Assembly: GCF_016865425.1 (NCBI RefSeq)
Contig: NZ_AP023355.1
Coordinates: 1,548,198-1,612,197 of the forward strand
Reading direction: 5' to 3'
Length of the DNA: 64,000 bases
Source of the DNA: Actinocatenispora thailandica
Lineage (GTDB): Bacteria; Actinomycetota; Actinomycetes; Mycobacteriales; Micromonosporaceae
Below the pieces are notes generated by a model. It was not told the DNA's origin, did no database searches, and saw nothing but the letters and a program-made list of their open reading frames with translations. Made by a program: the position numbers and the translations under genes. Positions 1 to 64,000 of the stretch are shown here, piece by piece; the first letter of the stretch is position 1, and each line of letters starts with the position of its first letter.

Positions 1-1
1 G

Positions 2-2830
2 GCGTACGTCATCCACACGTCCGGCTCGACCGGCGCGCCGAAGGGCGTCGTGCTGCCGCACCGGGGCGTGCTCAACCGGCTGACCTGGATGATCGAGCGG
101 TACGGGTTCTCCGCGGCGGACCGGTTCCTGCAGAAGACGCCGTACGGGTTCGACGTGTCGGTGTGGGAGCTGCTCGCGCCGCTCGCGTGCGGGGCGCGGC
201 TGGTGGTCGCGCATCCCGGCGGCCACCGGGACCCCGGCTACCTGACCGAGCTGATCGAGACCGAGCGCGTCACCGTGGTGCACTTCGTGCCGTCGATGCT
301 GCATGCGTTCGTGCGCCACGGATCGGACGGGCGGCCCGGCCCGCACCGGCTGGGTGACCTGCGCGCGGTGTTCGCCAGCGGCGAGGCGTTGACCGCCGAC
401 CTGCGGGATCGGTTCTTCGCCACGTACGAGGCCGGCCTGCACAACCTGTACGGGCCGACCGAGGCGTCGATCGACGTGACAGCCTGGCGGTGCGACGCGG
501 CCGAGGGTGCGGCCGACCCGCCGATCGGTGAGCCGATCACCGGCATCCGGGCGTACGTGCTGGGCGACCGGCTGCGCCCGGTCCCGGACGGCGTCGCGGG
601 CGAGCTGTACCTGGCCGGCGTCGGGTTGGCGCGCGGCTACCTCGGGCGGCCGGGGCTCAGCGCCGGCCGGTTCGTCGCCTGCCCGTGGGGCAGCGGCGAG
701 CGGATGTACCGCACTGGCGACCGGGCGCGGCGGCGGGCCGGCGGCCCCCTGGAATACCTGGGACGCACCGACGACCAGGTGAAGATCCGCGGCTTCCGGG
801 TCGAGCCGGGCGAGATCGAGGCGGCTCTGGCGGCGTGCGACGGCGTCGGCCGGGCCGCGGTCCTGCTGCGCGAGGACCGGCCGGGCGAGCGCCGGCTCGT
901 CGGGTACGTGACCGCCGACGGCGCGACCGCGCCCGACCCGGCGGCGCTGACCGAGCGGCTGCGCCTGGTCCTGCCCGAACCCCTGGTTCCGGCCGCGGTC
1001 CTGGTGCTGGCCGCGTTCCCGGTCACCGGCAACGGCAAGCTGGATAGCGGCGCGCTGCCCGCACCGGACTTCGCCGCCCGGGTCGGCGCGGCGGCCCCGA
1101 CCGGCACCCGGGAGCAAATCCTGGGCCGGGTCGCCGCCGAGGTGCTGCGCCTGGACCGGGTCGGCACGCACGACGACCTGCTGTCGCTGGGTGCCGACAG
1201 CATCGGCCTGCTGGAGATCCTGGCCCGGGCGCGCCGGGCGGGCCTGGTCGTCCCGGTCGGCGCGGCGCTCGCGACGCCGACCGTCGCCGGGCTGGCGGCC
1301 GCCGCGGCACCGGCGGACGGGGCCGACCACGACGCGGCCGACGACGTGCCGACCGGGCCGTTCCCGCCGACCCCGACGATGCGGTGGCTGCTCGACGACA
1401 TCGGCGGGCCGGTCGAGCGATTCCACCAATCGCTGCTCGTGTGGGTGCCGGCCGAGGCATGCGAGGTGGACCTGGCCGCGGCCGTACGCGCGCTGCTGGA
1501 CCGGCACGACGCGCTGCGGCTGAGGCTCACCCGCGTCGGCGGGGACTGGCGGGCGACGGTCGGCGCGCCCGGCACCGGGGAGGCGCCGGACCTGCTGACC
1601 CGGGTCGATCTGGCCGGGCTCGACGAGCCGCAGCGCGCGGAGCAGATCGCGCGGGCCACCAGGGCGGCCGTGGCCCGGCTCGATCCGGCCACCGGCGCGA
1701 TGCTGCGCGCGGTGTGGTTCGACGCCGGACCGCGCGAGCCGGGCCGGCTCGCGCTCGTCGCCCACCACCTGGTCGTGGACGGTGTGTCGTGGCGGATCCT
1801 GCGCGACGACCTGCCCGAGGCGTGGCGGGCGGCCCGGGCCGGCCGGCCGTGGCGGCGCCCGGCGGGCGGCACGTCGTTCCGGCGCTTTGCCGGTCTGCTC
1901 GCCGGGCGGGCGGCGCGGCGCGCAGCGGAGCTGCCGGCGTGGACGGGGATGCTGCGCGCACCGGATCCGCCGCTGACCCGCCGCCCCCTGGACCCGGCCA
2001 CCGACACCAGCGCGACGTTGCGGCAGTTGACCCGCACGCTGCCCGCGGCGCCGACCGGCGCGGTGCTCGGCGAGGTGCCGGCGCTGTTTCACGCCGGCGT
2101 GGACGACGTGCTTCTCACCGCGTTCGCGCTGGCCGTGGCGCGGTGGCGGGCCCGGCGCGGCGCGGCCGGTACGTCGGTGCTGCTGGACCTGGAGGGCCAC
2201 GGCCGCGACGCCAGCTCCGTCGACCCCGGTGTGGACGTCGCCGGCACCGTCGGCTGGTTCACCAGCATCCATCCGGTGCGGCTCGATCCCGGGCCGGTCG
2301 GCTGGGACGAGGTGACCGGCGGTGGGCCGGCGCTGGGCGACGCGGTCAAGCGCATCAAGGAGCAGCGGGCAGCCGTGCCCGACCACGGGTTCGGCTTCGG
2401 TCAACTGCGGTACCTGCACGAGGAGTCCGCGGCGGTGCTGTCCGCCTGCCCGCGACCGCAGCTCGGCTTCAACTACCTCGGCCGCTTCGGCGCGGCCGGC
2501 GACGGCGCGTGGCAGCCGGCCACCGACGGCATCGCCCTGGACGGCTACGGCGACCCGCCCCGCCCACTGCCGCACGCGGTCGAGCTGAACGCGATCACAC
2601 ACGACCGGCCGGCCGGTCCGGAGCTGTCGGCGCACTGGTCGTGGCCGGCCGGGCTGGTCGACCGCGGCGAAGTGGCGGAGCTGGCCGGGCTGTGGTTCGA
2701 GGCGCTCACCGGCCTGGTCGCGTACGGGCGGCGGCCGGACGCAGGCGGGCTCACCCCGTCGGACCTCCTGGTCTCCCTCGACCAGAGCGAGATCGACCGG
2801 ATCGAGACGGAGTTGAGGAGCGCGCCATGA
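2..2830 (+). CDS. NRPS, C-terminal part: A(Ser, partial)-T-E
   Basis: This is the 3' part of an NRPS gene whose start lies left of the window; the reading frame is open from base 2. It begins inside the adenylation domain at core A3 ([10 protein letters not shown]). Residues at the ten GrsA specificity positions read DVWHFSLIDK, which matches published serine codes. A carrier domain follows with LGADSI (phosphopantetheine Ser at 1199-1201); the D before the Ser is typical of carriers that feed an epimerization domain. The last domain is E: HHLVVDG at 1763-1783, [10 protein letters not shown], and FNYLGRF near 2470. The predicted output is D-Ser bound to the T domain. No C domain is visible because the protein is cut by the window edge. 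The TGA overlaps the next gene's ATG in ATGA (2827-2830), so the two are probably translationally coupled. Domain order is very sure; Ser specificity is inferred from the code. Confidence 0.95.
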
Positions 2831-5800
2831 CGACGTCCCGGGCAGCCGACATCCTGCCGCTCGCGCCGCTCCAGCGGGGCCTGCTGTTCCACGCGGTGTA
2901 CGACCTGCAGTCCGCCGCCACCACCGGGCTGTACGTGGTGCAACAGGACCTGGAGCTGACCGGCCCGCTGCGGCCGGACCGGCTGCGCGGCGCGGTCGAG
3001 GCGCTGCTGCGCCGGCACCGGCACCTCACCGCCGCGTTCTACCCCGATCTGACCGACCAGCCGGTGCAGGTCGTTCCCGAGGCGGTGCGGCTCCCGTGGC
3101 GGGAGGTCGACCTGTCCGAGCGGCCCGACCGCGAGGCCGCGCTCGCCGAGCTGGTCGAGGCGGACCAGCGCACGCCATTCGACCCGCATACCGCGCCGCT
3201 GGTCCGGTTCACCCTGGTGCGGCTGGCCGCGGACCGGTACCGGTTCCTGTTCACCCACCATCACATCCTGCTCGACGGCCGGTCGGTGGCGCTGTTCCTG
3301 ACCGAGCTGCTCGCGCTGTACGACGGCGCGGACCCGCTGCCGGCCGTCCCGTCGTACCGGGACTTCCTGGCCTGGCAGCTGCGGCAGGACCGGGTCGCGG
3401 CGCAGGCGGCGTGGCGAGAGCGGCTGGCCGGCCTCGACCAGCCGACCCGGCTGGTCGCCGCGGACCTGCGGGACGTCGCGGCGCGGCCGGAGTCGGTCAC
3501 GCGGAGCCTGCCGGCGTCGCTCGGCCCGGCGCTGCGGGACCGCGCGCGGGAGCTCGGCGTCACGGTCAACACTGTCGTGCAGGCCGCCTGGGCGGTGCTG
3601 CTGGCCCGGCTGAGCGGGCACGACGACGTGGTCTTCGGCCTGACCGCCGACCTGCGCCCGCCGGAGCTTGTCGGCAGCGACCGGATGGTCGGCCTGATCA
3701 TCAACACCGTGCCGGTCCGGGTCCGGATGCACGCCGCCGAGTCGCTCGGCGCGCTGATGGCGCGCGTGCGGCGGGAGCAGGCGAGCGTCGCCGGGCACCG
3801 CCACCTGGATCTGGTCGACCTCCAGCGTGCCGCCGGCCTCGGCGAGCTGTTCGACACGCTGGTCGTGTTCGACAACGCGCCGGCGCTGCCGGCCTCGGCG
3901 GGTGGGCTGCGCGTCCGGGACCTCAGCCGCGGCGACTGGGCGCACTACCCGCTGACGCTGATGGTCGGCGACGGGACCGACCTGCGGCTCAGCTACCGCG
4001 CGGAGCTGTTCACCGCCGCGGAGGCGAAGCGGCTGACGGAACGGCTCGTCCGGGTGCTGAGGGCGGTCGCGGACGATCCGGATCGCCCGGTGGGCCGGGT
4101 GCGGCTGCTCGACGACGAGGAGTACCGCCGGGCGGTGGCCGGCCCGCGCCGCGTCGACCCGGAGGCCGCCGGAGAGAGCCTGGCCACGCTGTTCGAGCGG
4201 AGCGCGCGCCGGACGCCGGACGCGTGCGCCGTGACGTTCCGGGACCATCGGCTGACGTACGCGGAGCTGGACGCGCGGGCCGACCGGCTGGCCGCGGCCC
4301 TCGCCGCGCACGGCTGCGGCCGGGACGACCGGGTCGGGCTGGTGCTGCCGCGGTCGGCCGAGACGGTCGTCGGCATGCTGGGCGTGCTCAAGGCCGGCGC
4401 GGCATACGTGCCGGTCGACCCGGAACATCCCGCCGAGCGGATCCGCTTCCTGCTGTCCGACACCGGATCGCGGGCGGTGGTCACCACCGCCGCGTACGCC
4501 GGGCGGGTCGCCGCGGCGTACGACGGTCCGGTCGTCGTGCTCGATCGCGACGCGGCCGCGGCCCCGGTCCCGCGTCCGGCGCAGCCGTCGCCGGCCGACG
4601 CGGCGTACGTGATCCACACGTCCGGCTCGACGGGTACGCCGAAGGGTGTCGTGGTCACGCACGGGAACGTGGTGCGGCTGCTGGATGTCACGGCGGACCG
4701 GTTCGGGTTCGGTGCCGGTGACGTGTGGACGCTGTTCCACTCGTACGCGTTCGACTTCTCGGTGTGGGAGGTGTTCGGGGCGCTGGCCTCCGGCGGGCGG
4801 CTGGTGGTCGTCGACGCGCCGGTGACCCGGTCTCCGGCGGAGCTGCTGGGCCTGCTGGCCGCGGAGTCGGTGACGGTGTGGAACGTGACGCCGTCGGTGT
4901 TCGCCCGGGTGGTGGACGCTGCCCGCGAGGCGCCCGGACTGCCGCCGGCGCTGCGGTGGGTGATCTTCGGCGGGGAGGCGCTCGACCCGGCGAGGGTCGC
5001 CGAGTGGCGGGCGCTGGCCGGCGACGGCGGTCCCGAGCTGGTCAACATGTACGGCATCACCGAGACCACCGTGCACACCACGGTGGCCGACGGCGCGGAC
5101 GGTCCGATCGGCCGGCCGCTGGCCGACCTCGCCGCGTTCGTGCTCGACGAGCACCTGCGGCCGACCCCGGACGGGGTGGCCGGCGAGCTGTACGTCGCCG
5201 GACCCGGCGTGACCCGCGGCTATCTGGGTCGGCCGGCGCTGACCGCCGCCCGGTTCGTGGCCTGCCCGTGGCTTCCCGGCGCCCGGATGTACCGCACCGG
5301 CGACGTGGTGCGTCGCGCCGCCGACGGCGAGCTGACGTACCTGGGTCGGTCCGACGACCAGGTCAAGGTGCGCGGGTTCCGGATCGAGCCGGGCGAGGTG
5401 GTGGCGGCGCTGGCTGGTGACCGTTCGGTGGGCCGCGCGGTGGCGGTCGTGCGCCGGGACCGCGCCGACGACGCACGGTTGGTGGGCTACGTGACCCCGG
5501 CGGACGCCGACGCGCCGCCGGACCCCGCCCGGCTGCGCGCGGAGCTGGCCCGCCTGCTGCCGGCGCATCTGGTGCCGGCGGCGGTGGTGGTGCTCGACGT
5601 GATGCCGCTGACCGACAACGGGAAGGTGGACCGGCGCGCGCTGCCGGCTCCCGAGTTCGGCGCCGCCGACGAGGCGCCGCGCGGTCCGCGGGAGGAGATC
5701 CTCGCCGGGGTGTTCGCCGAGGTGCTCGGTGTGCCGGCGGTTGGTGCCCGGGACTCGTTCTTCGATCTGGGTGGGCATTCGTTGCTGGCGACCCGGTTGG

Positions 5801-8800
5801 TGAGTCGGGTCCGGTCGGTGCTGGGTGTCGAGGTGCCGGTGCGGCTGGTGTTCGAGGCGCCGACGGTGGCCGGGCTGGCGCGCGCGGTGGACGAGCACGC
5901 GGGTACGGTCCGGCCGGCGCTGCGTCGGATGCCGCGTCCGGAGCTGGTGCCGGTGTCGTTCGCGCAGCAGCGGCTGTGGTTCCTGGACCGGCTGGAGGGG
6001 CCGAACGCGACGTACAACGTGCCGGTGGTGCTGCGGTTGTCCGGCCGCCCGGACGTACCGGCGCTGACCGCGGCGTTGGCCGACGTACTGAGCCGGCACG
6101 AGGCGCTGCGCACCGTGTTCACCGAGGTCGACGGGCAGCCCACGGAGCGGATCCTGGACCCGGACGACGTGCCGGCGCCGCTGCGGGTGGCGGAGCTGCC
6201 GGCCGGTGCGGTGGCGGCGGCGGTGGCCGACGCGGCGGCGTACCAGTTCGACCTGACCCGAGAGATCCCGGTGCGCGCCTGGCTGTACCACGCGGACGAC
6301 GGCTCGTCGGCGCTGGTGCTGCTGGTCCACCACATCGCCAGCGACGGCTGGTCGATGGAGCCGCTGCTGCGCGACCTGTCGGAGGCGTACGCGGCGCGGT
6401 CCGCGGGCCGGGCGCCGGGGTGGCGACCGCTGCCGGTGCAGTACGCGGACTACGCGCTGTGGCAGCGCGCCGCGCTCGGCGACCCGGACGATCCGGGCAG
6501 CGCGATCGCCCGCCAGGTCGGCTACTGGCGGGAGCGGCTGGCGGGACTGCCAGCGGAGCTGGCGCTGCCGTTCGACCGGCCGCGACCGGCGATCGCGTCG
6601 TACCGGGGCGCGACGGTGGGCTTCGACGTGGACGCCGAACTGCACGCCGGGCTGTCGGCGCTGGCCCGCCAGACCGGTACGACGGTGTTCATGGTGGTGC
6701 AGGCCGGTCTGGCGGCGCTGTTGACGCGGTTGGGTGCGGGGTCGGATGTGCCGATCGGGTCGCCGATCGCGGGTCGCACGGACGAGGCGTTGGACGAGTT
6801 GGTCGGGTTCTTCGTCAACACGTTGGTGTTGCGCACCGACACCGGCGGGGATCCGTCGTTCCGGGAGCTGTTGGGTCGGGTGCGGGAGACCGACCTGGCG
6901 GCGTATGCGAACCAGGACGTGCCGTTCGAGCGGTTGGTGGATGTGCTCAACCCGCGGCGCTCGCTCGGCCGGCACCCGCTGTTCCAGGTGGCGCTCGCGG
7001 TGCAGAACACCACGCCCGGCCGGGCGGAGCTGGCCGGGCTGACCACCACCCGCGAGCCGTACGCGGGCAGCACCGCCAAGTTCGACCTGCTGTTCACGCT
7101 GGAACCGCGGGACGAACCCGGCGACGGGTTGCGCGGCTGGATCGAGTACGCCACCGACCTGTTCGACGGCGACACCGTGGAGCGGCTGGCGGCCCGGTGG
7201 CTGCGGCTGCTGCGGGCCTGCGCCGCCGACCCGGACGCACGGATCGGCCGGCTGGACGTGCTCGACGAGCGCGAGCGCGACCTGCTGGCCGCGCAGCGGC
7301 GCCGGCCGGCGGTCGCGCCGGTGGCCGCCGACGCCACGCTGGTCGCGGCGTTCGAGCGGCGGGTCCGGGAGGCGCCGGATTCGTGCGCGGTGGTCTGCGG
7401 CGACGAGCGCGTCTCGTACCGGGCGCTGAACCAGCGGGCGAACCGGCTGGCGCGGCGGCTGATCGCGCGCGGCGTCGGCCCGGACGACCGGGTGGCGCTG
7501 CTGCTCGACCGCACGAGCGAGCTGGTCGTGACGGTGCTCGCGGTGCTGAAGGCGGGCGCGGCGTACGTGCCGGTCGACCCGGACTACCCGGCGGAGCGGA
7601 TCGGGTTCGTCCTGGCCGACACGGCGCCGCGGGTGGTGGTCACGACCGCGGCGGTGCACTCGCGGGTGTCGGCGCTCGCCGAGGCCCCGACGCTCCTGCT
7701 GGACGACGCCGACCCCACCGGTCCGCCGGGACACGACGTCACCGACGGGGAGCGCGGCGGGCCGGTGACGGCGTCGCACGCCGCGTACATCATCTTCACG
7801 TCCGGGTCGACGGGTACGCCCAAGGGTGTCGTGGTCACGCACGGGAACGTGGTGCGGCTGCTGGATGTCACGGCGGGCCGGTTCGGGTTCGGTGCCGGTG
7901 ACGTGTGGACGCTGTTCCACTCGTACGCGTTCGACTTCTCGGTGTGGGAGCTGTTCGGCGCGCTGACGTACGGCGGACGGCTGGTCGTCGTGCCGCAGAC
8001 GGTGACCCGCTCGCCCGCCGACCTGCTGCGGTTGCTGGCCGCGGAGTCGGTGACGGTGTGGAACGTGACGCCGTCGGTGTTCGCCCGCGCGGTCGAGGAG
8101 GCCGGCCGCGGGTCGGGCCGGCCGGGTGGCGAGGCGCTGCGCTGGATCGTGTTCGGCGGCGAGGCGCTGGCCGAGCGTCCGGTCCGGACCTGGTGGGAGC
8201 TGGCCGGGCCGGGCGGTCCGCGCCTGGTCAACATGTACGGCATCACCGAGACCACGGTGCACGTCACGCACGCGGAGCTGACCGCGGACTCGTGGACGCG
8301 GCCCGGATCGCCGATCGGGGAGCCGCTGCCGGATCTGGCGGCGTTCGTGCTGGACGATGCGTTGCGGCCGGTGCCGGTCGGCGTCGCTGGGGAGCTGTAC
8401 GTCGCGGGCGGCGGCGTGACCCGTGGGTACTGGCGGCGGCCGGCGCTGACCGCGTCCCGGTTCGTGGCGTGCCCGTGGGCCGCGGGCGGGCGAATGTACC
8501 GGACCGGTGACGTGGTGCGCCGGCGTGCCGACGGGTCGCTGGAGTACGTGGGCCGGGCCGACGACCAGGTGAAGGTGCGCGGCTTCCGGATCGAGCTGGG
8601 CGAGGTCGAGGCGGCGCTGGAACGGCACCCCGAGGTGTCGGCCGCGGTGGTGACCGGCTGGCAGCGCTCCGACGACGACCACCAGCTCGTGGCCTACGTG
8701 ACGCGGCGGGCGTCGCCGACCGCCGACGCCGCCGCGGACGCGGACGAGCTCGTCGGAGACTGGCGCGGTGTGTACGACTCGATGTATGCCGGCGCTCGTT

Positions 8801-11800
8801 CGGTTGACTGGCGGGAGGATTTCACCGGGTGGGTGTCGAGTTATTCGGGTGAGCCGATTCCGGTCGGGGAGATGCGGCAGTGGCGGGATGCGGTGGTCGA
8901 TCGGGCGGCGGAGTTGGCGCCGCGTCGGATTGTGGAGTTGGGTGTCGGGTCGGGGTTGTTGTTGGCGCGGTTGGCGCCGGAGGTTGAGGAGTATGTCGGG
9001 ACTGACTTGTCGGCCGAGGCGGTGGCCCGGCTGGAGCGGCGGCTGTCCGATGTGTCGTGGGGTGATCGGGTTCGGTTGCGGGCGCAGCCTGCGGATGACT
9101 TGAGCGGGTTGGGGGCTGGGTCTTTTGATCTGGTGGTCCTGAATTCGGTGGTGCAGTACTTCCCGGATGCGGGTTATTTGGATCGGGTGTTGCGTGGGGC
9201 GGTGGGTGTGCTGGCGCCGGGTGGTGCGGTGCTGGTGGGGGATGTGCGGCACGCGGGGACGCTGCGCTCGTTCCGCGCGGCGATCCACCGGTCGCGGCAT
9301 CCGCGCGCCGCCGAGGCGGAGGTGCGTGCCGCTGTCAATCGGTCGGTGCTGCTGGAGAAGGAGCTGGTGCTGCGGCCGGAGTGGTTCGTCCGGTGGGCGG
9401 CGGGGGTGCCAGGGGTCGCGGCGGTGGATGTGCGGCTCAAGCGTGGTGTCGCGCACAACGAGTTGACGCGGCACCGCTACGAGGTGGTGCTGCGCACCGC
9501 GTCGATGTCCGACGGCGAGCCCGGGGAGTCGGAGCTGTCGCGTGCGGTGGAGGTGCCGGAGCGGCCGTGGACGCCCGACGCGTGGGCGCGGCTGGGTGGG
9601 TTGGCGGGTCCGGTGCGGTTGACCGGTATTCCGAACGCGCGGCTGGCCACCGAGGCCGGCGGTCGCGAGGCGGGTGCGGCGGACCCGAGTGCGGTGGATC
9701 CGGAGGCGGTGCATGCCGAGGCGGCGCGTCGCGGGTGGACGGCGGTGACGACGTGGTCGGCGGTGGGTGTCGACCGGTTCGACGCGATCCTCGCGCCGGC
9801 CGGCCACCCGCCGATCACCGCCACGGTGGCCCACGACGGTGGGCCGCTCTGCAACGACCCGCGCTCCGGTCGGGTCGCCGGTGAACTGCCCGCCCGACTC
9901 CGCAGGTTCCTGGCCGAGCGGCTGCCCGCGCACCTGGTACCGGCCACGGTCACGGTGCTCGACGCGGTGCCGCTGACGCCGAACGGGAAGGTCGACCGCG
10001 CGGCGCTGCCGGCACCCGACTTCGACGCGCCGGTCCGCGGCGGCGCACCGCGCACCGCGCGGGAGCGGGAACTCGCCGGCATCGTCGCCGACGTGCTCGC
10101 CGTACCGGGCGTCGGCGTCCACGACAGCTTCTTCGACCTCGGCGGGCACTCCCTGCTCGCCACCCGGCTGGTCAGCCGGATCCGCGCCGCGCTGCACGTC
10201 GAGCTCCCCGTCCGTACCGTCTTCGAATCGCCGACCGTCGCCGGGCTCGCCGCCGCGGTGGACCGCGCCGCGGACACCGCGCGGCCGGCACTGCGGCCGG
10301 TTCCGCGGCCGGACGTGGTGCCGGTGTCGTTCGCGCAGCGCCGGCTGTGGTTCCTGCACCGGTTGGAAGGCCCGAGCGCGACGTACAACATGCCCACGGT
10401 GTTGCGGCTGACCGGCGAGCTGGACGTCGCGGCGCTGACCGCGGCGTTCGCCGATGTGTTGGCCCGACACGAGTCGCTGCGCACCGTGTTCACCGAGGTC
10501 GACGGCGAGCCGGTGCAGCGGATCCTGGACGCCGCCGATGTCGCGGTGCCGGTCGAGGTGGGTCGGGCCGGGGACATCGCGACGGCGGTGGACGCCGCGG
10601 CGGCGCACCGGTTCGACCTCTCGGCGGAGGTCCCGGTCCGGGTGTCGTTGGTGGACGCCGGGGACGGGTCGTGGACGCTCGTGCTGCTGGTGCACCACAT
10701 CGCCTGCGACGGCTGGTCGATGGGTCCGCTGTTGCGGGACCTGTCGGTGGCGTACGCGGCGCGGCGGGGCGGCGAGGCACCGGCGTTCGAGCCGCTTGCG
10801 GTGCAGTACGCGGACTACGCGCTGTGGCAGCGGGAGCTGTTGGGCGACGTCGAGGACCCGGCCAGCGTCTCGGCCGGCCAGGCGGCCTACTGGCGGGAGC
10901 GACTGGTGGGGTTGCCGGAGCAGGTGGCGTTGCCGTTCGACCGGCCGCGGCCGGCGATCGCCACGCACCGCGGCGCCATGTGCGAGTTCGGGTTCGACGC
11001 CGAACTGCACGAAGGGATGGTCCGGCTGGCCCGGGACACCGGGACGACGGTGTTCATGGTGGCGCGGGCCGCGTTGGCGGCGGTGCTGACGCGGCTCGGC
11101 GCCGGCACCGACCTCGCGATCGGCTCGCCGGTGGCGGGCCGTACCGACGAGGCGTTGGACGATCTGGTCGGGTTCTTCGTGAACACGCTGGTGTTGCGCA
11201 CCGACACCGGCGGGGACCCGTCCTTCCGGGAGCTGCTGGACCGGGTGCGCGAAAGCGACCTGGCGGCGTACGAGCATCAGGACCTGCCGTTCGAGCGGCT
11301 GGTGGACGTGCTGAACCCGCATCGGTCGCTGGCGCACCACCCGCTGTTCCAGGTGATGGTGGCGCTGCAGAACACCGACGACGCCGACCTGGCACTGCCG
11401 GGCGTGCGCGTCGAGGCGGTGCCGGTGCGCACCGGTACCGCCCGGCTCGACCTCAGCGTCAACCTGGTGGAGCGGCGTGCGCCGGACGGCGGCCCGGCCG
11501 GCGTCGCCGGCTGGGCGGAGTACGCCACGGACGTGTTCGACGCCGCGACCGTTGAGACGCTGGCCGAACGCTGGGCGCGGGTGCTGCGGCAGGCGGTGGC
11601 CGACCCGGACTGCCGCCTCGGCGCGCTGCGGGTGCTCGACGATGCGGAGCTGCGGCACCTGCTCGCCGCCGGCACCGGCGCCCCGGCGCCGGAGCGCGCA
11701 CCGGGAGTGATCGAGGCGTTCGCCCGGTGGGTGCGCGAGGCGCCGTCCGCGGACGCGGTGGTGTTCGGGGACGAGCGGGTGTCGTTCGCGGAGTTGGCGG

Positions 11801-14800
11801 CGCGGGTGGATCGGGTGGCGCGGCGGCTGGTGGCGCGGGGGGTTGGTCCGGGTGGCCGGGTCGGTGTGTTGCTGGACCGGTCGGTGGATCTGGTGGTGGC
11901 GATGCTGGCGGTGTGGCGGGTCGGCGCGGCGTATGTGCCGGTGGATGCGCGGTCGCCGGTGGCCCGGACGCGGTGGGTGTTGTCGGATGCGGGGGTGTCG
12001 GTGCTGCTGGTGGACGCGGCGCACCGCGGGCACCCGACGGCGGCGGGGTGCGATGTCGTCGAGGTGGCCGCCGGGCACCCGGAGGTCGACGCGGTGCTGC
12101 CGGGCCGGACGGTGGACCCGGGTGCGGCGGCGTACGTGATGTACACGTCGGGGTCGACCGGGATGCCGAAGGGTGTGGTGGCCACGGTCGGCGACGTGGT
12201 GTCGTTGGCGACCGACTCGGGCTGGGGCACCGGCCCCGGTGACCGGGTGCTGTTCCAGGCGCCGTACGCGTTCGACGCGTCCTGTTACGAGGTGTGGGTG
12301 ACGCTGCTGCGCGGCGGCTGCGTCGTGGTGGCCGACCGGGCCGAGCCGGACGCGCGTTGGCTGCGCGACCGGCTCGACCGGCACGGCGTCACGCACGCCC
12401 ACCTGACCGCCGGCCTACTGCGGGCGGTCGCCGAGCAGGACCCGGCCTGCTTCGCGCCGCTGACCGAGCTGCTGACCGGCGGCGACGTGGTGTCGGCCGC
12501 CGCGGTACGGCGGGTCCGCGCGGCGTGTCCGGACCTGCGGGTGCGCCACCTGTACGGGCCGACCGAGGTCACGCTGTGCGCCACCCGGCACGTCCTCGAA
12601 CCGGGCACGCCCGACCCCGACCGGCTGCCGCTCGGTGGCCCGCTGGACGACACCCGCCTGTACCTGCTCGACGACGCGCTGCGGCCGGTCCCGGTCGGCG
12701 TGCCCGGCGAGCTGTACGTGGCCGGCGCCGGCCTGGCCCGCGGCTACCTCGGCGCCCCGGCGTCGACCGCGGCCCGGTTCGTGGCCTGCCCGTGGGGCGA
12801 CGGCGAGCGGATGTACCGCACCGGAGACGTGCTGCGTCGCCGGTCCGACGGTGTCCTGGAGTTCGTCGGCCGGGGCGACGAGCAGGTGAAGATCCGCGGG
12901 TTCCGGGTGGAGCTGGCCGAGGTCGAGGCGGCGCTCGCCGGCACGGCGTCCGTCGGGCAGGCCGTGGTCGTCGCGCGCGACGAGCGGCCCGGCGACCGCC
13001 GGCTGATCGGGTACGTCACCCCGGCCGCCGGCCACCGCCCCGACCCGGTCGCGCTGCGCGATGAGCTGGCCCGGCTGCTGCCGGACTACATGGTGCCGGC
13101 CGCGGTGCTGGTGCTCGACGCGCTGCCGGTCACCGCGAACGGCAAGGTGGACCGCCGGGCGCTGCCGGCGCCCGACTTCGCCGGCTCGACCGACCAGCCG
13201 CCGCGCACCCGGACCGAGGCGATCCTCGCCGGCGTGTTCGCCGACGTGCTGGGCGTCTCGGCGGTCGGCGTCCGGGACTCGTTCTTCGAGCTGGGTGGGC
13301 ATTCGCTGCTGGCCACCCGGCTGGTCAGCCGGATCCGGTCGGTGCTGGGCGCCGACGTGCCGGTGCGGGCCGTGTTCGAGGCGCCGACGGTGGCCGCGCT
13401 GGCGCGGCTCGTCGACGAGCGGGCCGGCACGGCGCGCCCGGCGCTGCGTCGCCGGCCGAGACCGGAGCTGGTGCCGGTCTCGTTCGCCCAGCGGCGACTG
13501 TGGTTCCTGTTCCGGCTGGAGGGGCCGAGCGCGACCTACAACGTGCCGACCGTGCTGCGGCTGTCCGCGCCGCCGGACGCCGCCGCGCTGACCGCGGCGG
13601 TCGGCGATCTGCTGGACCGGCACGAGATCCTGCGGACGGTCGTCACCGAGCAGGACGGCCACCCGGTGCAGACCGTCCTCGAGCCGGACGCCGTGCCGAG
13701 CCCGGTGAAGGTCACCGGGACCGTCGACGTGCCGGCGGTGTGCCGGTACCGGTTCGACCTGTCGGCCGAGGCGCCGGTCCGGGTCTGGGCCGGTCGCTCG
13801 GGCGACGGCGACTGGGTTCTCGTGCTGCTGGTACACCACATCGCGTGCGACGGCTGGTCGGCCGGGCGGCTGTTGCGGGATCTGTCGGCGGCGTATGCGG
13901 CGCGGTTGGCGGGTGTGGCGCCGGGGTGGGAGCCGTTGCCGGTGCAGTATGCGGATTACGCGTTGTGGCAGCGGGAGTTGTTGGGTGCGGCGGAGGATCC
14001 GGGCAGTGTGTTGTCGCGGCAGGTGGCGTACTGGCGGGACAGGTTGGCGGGCTTGCCGGACGGGCTGGTGCTGCCGTTCGACCGGCCCCGGCCGGCAGAG
14101 GCGTCGTACCGCGGCGCCGAGCACGCGTTCACGCTCGACGCGGACCTGCACGCCGCCGTGGACCGGCTGGCCCGCGACACCGGGACCACGGTGTTCATGG
14201 TCGTGCACGCGGCGCTGGCGGCGACGCTGACGCGGCTGGGTGCCGGCACCGACATCCCGGTCGGTACGCCGGTGGCGGGGCGCACCGACGAGGCGCTGGA
14301 CGAGCTGGTCGGGTTCTTCGTCAACACGCTGGTGCTGCGCACCGACACGTCCGGCGACCCGTCGTTCCGGGCCTTGCTGGCGCGGGTGCGGGAGACGGAC
14401 CTCGCGGCGTACGAGCACCAGGACGTGCCGTTCGAGCGGCTGGTCGACGCGCTCAATCCGCACCGGACGCTGGCGCACCATCCGCTGTTCCAGGTGCTGC
14501 TCGCGGTGCAGGGCACCCGGCCCGACGCCGCCACGTTCCCGGCCGCGGACCCGGCACCGGCGGCGGTGTCGACCGAGACCGCCACGTTCGACCTGTCGTT
14601 CAGCCTCCAGCCGCGCGCCGACGGCACCGCCGGCATGGCCGGCCACGTGCAGTACGCCACCGACCTGTTCGACGCCGACACGGTCGCCGCGGTCACCGAC
14701 CGCTGGCTGCGGCTGCTGCGGCAGGCGGTGGCCGACCCGGACGCGCCGATCAGCCGCGCGGACCGGCCGACCGACGCGGAGCGGCGCCGGCTGGCCGGCC

Positions 14801-17800
14801 AGCGGTCCCGGCTGGCCGCCCGGGGCGCCGACGGCGGCACGCTCGTCGCCGCGTTCGAGCAGCGGGTGCGCCGCGACCCGGACGCGGACGCGCTGGTGTG
14901 CGGCGACCGGCGCCTCACCTACGCGGAGCTGAACGAGTGGGCCAACCGACTGGGTCGGCTGGTCGCCGCGCGCGGCGCCGGCCCGGAGGACCGGATCGCC
15001 GTGCTGGTGCCCCGCTCGGTCGAGCTGGTGGTGGCGATCCTCGGCGTGCTCAAGACAGGCGCGGCGTACGTGCCGCTCGACCCGGACCACCCGGCCGACC
15101 GGATCCGGTTCGTGCTCGACGACACCCGGCCGGCGGCGGTCGTCACCGTCGCCGAACTGGCCGACCACCTTCCGGCGGCGCCGGACCGGATCGTGCTGGA
15201 CGCGGCCGACACCGCGGCGGAACTGGCCGCCCACGGCGGACACGACCCGATCGCCGCGGACCGGACCGCAGCGGTGCTGCCGGAGCACCCGGCGTACGTG
15301 ATCCACACGTCCGGTTCGACCGGCGTGCCGAAGGGCGTCGCCGTGCCGAACGGCAGCGTCGTGCGGCTGCTGCGGCCCCGGCCGGCCGGCGCCGACCGGA
15401 ACGTCTGGACGCTCGTGCACTCGTGCGCGTTCGACGCGTCGGTGTGGGAGCTGTTCGGCGCGCTGCTGTCCGGCGACACGCTGGTGGTCGTGCCCCGGTC
15501 GGTGACCCGCGCGCCGGCCGACCTGCTGCGGCTGGCCGCCGAACGGGCGGTCACGGTGCTGACCCTGTCGTGGTCGGAGCTGGCGCAGGTGATGGAGACC
15601 AGCGCGCAACGCCCGGAGCTGCTGGCCGGGCTGCGACTGCGATGGGTGGTGGTCGGCGGCGAGAGCGTGGACGTGGCGCGTGTCGACGCGTGGCGCCGGC
15701 TGTTCGCCGACGGCGGACCGGGGGTGGTCAACCAGTACGGGCTGACCGAGACGACGGTCGTGGTCAGCGCCGCGACGCTCGCGCCGGCGACACCGGCCCG
15801 GCTGGGCAGCCCGATCGGTACGCCGGTCGCCGGCGCGGCCGCGTTCGTGCTGGACGACCGGCTGCGTCCGGTGCCGACCGGTGTCGCCGGCGAGCTGTAC
15901 GTCGCCGGGCCGAGCCTGGCCCGCGGGTACCACGCCCGACCGGGCCTGACCGCCGCCCGGTTCGTCGCGTGCCCGTGGGGCCGCGGCCAGCGGATGTACC
16001 GGACCGGCGACGTCGTGCGCTGGCGCGCCGACGGCTCGCTGGAGTACCTGGGGCGCTCCGACGACCAGGTGAAGATCCGCGGCTTCCGGGTGGAGCTCGG
16101 CGAGATCGAGGCGGCGCTGCGGGCCGAGCCGGAGGTGACCGCGGCGGTGGCGACCGTCTGGCGGCGCGACGCCGGCGACCGGCGGCTCGTCGCGTACGTG
16201 ACGCCGCGCGACGCCGGCCCGGACACCGACGCGCTCGCCGCGCGGCTGCGGCGGCGCCTCGCCGGCCGGCTACCGGAGCACCTGGTACCGGCCGCGGTCA
16301 CCGTGCTCGACGCGCTGCCGCTGACCAGCAACGGCAAGGTCGACCGGCGCGCGCTGCCGGCTCCCCGGCTCGTCGCCTCGGCCGGCGGCGCGGCGCCGCG
16401 CGGCGCGCTGGCAGAGATCCTCTGCGGCGTGGTCGCCGACGTGCTGGGTGTGCCGGCGGTACGCCCGCGGGACGGCTTCTTCGAGCTCGGCGGGCACTCG
16501 CTGCTGGCGACCCGGCTGGTCAGCCGGATCCGTGCGGTGCTGGGTGTCGAGGTCCCGGTGCGTGCGGTGTTCGAGGCGCCGACCGTGGCGGGCCTGGTCG
16601 AGGTCGTCGAGCGCACGGCCGGAGTGTCGCGGCCGGCGCCGCGGCGGGCGGAGCGGCCGGCGGTGCTGCCGGTCTCGCACGCCCAGCAGCGGCTGTGGTT
16701 CCTGGACAAGCTGAACGGGCCGAACCCGACGTACAACTCGCCGATGGTGCTGCGGCTGACCGGCGAGCCGGACGTCGCCGCGCTGACCGCCGCGCTCACC
16801 GACGTGGTCGGCCGGCACGAGGCGCTGCGCACCGTGTTCACCGAAGTGGAGGGGCTGCCGACGCAGCGGATCCTGGACCCGGCGGACGCGCCGGTGCCGA
16901 TGCGGGTCGGCCGGATCGAACCCGGAGACGTCGACGCGGCGGTGCGTGACGCGGCCGGGCACTGTTTCGACCTGGCGACCGAGATCCCGGTGCGGGTGCA
17001 CCTGTGGCGCGTCGACGACCGGTCCTGGGTGCTGCTGGTGCTGCTGCACCACATCGCCGCGGACGGCTGGTCGGCCGGCCCATTCTGGCGTGACCTGTCG
17101 ACGGCGTACCAGGCGCGGTGCGCCGGCCGCGCCCCGGCGTGGGACGCGCTTGCCGTGCAGTACGCGGACTACGCGCTGTGGCAGCGCGCGGTGCTGGGCG
17201 CGCCGGACGACACCGACAGCGCGGTGTCGCGGCAGGTGGCGTACTGGCGCGGACAGCTGGCCGGCGTGCCGGAGGAGCTGGCGCTGCCCTACGACCGGCG
17301 CCGGCCGGCGGAGGCGTCGCACCGGGGCGCGGTACTGGGCTTCGACCTCGACGACGCGCTGCACCGGGCGGTCGACCGGCTCGCGCGGGAGACCGGCACG
17401 ACGGTGTTCATGGTGCTGCACGCGGCGCTGGCGGCGCTGTTCACCCGGCTGGGCGCCGGCACGGACGTGCCGATCGGGTCGCCGATCGCGGGCCGTACCG
17501 ACGAGGCGTTGGACGAGCTGGTCGGGTTCTTCGTCAACACGCTGGTGTTGCGCACCGACACGTCCGGGGACCCGACGTTCCGGGAGCTGCTGGGCCGGGT
17601 TCGGGAGACCGACCTGGCCGCCTACGCACATCAGGACGTACCGTTCGAGCACCTGGTCGACGTGCTCAACCCGCGCCGGTCGCTGGGCCGGCACCCGCTG
17701 TTCCAGGTGGCTCTGGCGGTGCAGAACAACGCACCCGGCCGGGCCGACCTGCCCGGGCTCGACGTGGCGGACGAGCCGACCGCGGGCCGCACCGCGCGGT

Positions 17801-20800
17801 TCGACCTGCTGCTGCACCTCGAACCGCGGACCGGCGACGCGGCCGGCATCCAGGGACTCGCCGAGTACGCCACGGACCTGTTCGACGCGGGCACCGTCGA
17901 GACGCTGATCGCCCGCTGGACGCGGACGCTGGCGGCGGTGACCGCCGACCCGGACGCGCGCATCGGCGCGGTCGACCTGCTCGACGCCGACGAACACCGC
18001 CGGCTGACCGCCGGGCCGGTTGCGGTCTCCGCGGCGGATTCCACGGAGACGCTGGTGACGCGCGTCGAACGGCGGGTCCGGGACGACCCCGGTGCGTGCG
18101 CCGTCGAGTCCGACGACGAGCGTGTCACCTACGGCGAGCTGAACTCGCGGGCGAACCGGCTGGCGCGGTTGCTGGTCGACGACGGCGTCCGGCCCGAGGA
18201 CCGGGTGGCGCTGCTGCTGCCGCGCTCGGTGGACGCCGTGGTGGCGGTGCTGGGCACGCTGAAGGCCGGTGCGGCGTACGTGCCGGTCGACCCGGACTAC
18301 CCGGCCGAACGGGTCGGCTTCGTACTCGCCGACGCGGCACCGCGGGCGGTGGTCACCACCGCGGGGCTGGCCGACCGGGTGCCGGCCGGCGTCGCCCGCG
18401 TCCTGGTCGACGATCCGCGGACCGCGGCGCGGCTGGCCGGGTACCCGGCCGGTGACCTCGGGGTGGCGGCCCGGGCCGGCGCGGCGGCGTACGTGATCTA
18501 CACGTCCGGGTCGACGGGCACGCCGAAGGGGGTCATCGTCGCGCACCGCAACGTGGTGCGGCTGCTGGACACCACCGCCGACCGGTTCGGGTTCGGTGCC
18601 GGTGACGGGTGGACGCTGTTCCACTCGTACGCGTTCGACTTCTCGGTGTGGGAGCTGTTCGGCGCGCTGGCGTACGGCGGTCGGCTGGTGCTGGTGCCGC
18701 GGGCGGCGACCCGCTCGCCGGCGGAGCTGGTGGCCCTGCTGGCCGCGCGTTCGGTGACCGTGCTGAACCTGACGCCGTCGGTGTTCGCCGAGCTGGTGGA
18801 CTCCGCGCGGCACGCGCCCGGCCTGCTGTCCGGCCTGCGGCTGCGCTGGATCGTGTTCGGCGGGGAGGCGCTCGACCCGGCGACGGTCGACGCCTGGTGG
18901 GAGTTGGCCGGGTCGGATGGTCCGCGCCTGGTCAACATGTACGGAATCACCGAGACCACGGTGCACGTCACGCACGCCGAGCTGGTCCCGGGTGCCGAAC
19001 CCGGCGCCGGCAGCCCGATCGGGGAGCCGCTGCCGGATCTGGCGGCGTTCGTGCTGGACGATGCGTTGCGGCCGGTGCCGGTCGGCGTCGCCGGCGAGCT
19101 GTACGTCGCGGGCGGCGGCGTGACCCGCGGCTACCTGGGCCGGCCCGCGCTGACCGCGTCCCGGTTCGTGGCGTGCCCGTGGTCGGCCGGCGCGCGAATG
19201 TACCGGACCGGTGACGTGGTGCGCCGGCGCCCGGATGGCGGCCTGGAGTACGTGGGCCGGGCCGACGACCAAGTGAAGGTGCGCGGCTTCCGGATCGAGC
19301 CGGGTGAGATCGAGGCGGCGCTGCGCACACACCCGCAGGTCGGCCGGGCCGCGGTGACGCTCTGGTCGCACGACGCGGGGGACCGGCGGCTCGTCGCGTA
19401 CGTGACGCCGCGGCTGGCCGACGCCCCCACCGACCGCGACACCGGCGCCGTGCGGGAGTGGCGTGGTGTGTACGACTCGATGTATGCCGGCGCTCGTTCG
19501 GTTGACTGGCGGGAGGATTTCACCGGGTGGGTGTCGAGTTATTCGGGTGAGCCGATTCCGGTCGGGGAGATGCGGCAGTGGCGGGATGCGGTGGTCGATC
19601 GGGTGGCGGAGTTGGCGCCGCGTCGGATCGTGGAGTTGGGTGTCGGGTCGGGGTTGTTGTTGGCGCGGTTGGCGCCGGGGGTTGAGGAGTATGTCGGGAC
19701 TGACTTGTCGGCCGAGGCGGTGGCCCGGCTGGAGCGGCGGCTGTCCGATGTGTCGTGGGGTGATCGGGTTCGGTTGCGGGTGCAGCCTGCGGATGACTTG
19801 AGCGGGTTGGGGGCCGGGTCGTTCGATCTGGTGGTCCTGAATTCGGTGGTGCAGTACTTCCCGGATGCGGGTTATTTGGATCGGGTGTTGCGTGGGGCGG
19901 TGGGTGTGCTGGCGCCGGGTGGTGCGGTGCTGGTGGGCGATGTGCGGCACGCGGGGACGCTGCGCGCGCTGCGCGCCGCGGTCCACCGGCACCGGCAGCC
20001 GCACGCCACGGACGCCGAACTGGACGCGGCCGTCGACCGCGCCGTGCTGCTGGAGAAGGAGCTGGTGCTGCGGCCGGAGTGGTTCGTCCGGTGGGCGGCG
20101 GGGGTGCCAGGGATCGCGGCGGTGGATGTGCGGCTCAAGCGTGGTGTCGCGCACAACGAGTTGACGCGGCACCGCTACGAGGTGGTGCTGCGCACCGGCG
20201 GCGGGTCACGGGAACCGGATGGTGTCGAGGTACCGGAGCGGCCGTGGACACCTGACGTGTGGGCGCGGCTGGGTGGGTTGGCGGGTCCGGTGCGGTTGAC
20301 CGGTATTCCGAACGCCCGGCTGGCCACCGAGACCGGCCGTCAGGACGCCGGCGCGGTGGATCCGGAGGCGGTGCATGCCGAGGCGGCGCGTCGCGGGTGG
20401 ACGGCGGTGACGACGTGGTCGGCGGTGGGTGTCGACCGGTTCGACGCGATCCTCGCGCCGGCCGGCCACCCGCCGATCACCGCCACCGTCGGCACCGAGG
20501 CAACCGGTCCGCTGGCCAATGAGCCGGCCCTCGCCGGCGTCGTGTCGGAGCTGCCGGCCCGGGTACGGCGGCACGTCGCGGAGCGGCTGCCCGAACACAT
20601 GCTGCCGGCGGCGGTGATGGTCGTCGACGCGCTGCCGCTGACCGCGAACGGCAAGGTGGACCGGCGGGCGCTGCCGGCGCCGGACTTCGCCGCCGGCGCC
20701 GGGGAAGCCGCCCCGCGCACGCCGAACGAACGGGTGCTGGCCGGCGTGTTCGCCGACATCCTGACCGTCCCGGTCGTCGGCGTCCACGACAGCTTCTTCG

Positions 20801-20991
20801 ACCTCGGCGGGCACTCCCTGCTCGCCACCCGCCTGGTCAGCCGCATCCGCGCCGTGCTCGGGGTGGAGCTCGCGGTCCGCGCGGTGTTCGAGACGCCGAC
20901 CGTCGCCGGCCTCGCCGCAGCCGCCGAGCGTGCGCCGAAAAACACCCGCCCGGCGCTGCGCTCGATGCGGAACCGGGGGCGCGAATCGTGA
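2827..20991 (+). CDS. Five-module NRPS: C-A-T, C-A(MT)-T, C-A-T, C-A-T, C-A(MT)-T
   Basis: This is a 6054-residue megasynthase. The first C domain ([13 protein letters not shown] start, HHILLDG near residue 145) has the DCL look expected after an epimerization domain. The other four start with S(F/H)AQ(R/Q)RLWFL and look LCL. Carrier serines are at residues 985, 2442, 3493, 4558 and 5997, each in LGGHSLL. Adenylation codes by hand alignment to GrsA are DFWNIGMVHK (Thr), DFWNVGMVHK (Thr), DAYHLGLLCK (Hpg), DAWTVGQVVK (unassigned) and DFWNVGMVHK (Thr). Adenylation domains 2 and 5 carry an inserted N-methyltransferase after A8 (SAM loop GVGSG at about residues 2039 and 5605). There is no E domain and no thioesterase. 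The C-terminus stops within the usual T-C linker (RPALRSM then RNRGRES), with no docking domain I can recognise. The start ATG lies in the ATGA overlap with the upstream gene. Earlier in-frame ATGs fall inside that gene and are not used. Confidence 0.97.
2845..5900 (+). other. NRPS module C(DCL)-A-T, predicted Thr
   Basis: The condensation domain has HHILLDG at about 3259-3279. The adenylation domain runs from about 4180 to 5650 with TSGSTG at 4618. Its code DFWNIGMVHK is the textbook threonine code. The carrier serine is codon 5779-5781. This module accepts the D-Ser chain made by the upstream E domain. Confidence 0.9.
5559..6031 (+). repeat. NRPS A10-T-C DNA repeat, copy 1 (partner 32166-32638)
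   Basis: About 470 bp covering the end of a Thr A domain, its T domain and the start of the next C domain. They read almost identically to 32166-32638 (offset 26607), with only a few changes, such as GTC/GTT and GTG/ATG. Confidence 0.85.
6631..6957 (+). repeat. C-domain core DNA repeat, copy 1 of a four-copy family
   Basis: About 327 bp coding for the second half of a C domain ([11 protein letters not shown] to RLVDVLNP). It is nearly identical to 28172-28498; most of it also matches 33274-33598 and 36394-36718. Confidence 0.85.
8767..9271 (+). repeat. N-methyltransferase DNA repeat, copy 1 (partner 19465-19969)
   Basis: About 505 bp with only scattered differences from 19465-19969 (offset 10698). 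It has many T- and G-ending codons (GTG TAC GAC TCG ATG TAT), unlike the C-rich flanks. A second identical block follows at about 9346-9505 and 20044-20202. Confidence 0.88.
10310..13415 (+). other. NRPS module C-A-T, predicted 4-hydroxyphenylglycine
   Basis: The condensation domain has HHIACDG at 10693. The adenylation residues read DAYHLGLLCK; the HLGLLCK ending is characteristic of Hpg-activating domains. The domain has FDASCYE at A4 and YGPTEVTLC at A5. The carrier serine codon is 13303-13305. Presence of hmo and hpgT in the same operon supports the Hpg assignment. Confidence 0.88.
11731..12036 (+). repeat. Hpg A-domain DNA repeat, copy 1 (partner 33945-34250)
   Basis: 306 bp at the start of an Hpg adenylation domain read identical, by eye, to 33945-34250 (offset 22214). 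Confidence 0.88.
13465..16610 (+). other. NRPS module C-A-T, unassigned substrate (code DAWTVGQVVK)
   Basis: All cores are intact: HHIACDG in C, TSGSTG in A near 15308, and carrier serine codon 16498-16500. The code DAWTVGQVVK starts like phenylalanine codes (DAWTI/VAAVCK) but differs in the second half. I do not know an exact match. An aromatic or modified basic residue is possible, but the substrate is left open. Confidence 0.8.
13870..14068 (+). repeat. C-domain DNA repeat, copy 1 (partner 21483-21681)
   Basis: 199 bp in the middle of a C domain match 21483-21681 (offset 7613). The segment uses T-rich codons (GCG TAT GCG, CAG TAT GCG GAT TAC) unlike its flanks. Confidence 0.85.
16660..20935 (+). 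other. NRPS module C-A(N-MT)-T, predicted N-methyl-Thr
   Basis: The condensation domain has HHIAADG near 17047. The code is DFWNVGMVHK (Thr). The N-methyltransferase insert at about 19455-20215 is almost a copy of the one at 8762-9530. The carrier serine codon is 20815-20817. The protein ends about 55 residues later, with no domain after T. Confidence 0.88.
19465..19969 (+). repeat. N-methyltransferase DNA repeat, copy 2 (partner 8767-9271)
   Basis: This is the second copy, inside the fifth module. Between the two identical blocks, a stretch of about 75 bp (19970-20043) differs strongly from its counterpart, giving a mosaic. Confidence 0.88.
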
Positions 20992-21062
20992 GCGCCGCAC
21001 ACCGCCGGCACGAACCGACCACCGGCCCGCGCCGGACGAGCTGAGCCTGGGGAGTCTTTGCG

Positions 21063-24000
21063 ATGGTGCCGTTGTCGTTCGCACAGCAGCGTCTCTGGTT
21101 CCAGTACCGGCTGGACGGCCCGAGCGCGACCTACAACATGCCCACGGTGCTGCGCCTGGCCGGCGAGCTGGACACCGCGGCGCTGACCGCGGCGGTCGCC
21201 GACGTGGTCAGCCGGCACGAGGTGCTGCGCACCGTCGTCACCGAGCGGGGCGAGCAGCCGGAGCAGACGATCCTGCCCCCCGACGAGGTGGAGGTCCCGG
21301 TCGAGGTGGTCCGGCTGGCCGCGGCGGATGTCCCGGCTGCGGTGGACGCCGCGGTGCGGTACCGGTTCGACCTGGCGACCGAGATCCCGGTCCGGGTCTG
21401 GCTGGCCGGCACCGGCGACGGCTCGTGGGTGCTCGTGCTGCTGCTGCACCACATCGCCGGGGACGGCTGGTCGATGGGGCCGCTGTTGCGGGATCTGTCG
21501 GCGGCGTATGCGGCGCGGTTGGCGGGTGTGGCGCCGGGGTGGGAGCCGTTGCCGGTGCAGTATGCGGATTACGCGTTGTGGCAGCGGGAGTTGTTGGGTG
21601 CGGCGGAGGATCCGGGCAGTGTGTTGTCGCGGCAGGTGGCGTACTGGCGGGACAGGTTGGCGGGCTTGCCGGACGGGCTGGCGTTGCCGTTCGACCGGCC
21701 CCGGCCGGCGGTCGCCTCGCACCGCGGCGCCAGCCACGCGTTCGGATTCGACGCCGAGCTGCACGCCGCGATCCTCCGGGTCGCGCGAAACGCCGGTGCC
21801 ACACCGTTCATGGTGGTACAGGCCGCGTTCGCGGCGCTGCTGACGCGGCTGGGTGCCGGCACCGACATCCCGGTCGGTACGCCGGTGGCGGGGCGCACCG
21901 ACGAGGCGCTGGACGAGCTGGTCGGGTTCTTCGTCAACACGCTGGTGCTGCGCACCGACACGTCCGGCGACCCGACGTTCCGGCAGCTGCTGGCCCAGGT
22001 CCGCGCCGACGCGCTGGCCGCACAGGACCATCAGGACGTGCCGTTCGAGCGGCTCGTCGACGCGCTCAACCCGCACCGGACGCTGGCGCACCATCCGCTG
22101 TTCCAGATCCTGCTGGCGCTGCAGAACGCGGGGGACGCCCGCATCGAGCTGCCGGGCCTGTCCGATGCCGGGCCGGTGCCGGTCGCCTCCAGCAGCGCCC
22201 GGATGGACCTCAGCATCACACTGACCGAGCGGTCCGGCGCCGCCGGCGTCGACGGCTGGATCGAGTACGCGACGGACCTGTTCGACGCCGACACGGTGGC
22301 AGGGCTGGCGGAGCGCTGGATCCGGCTGCTGCGCCAGGTCACCGCCGACCCGGACCGGCGCATCGGCGCACTCGACCTGCTCGACGCGGCGGAGGCTCGC
22401 GCGCTGACCGGGCCGGGACCGACGGCCGCGCCGACGGTGCCGGACGACACGCTGATCGACCTGATCGCGTCCCGGGTGCGGGCCACGCCGGACGCCTGCG
22501 CGGTGGTGTACGAAGCGGAGCGCGTGACGTACCGGGAGCTGGCCGAGCGGGCGAACCGGCTGGCCCGCCTGCTGGCCGACCGGGGGGTCGGTCCGGACGA
22601 CCGGGTGGTGCTCGTGCTGCCCCGGTCGGTGGAGATGGTCGTGGCGATGCTGGCCGTGCTCACCGCGGGCGCGGCGTACGTGCCGGTCGACCCGGACTAC
22701 CCGGCCGAACGGATCGCGCTGGTGCTCGACGACGTGGCGGCCACCTCCGGCGGTACGCCGACGGTGGTGCTGACCACCGCGGACCGGCTCGGCGCGGTAC
22801 CCGACGCGGACGCGCCGGTGGTGCTGGACGACCCGGACACGGTGGCCGGGCTGGCGGCCCGGTCGGCCGCCGAGGTGACCGACGCGGAGCGCCGTGGCCC
22901 GCTGCGACCCGGGAACGCCGCGTACGTGATTTTCACATCCGGCTCGACCGGCACGCCGAAGGGCGTCGTGGTCGAGCACCGCAACGTGGTGCGGCTGCTG
23001 GACGCCGGGCTGCGGACGTTCGGCTTCGGCGCGGACGACGTGTGGACGCTGTTCCACTCGTACGCGTTCGACTTCTCGGTGTGGGAGACGTTCGGCGCGC
23101 TGGCGTTCGGCGGCCGGCTGGTGGTGGTGCCGAAGTCGGTGACCCGGTCGCCGGCCGACCTGCTCCGGCTGCTCGGCGAGCACGCGGTGACGGTGTGGAA
23201 CGTGACGCCGTCGGTGTTCGCGCGGGTCGTGGAGGCGGCCCGCCGGGACGCGGACCGGCTGGCCGGCGCCGCGCCGCGCTGGGTGGTCTTCGGCGGGGAG
23301 GTGGTCGACCCCGCCCGCATCGCCGCGTGGCGGGAGCTGGCCGGCCCGGACGGTCCCGGCTTCATGAACATGTACGGCATCACCGAGACGACGGTCGTCA
23401 ACACGTACCTGCCGGTCGAGCCGGAGACGGAGCCGGGCGTGGGCAGCCGGATCGGCCGCGCCCTGCCCGACACGGTCTGCTACGTGCTGGACGAGCGGCT
23501 GCGCCCGGTGCCGACCGGCGTGGCCGGGGAGCTGTACCTCGCCGGCCCGAGCGTGACGCGCGGCTACCTGGGCCGCGCGGCGCTGACCGCCGGCCGGTTC
23601 GTCGCCTGCCCGTGGCGCCGCGGTGCGCGGATGTACCGCAGCGGCGACGTGGTGCGCCGGCGGCCCGACGGTGGCCTGGAGTACCTGGGCCGGTCGGACG
23701 ACCAGGTGAAGCTGCGCGGGTTCCGGATCGAGCCGGCGGAGGTCGCCGCGGCGATGGTCGCGCTGGACCCCGTCGGTGACGCGGTGGCCGTGGTCCGGGA
23801 GGACACGCCGGGCGACCGGCGACTCGTCGGGTACGTGACGCCGGCCGACCCGGACCGGCGGCCCGATCCGCGGGCGCTGCGCCAGGAGCTGTTCGGCGCG
23901 CTGCCGGGCCACCTGGTGCCGTCGGCGGTGGTGGTGCTCGACGCGTTGCCAGTGACCGCGAACGGCAAGGTGGACCGGCGAGCGCTGCCGGCACCCGGGT

Positions 24001-24245
24001 TCGGCGGGTATGCCGGTGACGGCGCGGTGCCGCGCACCCCCGGCGAGGAGATCCTCGCGGCGGTCTTCGCCGACATCCTCGGCCTGCCGGCCGTCGGCGT
24101 CCGGGACTCGTTCTTCGACCTGGGTGGGCACTCGCTGCTGGCCACCCGCCTGGTCGGCCGGATCCGTGCCGAGCTGGGTGTCGAGGTGCCGGTGCGGGCG
24201 GTGTTCGAGACCCCGACGGTGGCGGGGCTGGCCACGCTCGTCGAC
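21063..24245 (+). other. NRPS module C-A-T, predicted Thr-like (DFWNVGMVVK)
   Basis: Nine of ten code positions equal the Thr code DFWNVGMVHK; position 331 is V instead of H (TETTVVN in place of TETTVH). Thr or a close relative such as allo-Thr or 2-aminobutyrate is likely. The A domain spans about 22450-23990 and the carrier serine codon is 24132-24134. Confidence 0.75.
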
Positions 24246-27200
24246 GGGTGGCGGGGGGCGTCCCGGCCGGCGCTGCGGCCGATGCCGCGTCCGGTCCGGC
24301 TGCCGGTGTCGTTCGCGCAGCGGCGGCTGTGGTTCCTGCACAAGCTGGAGGGGCCGAGCGCGACGTACAACATGCCCGCGGCGCTGCGGCTGACCGGCGA
24401 GCTGGACGTCGCGGCGCTGACCGCGGCGGTCGGCGACGTGGTCGGCCGGCACGAGGCGCTGCGTACCGTGTTCGGCGAGGTCGACGGGCAGCCGGTGCAG
24501 ACGGTGCTGCCCGCCGACGGTGCCGTGCCGGTGCGCGTCGAGAGGGTCGACGCGGCCGAGGTGACGGACGCGGTGGCCGCGGCGGCGTCGTACCGGTTCG
24601 ACCTGTCGGCGGAGGCGCCGGTGCGGGTGTCGCTGTTCGACACCGGCGACGGGTCGTGGGTGCTGCTGGTGCTGGTGCACCACATCGCCGGCGACGGCTG
24701 GTCGATGGGACCGCTGCTGCGCGACCTGTCGACCGCGTACGCGGCGCGGCGCGCCGGCGGCCCACCGCGGTGGCGCCCGCTTCCGGTGCAGTACGCCGAC
24801 TACGCGCTGTGGCAACGGGGCCTGCTCGGCGACCCGGACGACCCGGACAGCGTCCACGCCCGGCAGCTCGACCACTGGCGGCGCGGCCTCGCGGGCGTGC
24901 CCGATCGGCTGACGCTGCCGGTCGACCGGCCCCGGCCTGCGATCGCCGCGCACCGGGGCGCCGGCCGCGAGTTCACCGTCGACCCGGTGGTGCACGCCGG
25001 CTTGGTGCGGCTGGCGCGCGAGGGCTCCGCGACGCTGTTCATGGTGGTGCAGGCGGCACTGGCGACGCTGCTGAGCCGGCTCGGCGCCGGCCCGGACATC
25101 CCGGTCGGCACTCCGGTCGCCGGGCGCACCGACGTGGCGTTGGACGAGCTGGTCGGGTTCTTCGTCAACACGCTGGTGCTGCGCACCGACACCTCGGGCG
25201 ACCCGACGTTCCGGGAGCTGCTGGCACGGGTGCGCGGCATCGACCTCGCCGCGTACGAGCATCAGGACCTACCGTTCGAGCTGCTGGTGGACGCGCTGAA
25301 CCCGACGCGGTCGCTGGCGCACCACCCGCTGTTCCAGGTGATGCTCGCGTTGCAGAACAACGCCGACGCGGCGGTCGAGCTGCCGGGTGTGCGGGCCGAG
25401 CCGATGGTCGTGCCGGACGGCGCCGCGCGGTTCGATCTGAGCGTCCAGCTCACCGAGGACCGGGCCGCGGACGGCGCCGCGGCCGGGATGCGCGGCCGGA
25501 TCGAGTACCGGGTCGACCTGTTCGACGCGGCCACCGTGGACGCCGTCGTGGACCGGCTGCTGCGGGTGCTGCGGCAGGTCGCGGACGACCCGGACGGGCG
25601 GATCGGCCGGCTGGAGATCCTCGCCGACGACGAGCGCGAGCGGCTGCTGCCGGCCATGGACACGCAGATCCCGGCCGCCGGTCTGGTCGAGCTGATCGAC
25701 GCGCGGGTCCGCGAGACGCCGGACGCCGTCGCCGTGCGGGGCGGCGGGCGGAGCGTCACGTACCGGCGGCTCGACGCCTGGGCGGACCGGCTCGCCCGCC
25801 GGCTGGCCGGGCACGGCGTCGGACCGGAGGTCCGGGTCGGCGTGCTGCTGGACCGGTCGCCGACCCTGGTCACGGTGCTGCTGGCGGTGCTGCGCACCGG
25901 CGCGGCGTACGTGCCGCTCGACGCGCGTGCCCCCGCCGACCGGCTGCGCTGGATGCTGGACGACGCGGCCGTGCGGCTGCTCGTGGTCGACGACCGGTAC
26001 GCCGACCACGACGTCACCGGCACCGCCGGCGTGCCGGTCCTGAACGTGGACGGTGACGCGGAGGTGGCCGGCGTGGCGCCGGTCCGGCACGTGGACGGCG
26101 ACGGCGCGGTGCCGCCGGTGCGGCCGGCCGACGTCCGGGGCGCGGCGTACGTGATGTACACGTCCGGGTCGACCGGGGTGCCCAAGGGCGTGGTCGCCAC
26201 CGTCGCCGACGTGACGGCGCTGGCCACGGACGGATGTTGGCGGGTCGGCCCGGGTGACCGGGTGCTGTTCCACGCCCCGTACTCGTTCGACGCGTCCTGC
26301 TACGAGCTGTGGGTGCCGCTGGTCGCCGGCGCCTGTGTCGTCGTGGCGCCGCCGACGGAGCCGGACGCCGGCTGGCTGCGCGACCAGATCGACCGGCACG
26401 GGGTCACCCACGCGCACGTGACCGCCGGGCTGCTGCGCGCGGTCGCCGAGCGCGAGCCGGGCTGCTTCGGCGCCCTGAGCGAGCTGCTGACCGGCGGGGA
26501 CGTGGTGTCGGCCGCCGCCGTCGACCGGGTCCGGGCGGCCTGTCCGACGCTGCGGGTGCGCCACCTGTACGGGCCGACCGAGGTCACGCTGTGCGCCACG
26601 CAGCACGCCGTCGAGCCGGCCGAGGAGGTCGGCGACCGGCTGCCGCTCGGCCGGCCGCTCGCCGCGATGCGGGTGTTCGTCCTGGACGAGCGGCTGCGGC
26701 CGGTCCCGGCGGGAGTGGCCGGCGAGCTGTACGTCGCCGGCACCGGCGTGGCGCGCGGCTACGGCGACCGGCCCGCGCAGACCGCGTCCCGCTTCGTGGC
26801 TTGCCCGTGGGGCGCGGGCGAGCGGATGTACCGCACCGGCGACGTGGCGCGGTGGCGCGGCGACGGCGCGCTGGAATACCTGGGCCGGTCCGACGACCAG
26901 GTGAAGATCCGCGGGTACCGGGTCGAGCCGGGCGAGGCCGAGGCGGCGCTGGCGGCCCTGCCGGGTGTCGGGCAGGCGGTCGTGGTGGTGCGCGGCGAAC
27001 CGGGCGCCGAGCGGCGACTGCTCGGGTACGCGACGCCGGCGCGGGCCGGCGAGCGCTTGGACCCGGGTGCGCTGCGCCGCCTGCTGGCCGACCGGCTGCC
27101 CGACTACCTGGTGCCGTCGGCGGTGGTGGTGCTCGACGCGCTTCCGCTGACCGGTAACGGGAAGGTGGACCGTCGGGTGCTGCCGGAGCCGGAGTACGCC

Positions 27201-30200
27201 GCGGTGGACCCGCAGGCGCCGCGCGGCCCGCGGGAGGAGCTGCTGGCCGGCGTGTTCGCCGACGTGCTGGGCCTGCCGGCGGTCGGCGTGCACGACGGCT
27301 TCTTCGATCTGGGTGGGCATTCGCTGCTGGCGACGCGGCTGGTGAGCCGGGTCCGGTCGGTGCTGGGTGTCGAGGTGCCGGTGCGGGCGGTGTTCGAGGC
27401 GCCGACGGTGGCGGGGCTGGCGGCGCTGCTGGACCGCGAGCACGCCGCGGCCCGGCCGGCGCTGCGCCGGCTGCCGCGCCCGGAGCTGCTGCCGGTGTCG
27501 TTCGCGCAGCAGCGGCTGTGGTTCCTGCATCGGCTGGAGGGGCCGAGCGCGACGTACAACGTGCCGGTGGTGCTGCGGTTGACCGGCATGGTGGACGCGG
27601 ACGCGCTGACCGCGGCGGTGGGTGACGTGCTGGGCCGGCACGAAGCGCTGCGCACGGTCGTGACCGAGGTGGACGGCGAGCCGGTACAGACGGTGCTCGG
27701 CGCCACCGACGTGCCGGTGCCGGTGACGGTGGCAGCCGTCTGCGCCGGCGAGGTGGCCGCGACCATCGATGCCGCGGTCGGCCACCGGTTCGACCTGTCG
27801 GCGGAGGTCCCGGTGCGGGTGTCGTTGCTCGACGCCGGGGACGGGTCGTGGGTGTTGGTGGTGTTGTTGCACCACATCGCGGGGGACGGGTGGTCGATGG
27901 GTCCGTTGTTGCGGGACCTGTCGGTGGCGTATGCGGCGCGGCGGGGCGGCCAGGCGCCGGTGTTCGAGCCGCTTGCGGTGCAGTACGCGGACTACGCGCT
28001 GTGGCAGCGGGAGCTGCTCGGATCGGCAGACGACCCGGAGAGCCGGCTCGCCGGGCAGGTGGCGTACTGGCGGGACCGGCTGGCCGGGGTGCCCGACCAG
28101 CTCGCGTTGCCGTTCGACCGGCCGCGACCGGCGGTGGCCTCGTACCGGGGGGCGGTCGTCGGGTTCGCCATCGACGCCGAACTGCACGCCGGGCTGTCGG
28201 CGCTGGCCCGCCAGACCGGTACGACGGTGTTCATGGTGGTGCAGGCCGGTCTGGCGGCGCTGTTGACGCGGTTGGGTGCGGGGTCGGATGTGCCGATCGG
28301 GTCGCCGATCGCGGGTCGTACCGACGAGGCGTTGGACGAGTTGGTCGGGTTCTTCGTCAACACGTTGGTGTTGCGTACCGACACCGGCGGGGATCCGTCG
28401 TTCCGGGAGCTGTTGGGTCGGGTGCGGGAGACCGATCTGGCGGCGTATGCGAACCAGGACGTGCCGTTCGAGCGGTTGGTGGATGTGCTCAACCCGCACC
28501 GGTCGCTGGCGCACCACCCGCTGTTCCAGGTGATCCTCGCGTTCCAGAGCGAGGACGCGGGCACGTCCCTGCGGCTGGACGGCGCCGCCGCCGAACCGAT
28601 GCCGTTCGCCGGGCACAGCGCGCGGGTGGACCTGAGCGTGCTGGCGACCGAACGGTGGGCCGGCGGCCAGCCCGGCGGCATCGACGGCGCCGTCGAGTAC
28701 GCGGTCGACCTGTTCGACGCCGGCACGGTGCGCGCGCTGACCGAGGCGTGGACCGTGCTGCTGGCCGCGATGGTCGCCGACCCGGACTGCCGGCTCAGTC
28801 TGGTCGAACTGCCCGACGCGGCGCCGTCGGCACGCCGGTACGAGGCCGCCGACGTCCCCGCGGCGCGGACCGGTCGCGGGCTCGTCGGGTACGTGACGCC
28901 GCAGGACCCGGCGCGGCGACCCGACCCGGCGGCGGTGCGCCGGCGGGTCGCCGACCTGTTGCCCGCCTACATGGTGCCGGCCGCGGTCATGGTGCTCGAC
29001 GAGCTGCCGTTGACCGCCAACGGCAAGGTGGACCGGCGCGCGCTGCCGGCCCCCGACTTCGGTGCCGCCGCGACCGGTACCGCGCCGCGTACCCCGACCG
29101 AGGCGGCGCTGTGCGCGATCTTCGCCGAGGTGCTCGGTGTCGACGGCGTCGGTGTCGACGACGGCTTCTTCGACCTGGGTGGGCACTCGCTGCTGGCCAC
29201 GAGGCTGATCAGCCGCATCCGCGCGGTGCTGTCCGTCGAGGTCCCGGTGCGTGCGGTGTTCGAGACGCCGACCGCGGCCGGTCTCGCCGCGGTGGTCGCC
29301 GGTCGCGCCGGCACGTCCCGGCCGGCGCTGCGGCCGGTGCCGCGGCCGGAGCTGGTGCCGCTGTCGTACGCGCAGCAGCGGCTGTGGTTCCTCTACCGGC
29401 TGGAGGGGCCGAGCACGACGTACAACGTGCCGATGGCGCTCCGGCTCTGCGGTGACGTGGACGTCGCGGCGCTGGCCGCAGCGGTCACCGACGTGGCCGA
29501 GCGGCACGAGGCGCTGCGTACCGTGTTCGGCGAGGTCGATGGGCGGCCGGCGCAGACCGTGCTGCCGGCGACCGCGGTGCCGGTGGAGACGCTGCGCGTC
29601 GCCGCGGACGAGATACCCGGTCTGGTCGCCGGGTGGGCCGCCACCCGGCTGGAGCTGGCGACCGAGCCGCCGCTGAGGGCGTGGCTGGCCGACACCGGCG
29701 ACGGCGCGGTCACGCTCGTGCTGCTCGCGCACCACATCGCCAGCGACGGATGGTCGATGGGACCGCTGCTGGGCGACCTGGCGACCGCGTACGCCGCGCG
29801 CCGCGCCGGCACCGCGCCCGGCTGGGCGCCGCTGCCGGTGCAGTACGCCGACTACGCGCTCTGGCAGCGCGACCTGCTCGGCGACCCGGACCGGCCGGAC
29901 AGCCTGATCGCCGGCCAGGTGGCGTACTGGCGCCAGCGGCTGGCCGGGTTGCCGGAGGAGCTGACGCTGCCGCTCGACCGGCCGCGGCCGGCGGTCGCCT
30001 CGCACCGCGGTGGCACCCGCCCGTTCGACCTCGACCCCGCGCTGTACGCCGGCCTGACCGCGGTGGCGCGCGACGCCGGTACGACGGTGTTCATGGTGCT
30101 GCAGGCGGCGCTGGCGGCGCTGCTGACCCGGCTCGGCGCCGGCACCGACATCGCGATCGGCTCGCCGGTGGCCGGTCGTACCGACGAGGCGCTGGACGAG

Positions 30201-33200
30201 CTGGTCGGGTTCTTCGTCAACACGCTGGTGCTGCGCACCGACACGTCCGGCGACCCGACTTTCCGGGACCTGCTGGCCCGGGTCCGGGAGGACGACCTCG
30301 CGGCGTACGCGCACCAGGACGTGCCGTTCGAGCGGCTGGTGGACATCCTCAACCCGTCCCGGTCGCTGTCCCACCATCCGTTGTTCTCGGTCATCCTCGC
30401 GCTGCAGAACACCGCGGAGCCGGGCCTGACGCTGCCCGGCGCCGACGTCACGCCGCTGCCGCTGGACGCCGCCGGCGCGCTCGTCGACCTCAGCGTCAAT
30501 CTGCGCGAGGACCGGGACGCGGACGGTGCGCCGGCCGGGCTGCGCGGCTGGGTGGACTACGCGACGGACCTGTTCGACGCGGGCACCGTGGACGACCTGA
30601 CGGCGCGGTGGGTGCGGTTGCTGCGCGCGCTGGTCGCCGACCCGGACACCCGGTTGTCCGGCGTTGACCTGCTGGACGACGCCGAGCGGGCGGCCCTGGC
30701 CGTGGCACCCCGGACACCGGACGAGCCGGCGACGCTGGTGCGGCTGTTCGAGGACCGGGTCGGCGCCGACCCCGACGCGTGCGCGGTGGTGTGTGGCGAC
30801 CGGCGCAGCACGTACACGGAGCTGAACGAGCGGGCGAACCGGCTGGCGCGGCTGCTGCTGGCCGGCGGGGTGCGGACCGAGGACCGGGTCGCGCTGGTGC
30901 TGCCCCGGTCGGAGGACACGGTCGTGGCGATGCTGGCCGTGCTCAAGGCCGGCGCGGCGTACGCGCCGGTCGACCCGGACACGCCCACCGACCGGGTCGC
31001 ACTGGTGCTGTCCGGCACGCGGCCCGCGGCGGTCGTGCTCACCGCGGCCCACCGCGACCTGCTACCCGACGGCGTGCTGCCCGTCGTGCTCGGCGACGAC
31101 GCCACCGAACGGTCGCTGGCCGAACAGCCGGCTGGCAACCCGACCGACGCCGACCGCGGAGCGCCGCTGCACCCCGGACAGGCGGCGTACGTGATCCACA
31201 CGTCCGGCTCGACCGGCGTGCCGAAGGGTGTCGTCGTCTCGCACGCGAACGTGACGCGGCTGCTGGCGGTGACCCGCGACGCGTTCCGGTTCACCGCGGG
31301 CGACGTGTGGACGCTGTTCCACTCGTACGCGTTCGACTTCTCGGTGTGGGAGACGTTCGGGGCGCTGGCCTCCGGCGGCACGGTCGTGGTGGTCCCGGGC
31401 GAGCTGACCCGGTCGCCGGCCGAGCTGATCGGGCTGCTGGCCGCCGAACGGGTCACCGTGCTGAACGTGACGCCGTCGGTGTTCGCACAGCTGGTGGACA
31501 TCGCCCGGCGGGACTCCGCAGCGCTGGCCGGGCTGGCGCTGCGCCGGGTGATCTTCGGCGGGGAGGCGCTGGACGTGGCGCAGGTGTCCGAGTGGCGGCG
31601 GCTGGCGGGCCCGGACGGCCCGGCCCTGGTCAACATGTACGGCATCACCGAGACCACGGTGCACGTCACGTACGCGCCGCTCGGCGACGAGCCGGCCGGG
31701 GTGGGCAGCCCGATCGGCGTCCCGCTGGCCGACCTGGCCGCGTTCGTGCTCGACGACCGGCTGCGCCCGGTGCCGGACGGCGTGGCCGGCGAGCTGTACG
31801 TGGCCGGCGCCGGCCTGGCCCGCGGGTACCTGGGTCGGCCGGACCTGACCGCCGCGCGGTTCGTGGCCTGCCCGTGGGGTGCCGGCGAGCGGATGTACCG
31901 CACCGGCGACGTGGTCCGCCGCCGGCGCGACGGTGGCCTCGACTACCTCGGCCGGGCCGACGACCAGGTCAAGATCCGCGGGTTCCGGATCGAACCGGGC
32001 GAGGTCGAGGTGGCGCTGACCGCGCTGGCGCCGGTCGGCCGGGCCGTGGTCGTCGCGCGCGAGGACCGGCCCGGTGACCGCCGGCTCGTCGGCTACGTGA
32101 CGCCCGCCGACGCCGACCGGGTACCGGAGGCCGGCGAGCTGCGGCGCGCGGTGGCCCGGTCGTTGCCGGCGCATCTGGTGCCGGCGGCGGTGGTGGTGCT
32201 CGACGTGATGCCGCTGACCGACAACGGGAAGGTGGACCGGCGCGCGCTGCCGGCTCCCGAGTTCGGCGCCGCCGACGAGGCGCCGCGCGGTCCGCGGGAG
32301 GAGATCCTCGCCGGGGTGTTCGCCGAGGTGCTCGGTGTGCCGGCGGTTGGTGCCCGGGACTCGTTCTTCGATCTGGGTGGGCATTCGTTGCTGGCGACCC
32401 GGTTGGTGAGCCGGGTCCGGTCGGTGCTGGGTGTTGAGGTGCCGGTGCGGCTGGTGTTCGAGGCGCCGACGGTGGCCGGGCTGGCGCGCGCGATGGACGA
32501 GCACGCGGGTACGGCCCGGCCGGCGCTGCGTCGGATGCCGCGTCCGGAGCTGGTGCCGGTGTCGTTCGCGCAGCAGCGGCTGTGGTTCCTGGACCGGCTG
32601 GAGGGGCCGAACGCGACGTACAACGTGCCGCTGGCGCTGCGGTTGACCGGCACGGTGGACGCGGACGCGCTGACCGCGGCGGTGGGTGACGTGCTGGAGC
32701 GGCACGAGGCGCTGCGTACCGTCGTGGCCGAGGTGGACGGCCGTCCGGTGCAGCGGGTCCTCGATCCCGCGGACCTGCGCGTCCCGGTCACCATCGGTCG
32801 GACCGGTGATGTCGACGCGGCGGTCGCCGACGCGTCCGGGTACCGGTTCGACCTGTCGGCGGAGGTCCCGGTGCGGGTGTCGTTGGTGGACGCCGGGGAC
32901 GGGTCGTGGGTGTTGGTGGTGTTGTTGCACCACATCGCGGGGGACGGGTGGTCGATGGGTCCGTTGTTGCGTGACCTGTCGGTGGCGTATGCGGCGCGTC
33001 GGGAGGGTCGTGCGCCGGTGTTCGAGCCGTTGCCGGTGCAGTACGCGGACTACGCGCTGTGGCAGCGGGAGCTGTTGGGTGACGTCGAGGACCCGGGCAG
33101 CGTGGTGTCGGGTCAGGTGGCGTACTGGCGAAAGCGGCTGGCGGGGCTGCCGGAGCAGGTGGCGTTGCCGTTCGACCGGCCGCGGCCGGCGGTCGCCACG

Positions 33201-36200
33201 CACCGCGGCGCCGGCCACCCGTTCCGGCTCGACGACGACGTCCACGCCGGGGTCGTCCGGCTGGCCCGGGAGACCGGTACGACGGTGTTCATGGTGCTGC
33301 ACGCGGCGTTGGCGGCGCTGTTGACGCGGTTGGGTGCGGGGTCGGACGTGCCGATCGGGTCGCCGATCGCGGGTCGTACCGACGAGGCGTTGGACGAGTT
33401 GGTCGGGTTCTTCGTCAACACGTTGGTGTTGCGGACGGATACCGGCGGGGATCCGTCGTTCCGGGAGCTGTTGGGTCGGGTGCGGGAGACCGACCTGGCG
33501 GCGTATGCGAACCAGGACGTGCCGTTCGAGCGGTTGGTGGATGTGCTCAACCCGCACCGGTCGCTGGCGCACCACCCGCTGTTCCAGGTGATGCTGGCGT
33601 ACCAGTACGACGCGGGTGACGCGCTGCGCCTCGACGGCGTGTCGGCCGAGCCGCTGCCGGCGACGGCCGGCGCGGCCCGCGTCGACCTGAGCCTCAGCCT
33701 CGTGGACCGCGCGGACGGCGGCCTGGTCGGGCTGGCCGAGTACGCGACCGATGTGTTCGACGCCGCGACCGTCGAGGCGGTCGTGTCGCGCTGGGCGCGG
33801 GTGCTCCGGCAGGTCGTGGCCGACCCCGGCACCCGGGTCGGCAGCCTCGACCTGCTGGCGGACGCGGAGCGCCGCCGCCTGCTGCCGCGCGGCACCGGGC
33901 CGGTGGCCCCGGCCGCCACGCTGACCGAGCTGTTCGACGCCCGGGTGCGCGAGGCGCCGTCCGCGGACGCGGTGGTGTTCGGGGACGAGCGGGTGTCGTT
34001 CGCGGAGTTGGCGGCGCGGGTGGATCGGGTGGCGCGGCGGCTGGTGGCGCGGGGGGTTGGTCCGGGTGGCCGGGTCGGTGTGTTGCTGGACCGGTCGGTG
34101 GATCTGGTGGTGGCGATGCTGGCGGTGTGGCGGGTCGGCGCGGCGTATGTGCCGGTGGATGCGCGGTCGCCGGTGGCCCGGACGCGGTGGGTGTTGTCGG
34201 ATGCGGGGGTGTCGGTGCTGCTGGTGGACGCGGCGCACCGCGGGCACCCGGCGGCCGACGGGCGGGCCGTGCTGGACGTGTCGGACCACACCGGCGACGC
34301 CGACGCGGGCTCGTTCGCCGCGGCCGGCGTCGATTCCGCCGCGTACGTGATGTACACGTCGGGGTCGACCGGGGCGCCGAAGGGTGTGGTGGCCACGGTC
34401 GGCGACGTCGTGTCGTTGGTGTCGGACTCGTGCTGGGGTACGGGGCCGGACACGCGGGTGCTGTTCCAGGCGCCGTACGCGTTCGACGCCTCCTGTTACG
34501 AGGTGTGGGTGACGCTGCTGCGCGGCGGCTGCGTCGTCGTGGCGCCGGACGGGGACGGCGACGCCGGCTGGCTGCGCGGCCTGTTCGACCGGCACGCGGT
34601 GACCCACGCGCACCTGACCGCCGGCCTGCTGCGGGTCGTCGCGGAGCAGGACCCGGCCTGCTTCGCGCCGCTGACCGAGCTGCTGACCGGCGGCGACGCG
34701 GTGTCGGCCGCCGCCGTCGACCGGGTCCGGGCGGCCTGCCCGACGCTGCGGGTGCGCCACCTGTACGGGCCGACCGAGGTCACGCTGTGCGCCACGCAGC
34801 ACGTCGTCGAGCCGGACGCGCCGCGGGCCGACTGGCTCCCGCTGGGCCGGCCGCTGGACGACACCCGGGTGTACGTGCTCGACGAGTACCTGCAGCCGGT
34901 GCCGGACGGCGTGGCCGGCGAGCTGTACGTGGCCGGCGCCGGCCTGGCCCGCGGCTACCTGGGTCGGCCGGACCTGACCGCCGCGCGGTTCGTGGCCTGC
35001 CCGTGGGGTGCCGGCGAGCGGATGTACCGCACCGGCGACGTGGTGCGCCGACACGCCGGTGGGCTCCGGTTCGTCGGCCGCGCCGACGAGCAGGTCAAGA
35101 TCCGCGGGTTCCGGGTCGAGCTCGGCGAGGTCGAGGCGGCGCTCGCCGCGCTGCCGGACGTACGGCAGGCGGTGGTGGACGCGCGCGGCGAGTCGGGCGG
35201 TGAGCGGCGGCTGCTCGGGTACGTGACGCCCGGCGACGCCCGGCCCGCGCCGGCGGCGCTGCGCGCTCGGCTGGCCGACCTGCTGCCGGACTACATGGTG
35301 CCGGCCGCGGTGCTGGTGCTCGACACGCTGCCGGTCACCGCGAACGGCAAGGTGGACCGCCGGGCCCTGCCGGACCCCGACTTCGGCGCCGGCGACGAGG
35401 TACCGCGCAGCGCGCGCGAGCAGGTGCTGGCCGATGTGTTCGCCGACGTGCTCGGCGTGCCGGCGGTCGGTGTCCGGGACTCGTTCTTCGACCTCGGTGG
35501 GCATTCGTTGCTGGCGACGCGGCTGGTCAGCCGGATCCGCGCGGTGCTGGGTGTCGAGCTCGGCGTGCGCGAGATCTTCCAGACGCCGACCGCGGCCGGC
35601 CTCGCGGCGGTCCTCGACGAGCACTCCGGTACACCGCGCCCGGCGCTGCGCCCGGTGCCGCGTCCGGACGTGGTGCCGGTCTCGTTCGCGCAGCAGCGGC
35701 TGTGGTTCCTGTTTCGGCTGGAGGGGCCGAGCGCGACCTACAACGTGCCGCTGGCGATGCGGCTGACCGGCGCGGTCGACACCGACGCGATGCGCGCCGC
35801 GGTGGCCGACGTGATCGGCCGGCACGAGTCGCTGCGCACCGTGTTCACCGAGGTCGACGGGCGGCCGGCGGAGACGGTCCTGGCCGCGGAGGCCGCCGGG
35901 GCGCCGGTGCAGGTCGGCCGGGTCGACGACGTCGACGCGCTGGTGACGGCGGCGGCCGGGTACCGGTTCGACCTGTCGGCGGAGATCCCGGTCCGGGTGT
36001 GGCTGTCCGACGCCGGCGACGGGTCGTGGGTGCTGGTGCTGGTGGTGCACCACATCGCAACGGACGGGTGGTCGACCGGCCCGCTGCTGCGGGACCTGTC
36101 GGTGGCGTACGCAGCGCGTCGGGACGGTCGTGCGCCGGTGTTCGAGCCGCTGCCGGTGCAGTACGCCGACTACGCTCTCTGGCAGCGGGAACTGCTCGGT

Positions 36201-39200
36201 GACCCGGACGAGGAGGGCAGCCGCATCGCCGGCCAGGTGGCGTACTGGCGGGAGCGGCTGGCGGGGCTGCCGGAGCAGCTCGCGCTGCCGTTCGACCGGC
36301 CGCGGCCGGCGGTCGCCACGCACCGCGGCGCCCACCACGACTTCGCGCTCGACGCCGGGACGCACGCCGGGCTGGTGGAGCTGGCGCGTGGCACCGGTAC
36401 GACGGTGTTCATGGTGCTGCACGCGGCGCTGGCGGCGCTGTTGACGCGGTTGGGTGCGGGGTCGGACGTGCCGATCGGGTCGCCGATCGCGGGTCGTACC
36501 GACGAGGCGTTGGACGAGTTGGTCGGGTTCTTCGTCAACACGTTGGTGTTGCGGACGGATACCGGCGGGGATCCGTCGTTCCGGGAGCTGTTGGGTCGGG
36601 TGCGGGAGACCGACCTGGCGGCGTATGCGAACCAGGACGTGCCGTTCGAGCGGTTGGTGGATGTGCTCAACCCGCACCGGTCGCTGGCGCACCACCCGCT
36701 GTTCCAGGTGATGCTGGCGGTGCAGAACCGCACCGACGAAGGGGTCCGGGTGCCGGGGATGCGGGCCGACCTGGTGCCGTTCTCCGGCGGCGCCGCCCGG
36801 TTCGACCTGGGCGTGTACCTGGTCGAGGAGCGCTCCGGCGACGGCAAGCCGACCGGCGTCCAGGGCATGATCCAGTACGCCACGGACCTGTTCGATGCGG
36901 CCACCGTCGCCGCGATCGCCGACCGGCTGGTGCGCGTGTTGCGCCGGGTCGCCGCCGATCCGGACGTCCGGGTCGGCGAGCTTCCGGTGCTCGACGAGCC
37001 CGAGCGGCGTCTGCTGGTCGAGGAGTGGAACGCCACCGCCCGGCCGGTACCCGAGGCGACCGTCACCGACCTGGTCGAACGGCAGGTCGCCGGCACGCCG
37101 GGCGCCGAGGCCGTGGTCGCCGCGGACGCCCGCCTGTCGTACGCGCGGCTCAACGCGCAGGCCAACCGGCTCGCCCGGCTGCTCGTCGAGCACGGCGCGG
37201 GCCTGGAGGAACGGGTGGCGCTGCTGCTGGACCGCTCCGCGGACGTGGTCGTGGCCATGCTCGCGGTGCTCAAGGCAGGCGCGGCGTACGTGCCGGTCGA
37301 CCCGGCGTACCCGGCCGACCGGATCGCGTTCCTGCTCGACGACATCCGGCCGCGGCTGCTGCTGACCACCGCGGATCTGGCGCCGGACACCGACGTACCG
37401 GCGGTCGTGCTGGACGATCCGGGCGTCGTCGAGGCGCTGGCGGCGCGGCCCGAGCACGACCTCACCGACGCGGAGCGGGGCGCGGCGCTGCTGCCGACGC
37501 ACCCGGCGTACGTGATCTACACGTCCGGCTCCACCGGCCGGCCGAAGGGCGTCGTGGTCGAGCACCGCTCGGTCGTCAACTACCTGGCGCAGTGCCGCGA
37601 GTCGTACCCGACGCTCGCCGGCACTACCTTGCTGCACGCGTCGATCTCCTTCGACGCGGTGGTGACCAGCGTGTACGGCGCGCTGACCCGCGGTGGCCGG
37701 GTGCACGTCGCCGCGCTGGACGACGGGCTGGCCGACCTGCTCGACCGTGACGACCTCGGCTACGACTTCGTCAAGGTCACCCCGAGCCACCTGGCGCTGC
37801 TGACCTCGGCGCTGCCGGCGCGGTGCTCGCCGACCGGGCAGCTGATGGTCGGCGGCGCCGCCGTGCGGGGCGAGCAACTGCGCGAGTGGCGCGATCGGCA
37901 CCCCGGAGTGCCGATCGTCAACCACTACGGCCCCACCGAGGCGACGGTCGGCTGTACCCAGCATCCGGTGCCGACCGATGCCGAGATCGCGGACGGCCCG
38001 GTGCCGATCGGCCGGCCGTTCGCCAACACCCGGGTCCACGTGCTCGACGACGCGCTGCGGCCGGTGCCGGTCGGGGTGGCCGGCGAGCTGTACGTCGCGG
38101 GCGCGGCGCTGGCCCGCGGCTACTGGGCCCGGCCGGCGCTGACCGCCGGCCGGTTCGTGGCCTGCCCGTGGGGCGACGGCGAGCGGATGTACCGCACCGG
38201 AGACGTGGTGCGGTGGCGGCCGGACGGCGAGCTGGAGTACCTGGGCCGCGCGGACGACCAGGTGAAGATCCGCGGCTTCCGGATCGAGCTGGGCGAGATC
38301 GAGGCCGCGCTCGCGGCGTCGCCGGGCGTGGCGGACGCCGTGGCGGTCGCCCGTGCGGACCGCCCCGGCGACGAGCGGCTCGTCGGGTACGTGACGGCCG
38401 CCGCCGGGCACACACCGGACCCGGTGGCGCTGCGCCGCGAACTGGGCGCCACGCTCCCGACGTACCTGGTGCCGTCGCTGGTGGTGCTGCTCGACCGGCT
38501 GCCGCTCACCCACAACGGGAAGGTCGATCGCCGGGCACTGCCCGCGCCGGACCTGTCGGGGCTGGCGGGCCGGTCGGCGCCGCGGCGGCCCGCGGAGGCG
38601 GTCCTGTGCGGCCTCGTCGCCGAGACGCTCGGCCTGCCGGCCGTCGGCGTCGACGACAACTTCTTCGACCTGGGCGGGCACTCGCTGCTCGCGACCCGGC
38701 TGATCAGCCGGGTCCGCGAGGTGCTGGGGGCGGAGGTGCCGCTGCGTGCGGTCTTCGCGACGCCGACGCCGGCCGGCCTGGCGCGGCACGTCACGGGCCG
38801 CGACGACACCGGCGACGACGGCTTCGACGTGCTGCTTCCGCTGCGGCCCACCGGGGACCGGCCGCCGCTGTTCTGCGTGCACCCCGGGATCGGGATCAGC
38901 TGGATCTACTCCCGGCTGCTGCGCCACCTCGACGCCGACCAGCCGGTGTACGGACTGCAGGCGCGCGCGATCACCCGCGTCGACGGGCTGCCGACCACGA
39001 TCGACGAGATGGCCGCCGACTACCTGGAGCAGGTGCGGCGGGTCCAACCGCACGGCCCGTACCGGCTGCTGGGCTGGTCGTTCGGCGGCGCGGTCGCGCA
39101 CGCGATGGCGGTCCGGCTGGAGGAGCTGGGCGAGCGGGTGGAGCTTTTGGCGATGCTCGACGGCCACGTGACCGGTGACGGTGGGTTCCGGATGCCGGCC

Positions 39201-39602
39201 GAGCGCGACCTCGTCGCAGGCCTGCGGCACCTGGCGCCGGACGCGACGGCCGACCCGGACGGCGCGGAGATCACGCCGCTCGTGCTCGACCGGGTGCGGG
39301 AGCTCGATCCCGGCCTGGCCGTGCTGGCCGAGGAGAACTTCGCCGGCTTCTACCGCGCCACGGTCAACATCGAACGACTCGCCCGGGGCTTCGCCCCGCG
39401 TACCTACGGCGGCGACCTGCTCTACTTCGCCGCCAGCGTCGACGCCGACCCGAGCCAGCTCGCCGAGTCGTGGCGGCCGTACGTCGGCGGCGACATCGAG
39501 GAACACCGCGTCGACTGCCGGCACCTGGACATGCTCCGACCGGAGCCGGCGGCCGAGATCGGAACCCGGCTCGCGCGCAGACTGCGCGAGCTTGACCAGT
39601 AG
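21063..39602 (+). CDS. Six-module terminal NRPS with an A-less module and thioesterase
   Basis: This 6179-residue protein has domains C-A-T, C-A-T, C-(A tail)-T, C-A-T, C-A-T, C-A-T-TE. The ATG at 21063 has GGGGAG at 21049-21054; the protein starts directly at the first C motif ([13 protein letters not shown]) without an N-terminal docking region. Codes are DFWNVGMVVK (Thr-like), DAYHLGLLCK (Hpg), none in module 3, DFWNIGMVHK (Thr), DAYHLGLLCK (Hpg) and DATKMGHVGK (Asp-like). Carrier serines are residues 1024, 2087, 2709, 3775, 4815 and 5874. The type I thioesterase has GWSFGG (Ser6006), with Asp6033 and His6154 in catalytic positions, so chain release by hydrolysis or cyclisation happens here. 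All C domains look LCL and no E domain is present. The gap to the upstream NRPS is 71 nt and to mbtH 19 nt, so the genes are probably cotranscribed. Confidence 0.97.
21483..21681 (+). repeat. C-domain DNA repeat, copy 2 (partner 13870-14068)
   Basis: This second copy is in the first C domain of the six-module protein. Confidence 0.85.
24295..27435 (+). other. NRPS module C-A-T, predicted 4-hydroxyphenylglycine
   Basis: The code DAYHLGLLCK is the same as in the third module of the preceding protein. TSGSTG lies near 26160, and the A4 core reads FDASCYELW. The carrier serine codon is 27321-27323. Confidence 0.87.
27480..29310 (+). other. NRPS module lacking its adenylation core: C-(A9-A10 remnant)-T
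   Basis: The C domain is complete, with HHIAGDG near 27871 and the full N-terminal and C-terminal halves. It ends near 28815. Only about 65 residues of an adenylation domain follow (about 28870-29060), beginning at [11 protein letters not shown] and including the A10 lysine motif TANGKVDR. Cores A1 to A8, including the TSGSTG loop and all substrate-reading positions, are absent. A normal carrier follows ([10 protein letters not shown], serine codon 29187-29189). The reading frame is unbroken and no other frame holds the missing core, so this is a real deletion in the sequence given. Loading must come from another adenylation domain, or the module is skipped. Confidence 0.93.
28172..28498 (+). 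repeat. C-domain core DNA repeat, copy 2 (in the A-less module)
   Basis: Nearly identical to 6631-6957 (offset 21541). This copy lies in the C domain just before the missing A core. Confidence 0.85.
29345..32505 (+). other. NRPS module C-A-T, predicted Thr
   Basis: The code is DFWNIGMVHK, the canonical threonine code. HHIASDG in C is near 29731, TSGSTG near 31200, and the carrier serine codon is 32385-32387. The A10-T-C segment is almost identical in DNA to that at 5559-6031. Confidence 0.9.
32166..32638 (+). repeat. NRPS A10-T-C DNA repeat, copy 2 (partner 5559-6031)
   Basis: This is the same segment as 5559-6031, in the other large NRPS gene. Both follow a Thr-code A domain and precede the C domain of the next module. 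The near identity at silent sites shows recent exchange. Confidence 0.85.
33274..33598 (+). repeat. C-domain core DNA repeat, copy 3
   Basis: About 325 bp nearly identical to 36394-36718 (offset 3120), and to copies 1 and 2 over the [18 protein letters not shown] to RLVDVLNP part. Confidence 0.85.
33945..34250 (+). repeat. Hpg A-domain DNA repeat, copy 2 (partner 11731-12036)
   Basis: 306 bp identical by eye to 11731-12036. The third Hpg A domain (from about 25680) is clearly diverged in this part, so exchange involved only these two. Confidence 0.88.
35665..39599 (+). other. NRPS terminal module C-A-T-TE, Asp-like code DATKMGHVGK
   Basis: The A4 core is [10 protein letters not shown] and A5 is [12 protein letters not shown], giving DATKMGHVGK. 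Aspartate and asparagine domains have codes of the DLTK...VGK type, so an acidic small residue such as Asp, or an analogue, is likely. The carrier serine codon is 38682-38684. The thioesterase runs from about 38825 to the stop with GWSFGG at 39072-39089. Confidence 0.8.
36394..36718 (+). repeat. C-domain core DNA repeat, copy 4
   Basis: About 325 bp, partner of 33274-33598, in the C domain of the terminal module. Confidence 0.85.
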
Positions 39603-39621
39603 CACATGGAAGGACACCGAC

Positions 39622-39861
39622 ATGCCCAACCCGTTCGACGACACCGACGGCCGGTTTCTGGTGCTGATCAACGACGAGCGGCAGTACTCGCTGTGGCCGG
39701 CCGCGATCGACGTGCCGCCCGGCTGGACCGTCACGCTGACCGAGAGCGACCACCAGACCTGCGTGGACTACATCGAGGAGCACTGGACGGACATGCGACC
39801 CCGCAGCCTGGTCGAGGCGATGGAGGCCGACGCGGCGTCGCGCGCGTCGGCGGAGGGGTAG
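39622..39861 (+). CDS. mbtH: MbtH-like NRPS accessory protein
   Basis: This 79-residue protein is a typical MbtH family member in length and sequence: MPNPFDDTDGRF, the NDERQYSLWP core, IDVPPGW, and DYIEEHWTDMRP. MbtH proteins bind the adenylation domains of many actinobacterial NRPSs and are needed for their solubility or activity. It lies 19 nt after the terminal NRPS gene and 8 nt before hmo, so it probably serves the A domains of this locus. The start ATG has GGAAGGA about 8 nt upstream. Confidence 0.97.
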   Translation: MPNPFDDTDGRFLVLINDERQYSLWPAAIDVPPGWTVTLTESDHQTCVDYIEEHWTDMRPRSLVEAMEADAASRASAEG

Positions 39862-39869
39862 GCGCCGAC

Positions 39870-40970
39870 ATGACCCGCTCCGGCGTCGCGCCGGAAAGCC
39901 TGGCCGCGGTGCGCCGGCTCGCCGAGTCGCTGCTGCCCGGCGACGTGTGGGACTTCATCGAGGGCGGCGCCGACGGCGAGACCGCCCTCGCCGCCAACCG
40001 CGCCGCGCTCGACCGGGTGCGGCTGCTGCCGCGGGTACTGGCCGGGCTGTCCGAGGTGACCACTGCCGGCACGCTGCTCGGGTCAGCGGCCGGTATGCCG
40101 GTCGCGGTGGCGCCGATGGCCTACCAGCGGCTCGCGCACCCGGACGGCGAGTCGGCCGTGGCGCGGGCCGCGCGCGACGCCGGGGTGCCGTTCGTCGCGG
40201 CGATGCTGGCCAGCGCCACGATCGAGGAGATGGCCGAGTTGGGCGGCGCGCCCTGGCTCCAACTCTACTGGCTGCGCGACCGCGGCCTGCTGGCTGAGCT
40301 GGTCGCCCGCGCCGAACGTGCCGGGTACCGCGGGCTGTTCGTGACCGTCGACGTCCCGGTGCTCGGCAACCGGCTGCGGGACGTCCGCAACCGATTCACG
40401 CTGCCCGCCGACGTCGGGCCGGTCAACCTGTCCGGCGGGCCGGTCGCCGCGCACGACCGGGTCGACGGCGACTCGGCCGTGGCCGTGCACACCAGCGCCA
40501 TGTTCGCGCCGGACGCCGGCTGGCAGGACCTGGCGTGGCTGCGCGAGCGAACGGCGCTGCCGCTGGCGGTCAAGGGCGTCCTCGATCCGCGGGACGCGCG
40601 GCACGCGGTGGACCGCGGCGCCGACGCGGTCGTCGTGTCCAACCACGGCGGCCGGCAGTTCGACGGCGCCGCGGCCAGCGTCGACGCGCTGCCGGCGGTC
40701 GTCGAGGCGGTCGGCGACCGTGCCGAGGTGCTGCTCGACGGCGGGGTCCGCAGCGGCACCGACGTGCTGCGGGCGCTGGCGCTCGGCGCGTCCGGCGCGC
40801 TGCTGGGCCGGCCGGTTCTGTGGGGGCTGGCGACCGGCGGCGAGTCGGGGGTGGCGCGGGTGCTGGAGATCGTGCGTGCGGAGCTGGCGCGCGGGCTGAC
40901 GCTCGCCGGCTGCGCCGACCCGGCCGCCGCGGCGGCCCTGGACGTGCTGGGGGTTGGACATGCTCGGTGA
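39870..40970 (+). CDS. hmo: 4-hydroxymandelate oxidase (FMN-dependent)
   Basis: This 366-residue member of the FMN-dependent 2-hydroxyacid dehydrogenase (glycolate oxidase) family oxidises 4-hydroxymandelate to 4-hydroxybenzoylformate, the third step from 4-hydroxyphenylpyruvate to 4-hydroxyphenylglycine. Family motifs seen are DFIEGGADGE near the N-terminus, PMAYQRLAHPDGE, the FMN/substrate motif VVVSNHGGRQFDG with the catalytic His, and LLDGGVRSGTDVLRALALGA. The start ATG at 39870 is 8 nt after mbtH; an in-frame extension upstream runs through mbtH and is not used. The 3' end overlaps hpgT by 11 nt. Function as Hmo rather than another hydroxyacid oxidase rests on the adjacent hpgT and on three Hpg-type A domains. 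Confidence 0.93.
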   Translation: MTRSGVAPESLAAVRRLAESLLPGDVWDFIEGGADGETALAANRAALDRVRLLPRVLAGLSEVTTAGTLLGSAAGMPVAVAPMAYQRLAHPDGESAVARAARDAGVPFVAAMLASATIEEMAELGGAPWLQLYWLRDRGLLAELVARAERAGYRGLFVTVDVPVLGNRLRDVRNRFTLPADVGPVNLSGGPVAAHDRVDGDSAVAVHTSAMFAPDAGWQDLAWLRERTALPLAVKGVLDPRDARHAVDRGADAVVVSNHGGRQFDGAAASVDALPAVVEAVGDRAEVLLDGGVRSGTDVLRALALGASGALLGRPVLWGLATGGESGVARVLEIVRAELARGLTLAGCADPAAAAALDVLGVGHAR

Positions 40971-42276
40971 GCTGGAGACGGGGCCGGACCTGGCGGCCGA
41001 CCTGCTGCACGGTTCGCTCGGCGATCCGTCGCTGACCTCGATGAACTTCCTCAACGAGATCACCGGCCGGTACCCGGACGCGGTGTCGTTCGCGCCTGGC
41101 CGACCGTACGAGGGGTTCTTCGACCGGGCCTCACTGCACGACGACATCGAGGCGTTCCACGAGTACCTGCGCACCGGGACCGGAGCGTCGGAGGCCGAGG
41201 CCGACCGGGCCCTGTTCCAGTACGGGCGCACCAAGGGCATCGTGCACGGGCTGATCGCCGCGCAGCTGCGGGCCGACGAGGGCATCGACGTCGACCCGGA
41301 GTCGATCGTGGTGACCGTCGGCTGCCAGGAGGCGATGTTCCTGACGCTGCGCGCGTTGCGGGCCGACGAGCGGGACGTGGTGCTGTCGCTGTCGCCGATG
41401 TACGTCGGCTTCACCGGCGCCGCCCGGCTGCTGGACCTGCCGGTGCTGCCGGTGTCCGGCGGCACCACCGGCGTCGACCTGGACGACCTGCGCGAGACCG
41501 TGCGGCGGGCGCGGGCGGCCGGCCGCCGACCCCGGGCCTGCTACATGATGCCCGACTTCGCCAACCCGTCCGGGCTCAGCCTCGACCTGCCGACCCGGCG
41601 CGCCCTGCTGGAGCTGGCGGAGGGCGAGAACATCCTGCTGCTGGAGGACAACCCGTACGGCATGTTCCACGACGGGTACGGCCGCCTGCCGACGCTCAAG
41701 GCGCTGGACACCGCGCGCCGCGTGGTGTACCTGGGGTCGTTCGCCAAGACCGTGCTGCCCGGCGCCCGCGTCGGGTACGTCGTGGCCGATCAGCGGGTGC
41801 GGGCCGCGGACGGCACCGGGTCGCTGTTCGCCGACGAGCTCGCCAAGATCAAGAGCATGGTGAGCGTCAACACCTCGCCGGTCGCGCAGGCGGTGATCGG
41901 CGGCGCCCTGGTCCGTGGCGGCGGCAGCCTCGCGGCGCGCAACGAGCCGCTGCGCGCGCGGTACCAGCGCAACCTCGCCCGGGTGCTCGCCGGGCTCCAA
42001 CGCCACCTCGGCGACCGCACCGACGTCACCTGGAACGCGCCGACCGGCGGCTTCTTCGTCGTGGTCGAGGTCGGCTTCCCGGTGACGAACGAGGCGCTGG
42101 AGCGCTCCGCACGCGAGTTCGGGGTGCTGTGGACGCCGATGGCGTACTTCTACGTCGGCGACGGCGGACGTCGGCACCTGCGGCTGTCGTTCAGCCTGCT
42201 GACCGACGAGCAGATCGACGAGGGGCTGTCCCGGCTGGCCGCGTTTCTCGCCGCCGAGGACGACCGCACCGCCTGA
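40960..42276 (+). CDS. hpgT: 4-hydroxyphenylglycine aminotransferase
   Basis: This 438-residue PLP-dependent fold-type I aminotransferase converts 4-hydroxybenzoylformate to L-4-hydroxyphenylglycine, normally with tyrosine as amino donor, closing the Hpg cycle. Visible motifs are FNEITGRYPDAVSFAPGRP-like N-terminus (here FLNEITGRYPD), the cofactor Asn/Asp regions PDFANPSG and LLLEDNPYGMF, and the Schiff-base lysine in GSFAKTVLPGARVGY (Lys263). I chose ATG 40960 because GGGGG at 40949-40953 is well spaced; a TTG two codons earlier is also in frame. It overlaps hmo by 11 nt, which suggests coupled translation. HmaS, which makes 4-hydroxymandelate, is not in this window. Confidence 0.93.
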   Translation: MLGELETGPDLAADLLHGSLGDPSLTSMNFLNEITGRYPDAVSFAPGRPYEGFFDRASLHDDIEAFHEYLRTGTGASEAEADRALFQYGRTKGIVHGLIAAQLRADEGIDVDPESIVVTVGCQEAMFLTLRALRADERDVVLSLSPMYVGFTGAARLLDLPVLPVSGGTTGVDLDDLRETVRRARAAGRRPRACYMMPDFANPSGLSLDLPTRRALLELAEGENILLLEDNPYGMFHDGYGRLPTLKALDTARRVVYLGSFAKTVLPGARVGYVVADQRVRAADGTGSLFADELAKIKSMVSVNTSPVAQAVIGGALVRGGGSLAARNEPLRARYQRNLARVLAGLQRHLGDRTDVTWNAPTGGFFVVVEVGFPVTNEALERSAREFGVLWTPMAYFYVGDGGRRHLRLSFSLLTDEQIDEGLSRLAAFLAAEDDRTA

Positions 42277-42305
42277 GGGCACCGACACCGGAAGGACGAG
42301 AGACG

Positions 42306-44984
42306 ATGCGCGACCCGGACAGCGAACCGGCCGAGCGGCACCGGCCGTTCCCGCTCACCGACGGGCAGGTGGCCGACCTGCTGGACCGGCGGGCCGGTGC
42401 GGGCGACGCGCCGCGGGTCGGCTACGGCGAGCTGCGATACGCCGAGCTGGACCTCGACCGGCTCGCCGCCGCCTGGCGCGGGCTCGTCGCCGACCACGAC
42501 ATGCTGCGCGTCGCGGTGGAGCGCACCGGCTCGCAGCGGGTGCCGCCGGACGGCGGCGACCTCGACGTGCGGGTGGCCGACGACGGGCTCGCGGCGGTGC
42601 GTGCCGAGTTGGCCGGGGCGGCCCGCGACCCGTACCGTCGGCCGCTCGCCGCGGTGCGCGCGGTGCGCACCCGGGACGGCTGGGTCGTGGCCGTCGCCGT
42701 CGACGCGCTCGCCTGCGACCTGCGCGGCCTGCGCGCGGTGCTGGCGGAGCTGCACCACCGGTACGCCGAGCCGGGCCGGTCGTGGCCGGTGCCGGGCCGC
42801 TCGTTCCGCCAGTGGCACCTGGCGGCGCGGGCCGCCGCGGAGGCCGGCGGGCTGGCCGCCGACCGGGCGTACTGGGCGGCGCTGCTCGACGAGGTGCCGC
42901 CCGCGCCGGAGCTGCCCGCCGCGGCACCCGGCGCGCCGGCCGGCCCGCCCGCGGCGGAGCCGGCCGGTACGGGGGCGCGCGCCGGAATGCCGGGCCGGCG
43001 TCGGGTCGCGCTGGACGCGGGGGAGTGGGCGGCGCTGACCGCGCGGGCGGCGGCGGCCGGCGTCGACCCGGCGTCGGCGGTGCTGTACTCGTACGCCGAG
43101 GTGGTCGGCCGGTGGAGCCGGAACCGGTCGTTCACGCTGACCGTCGTCGGTGTCGGCGACACCCGCGACGGCGACCCGGTCGGCCCGCACGCCGAGCCGG
43201 CGCTGCTCGCCGTGCGGCACGAGCCGGGCGACACGTTCGCCGGGCGTACCCGGCGGCTGGCCGCGACCGTCGCCCACGACGCCGAACACCGGCACTGGTC
43301 GGGTGTCGCGGTGGCCCGGGAACTCGCCGCGCGTACCGGTCGGGCCGGTGGGCCTCCGCCGATCGGCTACACCGACGCGATCGGCGCGGCCCCGTCGCCG
43401 TCCGCCGCGTCCCCGTGCATCGCCGCCCGCATCCCGGGTACCTGGCTCGACTGCCAGGCGCAGGAACACGACGGCGGTCTCGTCGTGCGCTGGGACGCGC
43501 GCGAGGAGTCCTTCGCGCCGGGAGTGCTCGACGACATGGTCGATGCGCACGCGGCGCTGTTGCGCGGGCTGGCCGCCGGCGACGCCGCCTGGCACTCTGT
43601 CACCCCGGTCGGGCTGCCGGCCGCGCAGCGGGCGCGCCGCGCGGCGTACAACGACACGGTGGCGCCGGTGCCGGGTGGCCTGTTGCACGAAGGGGCCGTG
43701 GCGTGGGCGCTGCGCGATCCGGACCGGCCCGCCGTGATCGGCCGGGACGGCACCGTCAGCCACGGTGAGCTGCTGCGCAGGGCGCTCGGAGTCGCCGGGC
43801 GGCTGCGCGACGCCGGGCTGCGTCCGGGCGGGATGGTCGCGGTGGTGATGGAGAAGGGCGTCGAACAGGTCGTGGCCGTGCTCGGCGTGCTGCTGGCCGG
43901 CGGCGCGTACCTGCCCGTCGACGCCTCTCAGCCGGTCGCGCGGCGCGACGTGGTCCTCGCCAACGCCGGCACGGTCGCCGTGCTCACCCAGTCCTGGCTG
44001 CCCGTCCGGCCCTGGCCCGACGGCCTGGCGCCGATCGCGGTCGACCGGGTGCCGCCCGCGCCCGCCGGCACGCCGGTGCCGCCGGCGCGGGCGACGCCGG
44101 CCGACCTGGCGTACGTCATCTACACGTCCGGCTCGGCGGGGCGGCCGAAGGGTGTGATGATCGATCACCGGGGCGCGGTGAACACCGTGACCGACATGAA
44201 CACCCGGTTCGGCATCGGGCCGGACGACCGGGTGATCGCGCTGGCGAGCCTCGGCTTCGACCTGTCGGTGTGGGACATCTTCGGCACGCTCGCCGCCGGC
44301 GGCGCGCTGGTGCTGCCGGATCCGGCCGCGCCGGCCGATCCCGAGCACTGGGCCGGGCTGATCGCCGAGCACGGCGTCACCGTGTGGAACTCGGTGCCGG
44401 CGCAGCTGCAACTGCTGGTCGACCACCTGGAATCGGTGCCGGACCGACGGGTCGGCACGATGCGGCTCGCGTGGCTGTCCGGCGACTGGATCCCGGTCAC
44501 GCTGCCCGACCGCGCGCGGGCCGTGCTGCCCGGGCTGTCGGTGGTCAGCCTCGGCGGCGCGACCGAGGCGTCGATCTGGTCGATCCACCATCCCGTCGGC
44601 GAGGTGGAACCCGGCTGGTCGAGCATCCCGTACGGCCGGCCGCTGACGAACCAGACGTTCCACGTGCTCGACGACGACCTGGCCGACCGGCCGGAGTGGG
44701 TCGCCGGCGAGCTGTACATCGGCGGGGTCGGCGTGGCCCGCGGTTACCAGGGAGACGCCGGTCGCACCGCCGAACACTTCCTGGTCGACGCCGGCACCGG
44801 CCGCCGGCTGTACCGGACCGGTGACCTGGGGCGGTTCCTGCCGTCCGGGGTCATCGAGTTCCTCGGCCGGGAGGACACCCAGGTGAAGATCCACGGCCAC
44901 CGCATCGAACTGGCCGAGGTGGAGCGGGCGCTGCTCGCCGACCCGACCGTGGGCGCGGCAGTGGTGACCGTGGACGGGCGGTGA
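42306..44984 (+). CDS. Free-standing Cy-A NRPS protein, truncated after A8, no T domain
   Basis: This is an 892-residue protein with GGAAGGA upstream of ATG 42306. Residues 1 to about 430 look like a heterocyclization (Cy) domain: start FPLTDGQVADLL, the Cy motif D-A-L-A-C-D (Asp133 and Asp138; the usual DxxxxD), ARDPYRRPL, and IPGTWLDCQ followed by SFAPGVLDDM near the end. A normal C domain would have HHxxxDG instead. The adenylation part has TSGSAGRPKG, FDLSVWDIF, LSGDWIP and GGATEASIW, giving code DLWNWSLI.., close to cysteine codes of thiazoline synthetases (DLYNLSLIWK type). It ends at GHRIELAEVERAL...VVTVDGR, so the A10 motif with the catalytic lysine and any carrier domain are missing. 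It sits 29 nt after hpgT. Possible roles are trans-supply for the A-less module, a regulatory or non-catalytic partner, or a decaying relic. Confidence 0.9.
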   Translation: MRDPDSEPAERHRPFPLTDGQVADLLDRRAGAGDAPRVGYGELRYAELDLDRLAAAWRGLVADHDMLRVAVERTGSQRVPPDGGDLDVRVADDGLAAVRAELAGAARDPYRRPLAAVRAVRTRDGWVVAVAVDALACDLRGLRAVLAELHHRYAEPGRSWPVPGRSFRQWHLAARAAAEAGGLAADRAYWAALLDEVPPAPELPAAAPGAPAGPPAAEPAGTGARAGMPGRRRVALDAGEWAALTARAAAAGVDPASAVLYSYAEVVGRWSRNRSFTLTVVGVGDTRDGDPVGPHAEPALLAVRHEPGDTFAGRTRRLAATVAHDAEHRHWSGVAVARELAARTGRAGGPPPIGYTDAIGAAPSPSAASPCIAARIPGTWLDCQAQEHDGGLVVRWDAREESFAPGVLDDMVDAHAALLRGLAAGDAAWHSVTPVGLPAAQRARRAAYNDTVAPVPGGLLHEGAVAWALRDPDRPAVIGRDGTVSHGELLRRALGVAGRLRDAGLRPGGMVAVVMEKGVEQVVAVLGVLLAGGAYLPVDASQPVARRDVVLANAGTVAVLTQSWLPVRPWPDGLAPIAVDRVPPAPAGTPVPPARATPADLAYVIYTSGSAGRPKGVMIDHRGAVNTVTDMNTRFGIGPDDRVIALASLGFDLSVWDIFGTLAAGGALVLPDPAAPADPEHWAGLIAEHGVTVWNSVPAQLQLLVDHLESVPDRRVGTMRLAWLSGDWIPVTLPDRARAVLPGLSVVSLGGATEASIWSIHHPVGEVEPGWSSIPYGRPLTNQTFHVLDDDLADRPEWVAGELYIGGVGVARGYQGDAGRTAEHFLVDAGTGRRLYRTGDLGRFLPSGVIEFLGREDTQVKIHGHRIELAEVERALLADPTVGAAVVTVDGR

Positions 44985-44991
44985 GCGGGCG

Positions 44992-46272
44992 TCAGCGGAC
45001 GCCGTCGTACGCGCTGTCGAGCCGCCGGAGGAACGCCGGGTCGGCGACCCGTCCCGCCTCCGCGGTGAGCACCGGGGCCGGCACCGCGTCGGCGTGTGCC
45101 CGCAGCCGTCCGCCGCCGGTGACGTTGAGCAGGACGGTCGCGTCCGGCGGGACGCGCCGCGCCCGGACGGCCTGCTGCAGGCAGGCCACCGCCACCGCGG
45201 CGGCCGGCTCGATGTCCACACCTTCGAGTCGCCGGAACGCCTCGCCCGCGGCGTGCGCCGCGGCCCCGTCGGCGACGAGCATGTCGCCACCGCTGGCGCT
45301 CAGGCAGTCCCGGACACCGCCGCGGACCGCGTACGGCGGGCGGCGGTTGGTCAGCTCGGCGGCGAACACCGGCGGTACCGCCGCGACCGGGCCCTTCGGT
45401 CGCCGGTGCCAGGCGTCGTACAGCGGGGCGAACGCCGCGTTCTGGCCGAGCATCAGCCGGGGTGTGCGGCTCGCGACTCCCGCCCGGACGAGGCGCTGGG
45501 CCGTCTCGTGCACGCCGATCGCGCCGGCGCCGCTGCCGACCGCCTGGAAATAGAACTCCGGCAGCTCGCCGATCTCGTCGAACGCCGCGAGCAGAACGGT
45601 ACCGAGACCGGCGCGGCGGGCAATGTTGCGCGTGCCGCCCTCCGACACGCCGCCGATCATCGCGACCAGTGACTCGCCGAATGCGATCGTGTCCGCATAA
45701 TCGGCCCCGTTCAGAGCGACCATCGTCACACACGGATCCAGCGGTTCGGCAAAGCGAAGGTGTCCGACGCCGCGCACCGGGACGACGACGACACACCGAA
45801 CGCGTCGCCGGGAGGCCAGCAGCGCGAATGCCGCGGCCGTGTTTCCGGCGGACGACACCACCAGCGGCGGCGGGTCGGCCGGCAGCCGGCCCAGCACGCA
45901 GTACGCCTCAAGCTCCTTGAACGTCGCCGTCGCCATGCCGCCGGAACGCTCCGGCCAGTACCCGTTGAACGCCACCCACAGCCGGCGCAGGCCGAGCTCG
46001 CCGGCCAGCGCGGTACTGCGGTAGACGACCGTGCCGGACGCATTCGGCACGTCACGCCGAACTGGCAGCCACGACCGGTAGCGGAACGGTCCCGGGTCCG
46101 GCCCCGCCGGCACCGCTCGGCTGGCCGGATCGACCTGCAGCAACGCCGGCTCGTGCCGGCTCGGGCAGTCGAGGATCAGGCCGTCGTCGACGCTGCGCCA
46201 CGAGCAGACCGGGCAGACGACGTGATAGGCGGGGTCGTGCGCACGACCCCGCGGCCCGGCGGCTGGTTCCAC
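44992..46272 (-). CDS. Cysteate synthase / threonine synthase-like PLP enzyme
   Basis: This is a 426-residue fold-type II PLP enzyme. The N-terminus has a zinc-ribbon-like CPVCSW...LDCP stretch (YHVVCPVC), as in the cysteate-synthase branch of the threonine-synthase family. The PLP lysine is in TATFKELEAY (Lys119), and VVSSAGNTAAAFA is the phosphate/substrate loop. Threonine synthase uses phosphohomoserine; cysteate synthase uses phosphoserine and sulfite. The substrate here cannot be told from sequence by eye. The GTG start at 46272 has AAGGGGG just upstream, and similarity begins there; the frame stays open farther upstream without family resemblance. Its stop faces that of the Cy-A gene with 7 nt between. 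It may supply a non-protein amino acid to the NRPS, but the opposite strand makes membership in the locus less certain. Confidence 0.8.
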   Translation of the reverse strand: MEPAAGPRGRAHDPAYHVVCPVCSWRSVDDGLILDCPSRHEPALLQVDPASRAVPAGPDPGPFRYRSWLPVRRDVPNASGTVVYRSTALAGELGLRRLWVAFNGYWPERSGGMATATFKELEAYCVLGRLPADPPPLVVSSAGNTAAAFALLASRRRVRCVVVVPVRGVGHLRFAEPLDPCVTMVALNGADYADTIAFGESLVAMIGGVSEGGTRNIARRAGLGTVLLAAFDEIGELPEFYFQAVGSGAGAIGVHETAQRLVRAGVASRTPRLMLGQNAAFAPLYDAWHRRPKGPVAAVPPVFAAELTNRRPPYAVRGGVRDCLSASGGDMLVADGAAAHAAGEAFRRLEGVDIEPAAAVAVACLQQAVRARRVPPDATVLLNVTGGGRLRAHADAVPAPVLTAEAGRVADPAFLRRLDSAYDGVR

Positions 46273-46519
46273 GCTGCCCCCTTGGGATTTCTCGCGGCTG
46301 CTTCCACAGCACTCCGGTTGTTCGCGGGAGAAACGCCGAACGGCCGCGCGACCGGGAGTGGCGGGTGTGTCCGGGCCGCGACGCCTGATGCCGCGCCGAG
46401 AATAACGCACGGATCGTCGCCGACCGCGAAGGTTGCGCCGTATCACCATCGGGAACCGATTCCGTGGGCCGGACAACCTCGCATTTGATCGCCAACGCCG
46501 AGCTGCGCGCGCTCGTCGA
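46273..46519. other. Intergenic region upstream of the PLP enzyme
   Basis: These 247 bases separate the - strand PLP enzyme from the 3' end of the membrane-protein gene. It is slightly less GC-rich than the genes. It should hold the PLP-gene promoter, but I see no clear -35/-10 pair or repeat. Confidence 0.4.
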
Positions 46520-47140
46520 TCACGTGCTGCGGGCGGCGGCTCCTCCGTCCGCACCCTGACCCGGGTGCCGTGGCCCCGGGGCGCGCCGCGGCGCGGCCGA
46601 CGACGACGTGGGCCGCGCGGCGAGCCAGGCGGATCTGCGCAGTGCGGCGGCGAACCGGCGGACCGCGTTGCGGTTGTCCCGGTCCGCCGCGGCGGCCACG
46701 ATCAGCACCAGCGGCACGAGCATGATGCCAGCGCCGATGACGATCTCGCCGATGTCACCGGCCCGGCTGTAGGCGTCCGAGCGGATCGTCGCGGTCGCGG
46801 GTCGGCCAGGCACGTAGTGGACGCGCACGACGTCGCCGACGTGTTCCCCGCCGGCCTGCCAGTATTCGTAGGTGCCCGCCGGTGTCGTGTAGCGGACCCG
46901 GACCCACCGCGTGTTGCTCTGCGGCCCCCGATCCCTGCGCGTTGCCACGATGGTCCCGGGCACGGTGCGCCCGCGCGCGGCGATCACGGCGGCGTCGTGC
47001 AGCCGGTGCCGGCCATCCAGGACGCACCAGTATCCGAACCCGGCGAGCAGCGCGAACAGCGCGGCCATGAGGGCGAGTTTCGCGCCGATGTTGACGCGGG
47101 CGCCGAACCGGCGCAGCCCGACCTGTCCGCCGCTTCCCAT
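46520..47140 (-). CDS. DUF3592-like membrane protein
   Basis: This 206-residue protein has two predicted membrane segments, about residues 19-40 (AKLALMAALFALLAGFGYW) and 134-157 (GEIVIGAGIMLVPLVLIVA), on either side of an extracytoplasmic beta-rich part. That part contains RTVPGTIVATRR, WVRVRYTTPAGTYEYW and VRVHYVPGRPATATI, the pattern of DUF3592 proteins. The biochemical role of this family is unknown. The C-terminal 50 residues are basic, Ala/Arg-rich and probably disordered. The start ATG is at 47140-47138. It is transcribed towards the PLP enzyme but 247 nt away, so probably not part of the NRPS locus. Confidence 0.75.
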   Translation of the reverse strand: MGSGGQVGLRRFGARVNIGAKLALMAALFALLAGFGYWCVLDGRHRLHDAAVIAARGRTVPGTIVATRRDRGPQSNTRWVRVRYTTPAGTYEYWQAGGEHVGDVVRVHYVPGRPATATIRSDAYSRAGDIGEIVIGAGIMLVPLVLIVAAAADRDNRNAVRRFAAALRRSAWLAARPTSSSAAPRRAPGPRHPGQGADGGAAARST

Positions 47141-47236
47141 CCGGTCAGTTCAGCACATGGCAGCGGCGAGAACAAGACAGAACGGGACGGCCGGCGCGGC
47201 GGGGTCGATTCCGCCGCGCCGACGGTGTGGCGGCGG

Positions 47237-47872
47237 TCAGGTGAGCAGGGCGTCGCGGGCGGCGTGTGCCGCCACGCGCGCGAACCCGGCCAGCTCGTCG
47301 TCGGTGGGTTCCTCGCCGAGGATGTACCACCGGTGGTAGATCGGCGCGGCCAGGGTGTTGATCACCTTTCCGGCGTCGGTGTCGGCGGGGACGTCGCCGC
47401 GCTCGACCGCCCGTTCGGCGATGATCTTCGTGTCCTCCACGCGCCGGTTGATGATCTGCGCCAGCGTCCGCCGGGCCGTCGGTGAGTGCACCCCGGCGGC
47501 GACCAGCGTGCTCTGCACCACGCCGTCGCGCGGGTTGCTCATCACGTCGAGGATCACCCGCCCGAGCAGCGTGAGGTCGCGTTCCAGGTCGCCGGTGTCG
47601 GGCAGGGCGCCGACAGGTTCGGCGACGAGCGTCCCGGCGAGGTCGAGGATCACGCCGTCGCGGTTGCCCCAGCGCCGGTAGATGGTCGACGCGGCGACCC
47701 CGGACCGGGTCGCGATGTCCTGGACGCAGGTTGCGGCGTACCCGTGCTCGGCGAGCAGACCGAGGGCGGCGTCGAGGACGGCCTCGCGGTTGCGCGCGGT
47801 GCGCCCGCCCGGGCGGGCGGTCCCTGGCGGGGGATCTGCATCACCGACATCCAAATGAGAATGTTCTTGCAT
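47237..47872 (-). CDS. TetR-family transcriptional regulator
   Basis: This is a 211-residue repressor-type protein. The N-terminal helix-turn-helix is clear: REAVLDAALGLLAEHGYAAT, then IATRSGVAASTIYRRWGNRDGVI. The C-terminal part resembles the TetR_C_16/AcrR ligand domain and includes a WYILGEEPTDDEL segment. I chose ATG 47872 because GGAGGT lies 5 nt upstream; the frame is open 21 codons farther but without an SD sequence. It is divergent from the 14-TM exporter gene at 47947 and shares a 74-bp intergenic region with an inverted repeat, so it most likely represses that exporter and itself. Confidence 0.92.
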   Translation of the reverse strand: MQEHSHLDVGDADPPPGTARPGGRTARNREAVLDAALGLLAEHGYAATCVQDIATRSGVAASTIYRRWGNRDGVILDLAGTLVAEPVGALPDTGDLERDLTLLGRVILDVMSNPRDGVVQSTLVAAGVHSPTARRTLAQIINRRVEDTKIIAERAVERGDVPADTDAGKVINTLAAPIYHRWYILGEEPTDDELAGFARVAAHAARDALLT

Positions 47873-47901
47873 TAGCACCTCCGGTCGTGACACGCTCCTG
47901 A

Positions 47902-47930
47902 TACTAACGCAAATCATCTCTCGTTTAGTA
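47902..47930. promoter_or_regulatory. Putative TetR operator (inverted repeat)
   Basis: The arms are TACTAACG (47902-47909) and CGTTTAGTA (47922-47930), separated by 12 bases; one arm carries one extra T. They are centred between the divergent TetR and exporter starts. Position and symmetry fit autorepression and control of the exporter. Confidence 0.55.
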
Positions 47931-47946
47931 CCCATGGAGGTCTGTG

Positions 47947-49398
47947 ATGACCCCGTACCCGAAGCGGTGGCGGATGCTCCCCACGCTGCTCGCCGCGCTG
48001 TTCATGGCCCAGTTCGACCTCTACGTCGTGAACGTCGCCGGGCCGACGCTCCAGCGCGAGCTCCACGTCGGGCAGGCCGCGCTGGAGCTCGTCGTCGCCG
48101 GCTACGGCTTCACGTACGCCAGCGGCCTGATCACCGGCGGGCGGCTCGGCGACCTGCTCGGCACCCGGCGGATGTTCCTGTTCGGCACGCTCGCCTTCAC
48201 CGCGGCGTCGCTGCTGTGCGGGCTGGCCCAGTCGCCCGGCGAGCTCGTGGCCGCGCGGCTGGTGCAGGGGCTCACCGGGGCCGCCATGGTCCCGCAGGTC
48301 CTGGCGACGATCACGGCGGTGTTCCCCTCGCAGGAACGACCCCGGGCGCTTGCCTGGTTCGGCGTGACGATCGGCGTCGGGTCGGTCGCTGGGCAGGTCC
48401 TCGGCGGGCTGCTGCTCCAGTTCGACATCGCCGGGCTCGGCTGGCGGGTGATCTTCCTCGCCAACGTGCCGATCGGGCTGGCCGCCGCGGTGGCCGCCGC
48501 CAAGCTGATGCCGCGCGTCACGCCGGCCCGCAAGGCCGGCCTCGACCCGGTCGGTGTGATCGGCCTGTCGGCCAGCCTTGCCCTTGCCCTCGCGCCGCTG
48601 GCCCTCGGCCGCACCGAGGGCTGGCCGCTGTGGACCTGGATCAGCCTCGCCGCGTCGGTGCCCGTGATGGTGGCGACGCTGCTGTGGGAACGCCGGCTGA
48701 GCCGGCGCGGCCGTCAGCCCGTGCTCGACCTCGGCCTGTTCGCCGACACCGCGTTCTCCCGCGGGCTCGTCGTCACGCTGACCCTGTACTCCGGGTACTT
48801 CGGCTTCACGTTCGCGCTCAGCGTGTTCATGCAGGCCGGGCTCGGTCTCACCCCGCTGGAGGCCGGGCTGACGTTCATGCCGCTGGGGCTGGCGTTTGCC
48901 GTCGCGTCGATCCGGGCGCAGAAGATCGCCACGAAGGTCGGGCCGCGGCTGATCACGATCGGCCTGTCGATCAGCGTGGTCAGCTACGGCGTACTGGTGG
49001 CCGTGCTGCAGCTGTCCGGCACGCACGCCTCCGCGGTGTGCATCGTCGTGCCGATGATGCTGGTCGGGTTCGGCAACGGGCTGGCGATCCCGCTGCTGTT
49101 CGGAACGGTGCTCGGCAAGATCAACACTGGCCGTGCGGGCATCGCGTCCGGCGTGCTCACCACGACGCAGCAGTTCGCGTCCGCGGCGGGGGTCACCGGC
49201 CTCGGCTCCATCTTCTTCGCCCTGCTCGGCAGCGGACACGGGAAGCTCGGGTACACCTCGTCGATGGAGTGGGTCCTCGGGATCGCGCTGGTCCTCACGC
49301 TCGTCGCGGCCCTGGTCATCCACACCCTCGCGCGTAGCTCCCGGGCCGTCCGGCAGCAGGCCCCGACGCCGGCACGCACACCCGCGTTGACGAAGTAG
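47947..49398 (+). CDS. MFS drug exporter, DHA2 (14-TM) family
   Basis: This 483-residue integral membrane protein has QacA/EmrB-type features: FMAQFDLYVVNVAGPTLQREL in TM1, AGYGFTYASGLITGGRLGDLLGTRR (motif A after TM2), then LAQSPGELVAARLVQGLTGAAMVPQVLATI. Hydrophobic segments continue to a last helix near ALVLTLVAALVIHTLA. It uses the proton gradient to export small molecules. I chose ATG 47947 over the adjacent GTG because GGAGG ends at 47940, six nt before it. The divergent TetR gene probably controls it. It may export the NRPS product, but it could equally be a housekeeping efflux pump. Confidence 0.93.
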   Translation: MTPYPKRWRMLPTLLAALFMAQFDLYVVNVAGPTLQRELHVGQAALELVVAGYGFTYASGLITGGRLGDLLGTRRMFLFGTLAFTAASLLCGLAQSPGELVAARLVQGLTGAAMVPQVLATITAVFPSQERPRALAWFGVTIGVGSVAGQVLGGLLLQFDIAGLGWRVIFLANVPIGLAAAVAAAKLMPRVTPARKAGLDPVGVIGLSASLALALAPLALGRTEGWPLWTWISLAASVPVMVATLLWERRLSRRGRQPVLDLGLFADTAFSRGLVVTLTLYSGYFGFTFALSVFMQAGLGLTPLEAGLTFMPLGLAFAVASIRAQKIATKVGPRLITIGLSISVVSYGVLVAVLQLSGTHASAVCIVVPMMLVGFGNGLAIPLLFGTVLGKINTGRAGIASGVLTTTQQFASAAGVTGLGSIFFALLGSGHGKLGYTSSMEWVLGIALVLTLVAALVIHTLARSSRAVRQQAPTPARTPALTK

Positions 49399-49444
49399 CC
49401 ACTGTGGAGCAGTCCGGTCCCGGCCGGAGCGTTGTGCGACACGA

Positions 49445-49479
49445 GATCATCCCCACCGGGCGCACCGGCGGGGATGATC
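49445..49479. terminator. Strong hairpin, probable bidirectional terminator
   Basis: A perfect 10-bp stem, GATCATCCCC with GGGGATGATC, encloses a 15-base loop that can pair further (CCGG with CCGG). It lies 46 bp after the exporter stop, between convergent genes. No T-run follows, which is usual for actinomycete terminators. Confidence 0.6.
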
Positions 49480-49514
49480 GACGTCGGGTCCGGCCGGGCG
49501 CTGGCGATGACCGG

Positions 49515-49539
49515 GTGCCGGGTGCTCGACACCCGGCAC
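49515..49539. terminator. Second perfect hairpin in the convergent gap
   Basis: The arms GTGCCGGGTG (49515-49524) and CACCCGGCAC (49530-49539) form a 10-bp stem with a five-base loop. It is 20 bp before the end of the regulator pseudogene and probably terminates - strand transcription, or backs up the first hairpin. Confidence 0.55.
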
Positions 49540-49558
49540 TGCGCCGGTGCCGGAAGGC

Positions 49559-52375
49559 TCAGTCGTGGGGTTGGCCGTCGGTGGCGGTGTCGGCCGTCAG
49601 GCCCTCGCGGTGCGCGACCGCCGCCGCCTCGGTACAGGTCGCGGCGCCCAGCTTGGCCAGGATGTGCGACACGTGCACGCCGGCCGTGCTCAACGAGATG
49701 CTCAGCCGCTGCGCGATCCGCCGGTCAGGCCGTCGCGATCAGCGCCAGCACCTCGCGCTCGCGCGCCGTCAACCCGTGCCGTGCCGGTGCCGCGTCGTCG
49801 AGTGGCGGCAATCCGCTCGGCGAGCGGCGCCGCGCCGAGCGAGTCGGCCAGCCGCGCCGCCTCCCGGAGCCGGGCCGTACCACCGGTGTCGTCGCGCCGG
49901 ACAGCGCGACGAGCACCGTGGAACAGGCACAGCGCCAGCTCGTACGGCTGGCCGAGCGTCCGTCACGCCGTGACCGCCCGGTCCCAACCCTTGTCGTCCA
50001 GCAGCGCTCGCAGCGTGGCGGCGCTGCGCCTCGCCGTACGGGTCGTCGACGCGGATCGCCGCGTCGATCCCGGCGATCCGCGCCCGGCGCGCCGCGACGC
50101 CGTCCGCCACCTCGCCCCGCGCACCCGCCGCACTGCCGACCCGGTACGCTCCGGTCCCGTCGCCGCCCGCGAGCCGCGCCCGCTGGACCAGCGCGCCGGC
50201 GATCAGCACCGGCCGCGCGTCGCTGCTGTGGTGGCGGACCCGCGCGGGATCGGCGAGCGCGCGGTCGAGGAACGCGTCGCCGCGCTGCGGGTCGCCCTCG
50301 GCGATCGCGTGCAGGCACAGCAGCTCATGGCGCGGGAGCAGCGCGGCCGTGTCGTTGGTGTCGATCCGCTCGACCTCGGCGGCCGGCCCGGCCGCGGTGG
50401 GCACGTCGCCGCGCCGCAGCGCGAGCCGGCCGACGAGGATCCGCAGGGCGAGCCGGGTCGCCGGCGGCGGATCGTCGGCCAGCGCCCCGTCCAGCACCGT
50501 CGCGGGCGCCCGGTCAGGATCAGGCCGCGCGCGGCGTGCCAGGCGATCTCGGCGCCGCGGCTGCGGGCGAGGCCGAGCCGGCGGGCCCGGCGGATCCCGT
50601 CGCGGGCCGCTGCGACGGCGCCGGCGTGGTCGCCGAGCCGGGTACGGGTCGCCGCCTCGTACATCGGGACGGTCAGCAGCAGATCCGGCGTGTCGAGCCG
50701 CTCGGCGAGCGTGCCGGCCTCGGCCAGCAGGTCGAGATCGCGCCGCCGGGCGCCGACGCCGAGTAGCCCGCGCACCGTGACGGTCGGATCGCCGGTGCGC
50801 CGACCGCACCCAGCGCCGCGGCGAACTCCGCGCGGGTCGTGTCGGTCTCCGCCGGCCGACCCATCGCCATCATGCCCAGCAGCCGGCCCCGCTGCACGCT
50901 TGTCCGGATCGTCGGGCAGCAGCGCGAGCGCCCGCTCGAAGTCGCCGATCCCGGTGCCGTGCAGCCGGATCGACAGGCGGCCGCGGTGTTCCAGCAGCAG
51001 CGCGGCGCGCCCGGCGTCGGCGCGCTCGTCGACGGCGGCAAGTCCCGCGGTGGCCAGCTCGATGCCGCGCGCATAGTCGCCGGTGAGTATGGCGGACTCG
51101 ACCGCGGCGGTCAGCACGTCCACCCGGTCGACGCCGAGCCTGGCCGCCGCGTCCGGCACCCGGTCCCACACATCGAGCATGCGCAACCGCTCGGTGTACG
51201 CATACGTGCGGTACGCCCGGTCTGCTGCACGGTAGCGGGAGGCGCGCGTCGCCACGTGGTCGCCGGCGGCGTGCGCGTGCGCGGCCAGGTCGGCCGGCGC
51301 GTCGGCGTGCCGCAACGCGTCCGCGTACCGGCCGTGCAGCCGCACCCGTTCGCCGGGCAGCAGGTCCTCGTACACGGCGTGCCGGATCAGCCCGTGCCGG
51401 AAGTCGTACCCGTCGCCGACGGTCACCAGCAGGCTGCGGTCGACCAGTCGGCGCAGCAGTGCGTCCAGCTCCGCGGCGGGCAGCCTGGCCACATCGGAAA
51501 GCAGCCGGGGGTCGACGACGCCGCCGGCGACCGAGACGGTCGCCAGCAGCGTCGTCGACCACGGCGCCGGCAGCGACCGCGGCCCGTACAACAGCAGGTC
51601 GCGCATGCCGTCCGGGGTCCGCTCGCCGGTGCGGGCCAGCGCCTCGACGAACAGCGGGTTGCCATCGCTGCGCGCGTGGGCCCGACGTACAGCGGCGGCG
51701 TCCGGCCGGGTGCCGAGCATCGCCGCGAGCTGGCGGCCGATGTCCGGCTCGGTGAGCGGGTCGAGCCGCACCGTCGCGGTACGCCGGCCCCGGGCTCGCT
51801 CCGACAGCAGCGGACCGAGCCGCGCGCCGTCCGCCTCGGCCGGCCGGTACGTCGCGGCCAGCAGCACGCCCGGCTGCGCCAGGTTGCGGGCCAGGAACCC
51901 GAACAGCTCGACTGTCGCGGCGTCCGCCCAGTGCAGGTCCTCGATCGTGACAGGACCGGCTGCTGCTCGGCGGCCTGCTCGAGCAGGGCAAGTACCTCCT
52001 CGTGCAGCCGGTGCCGGCCACCGCGGCCGGCACCGGCGTCGTCGAGCTCGCCGAACAGCGCGGCCAGCTCCCGGTACCGGCCGGCCGGCGTGCCGTCGCC
52101 GCGCAGCAGCCGCCGCACGACCGCGACGAACGGCGCGTACGCCAGCCCGTCGCTGCCCAGCTCCGCGCACGCGCCGCCGGGACCCGCGCCCGCGGTCGCG
52201 CCGCCGGGACGAACTCGGCGAGCACGACTTGCCGATGCCGGCCTCCGCGAAGATCATCACGACACCCGGGCCGTCCGCGACCGCCGCGTCCAGGGCAGCC
52301 ACCAGCGCCGCCAGCGCGTCGTCCTGCCCGATCGGGACGGGGGCTTACCACCCGTTCCGCCATGCCGGCCAGCAT
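49559..52375 (-). pseudogene. LAL-type LuxR-family regulator, multiply frameshifted
   Basis: The sum of frames spells a large ATP-binding LuxR regulator (about 930 residues if intact). From the N-terminus it has MAERVV, then in another frame PVPIGQDDALAALVAALDAAV and the Walker A stretch FAEAGIGKS (near 52230). Further on are EDLHWADAATVELFGFLARN (Walker B, near 51930), DGYDFRHGLIRHAVYEDLLPGE, TPR-like Ala-rich helices, and the C-terminal HTH LTAREREVLALIAT / LTDRRIAQRLSIS / HVSHILAKLGAA ending at 49559. The pieces sit in different frames; changes of frame are needed near 52345, 52220, 51960, 50890, 50800, 50510, 50020 and 49725 at least. Neighbouring genes, including 18-kb NRPS genes, are intact, so decay is more likely than general sequencing error. 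If once functional it may have regulated the locus. Confidence 0.8.
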
Positions 52376-52431
52376 ATAAATACCGAGTTCGCCCGATGCG
52401 CCGCCGGTGTTTAGCCGGCGAGGCTCGACGC

Positions 52432-53655
52432 ATGACAGCGAGCTACCCACTGCGGGCCATCGCCGCCGACGAGTTCGAGACGTGGGCGCGCATGGTCTCC
52501 ACGACGTACGGCCAGGACTGGCGCGAGGACGCGCTGAGCAACGCCCGCTGGTGCATCGAACCGGAGCGCACCACGGGCGTGTTCGACGGCGCCGAGCTGG
52601 TCGGCGGAATGTCCATCTACGGGCGCGTCATGACCGTTCCCGGCGCGTTCGTGCCGGTGGCCGGCGTGACGCTGGTCGCCGTGCTGCCCACGCACCAGCG
52701 CCGCGGGATCCTCACCGCGATGATGCGCCGCCAGTTCACCGAGCTGCACGAATCGAGCGGCGAGCCGGTCGCCGCGCTCAACGCCGCCGAGGCGACCATC
52801 TACGGACGCTTCGGGTACGGCATCGCCAGCCACCTCGCGGTCGTCGACGGCGACGCCCGGTTCATGGCGTTGCGCGGCGACGTCGAGTTCGGCGACGGCA
52901 CCATCAGGCTGCACGACGCCGAGGCGGCCCGGCCGCTGCTGGAGAAGGTGTACGACACGGCGCGCCGCGACGCGGTCGGCTTCGTCGACCGGGCCGACAG
53001 ATACTGGGACGCCCGGCTCTACGACGCCGAGCACACCCGCGACGGCGCGACGGCGCTGCGGTTCGCGGTGCACACCGACGCCGCCGGCGCGGTCACCGGG
53101 TACGCGTTCTACCGGTCGCGACAGCGCCGGGTGCAGGTGGTGGAGCTGGTCGCCACGACCCGCCCCGCGTACGCGGCGCTGTGGCGCTTCCTGATCGAGC
53201 TGGACGCGCACGACCACCTCGACTACACGGGCGCCACCGACGAGGTGCTGCCGCACCTGCTGGTCAACCCACGGGCGGCCGACACGACGCTGGTCGACAA
53301 CCTGTGGGTACGGCTGGTCGACGTCGACCGGGCGCTCGCCGCCCGCCGGTACGCGACCGACGTCGAGCTGGTGTTCGAGGTCGACGACGCGTTCTGCGGC
53401 TGGAACGCCGGGCGCTTCCGGCTGTCCGCAGCCGACGACGCCGTGAGCTGCGAGCGCACCGCGGCGCGCGCCGACCTGCGACTGTCGGCGACCGAGCTGG
53501 GCGCGGCCTACTTGGGCGGCACGTCGCTTGCGGTGCTGGCCGAGGCCGGCCGGGTCGAGGAGCTGACCCCGGGCGCGCTGCGGGTCGCCGCCCGGGCGTT
53601 CCACACCGACCGTGCCCCGTTCCACCCGTCCGGACCGGCGTTCCCGGCATTCTGA
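52432..53655 (+). CDS. Eis-type GNAT N-acetyltransferase
   Basis: This 407-residue protein has the size and layout of Eis (enhanced intracellular survival) acetyltransferases: an N-terminal GNAT domain, a second GNAT-like domain and a SCP2-like C-terminal part. The acetyl-CoA motif is VAVLPTHQRRGILTAMMRRQ. The conserved IYGRFGYG, whose Tyr is the general acid in mycobacterial Eis, is present, and the protein ends in Phe (FPAF), as Eis does. Eis enzymes acetylate amines of aminoglycosides, capreomycin-like peptides and lysine side chains. It starts at ATG 52432; an in-frame ATG 12 codons earlier has no better SD. It is 24 nt upstream of the two kinase genes. The substrate is unknown. Confidence 0.88.
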   Translation: MTASYPLRAIAADEFETWARMVSTTYGQDWREDALSNARWCIEPERTTGVFDGAELVGGMSIYGRVMTVPGAFVPVAGVTLVAVLPTHQRRGILTAMMRRQFTELHESSGEPVAALNAAEATIYGRFGYGIASHLAVVDGDARFMALRGDVEFGDGTIRLHDAEAARPLLEKVYDTARRDAVGFVDRADRYWDARLYDAEHTRDGATALRFAVHTDAAGAVTGYAFYRSRQRRVQVVELVATTRPAYAALWRFLIELDAHDHLDYTGATDEVLPHLLVNPRAADTTLVDNLWVRLVDVDRALAARRYATDVELVFEVDDAFCGWNAGRFRLSAADDAVSCERTAARADLRLSATELGAAYLGGTSLAVLAEAGRVEELTPGALRVAARAFHTDRAPFHPSGPAFPAF

Positions 53656-53679
53656 CCAACCGACCGAGGAGAGATCGAC

Positions 53680-54657
53680 ATGACGGCCCCATTGCTGCCC
53701 GGCGCCGCGCTCGACGAGGAGGACGCCGAGATGACGACCCCGCCCGACGGCCGCGCCGGCATCACCGCGGATCTGGTGCGGCGGCTGCTCGCCGAGCAGT
53801 TCCCGCGCTGGGCGGCGCTGCCGGTGCGGCCGGTACCCGTCGACGGCTGGGACAACCGGACCTACCGGCTCGGCGACACGATGACCGTGCGGCTGCCGAC
53901 CGCGGCCGGTTACGTGCCGGCGGTCGACAAGGAACACGAGTGGCTGCCGCGGCTGGCACCGTCGCTGCCGGTGGCCGTGCCGACGGTCCTGGCCCGGGGG
54001 GAGCCGGGCGCCGGGTATCCGTACCCGTGGTCGGTGCGCGGCTGGCTTCCCGGCGAGACGATGCTGTCGCGGCCGGTCGACGACCCTGTCGGCTTCGCCG
54101 TCTCGGTCGGCGAGTTCGTGGTTGCGTTGCGCCGGTGCGACGCGACCGGCGGGCCGGCCGCCGGTTTGCACAGCTTCCACCGGGGCGGCCCGCTGGCGCA
54201 CTACGACGGGGAGACCCGGAGCAGCCTCGCCGCGCTCGCCGGGCGCGTCGACACCGACCTGGCCATCGAGGCGTGGGAGCGCGCGCTGGCGGCCGAGTGG
54301 TCCGGGCCGCCGGTCTGGTTCCACGGCGACATCGCGCCGGGCAACCTGCTGGTCGCCGACGGTAGGCTGTCGGCGGTGCTCGACTTCGGCACGTCCGGGG
54401 TCGGCGACCCGGCCTGCGACCTGGTCATCGCGTGGCAGGTGTTCGCCGGGGAGAGCCGGCGGGCGTTCCTCGAGACCGTCGGCGACGACGCAGGCACCCG
54501 TGCACGTGCCCGTGGCTGGGCGTTGTGGAAGGCGGTCCTCATGCTCGCCGAGTGCATCGACCGCGACCCGCCGCAGGCCGAGGTCAACCGCCGCGTGCTG
54601 GGCGAGGTGCTGGCCGAGCATCGCGGCCGGCACGGCCGGTCCGGGAGGCGGCCATGA
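53680..54657 (+). CDS. Aminoglycoside phosphotransferase-fold kinase (first of a tandem pair)
   Basis: This 325-residue protein has the APH/choline-kinase fold. Visible are the N-lobe start AEQFPRWAALPVRPVPVDGWDNRTYRLGD-type strands, the Brenner motif HGDIAPGNLL (catalytic Asp), and the metal-binding VLDFGTSGVGDPACDL. It resembles actinobacterial phosphotransferases that act on aminoglycosides, macrolides or small hydroxylated metabolites. GAGGAGAG precedes ATG 53680; another ATG, 17 codons later with GAGGAGG, is also possible. Its stop overlaps the next kinase start by 4 nt. Together with the acetyltransferase it looks like a modification or resistance cassette. Substrate not known. Confidence 0.88.
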   Translation: MTAPLLPGAALDEEDAEMTTPPDGRAGITADLVRRLLAEQFPRWAALPVRPVPVDGWDNRTYRLGDTMTVRLPTAAGYVPAVDKEHEWLPRLAPSLPVAVPTVLARGEPGAGYPYPWSVRGWLPGETMLSRPVDDPVGFAVSVGEFVVALRRCDATGGPAAGLHSFHRGGPLAHYDGETRSSLAALAGRVDTDLAIEAWERALAAEWSGPPVWFHGDIAPGNLLVADGRLSAVLDFGTSGVGDPACDLVIAWQVFAGESRRAFLETVGDDAGTRARARGWALWKAVLMLAECIDRDPPQAEVNRRVLGEVLAEHRGRHGRSGRRP

Positions 54658-55544
54658 CCACACGCATGCACGACGACCAGCTGGACCTGACCGAGGCGGA
54701 CGTCGCCGCACTGGTCGCCGAGCGGTTCCCGCGGTGGCGGGCGCTTCCGGTACGCCGGGTCGGCTCGCACGGCACCGTCAACGCGATGTACCGGCTCGGC
54801 GCCGAGCTCGTGCTGCGGTTCCCGCTGCGGCCCGACGACGGCGCGGAGCTGCGCGCCGAACGCGACCACGCCGCGCTGCTCGCGCCGCACCTGCCGCTAC
54901 CGGTACCGGAGACCGTCGAGTTCGGCGCACCCGACGACCGTTACCCGGGCTGGTGGTCGGTGTGCCGGTGGCTGTCGGGGGAGTCGGGCGACCGGCGCCC
55001 GATCGCGGACCAGGTCGGCGTCGCGACGATGCTCGGCAGCTTCGTGTCCGCGCTGCGCGGCGTCGACACCGGCGGCCGGGTCGTGCCGACGTCCGGCCGC
55101 GGCTCGCCACTGTCCACAGTGGATGACGACGTGCAGTGCGCGCTGGCCGACTCGGCGGCGCTGGCCGACACCGGTCGGCTCGGCGCGATCTGGGCGGACT
55201 GCCTCGCCGCCGACGCGTACGCCGGTGCCGGAGTCTGGCTGCACGCCGACCTGATGCCCGGCAACCTGCTGCTGCGCGACGGCGCGCTCGCGGCGGTGCT
55301 CGACCTGGGTACCGTGCGCGTCGGCGATCCGGCCGTCGACCTGATGCCGGCGTGGAACGCGTTCGACGCCGCGGGGCGCGCTGCGTACCGGGCGGTGGTC
55401 GGGGTCGACGACGCCACCTGGTCACGCGGGCGCGGCTGGGCGCTGGCGCAGGCGATCGTCGCGCTGCCGTACTACGTGCACACCAACCCGGTCATGGCCG
55501 ACGCCGCGCGCCGCACGCTCGCCGCGATTCTCGCCGGCTCGTGA
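54654..55544 (+). CDS. Aminoglycoside phosphotransferase-fold kinase (second of a tandem pair)
   Basis: This 296-residue protein is a paralogue of the preceding one. Both begin with an AE(Q/R)FPRW(A/R)ALPVR segment and share the same motif order. The catalytic loop is HADLMPGNLL and the metal site VLDLGTVRVGDPAVDL. The start ATG lies in the ATGA overlap with the upstream stop, so expression is coupled. The N-lobe differs from its neighbour, which suggests a different substrate rather than simple redundancy. It may be a resistance or metabolite kinase; no specificity can be assigned. Confidence 0.88.
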   Translation: MTTRMHDDQLDLTEADVAALVAERFPRWRALPVRRVGSHGTVNAMYRLGAELVLRFPLRPDDGAELRAERDHAALLAPHLPLPVPETVEFGAPDDRYPGWWSVCRWLSGESGDRRPIADQVGVATMLGSFVSALRGVDTGGRVVPTSGRGSPLSTVDDDVQCALADSAALADTGRLGAIWADCLAADAYAGAGVWLHADLMPGNLLLRDGALAAVLDLGTVRVGDPAVDLMPAWNAFDAAGRAAYRAVVGVDDATWSRGRGWALAQAIVALPYYVHTNPVMADAARRTLAAILAGS

Positions 55545-55637
55545 GTTCACCACTGCTGAGTGGGTTGGCTCGGCTGTTCCCCGACTCGGCATCCGCGGAT
55601 CCGTGGATGAGCGGCAAGCATCGGCAAGGGAGGTACC

Positions 55638-55753
55638 GTGATCGGTGCGAACCCGGTGGTCGTTGCCAAACGGCGGGAGATCGCCGAGCTGTGCCGCATG
55701 TTCGGCGTTCGCCGCCTGGACGTGTTCGGTTCCGCCGTGCGCGGCGCCCTTCG
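55638..55753 (+). pseudogene. Truncated MNT-type nucleotidyltransferase, N-terminal fragment
   Basis: A GTG start with GGGAGG upstream begins a fragment with KRREIAELCRMFGVRRLDVFGSAVRG, the start of minimal nucleotidyltransferases (antitoxin MNT or KNTase fold). The usual SDxD metal motif should follow about 10 residues later but is absent. Similarity stops near 55750, where unrelated DNA begins. Confidence 0.6.
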
Positions 55754-55834
55754 ACTGCAAGAGGGTGGGCATCAAGTACCTGTTCGACCTCGACGGCCAC
55801 CTGGGCGCGTTGGTCGAGTACCTGTCGCAGCGAG

Positions 55835-56094
55835 ACGGCCAGGTGCCCACACGAGCGTGCGACCGCGACCGGCAGGGCACCGATCGAGGCCGGCTCGTCG
55901 ACCACGACCAGGACACTGCCGTGCCGGGCAAGCTTGTCGAACACCTCGCGCAGCCGGGTCTCGGTGTTGGGCAGCGGCGCATCATGCACCCGGCGCCCGT
56001 CAGGGGCCAGACCGGTCGCGTGATGCTCGCTTTTGCCAACGTCCAGGCCCAGGAACACGCAGAAGTCGCCGGGCACGTGTCGCCTCCTCGTCAC
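55835..56094 (-). pseudogene. IS110-family transposase, N-terminal fragment
   Basis: The - strand frame starting at ATG 56094 gives FCVFLGLDVGKSEHHA, LPNTETRLREVFDKLARHG and VLVVVDEPASIGALPVAVAR. This is the RuvC-like DEDD N-terminus of IS110 transposases, with the first Asp in GLDVGK. Similarity ends near 55840 and no catalytic remainder follows. It is a truncated remnant next to the broken nucleotidyltransferase. Confidence 0.75.
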
Positions 56095-56404
56095 GGTCGG
56101 GCTCGGTCGCGGGTCCAGGCGTCGGACTGTCGGCAGCCACGTTACGAAGAGACCAACCCATTGGGCGGCCGTGTCCCTATCAGCGATCCGCCGACGCCAC
56201 CCGGCCCGGCGACAACACCCCCCGGATCATGCCTACGACAGGGGCAATCAGTCATACCGAGCCGGGCGACCGAGCGTCCCCAGTTGGGAACACGAGAAAG
56301 GTAACGGGGCGAGTCGGCCTGGGCTGGCATCGCGTACGTCTCGCGGGCGACATCCTGGACTCGGTATCGAACGCGTGTTCGAATGAGGTGGTGGCGGGGA
56401 CGTT
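56095..56404. other. Non-coding scar between transposase remnants
   Basis: I see no gene here. Short open frames in this stretch have no recognisable motif and a codon pattern unlike the neighbours. It is slightly less GC-rich than the surroundings. Confidence 0.4.
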
Positions 56405-56800
56405 GTGGCCGGACGGAGTGCCCTGGGATCGTGGCGGCACCTGGTCGCCAGGGCACGTATCGACGCCGGAGCCACGGGCCGGGGTGCCCTGCTGGCCCTG
56501 ACCGCCGAGCACGCTGAGGATCCACCAGCGTCGCGGTCGCCATCGAGACCGACCAACCTGATGGTGGTCGCGTTGCAGGCGGCCGGGTTCGCCGTCTACC
56601 CGATCAATCCCAGGGTGGGCCCGGTATCAGGAACGGCACGCGCCGGCCGGCGGGAAATCCGACCCGGGCGATGCGGTGGTGCTGGCGAACGTGCTGCGCA
56701 CCGATCGGCTGATCTACACCTTGTCGGTGGCGTCCGGGTCGCGAAGGACGCGCCGCGGCCTGCCGAGTTCGAGCGAGCTCCGAGCGGTACGCAACTGCGA
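56405..56800 (+). pseudogene. IS110-family transposase fragment, frameshifted
   Basis: The + strand carries LVARARIDAGATGRGALLALTAEHAED, then in shifted frames VAIETD, MVVALQAAGFAVYPINPR, and KSDPGDAVVLANVLRTDR. These follow the order of the RuvC-like domain of IS110 transposases (the last Asp pair is the DxxDA site). At least two frame changes are needed. It is in opposite orientation to the fragment at 55835-56094, so the two come from different insertions or a rearrangement. Confidence 0.65.
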
Positions 56801-56885
56801 CGGTCGGGAGCGCTGGCCGGCGCCCGGCGGCGGCCTCGGCGCGGGGCTGGCGATGGGCGGGACCGCGGGCATGAGGTGTGTGGTG

Positions 56886-57491
56886 TCACAGCCAGCCGCT
56901 GGCTTCCGCGAGTCGGGCCGCCTCGGCGCGGGTACGGGCCTGCGTCTTGCCGATCGCCGACGACAGATGGTTGCGTACGGTGCCCTCCGACAGGCGCAGC
57001 TCCCGGGCGATGTCGGCCACGGTGCCGCCCTCGGCGGCGGCACGCAGCACGTCCGTCTCGCGCCCGGTCAGCGGGCTCGCGCCGGCCGCCTGCGCCTCGG
57101 CGGCGAGGGCGGGATCCACGAACCGCAGGCCGGTGTGGACGCGGCGGATCGCGTCGACCAGCTGTTCGGGCCGGGAGTCCTTCACGACGTACCCGGACGC
57201 GCCGGCCGACAGCGCCCGCGACAGGTAGCCGGGCCGGCTGAACGTCGTACAGATGATGGTGCGGCAGCTGGGCAGCGCGCGCTGCAGATCGGCGGTGACG
57301 GCCAGGCCGTCGCGGCCGGGCATCTGCACGTCGAGCAGTGCGATGTCCGGCTGCGTGCGCAGCGCCGCGGGCAGCACCTCGGTGCCGGTACCGATCTCGG
57401 CGACGACGTCGAAGTCTGGCTCGAGCCGGAGCACGGAGGCGAGGGCGCCGAGCACGAGTGCCTGGTCGTCGGCCAGCAGTACGCGGATCAT
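56886..57491 (-). CDS. NarL/FixJ-family response regulator
   Basis: This 201-residue protein has an N-terminal receiver domain (LLADDQALV acidic pair, phospho-acceptor Asp54 in ALLDVQMPG, Thr in CTTFS, Lys in VVKDS). A C-terminal LuxR-type HTH follows (SPLTGRETDVLRAAAEGG, IARELRLSEGTVRNHLSSAIGKT). It is a DNA-binding output protein phosphorylated by the neighbouring kinase. Its ATG overlaps the kinase TGA by 4 nt, so the two form an operon with the kinase first. DesR-like regulators of this size often respond to membrane state, but the signal here is unknown. Confidence 0.95.
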   Translation of the reverse strand: MIRVLLADDQALVLGALASVLRLEPDFDVVAEIGTGTEVLPAALRTQPDIALLDVQMPGRDGLAVTADLQRALPSCRTIICTTFSRPGYLSRALSAGASGYVVKDSRPEQLVDAIRRVHTGLRFVDPALAAEAQAAGASPLTGRETDVLRAAAEGGTVADIARELRLSEGTVRNHLSSAIGKTQARTRAEAARLAEASGWL

Positions 57492-58672
57492 GCCGGTTCG
57501 GCTTCCTGCGCGAGCGCGGCGGCCGGGCCCCGGGCGACGACCCGGAACCCGCCGCCGGGGGCGGGCCCGTGTTCGAGGGTGCCCGACACCGCGGCCAGCC
57601 GTTCGGCCAGTCCGGTGAGTCCGTTCCCGGCGCCCGCCCCGCCCGCGGTACCGCCGTTGTCGGTGATCTCGATCCAGTCGGTCCCGAGGCGCACGGTGCA
57701 CAGTTCGGCGTCGGAGTGGCGCAGCACGTTGGTGACCGCCTCCCGCACCACGTACCCGAACGCCTCGCGCAGCTCGGCCCGCACGGCGTCGGTCGTGGCG
57801 GGCAGGTCGGCCCGGACGCCGCCGGCGCGCAGCGCGGTGCGGGCACCGGCCAGCTCGCTGTCCAGCGACAGGGTGCGGTAGTCGGAGATGGTGGCCCGCA
57901 TCTCCGACAGCGCCGCGCGCGCCATGTTCTCCAGCTCGGTGACCTCGCCGACGGCCAGGGCCACGTCGCCGGAGGACTGCAGGATGCGCCGCGTCAGACC
58001 CAGCTTGACGGTGATCGTGGACAGGCTGTGGCCGAGCACGTCGTGCATGTCGCGCGCGACGCGCTCGCGTTCCTCGTGGACGGCCATCCGCGCGACCTGC
58101 TCGCGGGCCGCCCGCAGGTGCACGACGGTGAAGTTGAGCGCGAAGACGGTGCCGAGTGTCGCGGTCACCCCGACGAGGATGGCCACCTGCACCCAGGCCA
58201 CCTCGCCCTGGGCGAGCAGCATCCAGACGATCTGCGCCACCACGGTCGCAAGGCCCAGCAGCAGCGCATGGCGCAGTGGCAGCAGCATCAGCGCGATCGA
58301 CAGGGCGTAGGTCAGATCGGTCAGGTAATGCGGCGCGGCCAGGAGCACCGCAGGTGCCGCCCCGAGCAGGAACATCACCGCCACGATGGCGATGCGTCCG
58401 CGGCGCAGCGCCGCCGTGCCGTACCAGGGGGCCAGGACGCAGCCGACGCCGTAGCAGACGACCAGGACGGCCGCGAGCCAGGTGAGCGGGACAGGCCCGG
58501 TGCCGCGCGCGATGCCGACGGCCCGCGCGGCCAGGGTGAGGCAGGCCAGCGCGATGGCGGCAACCACGGCCACCCGGCCCCGGCGGCCATCCGGCCGGTC
58601 CTTCCAGAAACTCCAGTCCGGCCACTGGCTCGCGGAGAAGTCGTCCCGATCGCCTGCCCCCACCTCGGCCAT
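57488..58672 (-). CDS. Sensor histidine kinase (HisKA_3 type)
   Basis: This is a 394-residue membrane kinase. Six hydrophobic segments span roughly residues 33-180, without a large extracellular loop, so it probably senses the membrane or a small ligand. The dimerisation/phosphoacceptor box is RERVARDMHDVLGHSLS (His210), followed by an HATPase_c domain with REAVTNVLRHS (N box), ITDNGG and GNGLTGLAERL (G box). ATG 58672 is chosen because similarity starts near there; no good SD is visible and the frame is open upstream. It partners with the NarL-type regulator that overlaps its stop. Confidence 0.93.
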   Translation of the reverse strand: MAEVGAGDRDDFSASQWPDWSFWKDRPDGRRGRVAVVAAIALACLTLAARAVGIARGTGPVPLTWLAAVLVVCYGVGCVLAPWYGTAALRRGRIAIVAVMFLLGAAPAVLLAAPHYLTDLTYALSIALMLLPLRHALLLGLATVVAQIVWMLLAQGEVAWVQVAILVGVTATLGTVFALNFTVVHLRAAREQVARMAVHEERERVARDMHDVLGHSLSTITVKLGLTRRILQSSGDVALAVGEVTELENMARAALSEMRATISDYRTLSLDSELAGARTALRAGGVRADLPATTDAVRAELREAFGYVVREAVTNVLRHSDAELCTVRLGTDWIEITDNGGTAGGAGAGNGLTGLAERLAAVSGTLEHGPAPGGGFRVVARGPAAALAQEAEPA

Positions 58673-58824
58673 GGTACGGGCGGGCCGTCGCGCGCCCGCA
58701 CCAGCGGCCGCCGGGCGTTGCAGCGTGGGCGATGCGGGCCGGCACGTGCCGGCCCTCGACCCGATCGGGGCAGGTATGACAAATGGCATGGGTGCGGCGG
58801 GGCGGCCGGTGCTGCACTGTGCTC

Positions 58825-59304
58825 ATGCTGCATGCGAAGAGGGCGCATCCGCCAGGCCAGCAGTACGAGTTCACCGAGGACGGCCGGCCGCTGACGCGCG
58901 TCCTGCTACGCCGGGGGCGCATCGGTGCGCGGTTCACCCTGCACGGCGCCGGCTACCTTGTCCGCGCGCACCGCTTCAGCGGCGTCTACGAGCTTCTCGA
59001 CGCCGACGGGGCGGTGGTGGCGACCACCGACCGGGTCGGCCGCAGCTGGCAGCTGAGCTGCTCCGGGCGCACCGTCGGCTTCCGGCAGACCGCGCCGGCC
59101 AGCCGGGAGTACGCGATGGTCGGCGACGACGGTGCGACCGCGGGCACGATCCGCCGTGCCGGGCACGTCCGTACCGAGGTGACCGCCGAGCTGCCGAGCC
59201 TGGAACTGTTGCTGCAGGTCTTCGTGCTGGTCGTCGTGCTGCACCGCGCCCGGCGCAAGCGGGCCGCCGCGGGTGTGCGGGCGAGTGCGTTCGCGGGCGG
59301 CTGA
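58825..59304 (+). CDS. Small protein with LURP/scramblase-like pattern, function unknown
   Basis: This 159-residue protein has repeated short beta-strand segments: YEFTEDGRPLTRVLLRR, FTLHGAGYLVRAHRFSGVYELLDADGAVVATT and SREYAMVGDDGATAGTIRR. A hydrophobic C-terminal helix LELLLQVFVLVVVLHRARRKR follows. The strands recall LURP-one/phospholipid-scramblase-like (tubby-fold) proteins, which can sit at membranes; this is a weak resemblance. ATG 58825 is the first start that keeps the conserved-looking part; another lies 14 codons upstream. It is divergent from the kinase and 53 nt before the peptidase gene. Confidence 0.6.
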   Translation: MLHAKRAHPPGQQYEFTEDGRPLTRVLLRRGRIGARFTLHGAGYLVRAHRFSGVYELLDADGAVVATTDRVGRSWQLSCSGRTVGFRQTAPASREYAMVGDDGATAGTIRRAGHVRTEVTAELPSLELLLQVFVLVVVLHRARRKRAAAGVRASAFAGG

Positions 59305-59357
59305 TCCGCCGCGGTGCACGCGTCACCCACCGTTTCGAGGCGATGAGGAGCGCAACC

Positions 59358-60836
59358 ATGCGCAGGACACCTTTCGCGGCGCTGGCCGTCGTGGCCGCCG
59401 CCGCGGCGATGATCCCGGGTGCGGCACCGGCGGGCGCGTCGTCCGCGGCGCCGGGCGCGCCGGCCCGGTCGACGCTGCACTGGGGCGCGTGCCCCAGCCC
59501 GGTCGAGGCGGGGCTGCAGTGCGCACGGCTGAGAGTGCCGCTCGACTACCGGCACCCCAGCGGCCGAACGATCCGGGTCGCGGTCTCTCGCCTGGCGAGC
59601 ACCGACCCGGCCCGCAAGCGCGGTGTGCTCGTCGTCAACCCCGGCGGGCCGGGCCTGCCTGGACTTCCCGCCCCCAACCTGCTGAAGCTGCCCCGGACGG
59701 TACGCGACCGGTACGACGTGATCGGTTTCGACCCGCGCGGCGTCGGCCAGAGCACCCCGGTGACCTGCGGTTTCGACGCTGCCCAGGGTGGGGTGGCGGC
59801 CAACCCGCGGAGCCCGGCCGACGCGGCCGACGTGGCGAAGCAGGCGGTGACCGCGAAGCGGCTCGCCCGCCAGTGCGCCACGTCGGCCACCGCGGACCTG
59901 CTGCCCTACATCACCACCGCGAACACCGCCCGGGACATGGACCGGATCCGGGCCGCGCTGGGCGTACCGAGGATCTCGTACTACGGCGAGTCCTACGGCA
60001 CCTACCTCGGCGCCGTGTACGCCACGCTGTTCCCGCATCGCGGCGACCGCGTGGTGCTCGACAGCAGCCTGCCGCCGGAGGGCTACGACGTCGCGGCGCT
60101 GCGCAGCCAGGCGGCGGGCTTCGAGACCCGCTTCCCCGACTTCGCAAGGTTCGCCGCCGCCCGACCCGGCCGGTACCACCTGGGCCGCACACCGCGTGCG
60201 GTACGCCGGACCTACTTCCGGCTCGCCGCGCGGCTCGACCACGAGCCGGTCCAAGGCTACGACGGTACGACGTTCCGCGTCGTCACCGCGGCCGGGATCC
60301 GCGCCGACAGCGGCTTCGCCTGCCTGGCCGCCACCTGGCACGCCCTGGACGCGAACCAGCCGCTGCCGTGCGTCGGTGGCGCCGGCGGTGGTGCCTACAC
60401 CGACAACTACCCCGCCGCCTACCTCGCGGTGATCTGCGGTGACTCCCGTTGGCCGAGGTCGGTCGCGACCTACCAGCGCAACGTCGCGCTCGACCGGGTC
60501 CGCTACCCGATGTACGGCGCGTTCGCGGCCAACATCCGGCCGTGCGCCTTCTGGCACGCTCCGGTGGAGCCGACGGTGACGATCACCGACCGCGGACCGT
60601 CCACCATCCTGATGGTGCAGAACCTGCGCGACCCGGCGACCCCGCTGCGCGGGGCGCTGCGCACCCGCCGGGCGCTCGGCCGGCGGGCCCGGCTGCTCAC
60701 CGTCGACCAGGGCGGGCACGTGGTCTACCTGACGGGTTCGAACCGCTGCGCGAACAACGCCGTGACCGACTACCTGGCGACCGGCCGGCGACCATCGCAC
60801 GACGCGTACTGCCCCGCGCAGCCCGCGAGCCCCTGA
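59358..60836 (+). CDS. Secreted alpha/beta-hydrolase, tripeptidyl aminopeptidase-like
   Basis: This 492-residue protein begins with a signal peptide (MRRTPFAALAVVAAAAAMIPGAAPAGA) and is probably exported. It has WGACP and LDYRHPSGRTIRVAVSRL near the mature N-terminus, the oxyanion region VVNPGGPG, FDPRGVGQSTPVTC, and the nucleophile elbow YGESYGTYLG (Ser212). Asp425 (LRDPATPL) and His454 (QGGHVVYL) complete the triad. This order matches the Streptomyces tripeptidyl aminopeptidase (TAP/SlpD) family, which trims N-terminal tripeptides. ATG 59358 has GAGGAG upstream; the ATG five codons earlier has none. Paired Cys residues (WGAC...LQCA, CAFWH) fit a secreted, disulfide-bonded enzyme. Confidence 0.92.
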   Translation: MRRTPFAALAVVAAAAAMIPGAAPAGASSAAPGAPARSTLHWGACPSPVEAGLQCARLRVPLDYRHPSGRTIRVAVSRLASTDPARKRGVLVVNPGGPGLPGLPAPNLLKLPRTVRDRYDVIGFDPRGVGQSTPVTCGFDAAQGGVAANPRSPADAADVAKQAVTAKRLARQCATSATADLLPYITTANTARDMDRIRAALGVPRISYYGESYGTYLGAVYATLFPHRGDRVVLDSSLPPEGYDVAALRSQAAGFETRFPDFARFAAARPGRYHLGRTPRAVRRTYFRLAARLDHEPVQGYDGTTFRVVTAAGIRADSGFACLAATWHALDANQPLPCVGGAGGGAYTDNYPAAYLAVICGDSRWPRSVATYQRNVALDRVRYPMYGAFAANIRPCAFWHAPVEPTVTITDRGPSTILMVQNLRDPATPLRGALRTRRALGRRARLLTVDQGGHVVYLTGSNRCANNAVTDYLATGRRPSHDAYCPAQPASP

Positions 60837-60985
60837 CCACCGGCCCCGCACGCCGGGCAACAGCCGGTCCGATTCGTCGAGACCGCGGTTCGAACGGTGC
60901 GCGCCCGCCCCGGCCCCGCCGCCGTGCCGGGTCTTCGATGCCGGCCCCGGCGTCGCCCCGACCGCCGACCTGACAAGGAGCACAC

Positions 60986-61864
60986 ATGAGCGACGAACCA
61001 TCCGCCGGCGACCGCGTCGGCCACGCATCCGGCACGATCCGGCTGGCCGGCAAGACCGTGCACCGGTTCGGTTTCGGCGCCATGCGCCTGGTCGGTCCCG
61101 GCGTCTGGGGCGAACCAGCCAGCCGGGGGGACTCGGTCCGGCTGGTGCGGCGCGCGGTCGAGCTGGGCGTGGATGTCATCGACACCGCCAGCGTGTACGG
61201 CCCGCACATCAGCGAGGAGATCATCCGTACCGCGCTGCACCCGTACCCGCAGCACGTGCTGATCACCACCAAGGGCGGCCAGACGCAGTCGGGTCCAGGC
61301 TCCTACGCCGTGCTCGGACGCCCCGAGTACCTGCGGCAGGAGTGCGTACTGAGCATGCGTCGGCTCGGCGTCGACCACATCGATCTCTACCAGTTGCACG
61401 GGGTCGACCCCGCGGTGCCCTTCGAAGACCAGATCGGCGAGTTGCAGAAGCTGCAGGAGGAGGGGAAGATCGGCGCGATCGGACTCAACCAGGTGACGGT
61501 GGACCAGATCACCGCCGCCCGCGAGATCGTCGACATCGCCTCCGTGCAGAACCAGTACAGCCTCACCCAGCGCCAGCACGACGACGTGCTCGACCACTGC
61601 ACACGGCAGGGGATTCCGTTCATCTCCTGGTTCCCGCTCGACATCGGTGCCCTGGCCCAGCCGGACGGCCCGCTGCGCGGCATCGCCGGTGCGACCGGTG
61701 CCACACCGGCCCAGCTCGCGCTCGCCTGGCTGCTCGCCAGAGCCGAGAACATGGTGCCGATTCCCGGCACGACCTCGATCCCGCACCTGGAGGAGAACGT
61801 GGCCGCGGCCACGGTGCGGCTGGATCCAGCACACCTCGCCCAGCTGGACGCGCTGGCCGCTTGA
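60986..61864 (+). CDS. Aldo/keto reductase
   Basis: This 292-residue NADPH-dependent oxidoreductase has the AKR barrel. The catalytic tetrad is visible: Asp in DVIDTASVYG, Tyr in VYG, Lys in LITTKGG and His in DLYQLHGVD. The C-terminal NADPH-phosphate segment is PIPGTTSIPHLEENV. It reduces small aldehydes or ketones. AAGGAG lies upstream of ATG 60986. It lies 149 nt after the peptidase and 60 nt before a MarR gene. It may be under that regulator's control, but there is no direct evidence. Confidence 0.95.
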   Translation: MSDEPSAGDRVGHASGTIRLAGKTVHRFGFGAMRLVGPGVWGEPASRGDSVRLVRRAVELGVDVIDTASVYGPHISEEIIRTALHPYPQHVLITTKGGQTQSGPGSYAVLGRPEYLRQECVLSMRRLGVDHIDLYQLHGVDPAVPFEDQIGELQKLQEEGKIGAIGLNQVTVDQITAAREIVDIASVQNQYSLTQRQHDDVLDHCTRQGIPFISWFPLDIGALAQPDGPLRGIAGATGATPAQLALAWLLARAENMVPIPGTTSIPHLEENVAAATVRLDPAHLAQLDALAA

Positions 61865-61898
61865 GCCGGCCCATGCCGGCGCCGCGCCGGCGATATCG

Positions 61899-61910
61899 TT
61901 CCGGTTGGAA
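61899..61910. promoter_or_regulatory. Possible MarR operator upstream of its own gene
   Basis: TTCC-GGTT-GGAA is an inverted repeat about 15 bp before the GTG of the MarR gene. Half sites resembling it (TTCCAA and TTGGAA) occur again at 62442-62468. MarR proteins commonly repress their own promoter; the assignment is inference. Confidence 0.4.
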
Positions 61911-61924
61911 GTTATGGTGTCCGG

Positions 61925-62515
61925 GTGAGGAAGGCACCTGTCACCCACGGAATCGGCCCCGACGAGCCGCTCGGCTTCGCGGTCGCCGCGGTCGGCAACG
62001 CCGCGGCGCTGGCGTTCGAGCGCGCGCTGTCCGAACGCGACCTGCATCCGCGCCACTTCGCGGTACTGCGCGGCCTGCGCGACGGCGGCGAGCACGCCCA
62101 ACAGCAACTCGCCGCGGCCCTCGGTATCCCGCCGAGCCGCCTCGTCGCCCTGCTCGCGCTGTTGATCGAGCGGGGTCTGGTCCAGCGCCGCGAATCGCCG
62201 GTCGACGCCCGGGTCAAACTGGTCCAGCTGACGCTGGACGGCCGATCCGAGCTGCGTTCGCTGACCAAGCTGGCGGGTGCCTCGGAGCGTCGCCTGACCG
62301 CCGGGCTGTCCGACGCCGAGAAGGCCGAGCTGCGCCGGCTGCTGGGCATCGTGTACGACAACGCGGCGGTCGAGCCCGGGGGCGCCCGGCCCGAGTCTGG
62401 TGATCCGACTCCCACCACCGCGGCCGAAGTTGGCAAAACGATTCCAAACGTAATAGTTTCAGTTGGAACGAACGACGCCCGCCGGAGCGGCCTCGAAGAC
62501 AGGAGAAGTCAATGA
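61925..62515 (+). CDS. MarR-family transcriptional regulator
   Basis: This 196-residue protein has the winged helix-turn-helix of MarR regulators: HFAVLRGLRDGGEHAQQQLAAALGIPPSRLVALLALLIERGLVQRRESPVDARVKLVQLT. The wing has DARV rather than the commoner DRR. The start is GTG 61925. The last 35 residues (after about 62420) are unlike MarR C-termini. They run through an AT-richer stretch that looks like a promoter, so the natural end may be an extension over regulatory DNA. Its TGA overlaps the start of the next gene in ATGA. The ligand is unknown. Confidence 0.87.
   Translation: MRKAPVTHGIGPDEPLGFAVAAVGNAAALAFERALSERDLHPRHFAVLRGLRDGGEHAQQQLAAALGIPPSRLVALLALLIERGLVQRRESPVDARVKLVQLTLDGRSELRSLTKLAGASERRLTAGLSDAEKAELRRLLGIVYDNAAVEPGGARPESGDPTPTTAAEVGKTIPNVIVSVGTNDARRSGLEDRRSQ
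62442..62468 (+). promoter_or_regulatory. Putative operator/promoter before the SnoaL-like gene
   Basis: TTCCAA (62442-62447) and TTGGAA (62463-62468) form an inverted repeat with a 15-base, AT-rich centre (ACGTAATAGTTTCAG). It lies inside the MarR gene's end and 43 bp before the next start. It probably binds the MarR protein. Confidence 0.45.
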
Positions 62516-62919
62516 CGCTCGAGCAGGACACGGTGCAGGACTACCTCGATCGAGTGCGGCAGGCCTGGGACGCCGGCGACGCAGCACGCTATGCGGCCGA
62601 GTTCGCCGACGACGCCTCCTACGTGATCTTCCTGGGAGACGCGCTGCTCGGCCGCGCGGCCATCGAGCAGACCCACCACGAAGTGTTCACCCGCTGGCAG
62701 CGCGGCACCCGAATGGTGGTCGAGCCGATCGACGTACGGATCCTGGACCCCGACACCGCCGTGGTCACCACGATCGGCGGCATCGGCACCACCGACCCGA
62801 TCGACTTCGACAAGTTTCAGACCTACACCCTGCGGCGCAGCTCCGGACGCTGGCAATGCGTGGCATTCCACAACACCGAGATGAGCACCCGCGCCAAGCA
62901 CACCTACGCCACCCGCTAA
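62512..62919 (+). CDS. SnoaL/NTF2-like protein
   Basis: This 135-residue protein has the NTF2 cone fold of SgcJ/EcaC (DUF4440) proteins: VQDYLDRVRQAWDAGDAARYAAEFADDASYV, LLGRAAIEQTHHEVF, PDTAVVTTIGGI and LRRSSGRWQCVAFHNTEM. Such proteins bind small ligands; some act as isomerases or cyclases in natural-product pathways, but most are uncharacterised. GGAGAAG lies upstream of ATG 62512. It overlaps the MarR stop by 4 nt and lies just downstream of the TTCCAA/TTGGAA repeat, so MarR control is likely. Confidence 0.88.
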   Translation: MTLEQDTVQDYLDRVRQAWDAGDAARYAAEFADDASYVIFLGDALLGRAAIEQTHHEVFTRWQRGTRMVVEPIDVRILDPDTAVVTTIGGIGTTDPIDFDKFQTYTLRRSSGRWQCVAFHNTEMSTRAKHTYATR

Positions 62920-62920
62920 A

Positions 62921-63525
62921 GGTTGTCCCGTAATCGTGGGCGGGTTCGGTCGTTGATCTTGGTGTGGAGCAGACGATCAGGTCCGATCAGCCTGCAGTGG
63001 ATCCCGGTGTTCACCGGTCTGTCCGAGCGACAGTTCGCCAAGTTCGTGGGCATCGTGGCTGGTCGCGGCGGTCAGCAGACCGGTGCCGGGCGCCGGTGGG
63101 GGGCTGCCGCTGGCCGACCGGGTGCTGTTGGTGGCCGTCGCCACTACCGCACCAACCTGGCCCTGCGCCAGATCGCCCCGCTGTTCGGAGTATCGAAGTC
63201 CGCGGCCGGGCGCATCGTCGATCACCTCGCCCCACACCTGGTGTTGGAGTCCCAGACCCGCCGGCATCGGCCAGCGGCGGTGCTGATCGTGGACGGCACG
63301 TTGCTGCCCACCCACAACCGGAGCATGTCGGCCCGGTCGAAGAACTAACGGTACTCCACCAACCTGCAGGTCGTCATCGACGCCAACACCCGGCTGACCG
63401 TCGCGGTGGGAGATCCGTTGCCCGGCAACCGCAACGACTGCACCGCCTGCACCGACTCCGGTGTCGACCACCAGTGTGCCGGCGCGGCGGTGATGGCCGA
63501 GGCGGCTACCAGGGCGACCCGGAGG
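62921..63525 (+). pseudogene. IS5-type transposase, broken
   Basis: The reconstructed product follows IS5-group DDE transposases: GLSERQFAKFVGIVAGRGG, LADRVLLVAV (other frame), YRTNLALRQIAPLFGVSKSAAGRIVDHLAPHLV, VLIVDGTLLPTHNRSMSARSKN (first catalytic Asp), then after a TAA stop at 63346-63348 YSTNLQVVIDANTRLTVAVGDPLPGNRND. It has a frameshift near 63110-63150, the nonsense codon, another frame change near 63500 and no C-terminal third. The start of the element may be at GGTTGTCCCGTAA (62921), close to the left gene's stop; no matching right end is seen. Confidence 0.75.
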
Positions 63526-63831
63526 TGAGTCGTTGCGGCCCGCTGGCCGGGGCGGTTGTCGTGCACGGCGATGCGGTGACCGTCCAGCATGGACAGACAC
63601 AGGCACTCCGAGCCGCAGGGGTGCCCGAGTCTCGGAGGCACGGCGGGCAGTCACCGGTCTCGGGTGCCGCTCTGCAGCGCTGGTTGGTGGACTGGGCGGG
63701 ATTCGTCGGCACCGCTGAACGAGGATTCCGTACGCACCACCGATCTTGACCATGCGGAGTTGCGCGACCGGACGAGCCGACGGCCGCGTGGCTCGATTCC
63801 CGCGGTGGCGTCAGCCATGCCTGATCGCTGT
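63526..63831. other. Non-coding stretch after the broken transposase
   Basis: No convincing gene is seen in these 306 bases. Short open frames exist on both strands without recognisable motifs. It is probably more decayed mobile-element DNA. Confidence 0.4.
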
Positions 63832-64000
63832 TCAGTCGGTGCGGGCGCGGCAGAGGGCGCCGATGGTCAGCTCGGCCTGAGCGTTCTCCAGGTTCCAGCG
63901 ATGCTGCTGGTAGGCGTGGTTGCTGACCCAGAACACCATCCGGTCGTCCCGCAGCGATCGCGCGAACACCGCGAGCGACCAGGTGTCGCCGCCGTCATGC
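63832..64000 (-). CDS. Unidentified protein, C-terminal 55 residues (partial)
   Basis: The - strand frame ending at TGA 63834-63832 is open to the window edge and reads HDGGDTWSLAVFARSLR, DDRMVFWVSNHAYQQHRW and NLENAQAELTIGALCRARTD. Codon use is typical of the genome, so it is likely a real gene that starts beyond position 64000. I do not recognise the family. Confidence 0.55.
   Translation of the reverse strand, partial: HDGGDTWSLAVFARSLRDDRMVFWVSNHAYQQHRWNLENAQAELTIGALCRARTD

Follow-up and report, generated by a model that had tools for sequence, protein, structure and literature searches.

Within the literature searched, there is a single split adenylation (A) domain with demonstrated function, and its halves lie on neighbouring genes: corallorazine Crz1 A2 is inactive alone and becomes active once it is mixed with Crz2, which carries the A9 and A10 motifs (PMC11342130). 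The authors of that study suggested that the split point could be used for engineering (PMC11342130), and the loop between A8 and A9 is a known hot spot of recombination and insertion (PMC11342130, PMC8949500). In the stand-alone A-T systems of SyrB1, ramoplanin and enduracidin, a separate protein serves a module without a working A domain of its own; the A domain follows an N-terminal extension in the ramoplanin and enduracidin proteins, and in ramoplanin this divergent N-terminal region is needed for trans-complementation (PMC8949500).

Here we compare with these systems a nonribosomal peptide synthetase (NRPS) cluster of Actinocatenispora thailandica, located in a window (the whole stretch of DNA that was analysed) of 64 000 nt. 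As in corallorazine, the core through A8 lies on one protein and A9/A10 on another, with the break between A8 and A9, and by analogy with Crz1 A2 the core protein studied here, Cy-A, is predicted to be inactive alone. However, the crz halves are encoded by two neighbouring ORFs, and the core protein there includes an nMT, whereas here the Cy-A gene lies ∼13 kb downstream of the A10 half and encodes no methyltransferase (MT). Furthermore, the core here stands free as the Cy-A protein, and the A10 half lies inside a six-module NRPS, flanked by the C and the carrier (T) domain of its module. The SyrB1, ramoplanin and enduracidin proteins have a complete A domain and their own T domain, whereas Cy-A lacks both A10 and T, which the recipient module would supply. 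With thiazoline-type Cy-A proteins carrying an inserted domain and a T domain (L109–L127; PchE, 7emy), Cy-A shares ∼50% identity over its length and a Cys-type pocket, but those relatives have an intact Cy domain and a long tail past the split loop, while here Cy is decayed and nothing follows the A8–A9 loop. The best match among solved structures, by sequence and by fold, is FmoA3 (PDB 6lta, Cy-A-T, alpha-methylserine), which has a complete C-terminal subdomain and a T domain, unlike Cy-A. The preliminary description of this gene knew of no close described example; the experimentally shown split A domain of Crz1/Crz2 is one (PMC11342130). A free-standing A core that completes an internal module, by contrast, appears to be undescribed in the literature searched.

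The Cy-A protein ends between A8 and A9

The features of the gene and of its convergent neighbour are as follows.

42306–44984, + strand: Cy-A gene (892 aa), encoding a decayed Cy domain, the A core and the N-terminal half of the A-domain C-terminal subdomain (Asub), then stop
42345–43589, + strand: decayed heterocyclization (Cy) domain; DALACD kept, VGDFT changed to VGPHA, SQTPQV to ARIPGT and FTS to YTD
43638–44870, + strand: A core with A1–A7, reaching the A8 hinge; the pocket reads DLWNWSLIW, AlphaFold pLDDT mostly >85
44871–44981, + strand: first half of Asub (A8 to strand AAVVTV), ending in a loop between two strands
44992–46554, − strand: cysteate synthase, convergent (TIGR03844 at 352 bits, cut-off 324.9), lying 7 bp past the Cy-A stop; its true start is probably inside this ORF

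We confirmed the earlier reading that the protein stops after A8, without an A10 lysine or a carrier domain. The chain ends with GREDTQVKIHGHRIELAEVERALLADPTVGAAVVTVDGR at 44984 and matches the A C-terminal subdomain profile at positions 6–65 of 133 only, with nothing after, so that it lacks A9, the A10 lysine and T and is not a complete A domain with its own T. The core is matched by TIGR01733 (AA-adenyl-dom) over residues 485–887 (profile 1–409/409, 397 bits), and the motifs A1–A8 are present. The cysteine-like code that had been noted holds as well, the nine pocket positions reading DLWNWSLIW. The assignment of a heterocyclization-type domain stands in part: DxxxxD (DALACD) and WLDCQ are retained, but VGDFT and SQTPQV are lost, and the Pfam score of 26.4 bits lies below the cut-off of 30.6.

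A frameshift near 44980 can be ruled out, because the cysteate synthase occupies the opposite strand from 44992 and because no orphan A10 or T profile match was found downstream of the Cy-A stop in any frame in the 172 kb around the window that were covered by the domain scan.

NRPS2 module 3 carries the complementary half

An A9/A10 half without its own core is found on another protein of the same cluster, in module 3 of NRPS2 (28881–29300).

21063–39602, + strand: NRPS2, CAT-CAT-C[A10]T-CAT-CAT-CAT with a thioesterase-like C-terminus (domain scan)
27486–28823, + strand: module 3 C domain, HHIAGDGW intact (profile and motif)
28824–28880, + strand: short 19-residue linker replacing the A core in module 3 (sequence reading)
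28881–29060, + strand: second Asub half with A9 and A10 (LVGYVTP...YMVP...), no preceding A core (profile, alignment)
29025–29027, + strand: A10 lysine codon of module 3 (NGK), position counted from the sequence
29094–29300, + strand: module 3 T domain, GGHSLL intact (profile and motif)

The Asub match of module 3 covers profile positions 70–133 only, with the C domain before it and T after it; A9 reads YMVP and the A10 lysine is intact within NGKVDR. All other modules of NRPS2, and those of NRPS1, are intact in the domain scan. With an intact A domain of this NRPS as the reference, the alignment of Cy-A extended up to residue 430 and that of module 3 started from 436, and in the AlphaFold model of the intact domain 430–436 is the surface loop joining strands 421–429 and 437–444. 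The combined halves miss ∼5 loop residues and no secondary-structure element is lost. We also compared a genome-wide list of A cores with a genome-wide list of A10-T tails: Cy-A alone among the NRPS A cores has no tail, and among the A10-T tails only that of module 3 has no core. One further orphan tail candidate, at 5401316, turned out to be a PKS carrier protein. We estimate the chance of both break points falling within ∼5 residues at ∼2% if they were uniform over the domain, a figure which a hot spot raises; since the A8–A9 loop is known as such, matching break points could arise twice independently.

In the AlphaFold model of Cy-A the core is confident, but the half Asub (861–890) has a pLDDT of 57–66 and its last strand is unformed, compared to ∼74–86 and a formed strand in the equivalent region of the intact control. 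This fits a fragment that would need a partner, although it is weak evidence, as the alignments behind the two models differ.

Conservation and decay of the two halves

Next, we compared Cy-A with 94 Cy-A relatives at invariant alignment columns (80 in Cy, 126 in A). The Cy domain deviates at 26 of its 80 columns, while the relatives show a median of 3 and a maximum of 12. The A core retains 121 of 126, and its five deviations are equalled or exceeded in 25 of the 94 relatives. On the basis of these counts we read the A domain as being retained by selection and the Cy domain as dropped. The five A-core deviations include a Y-to-W change at position 239 of the pocket. The pocket is DLYNLSLIW or DLYNMSLIW in 77 of the 94 relatives, and both W residues together occur in none of them. 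The code is Cys-like, and the substrate is probably Cys or a residue of similar or smaller size; cysteate is not favoured, as the pocket departs from the Cys code only by the two bulky W residues.

The A10 half of module 3 is nearest to its sister modules, with ∼81% DNA identity to module 5. Its pN to these sisters is 0.20, compared to 0.218 among the intact sisters, at similar pS, and therefore it gives no sign of decay, although a recent loss could look alike.

Relatives and origin

The nearest relatives of Cy-A are actinobacterial Cy-A proteins with 46–52% identity over near-full-length matches, and their sequence continues past the split loop into a long insertion, which we read as putatively of the methyltransferase type. 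Judging from these similarities, the Cy-A core derives from Cys-activating enzymes of the thiazoline-forming type and the A10 half of module 3 from the resident NRPS; given these differing origins, the halves may or may not fit.

A conserved homologue of the same length, which the preliminary description had pointed to as a check, was not found: the short form is absent from all 35 closest actinobacterial relatives and from 77 further homologues (genome_contigs), all of which either carry a tail or are cut off by a contig end; it was seen only here. One locus (L070) looked like a second short form with its 10-aa tail, but it runs to the contig end. Hence there is no co-conservation to support the split. 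Tailed homologues and a short form that is not conserved had been named beforehand as arguments against a genuine short enzyme, and both are seen; the local frameshift named along with them is not, and a complementary half exists.

The C-A10-T junction had no match in 354 other genomes of the family at blastn sensitivity (DNA queries), and in a plasmid collection, which does contain Cy-A matches, no junction match covered 80% of the query. A search of viral_contigs gave no matches. In the homologous loci, 189 of 199 A cores have a full Asub, nearly all others being contig ends, inserted domains or other ligases. Five A-less C-T modules occur in these loci, and an intact A10 half is present in none; a degenerate one is seen in a single Planctomycetota module. 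This C-T module (L091, ORF 13146–22404) holds a degenerate A C-terminal remnant, LPRKEDLVDKEKL, with no NGK, and exemplifies a decayed A10 half, in contrast to NRPS2 module 3.

Alternative explanations

We consider Cy-A to be the N-terminal part of a split A domain, which provides NRPS2 module 3 with an A core in trans, with a probability of about 0.6. The preliminary description had offered three options, an enzyme complemented by another protein, working differently or dead. The first is favoured because module 3 keeps exactly the missing A9/A10 half together with a T domain, and the other two are less favoured. If both pieces were dead, a full-tailed Cy-A would have been cut on arrival of the cysteate synthase and module 3 would have lost its A core, so that the line stalls or skips this module. 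Such a history would account for the lack of an orthologue of the short form, for the clearly decayed Cy domain and for a stop 7 bp from the convergent gene, at a point which relatives read straight past. However, the A core is undecayed although the Cy domain of the same protein has decayed, module 3 has an undecayed A10 half and T and the remaining modules are all intact, and we regard the loss of both pieces as unlikely. Still less probable is that a complete A domain of another module loads the module 3 T domain in trans and Cy-A is irrelevant. Loading of this kind has been shown for capreomycin, where CmnA-A1 loads CmnI (PMC12400406), and several Thr and Hpg A domains lie nearby, but it would explain neither the well-kept Cy-A core nor the retained A9/A10 half, found intact in 0/5 of the other A-less C-T modules in homologous loci.

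Members of the A-domain family require the A10 lysine for the adenylation half-reaction. Cy-A might work without it if adenylation were slow and the aminoacyl-AMP were handed to the module 3 T domain or to another acceptor. The intact motifs A1–A8 would allow for this, but we judge it very improbable, since the missing half exists beside the T domain that needs loading and since Crz1 A2 lacking A9/A10 gave no turnover (PMC11342130). Finally, NRPS repeats misassemble easily, and a collapsed repeat could have deleted the A core of module 3 or the tail of Cy-A. Such an error is scarcely credible here, as at the module 3 junction a unique linker connects non-homologous sequences in frame and not inside a shared repeat, a distinct convergent gene replaces the Cy-A tail and the genome is a single contig.

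Proposed mechanism

We infer that, as a split A domain, Cy-A would bind NRPS2 module 3 in trans, and that the C-[A9/A10]-T segment would complete the C-terminal subdomain and bring in the A10 lysine. The rebuilt A domain would adenylate one small amino acid and load the module 3 T domain, and the module 3 C domain would then catalyse peptide bond formation at position 9 of the product, a predicted peptide of 12 residues rich in Thr and Hpg. From the A codes we take this peptide to be Ser-Thr-NMeThr-Hpg-X-NMeThr-Thr-Hpg-[position 9]-Thr-Hpg-Asp-like, with the residue names following code tables. The Cy domain would no longer cyclize and would survive as a scaffold or docking surface. Because the N-terminal extension is required for trans-complementation in ramoplanin, the decayed Cy domain is perhaps a docking platform.

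There is an even chance that Cy-A represents a natural ‘plug-in’ A core, in which an old Cys-activating Cy-A derivative, its Cy domain turned into a docking part, completes an internal module by subdomain complementation at the A8–A9 loop and provides a new substrate without fusion. If the split reading is true, A-domain subdomains of different lineages would be exchangeable between proteins in nature, and the A8–A9 loop would be a site for swapping substrate choice without rebuilding the synthetase.

Cluster context

Besides NRPS2, Cy-A and the cysteate synthase, the cluster contains the following genes.

ending at 2830: A-T-(C/E-like) protein (domain scan)
∼2851–20991, + strand: NRPS1, five complete modules, CAT, CA(MT)T, CAT, CAT, CA(MT)T (domain scan)
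39622–39861, + strand: MbtH-like protein, between NRPS2 and the oxidase (motif and reading frame)
39921–40970, + strand: FMN-dependent dehydrogenase; probably the hydroxymandelate oxidase for Hpg supply
40954–42276, + strand: PLP aminotransferase, probable HpgT-type

Together with an HPPD-like protein encoded upstream, the dehydrogenase and the aminotransferase look like a 4-hydroxyphenylglycine supply. In NRPS1, modules 2 and 5 have an N-methyltransferase inserted in the A domain (8755–10060 and 19438–20725); these two regions share 87% DNA identity, which suggests duplication or conversion.

The cysteate synthase gene (44992–46554, − strand) sits inside the NRPS cluster, and a literature search combining cysteate synthase with nonribosomal peptide returned no paper. 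An orthologue with 50% identity occurs in one other genome of the family (G333, L128/L129), between NRPS modules; at that locus no split A domain was seen among the NRPS modules nearby. The last A domain of NRPS2 (37059–38552) has the Asp-like code DATKMGHVG and could be the entry point of a cysteate or Asp residue.

Upstream of the window, two 100% identical transposase-bearing elements of 1282 bp lie in the same orientation at approximately −65256 to −63975 and −7817 to −6536 relative to window base 1, and the ∼57 kb between them hold a separate NRPS/PKS cluster.
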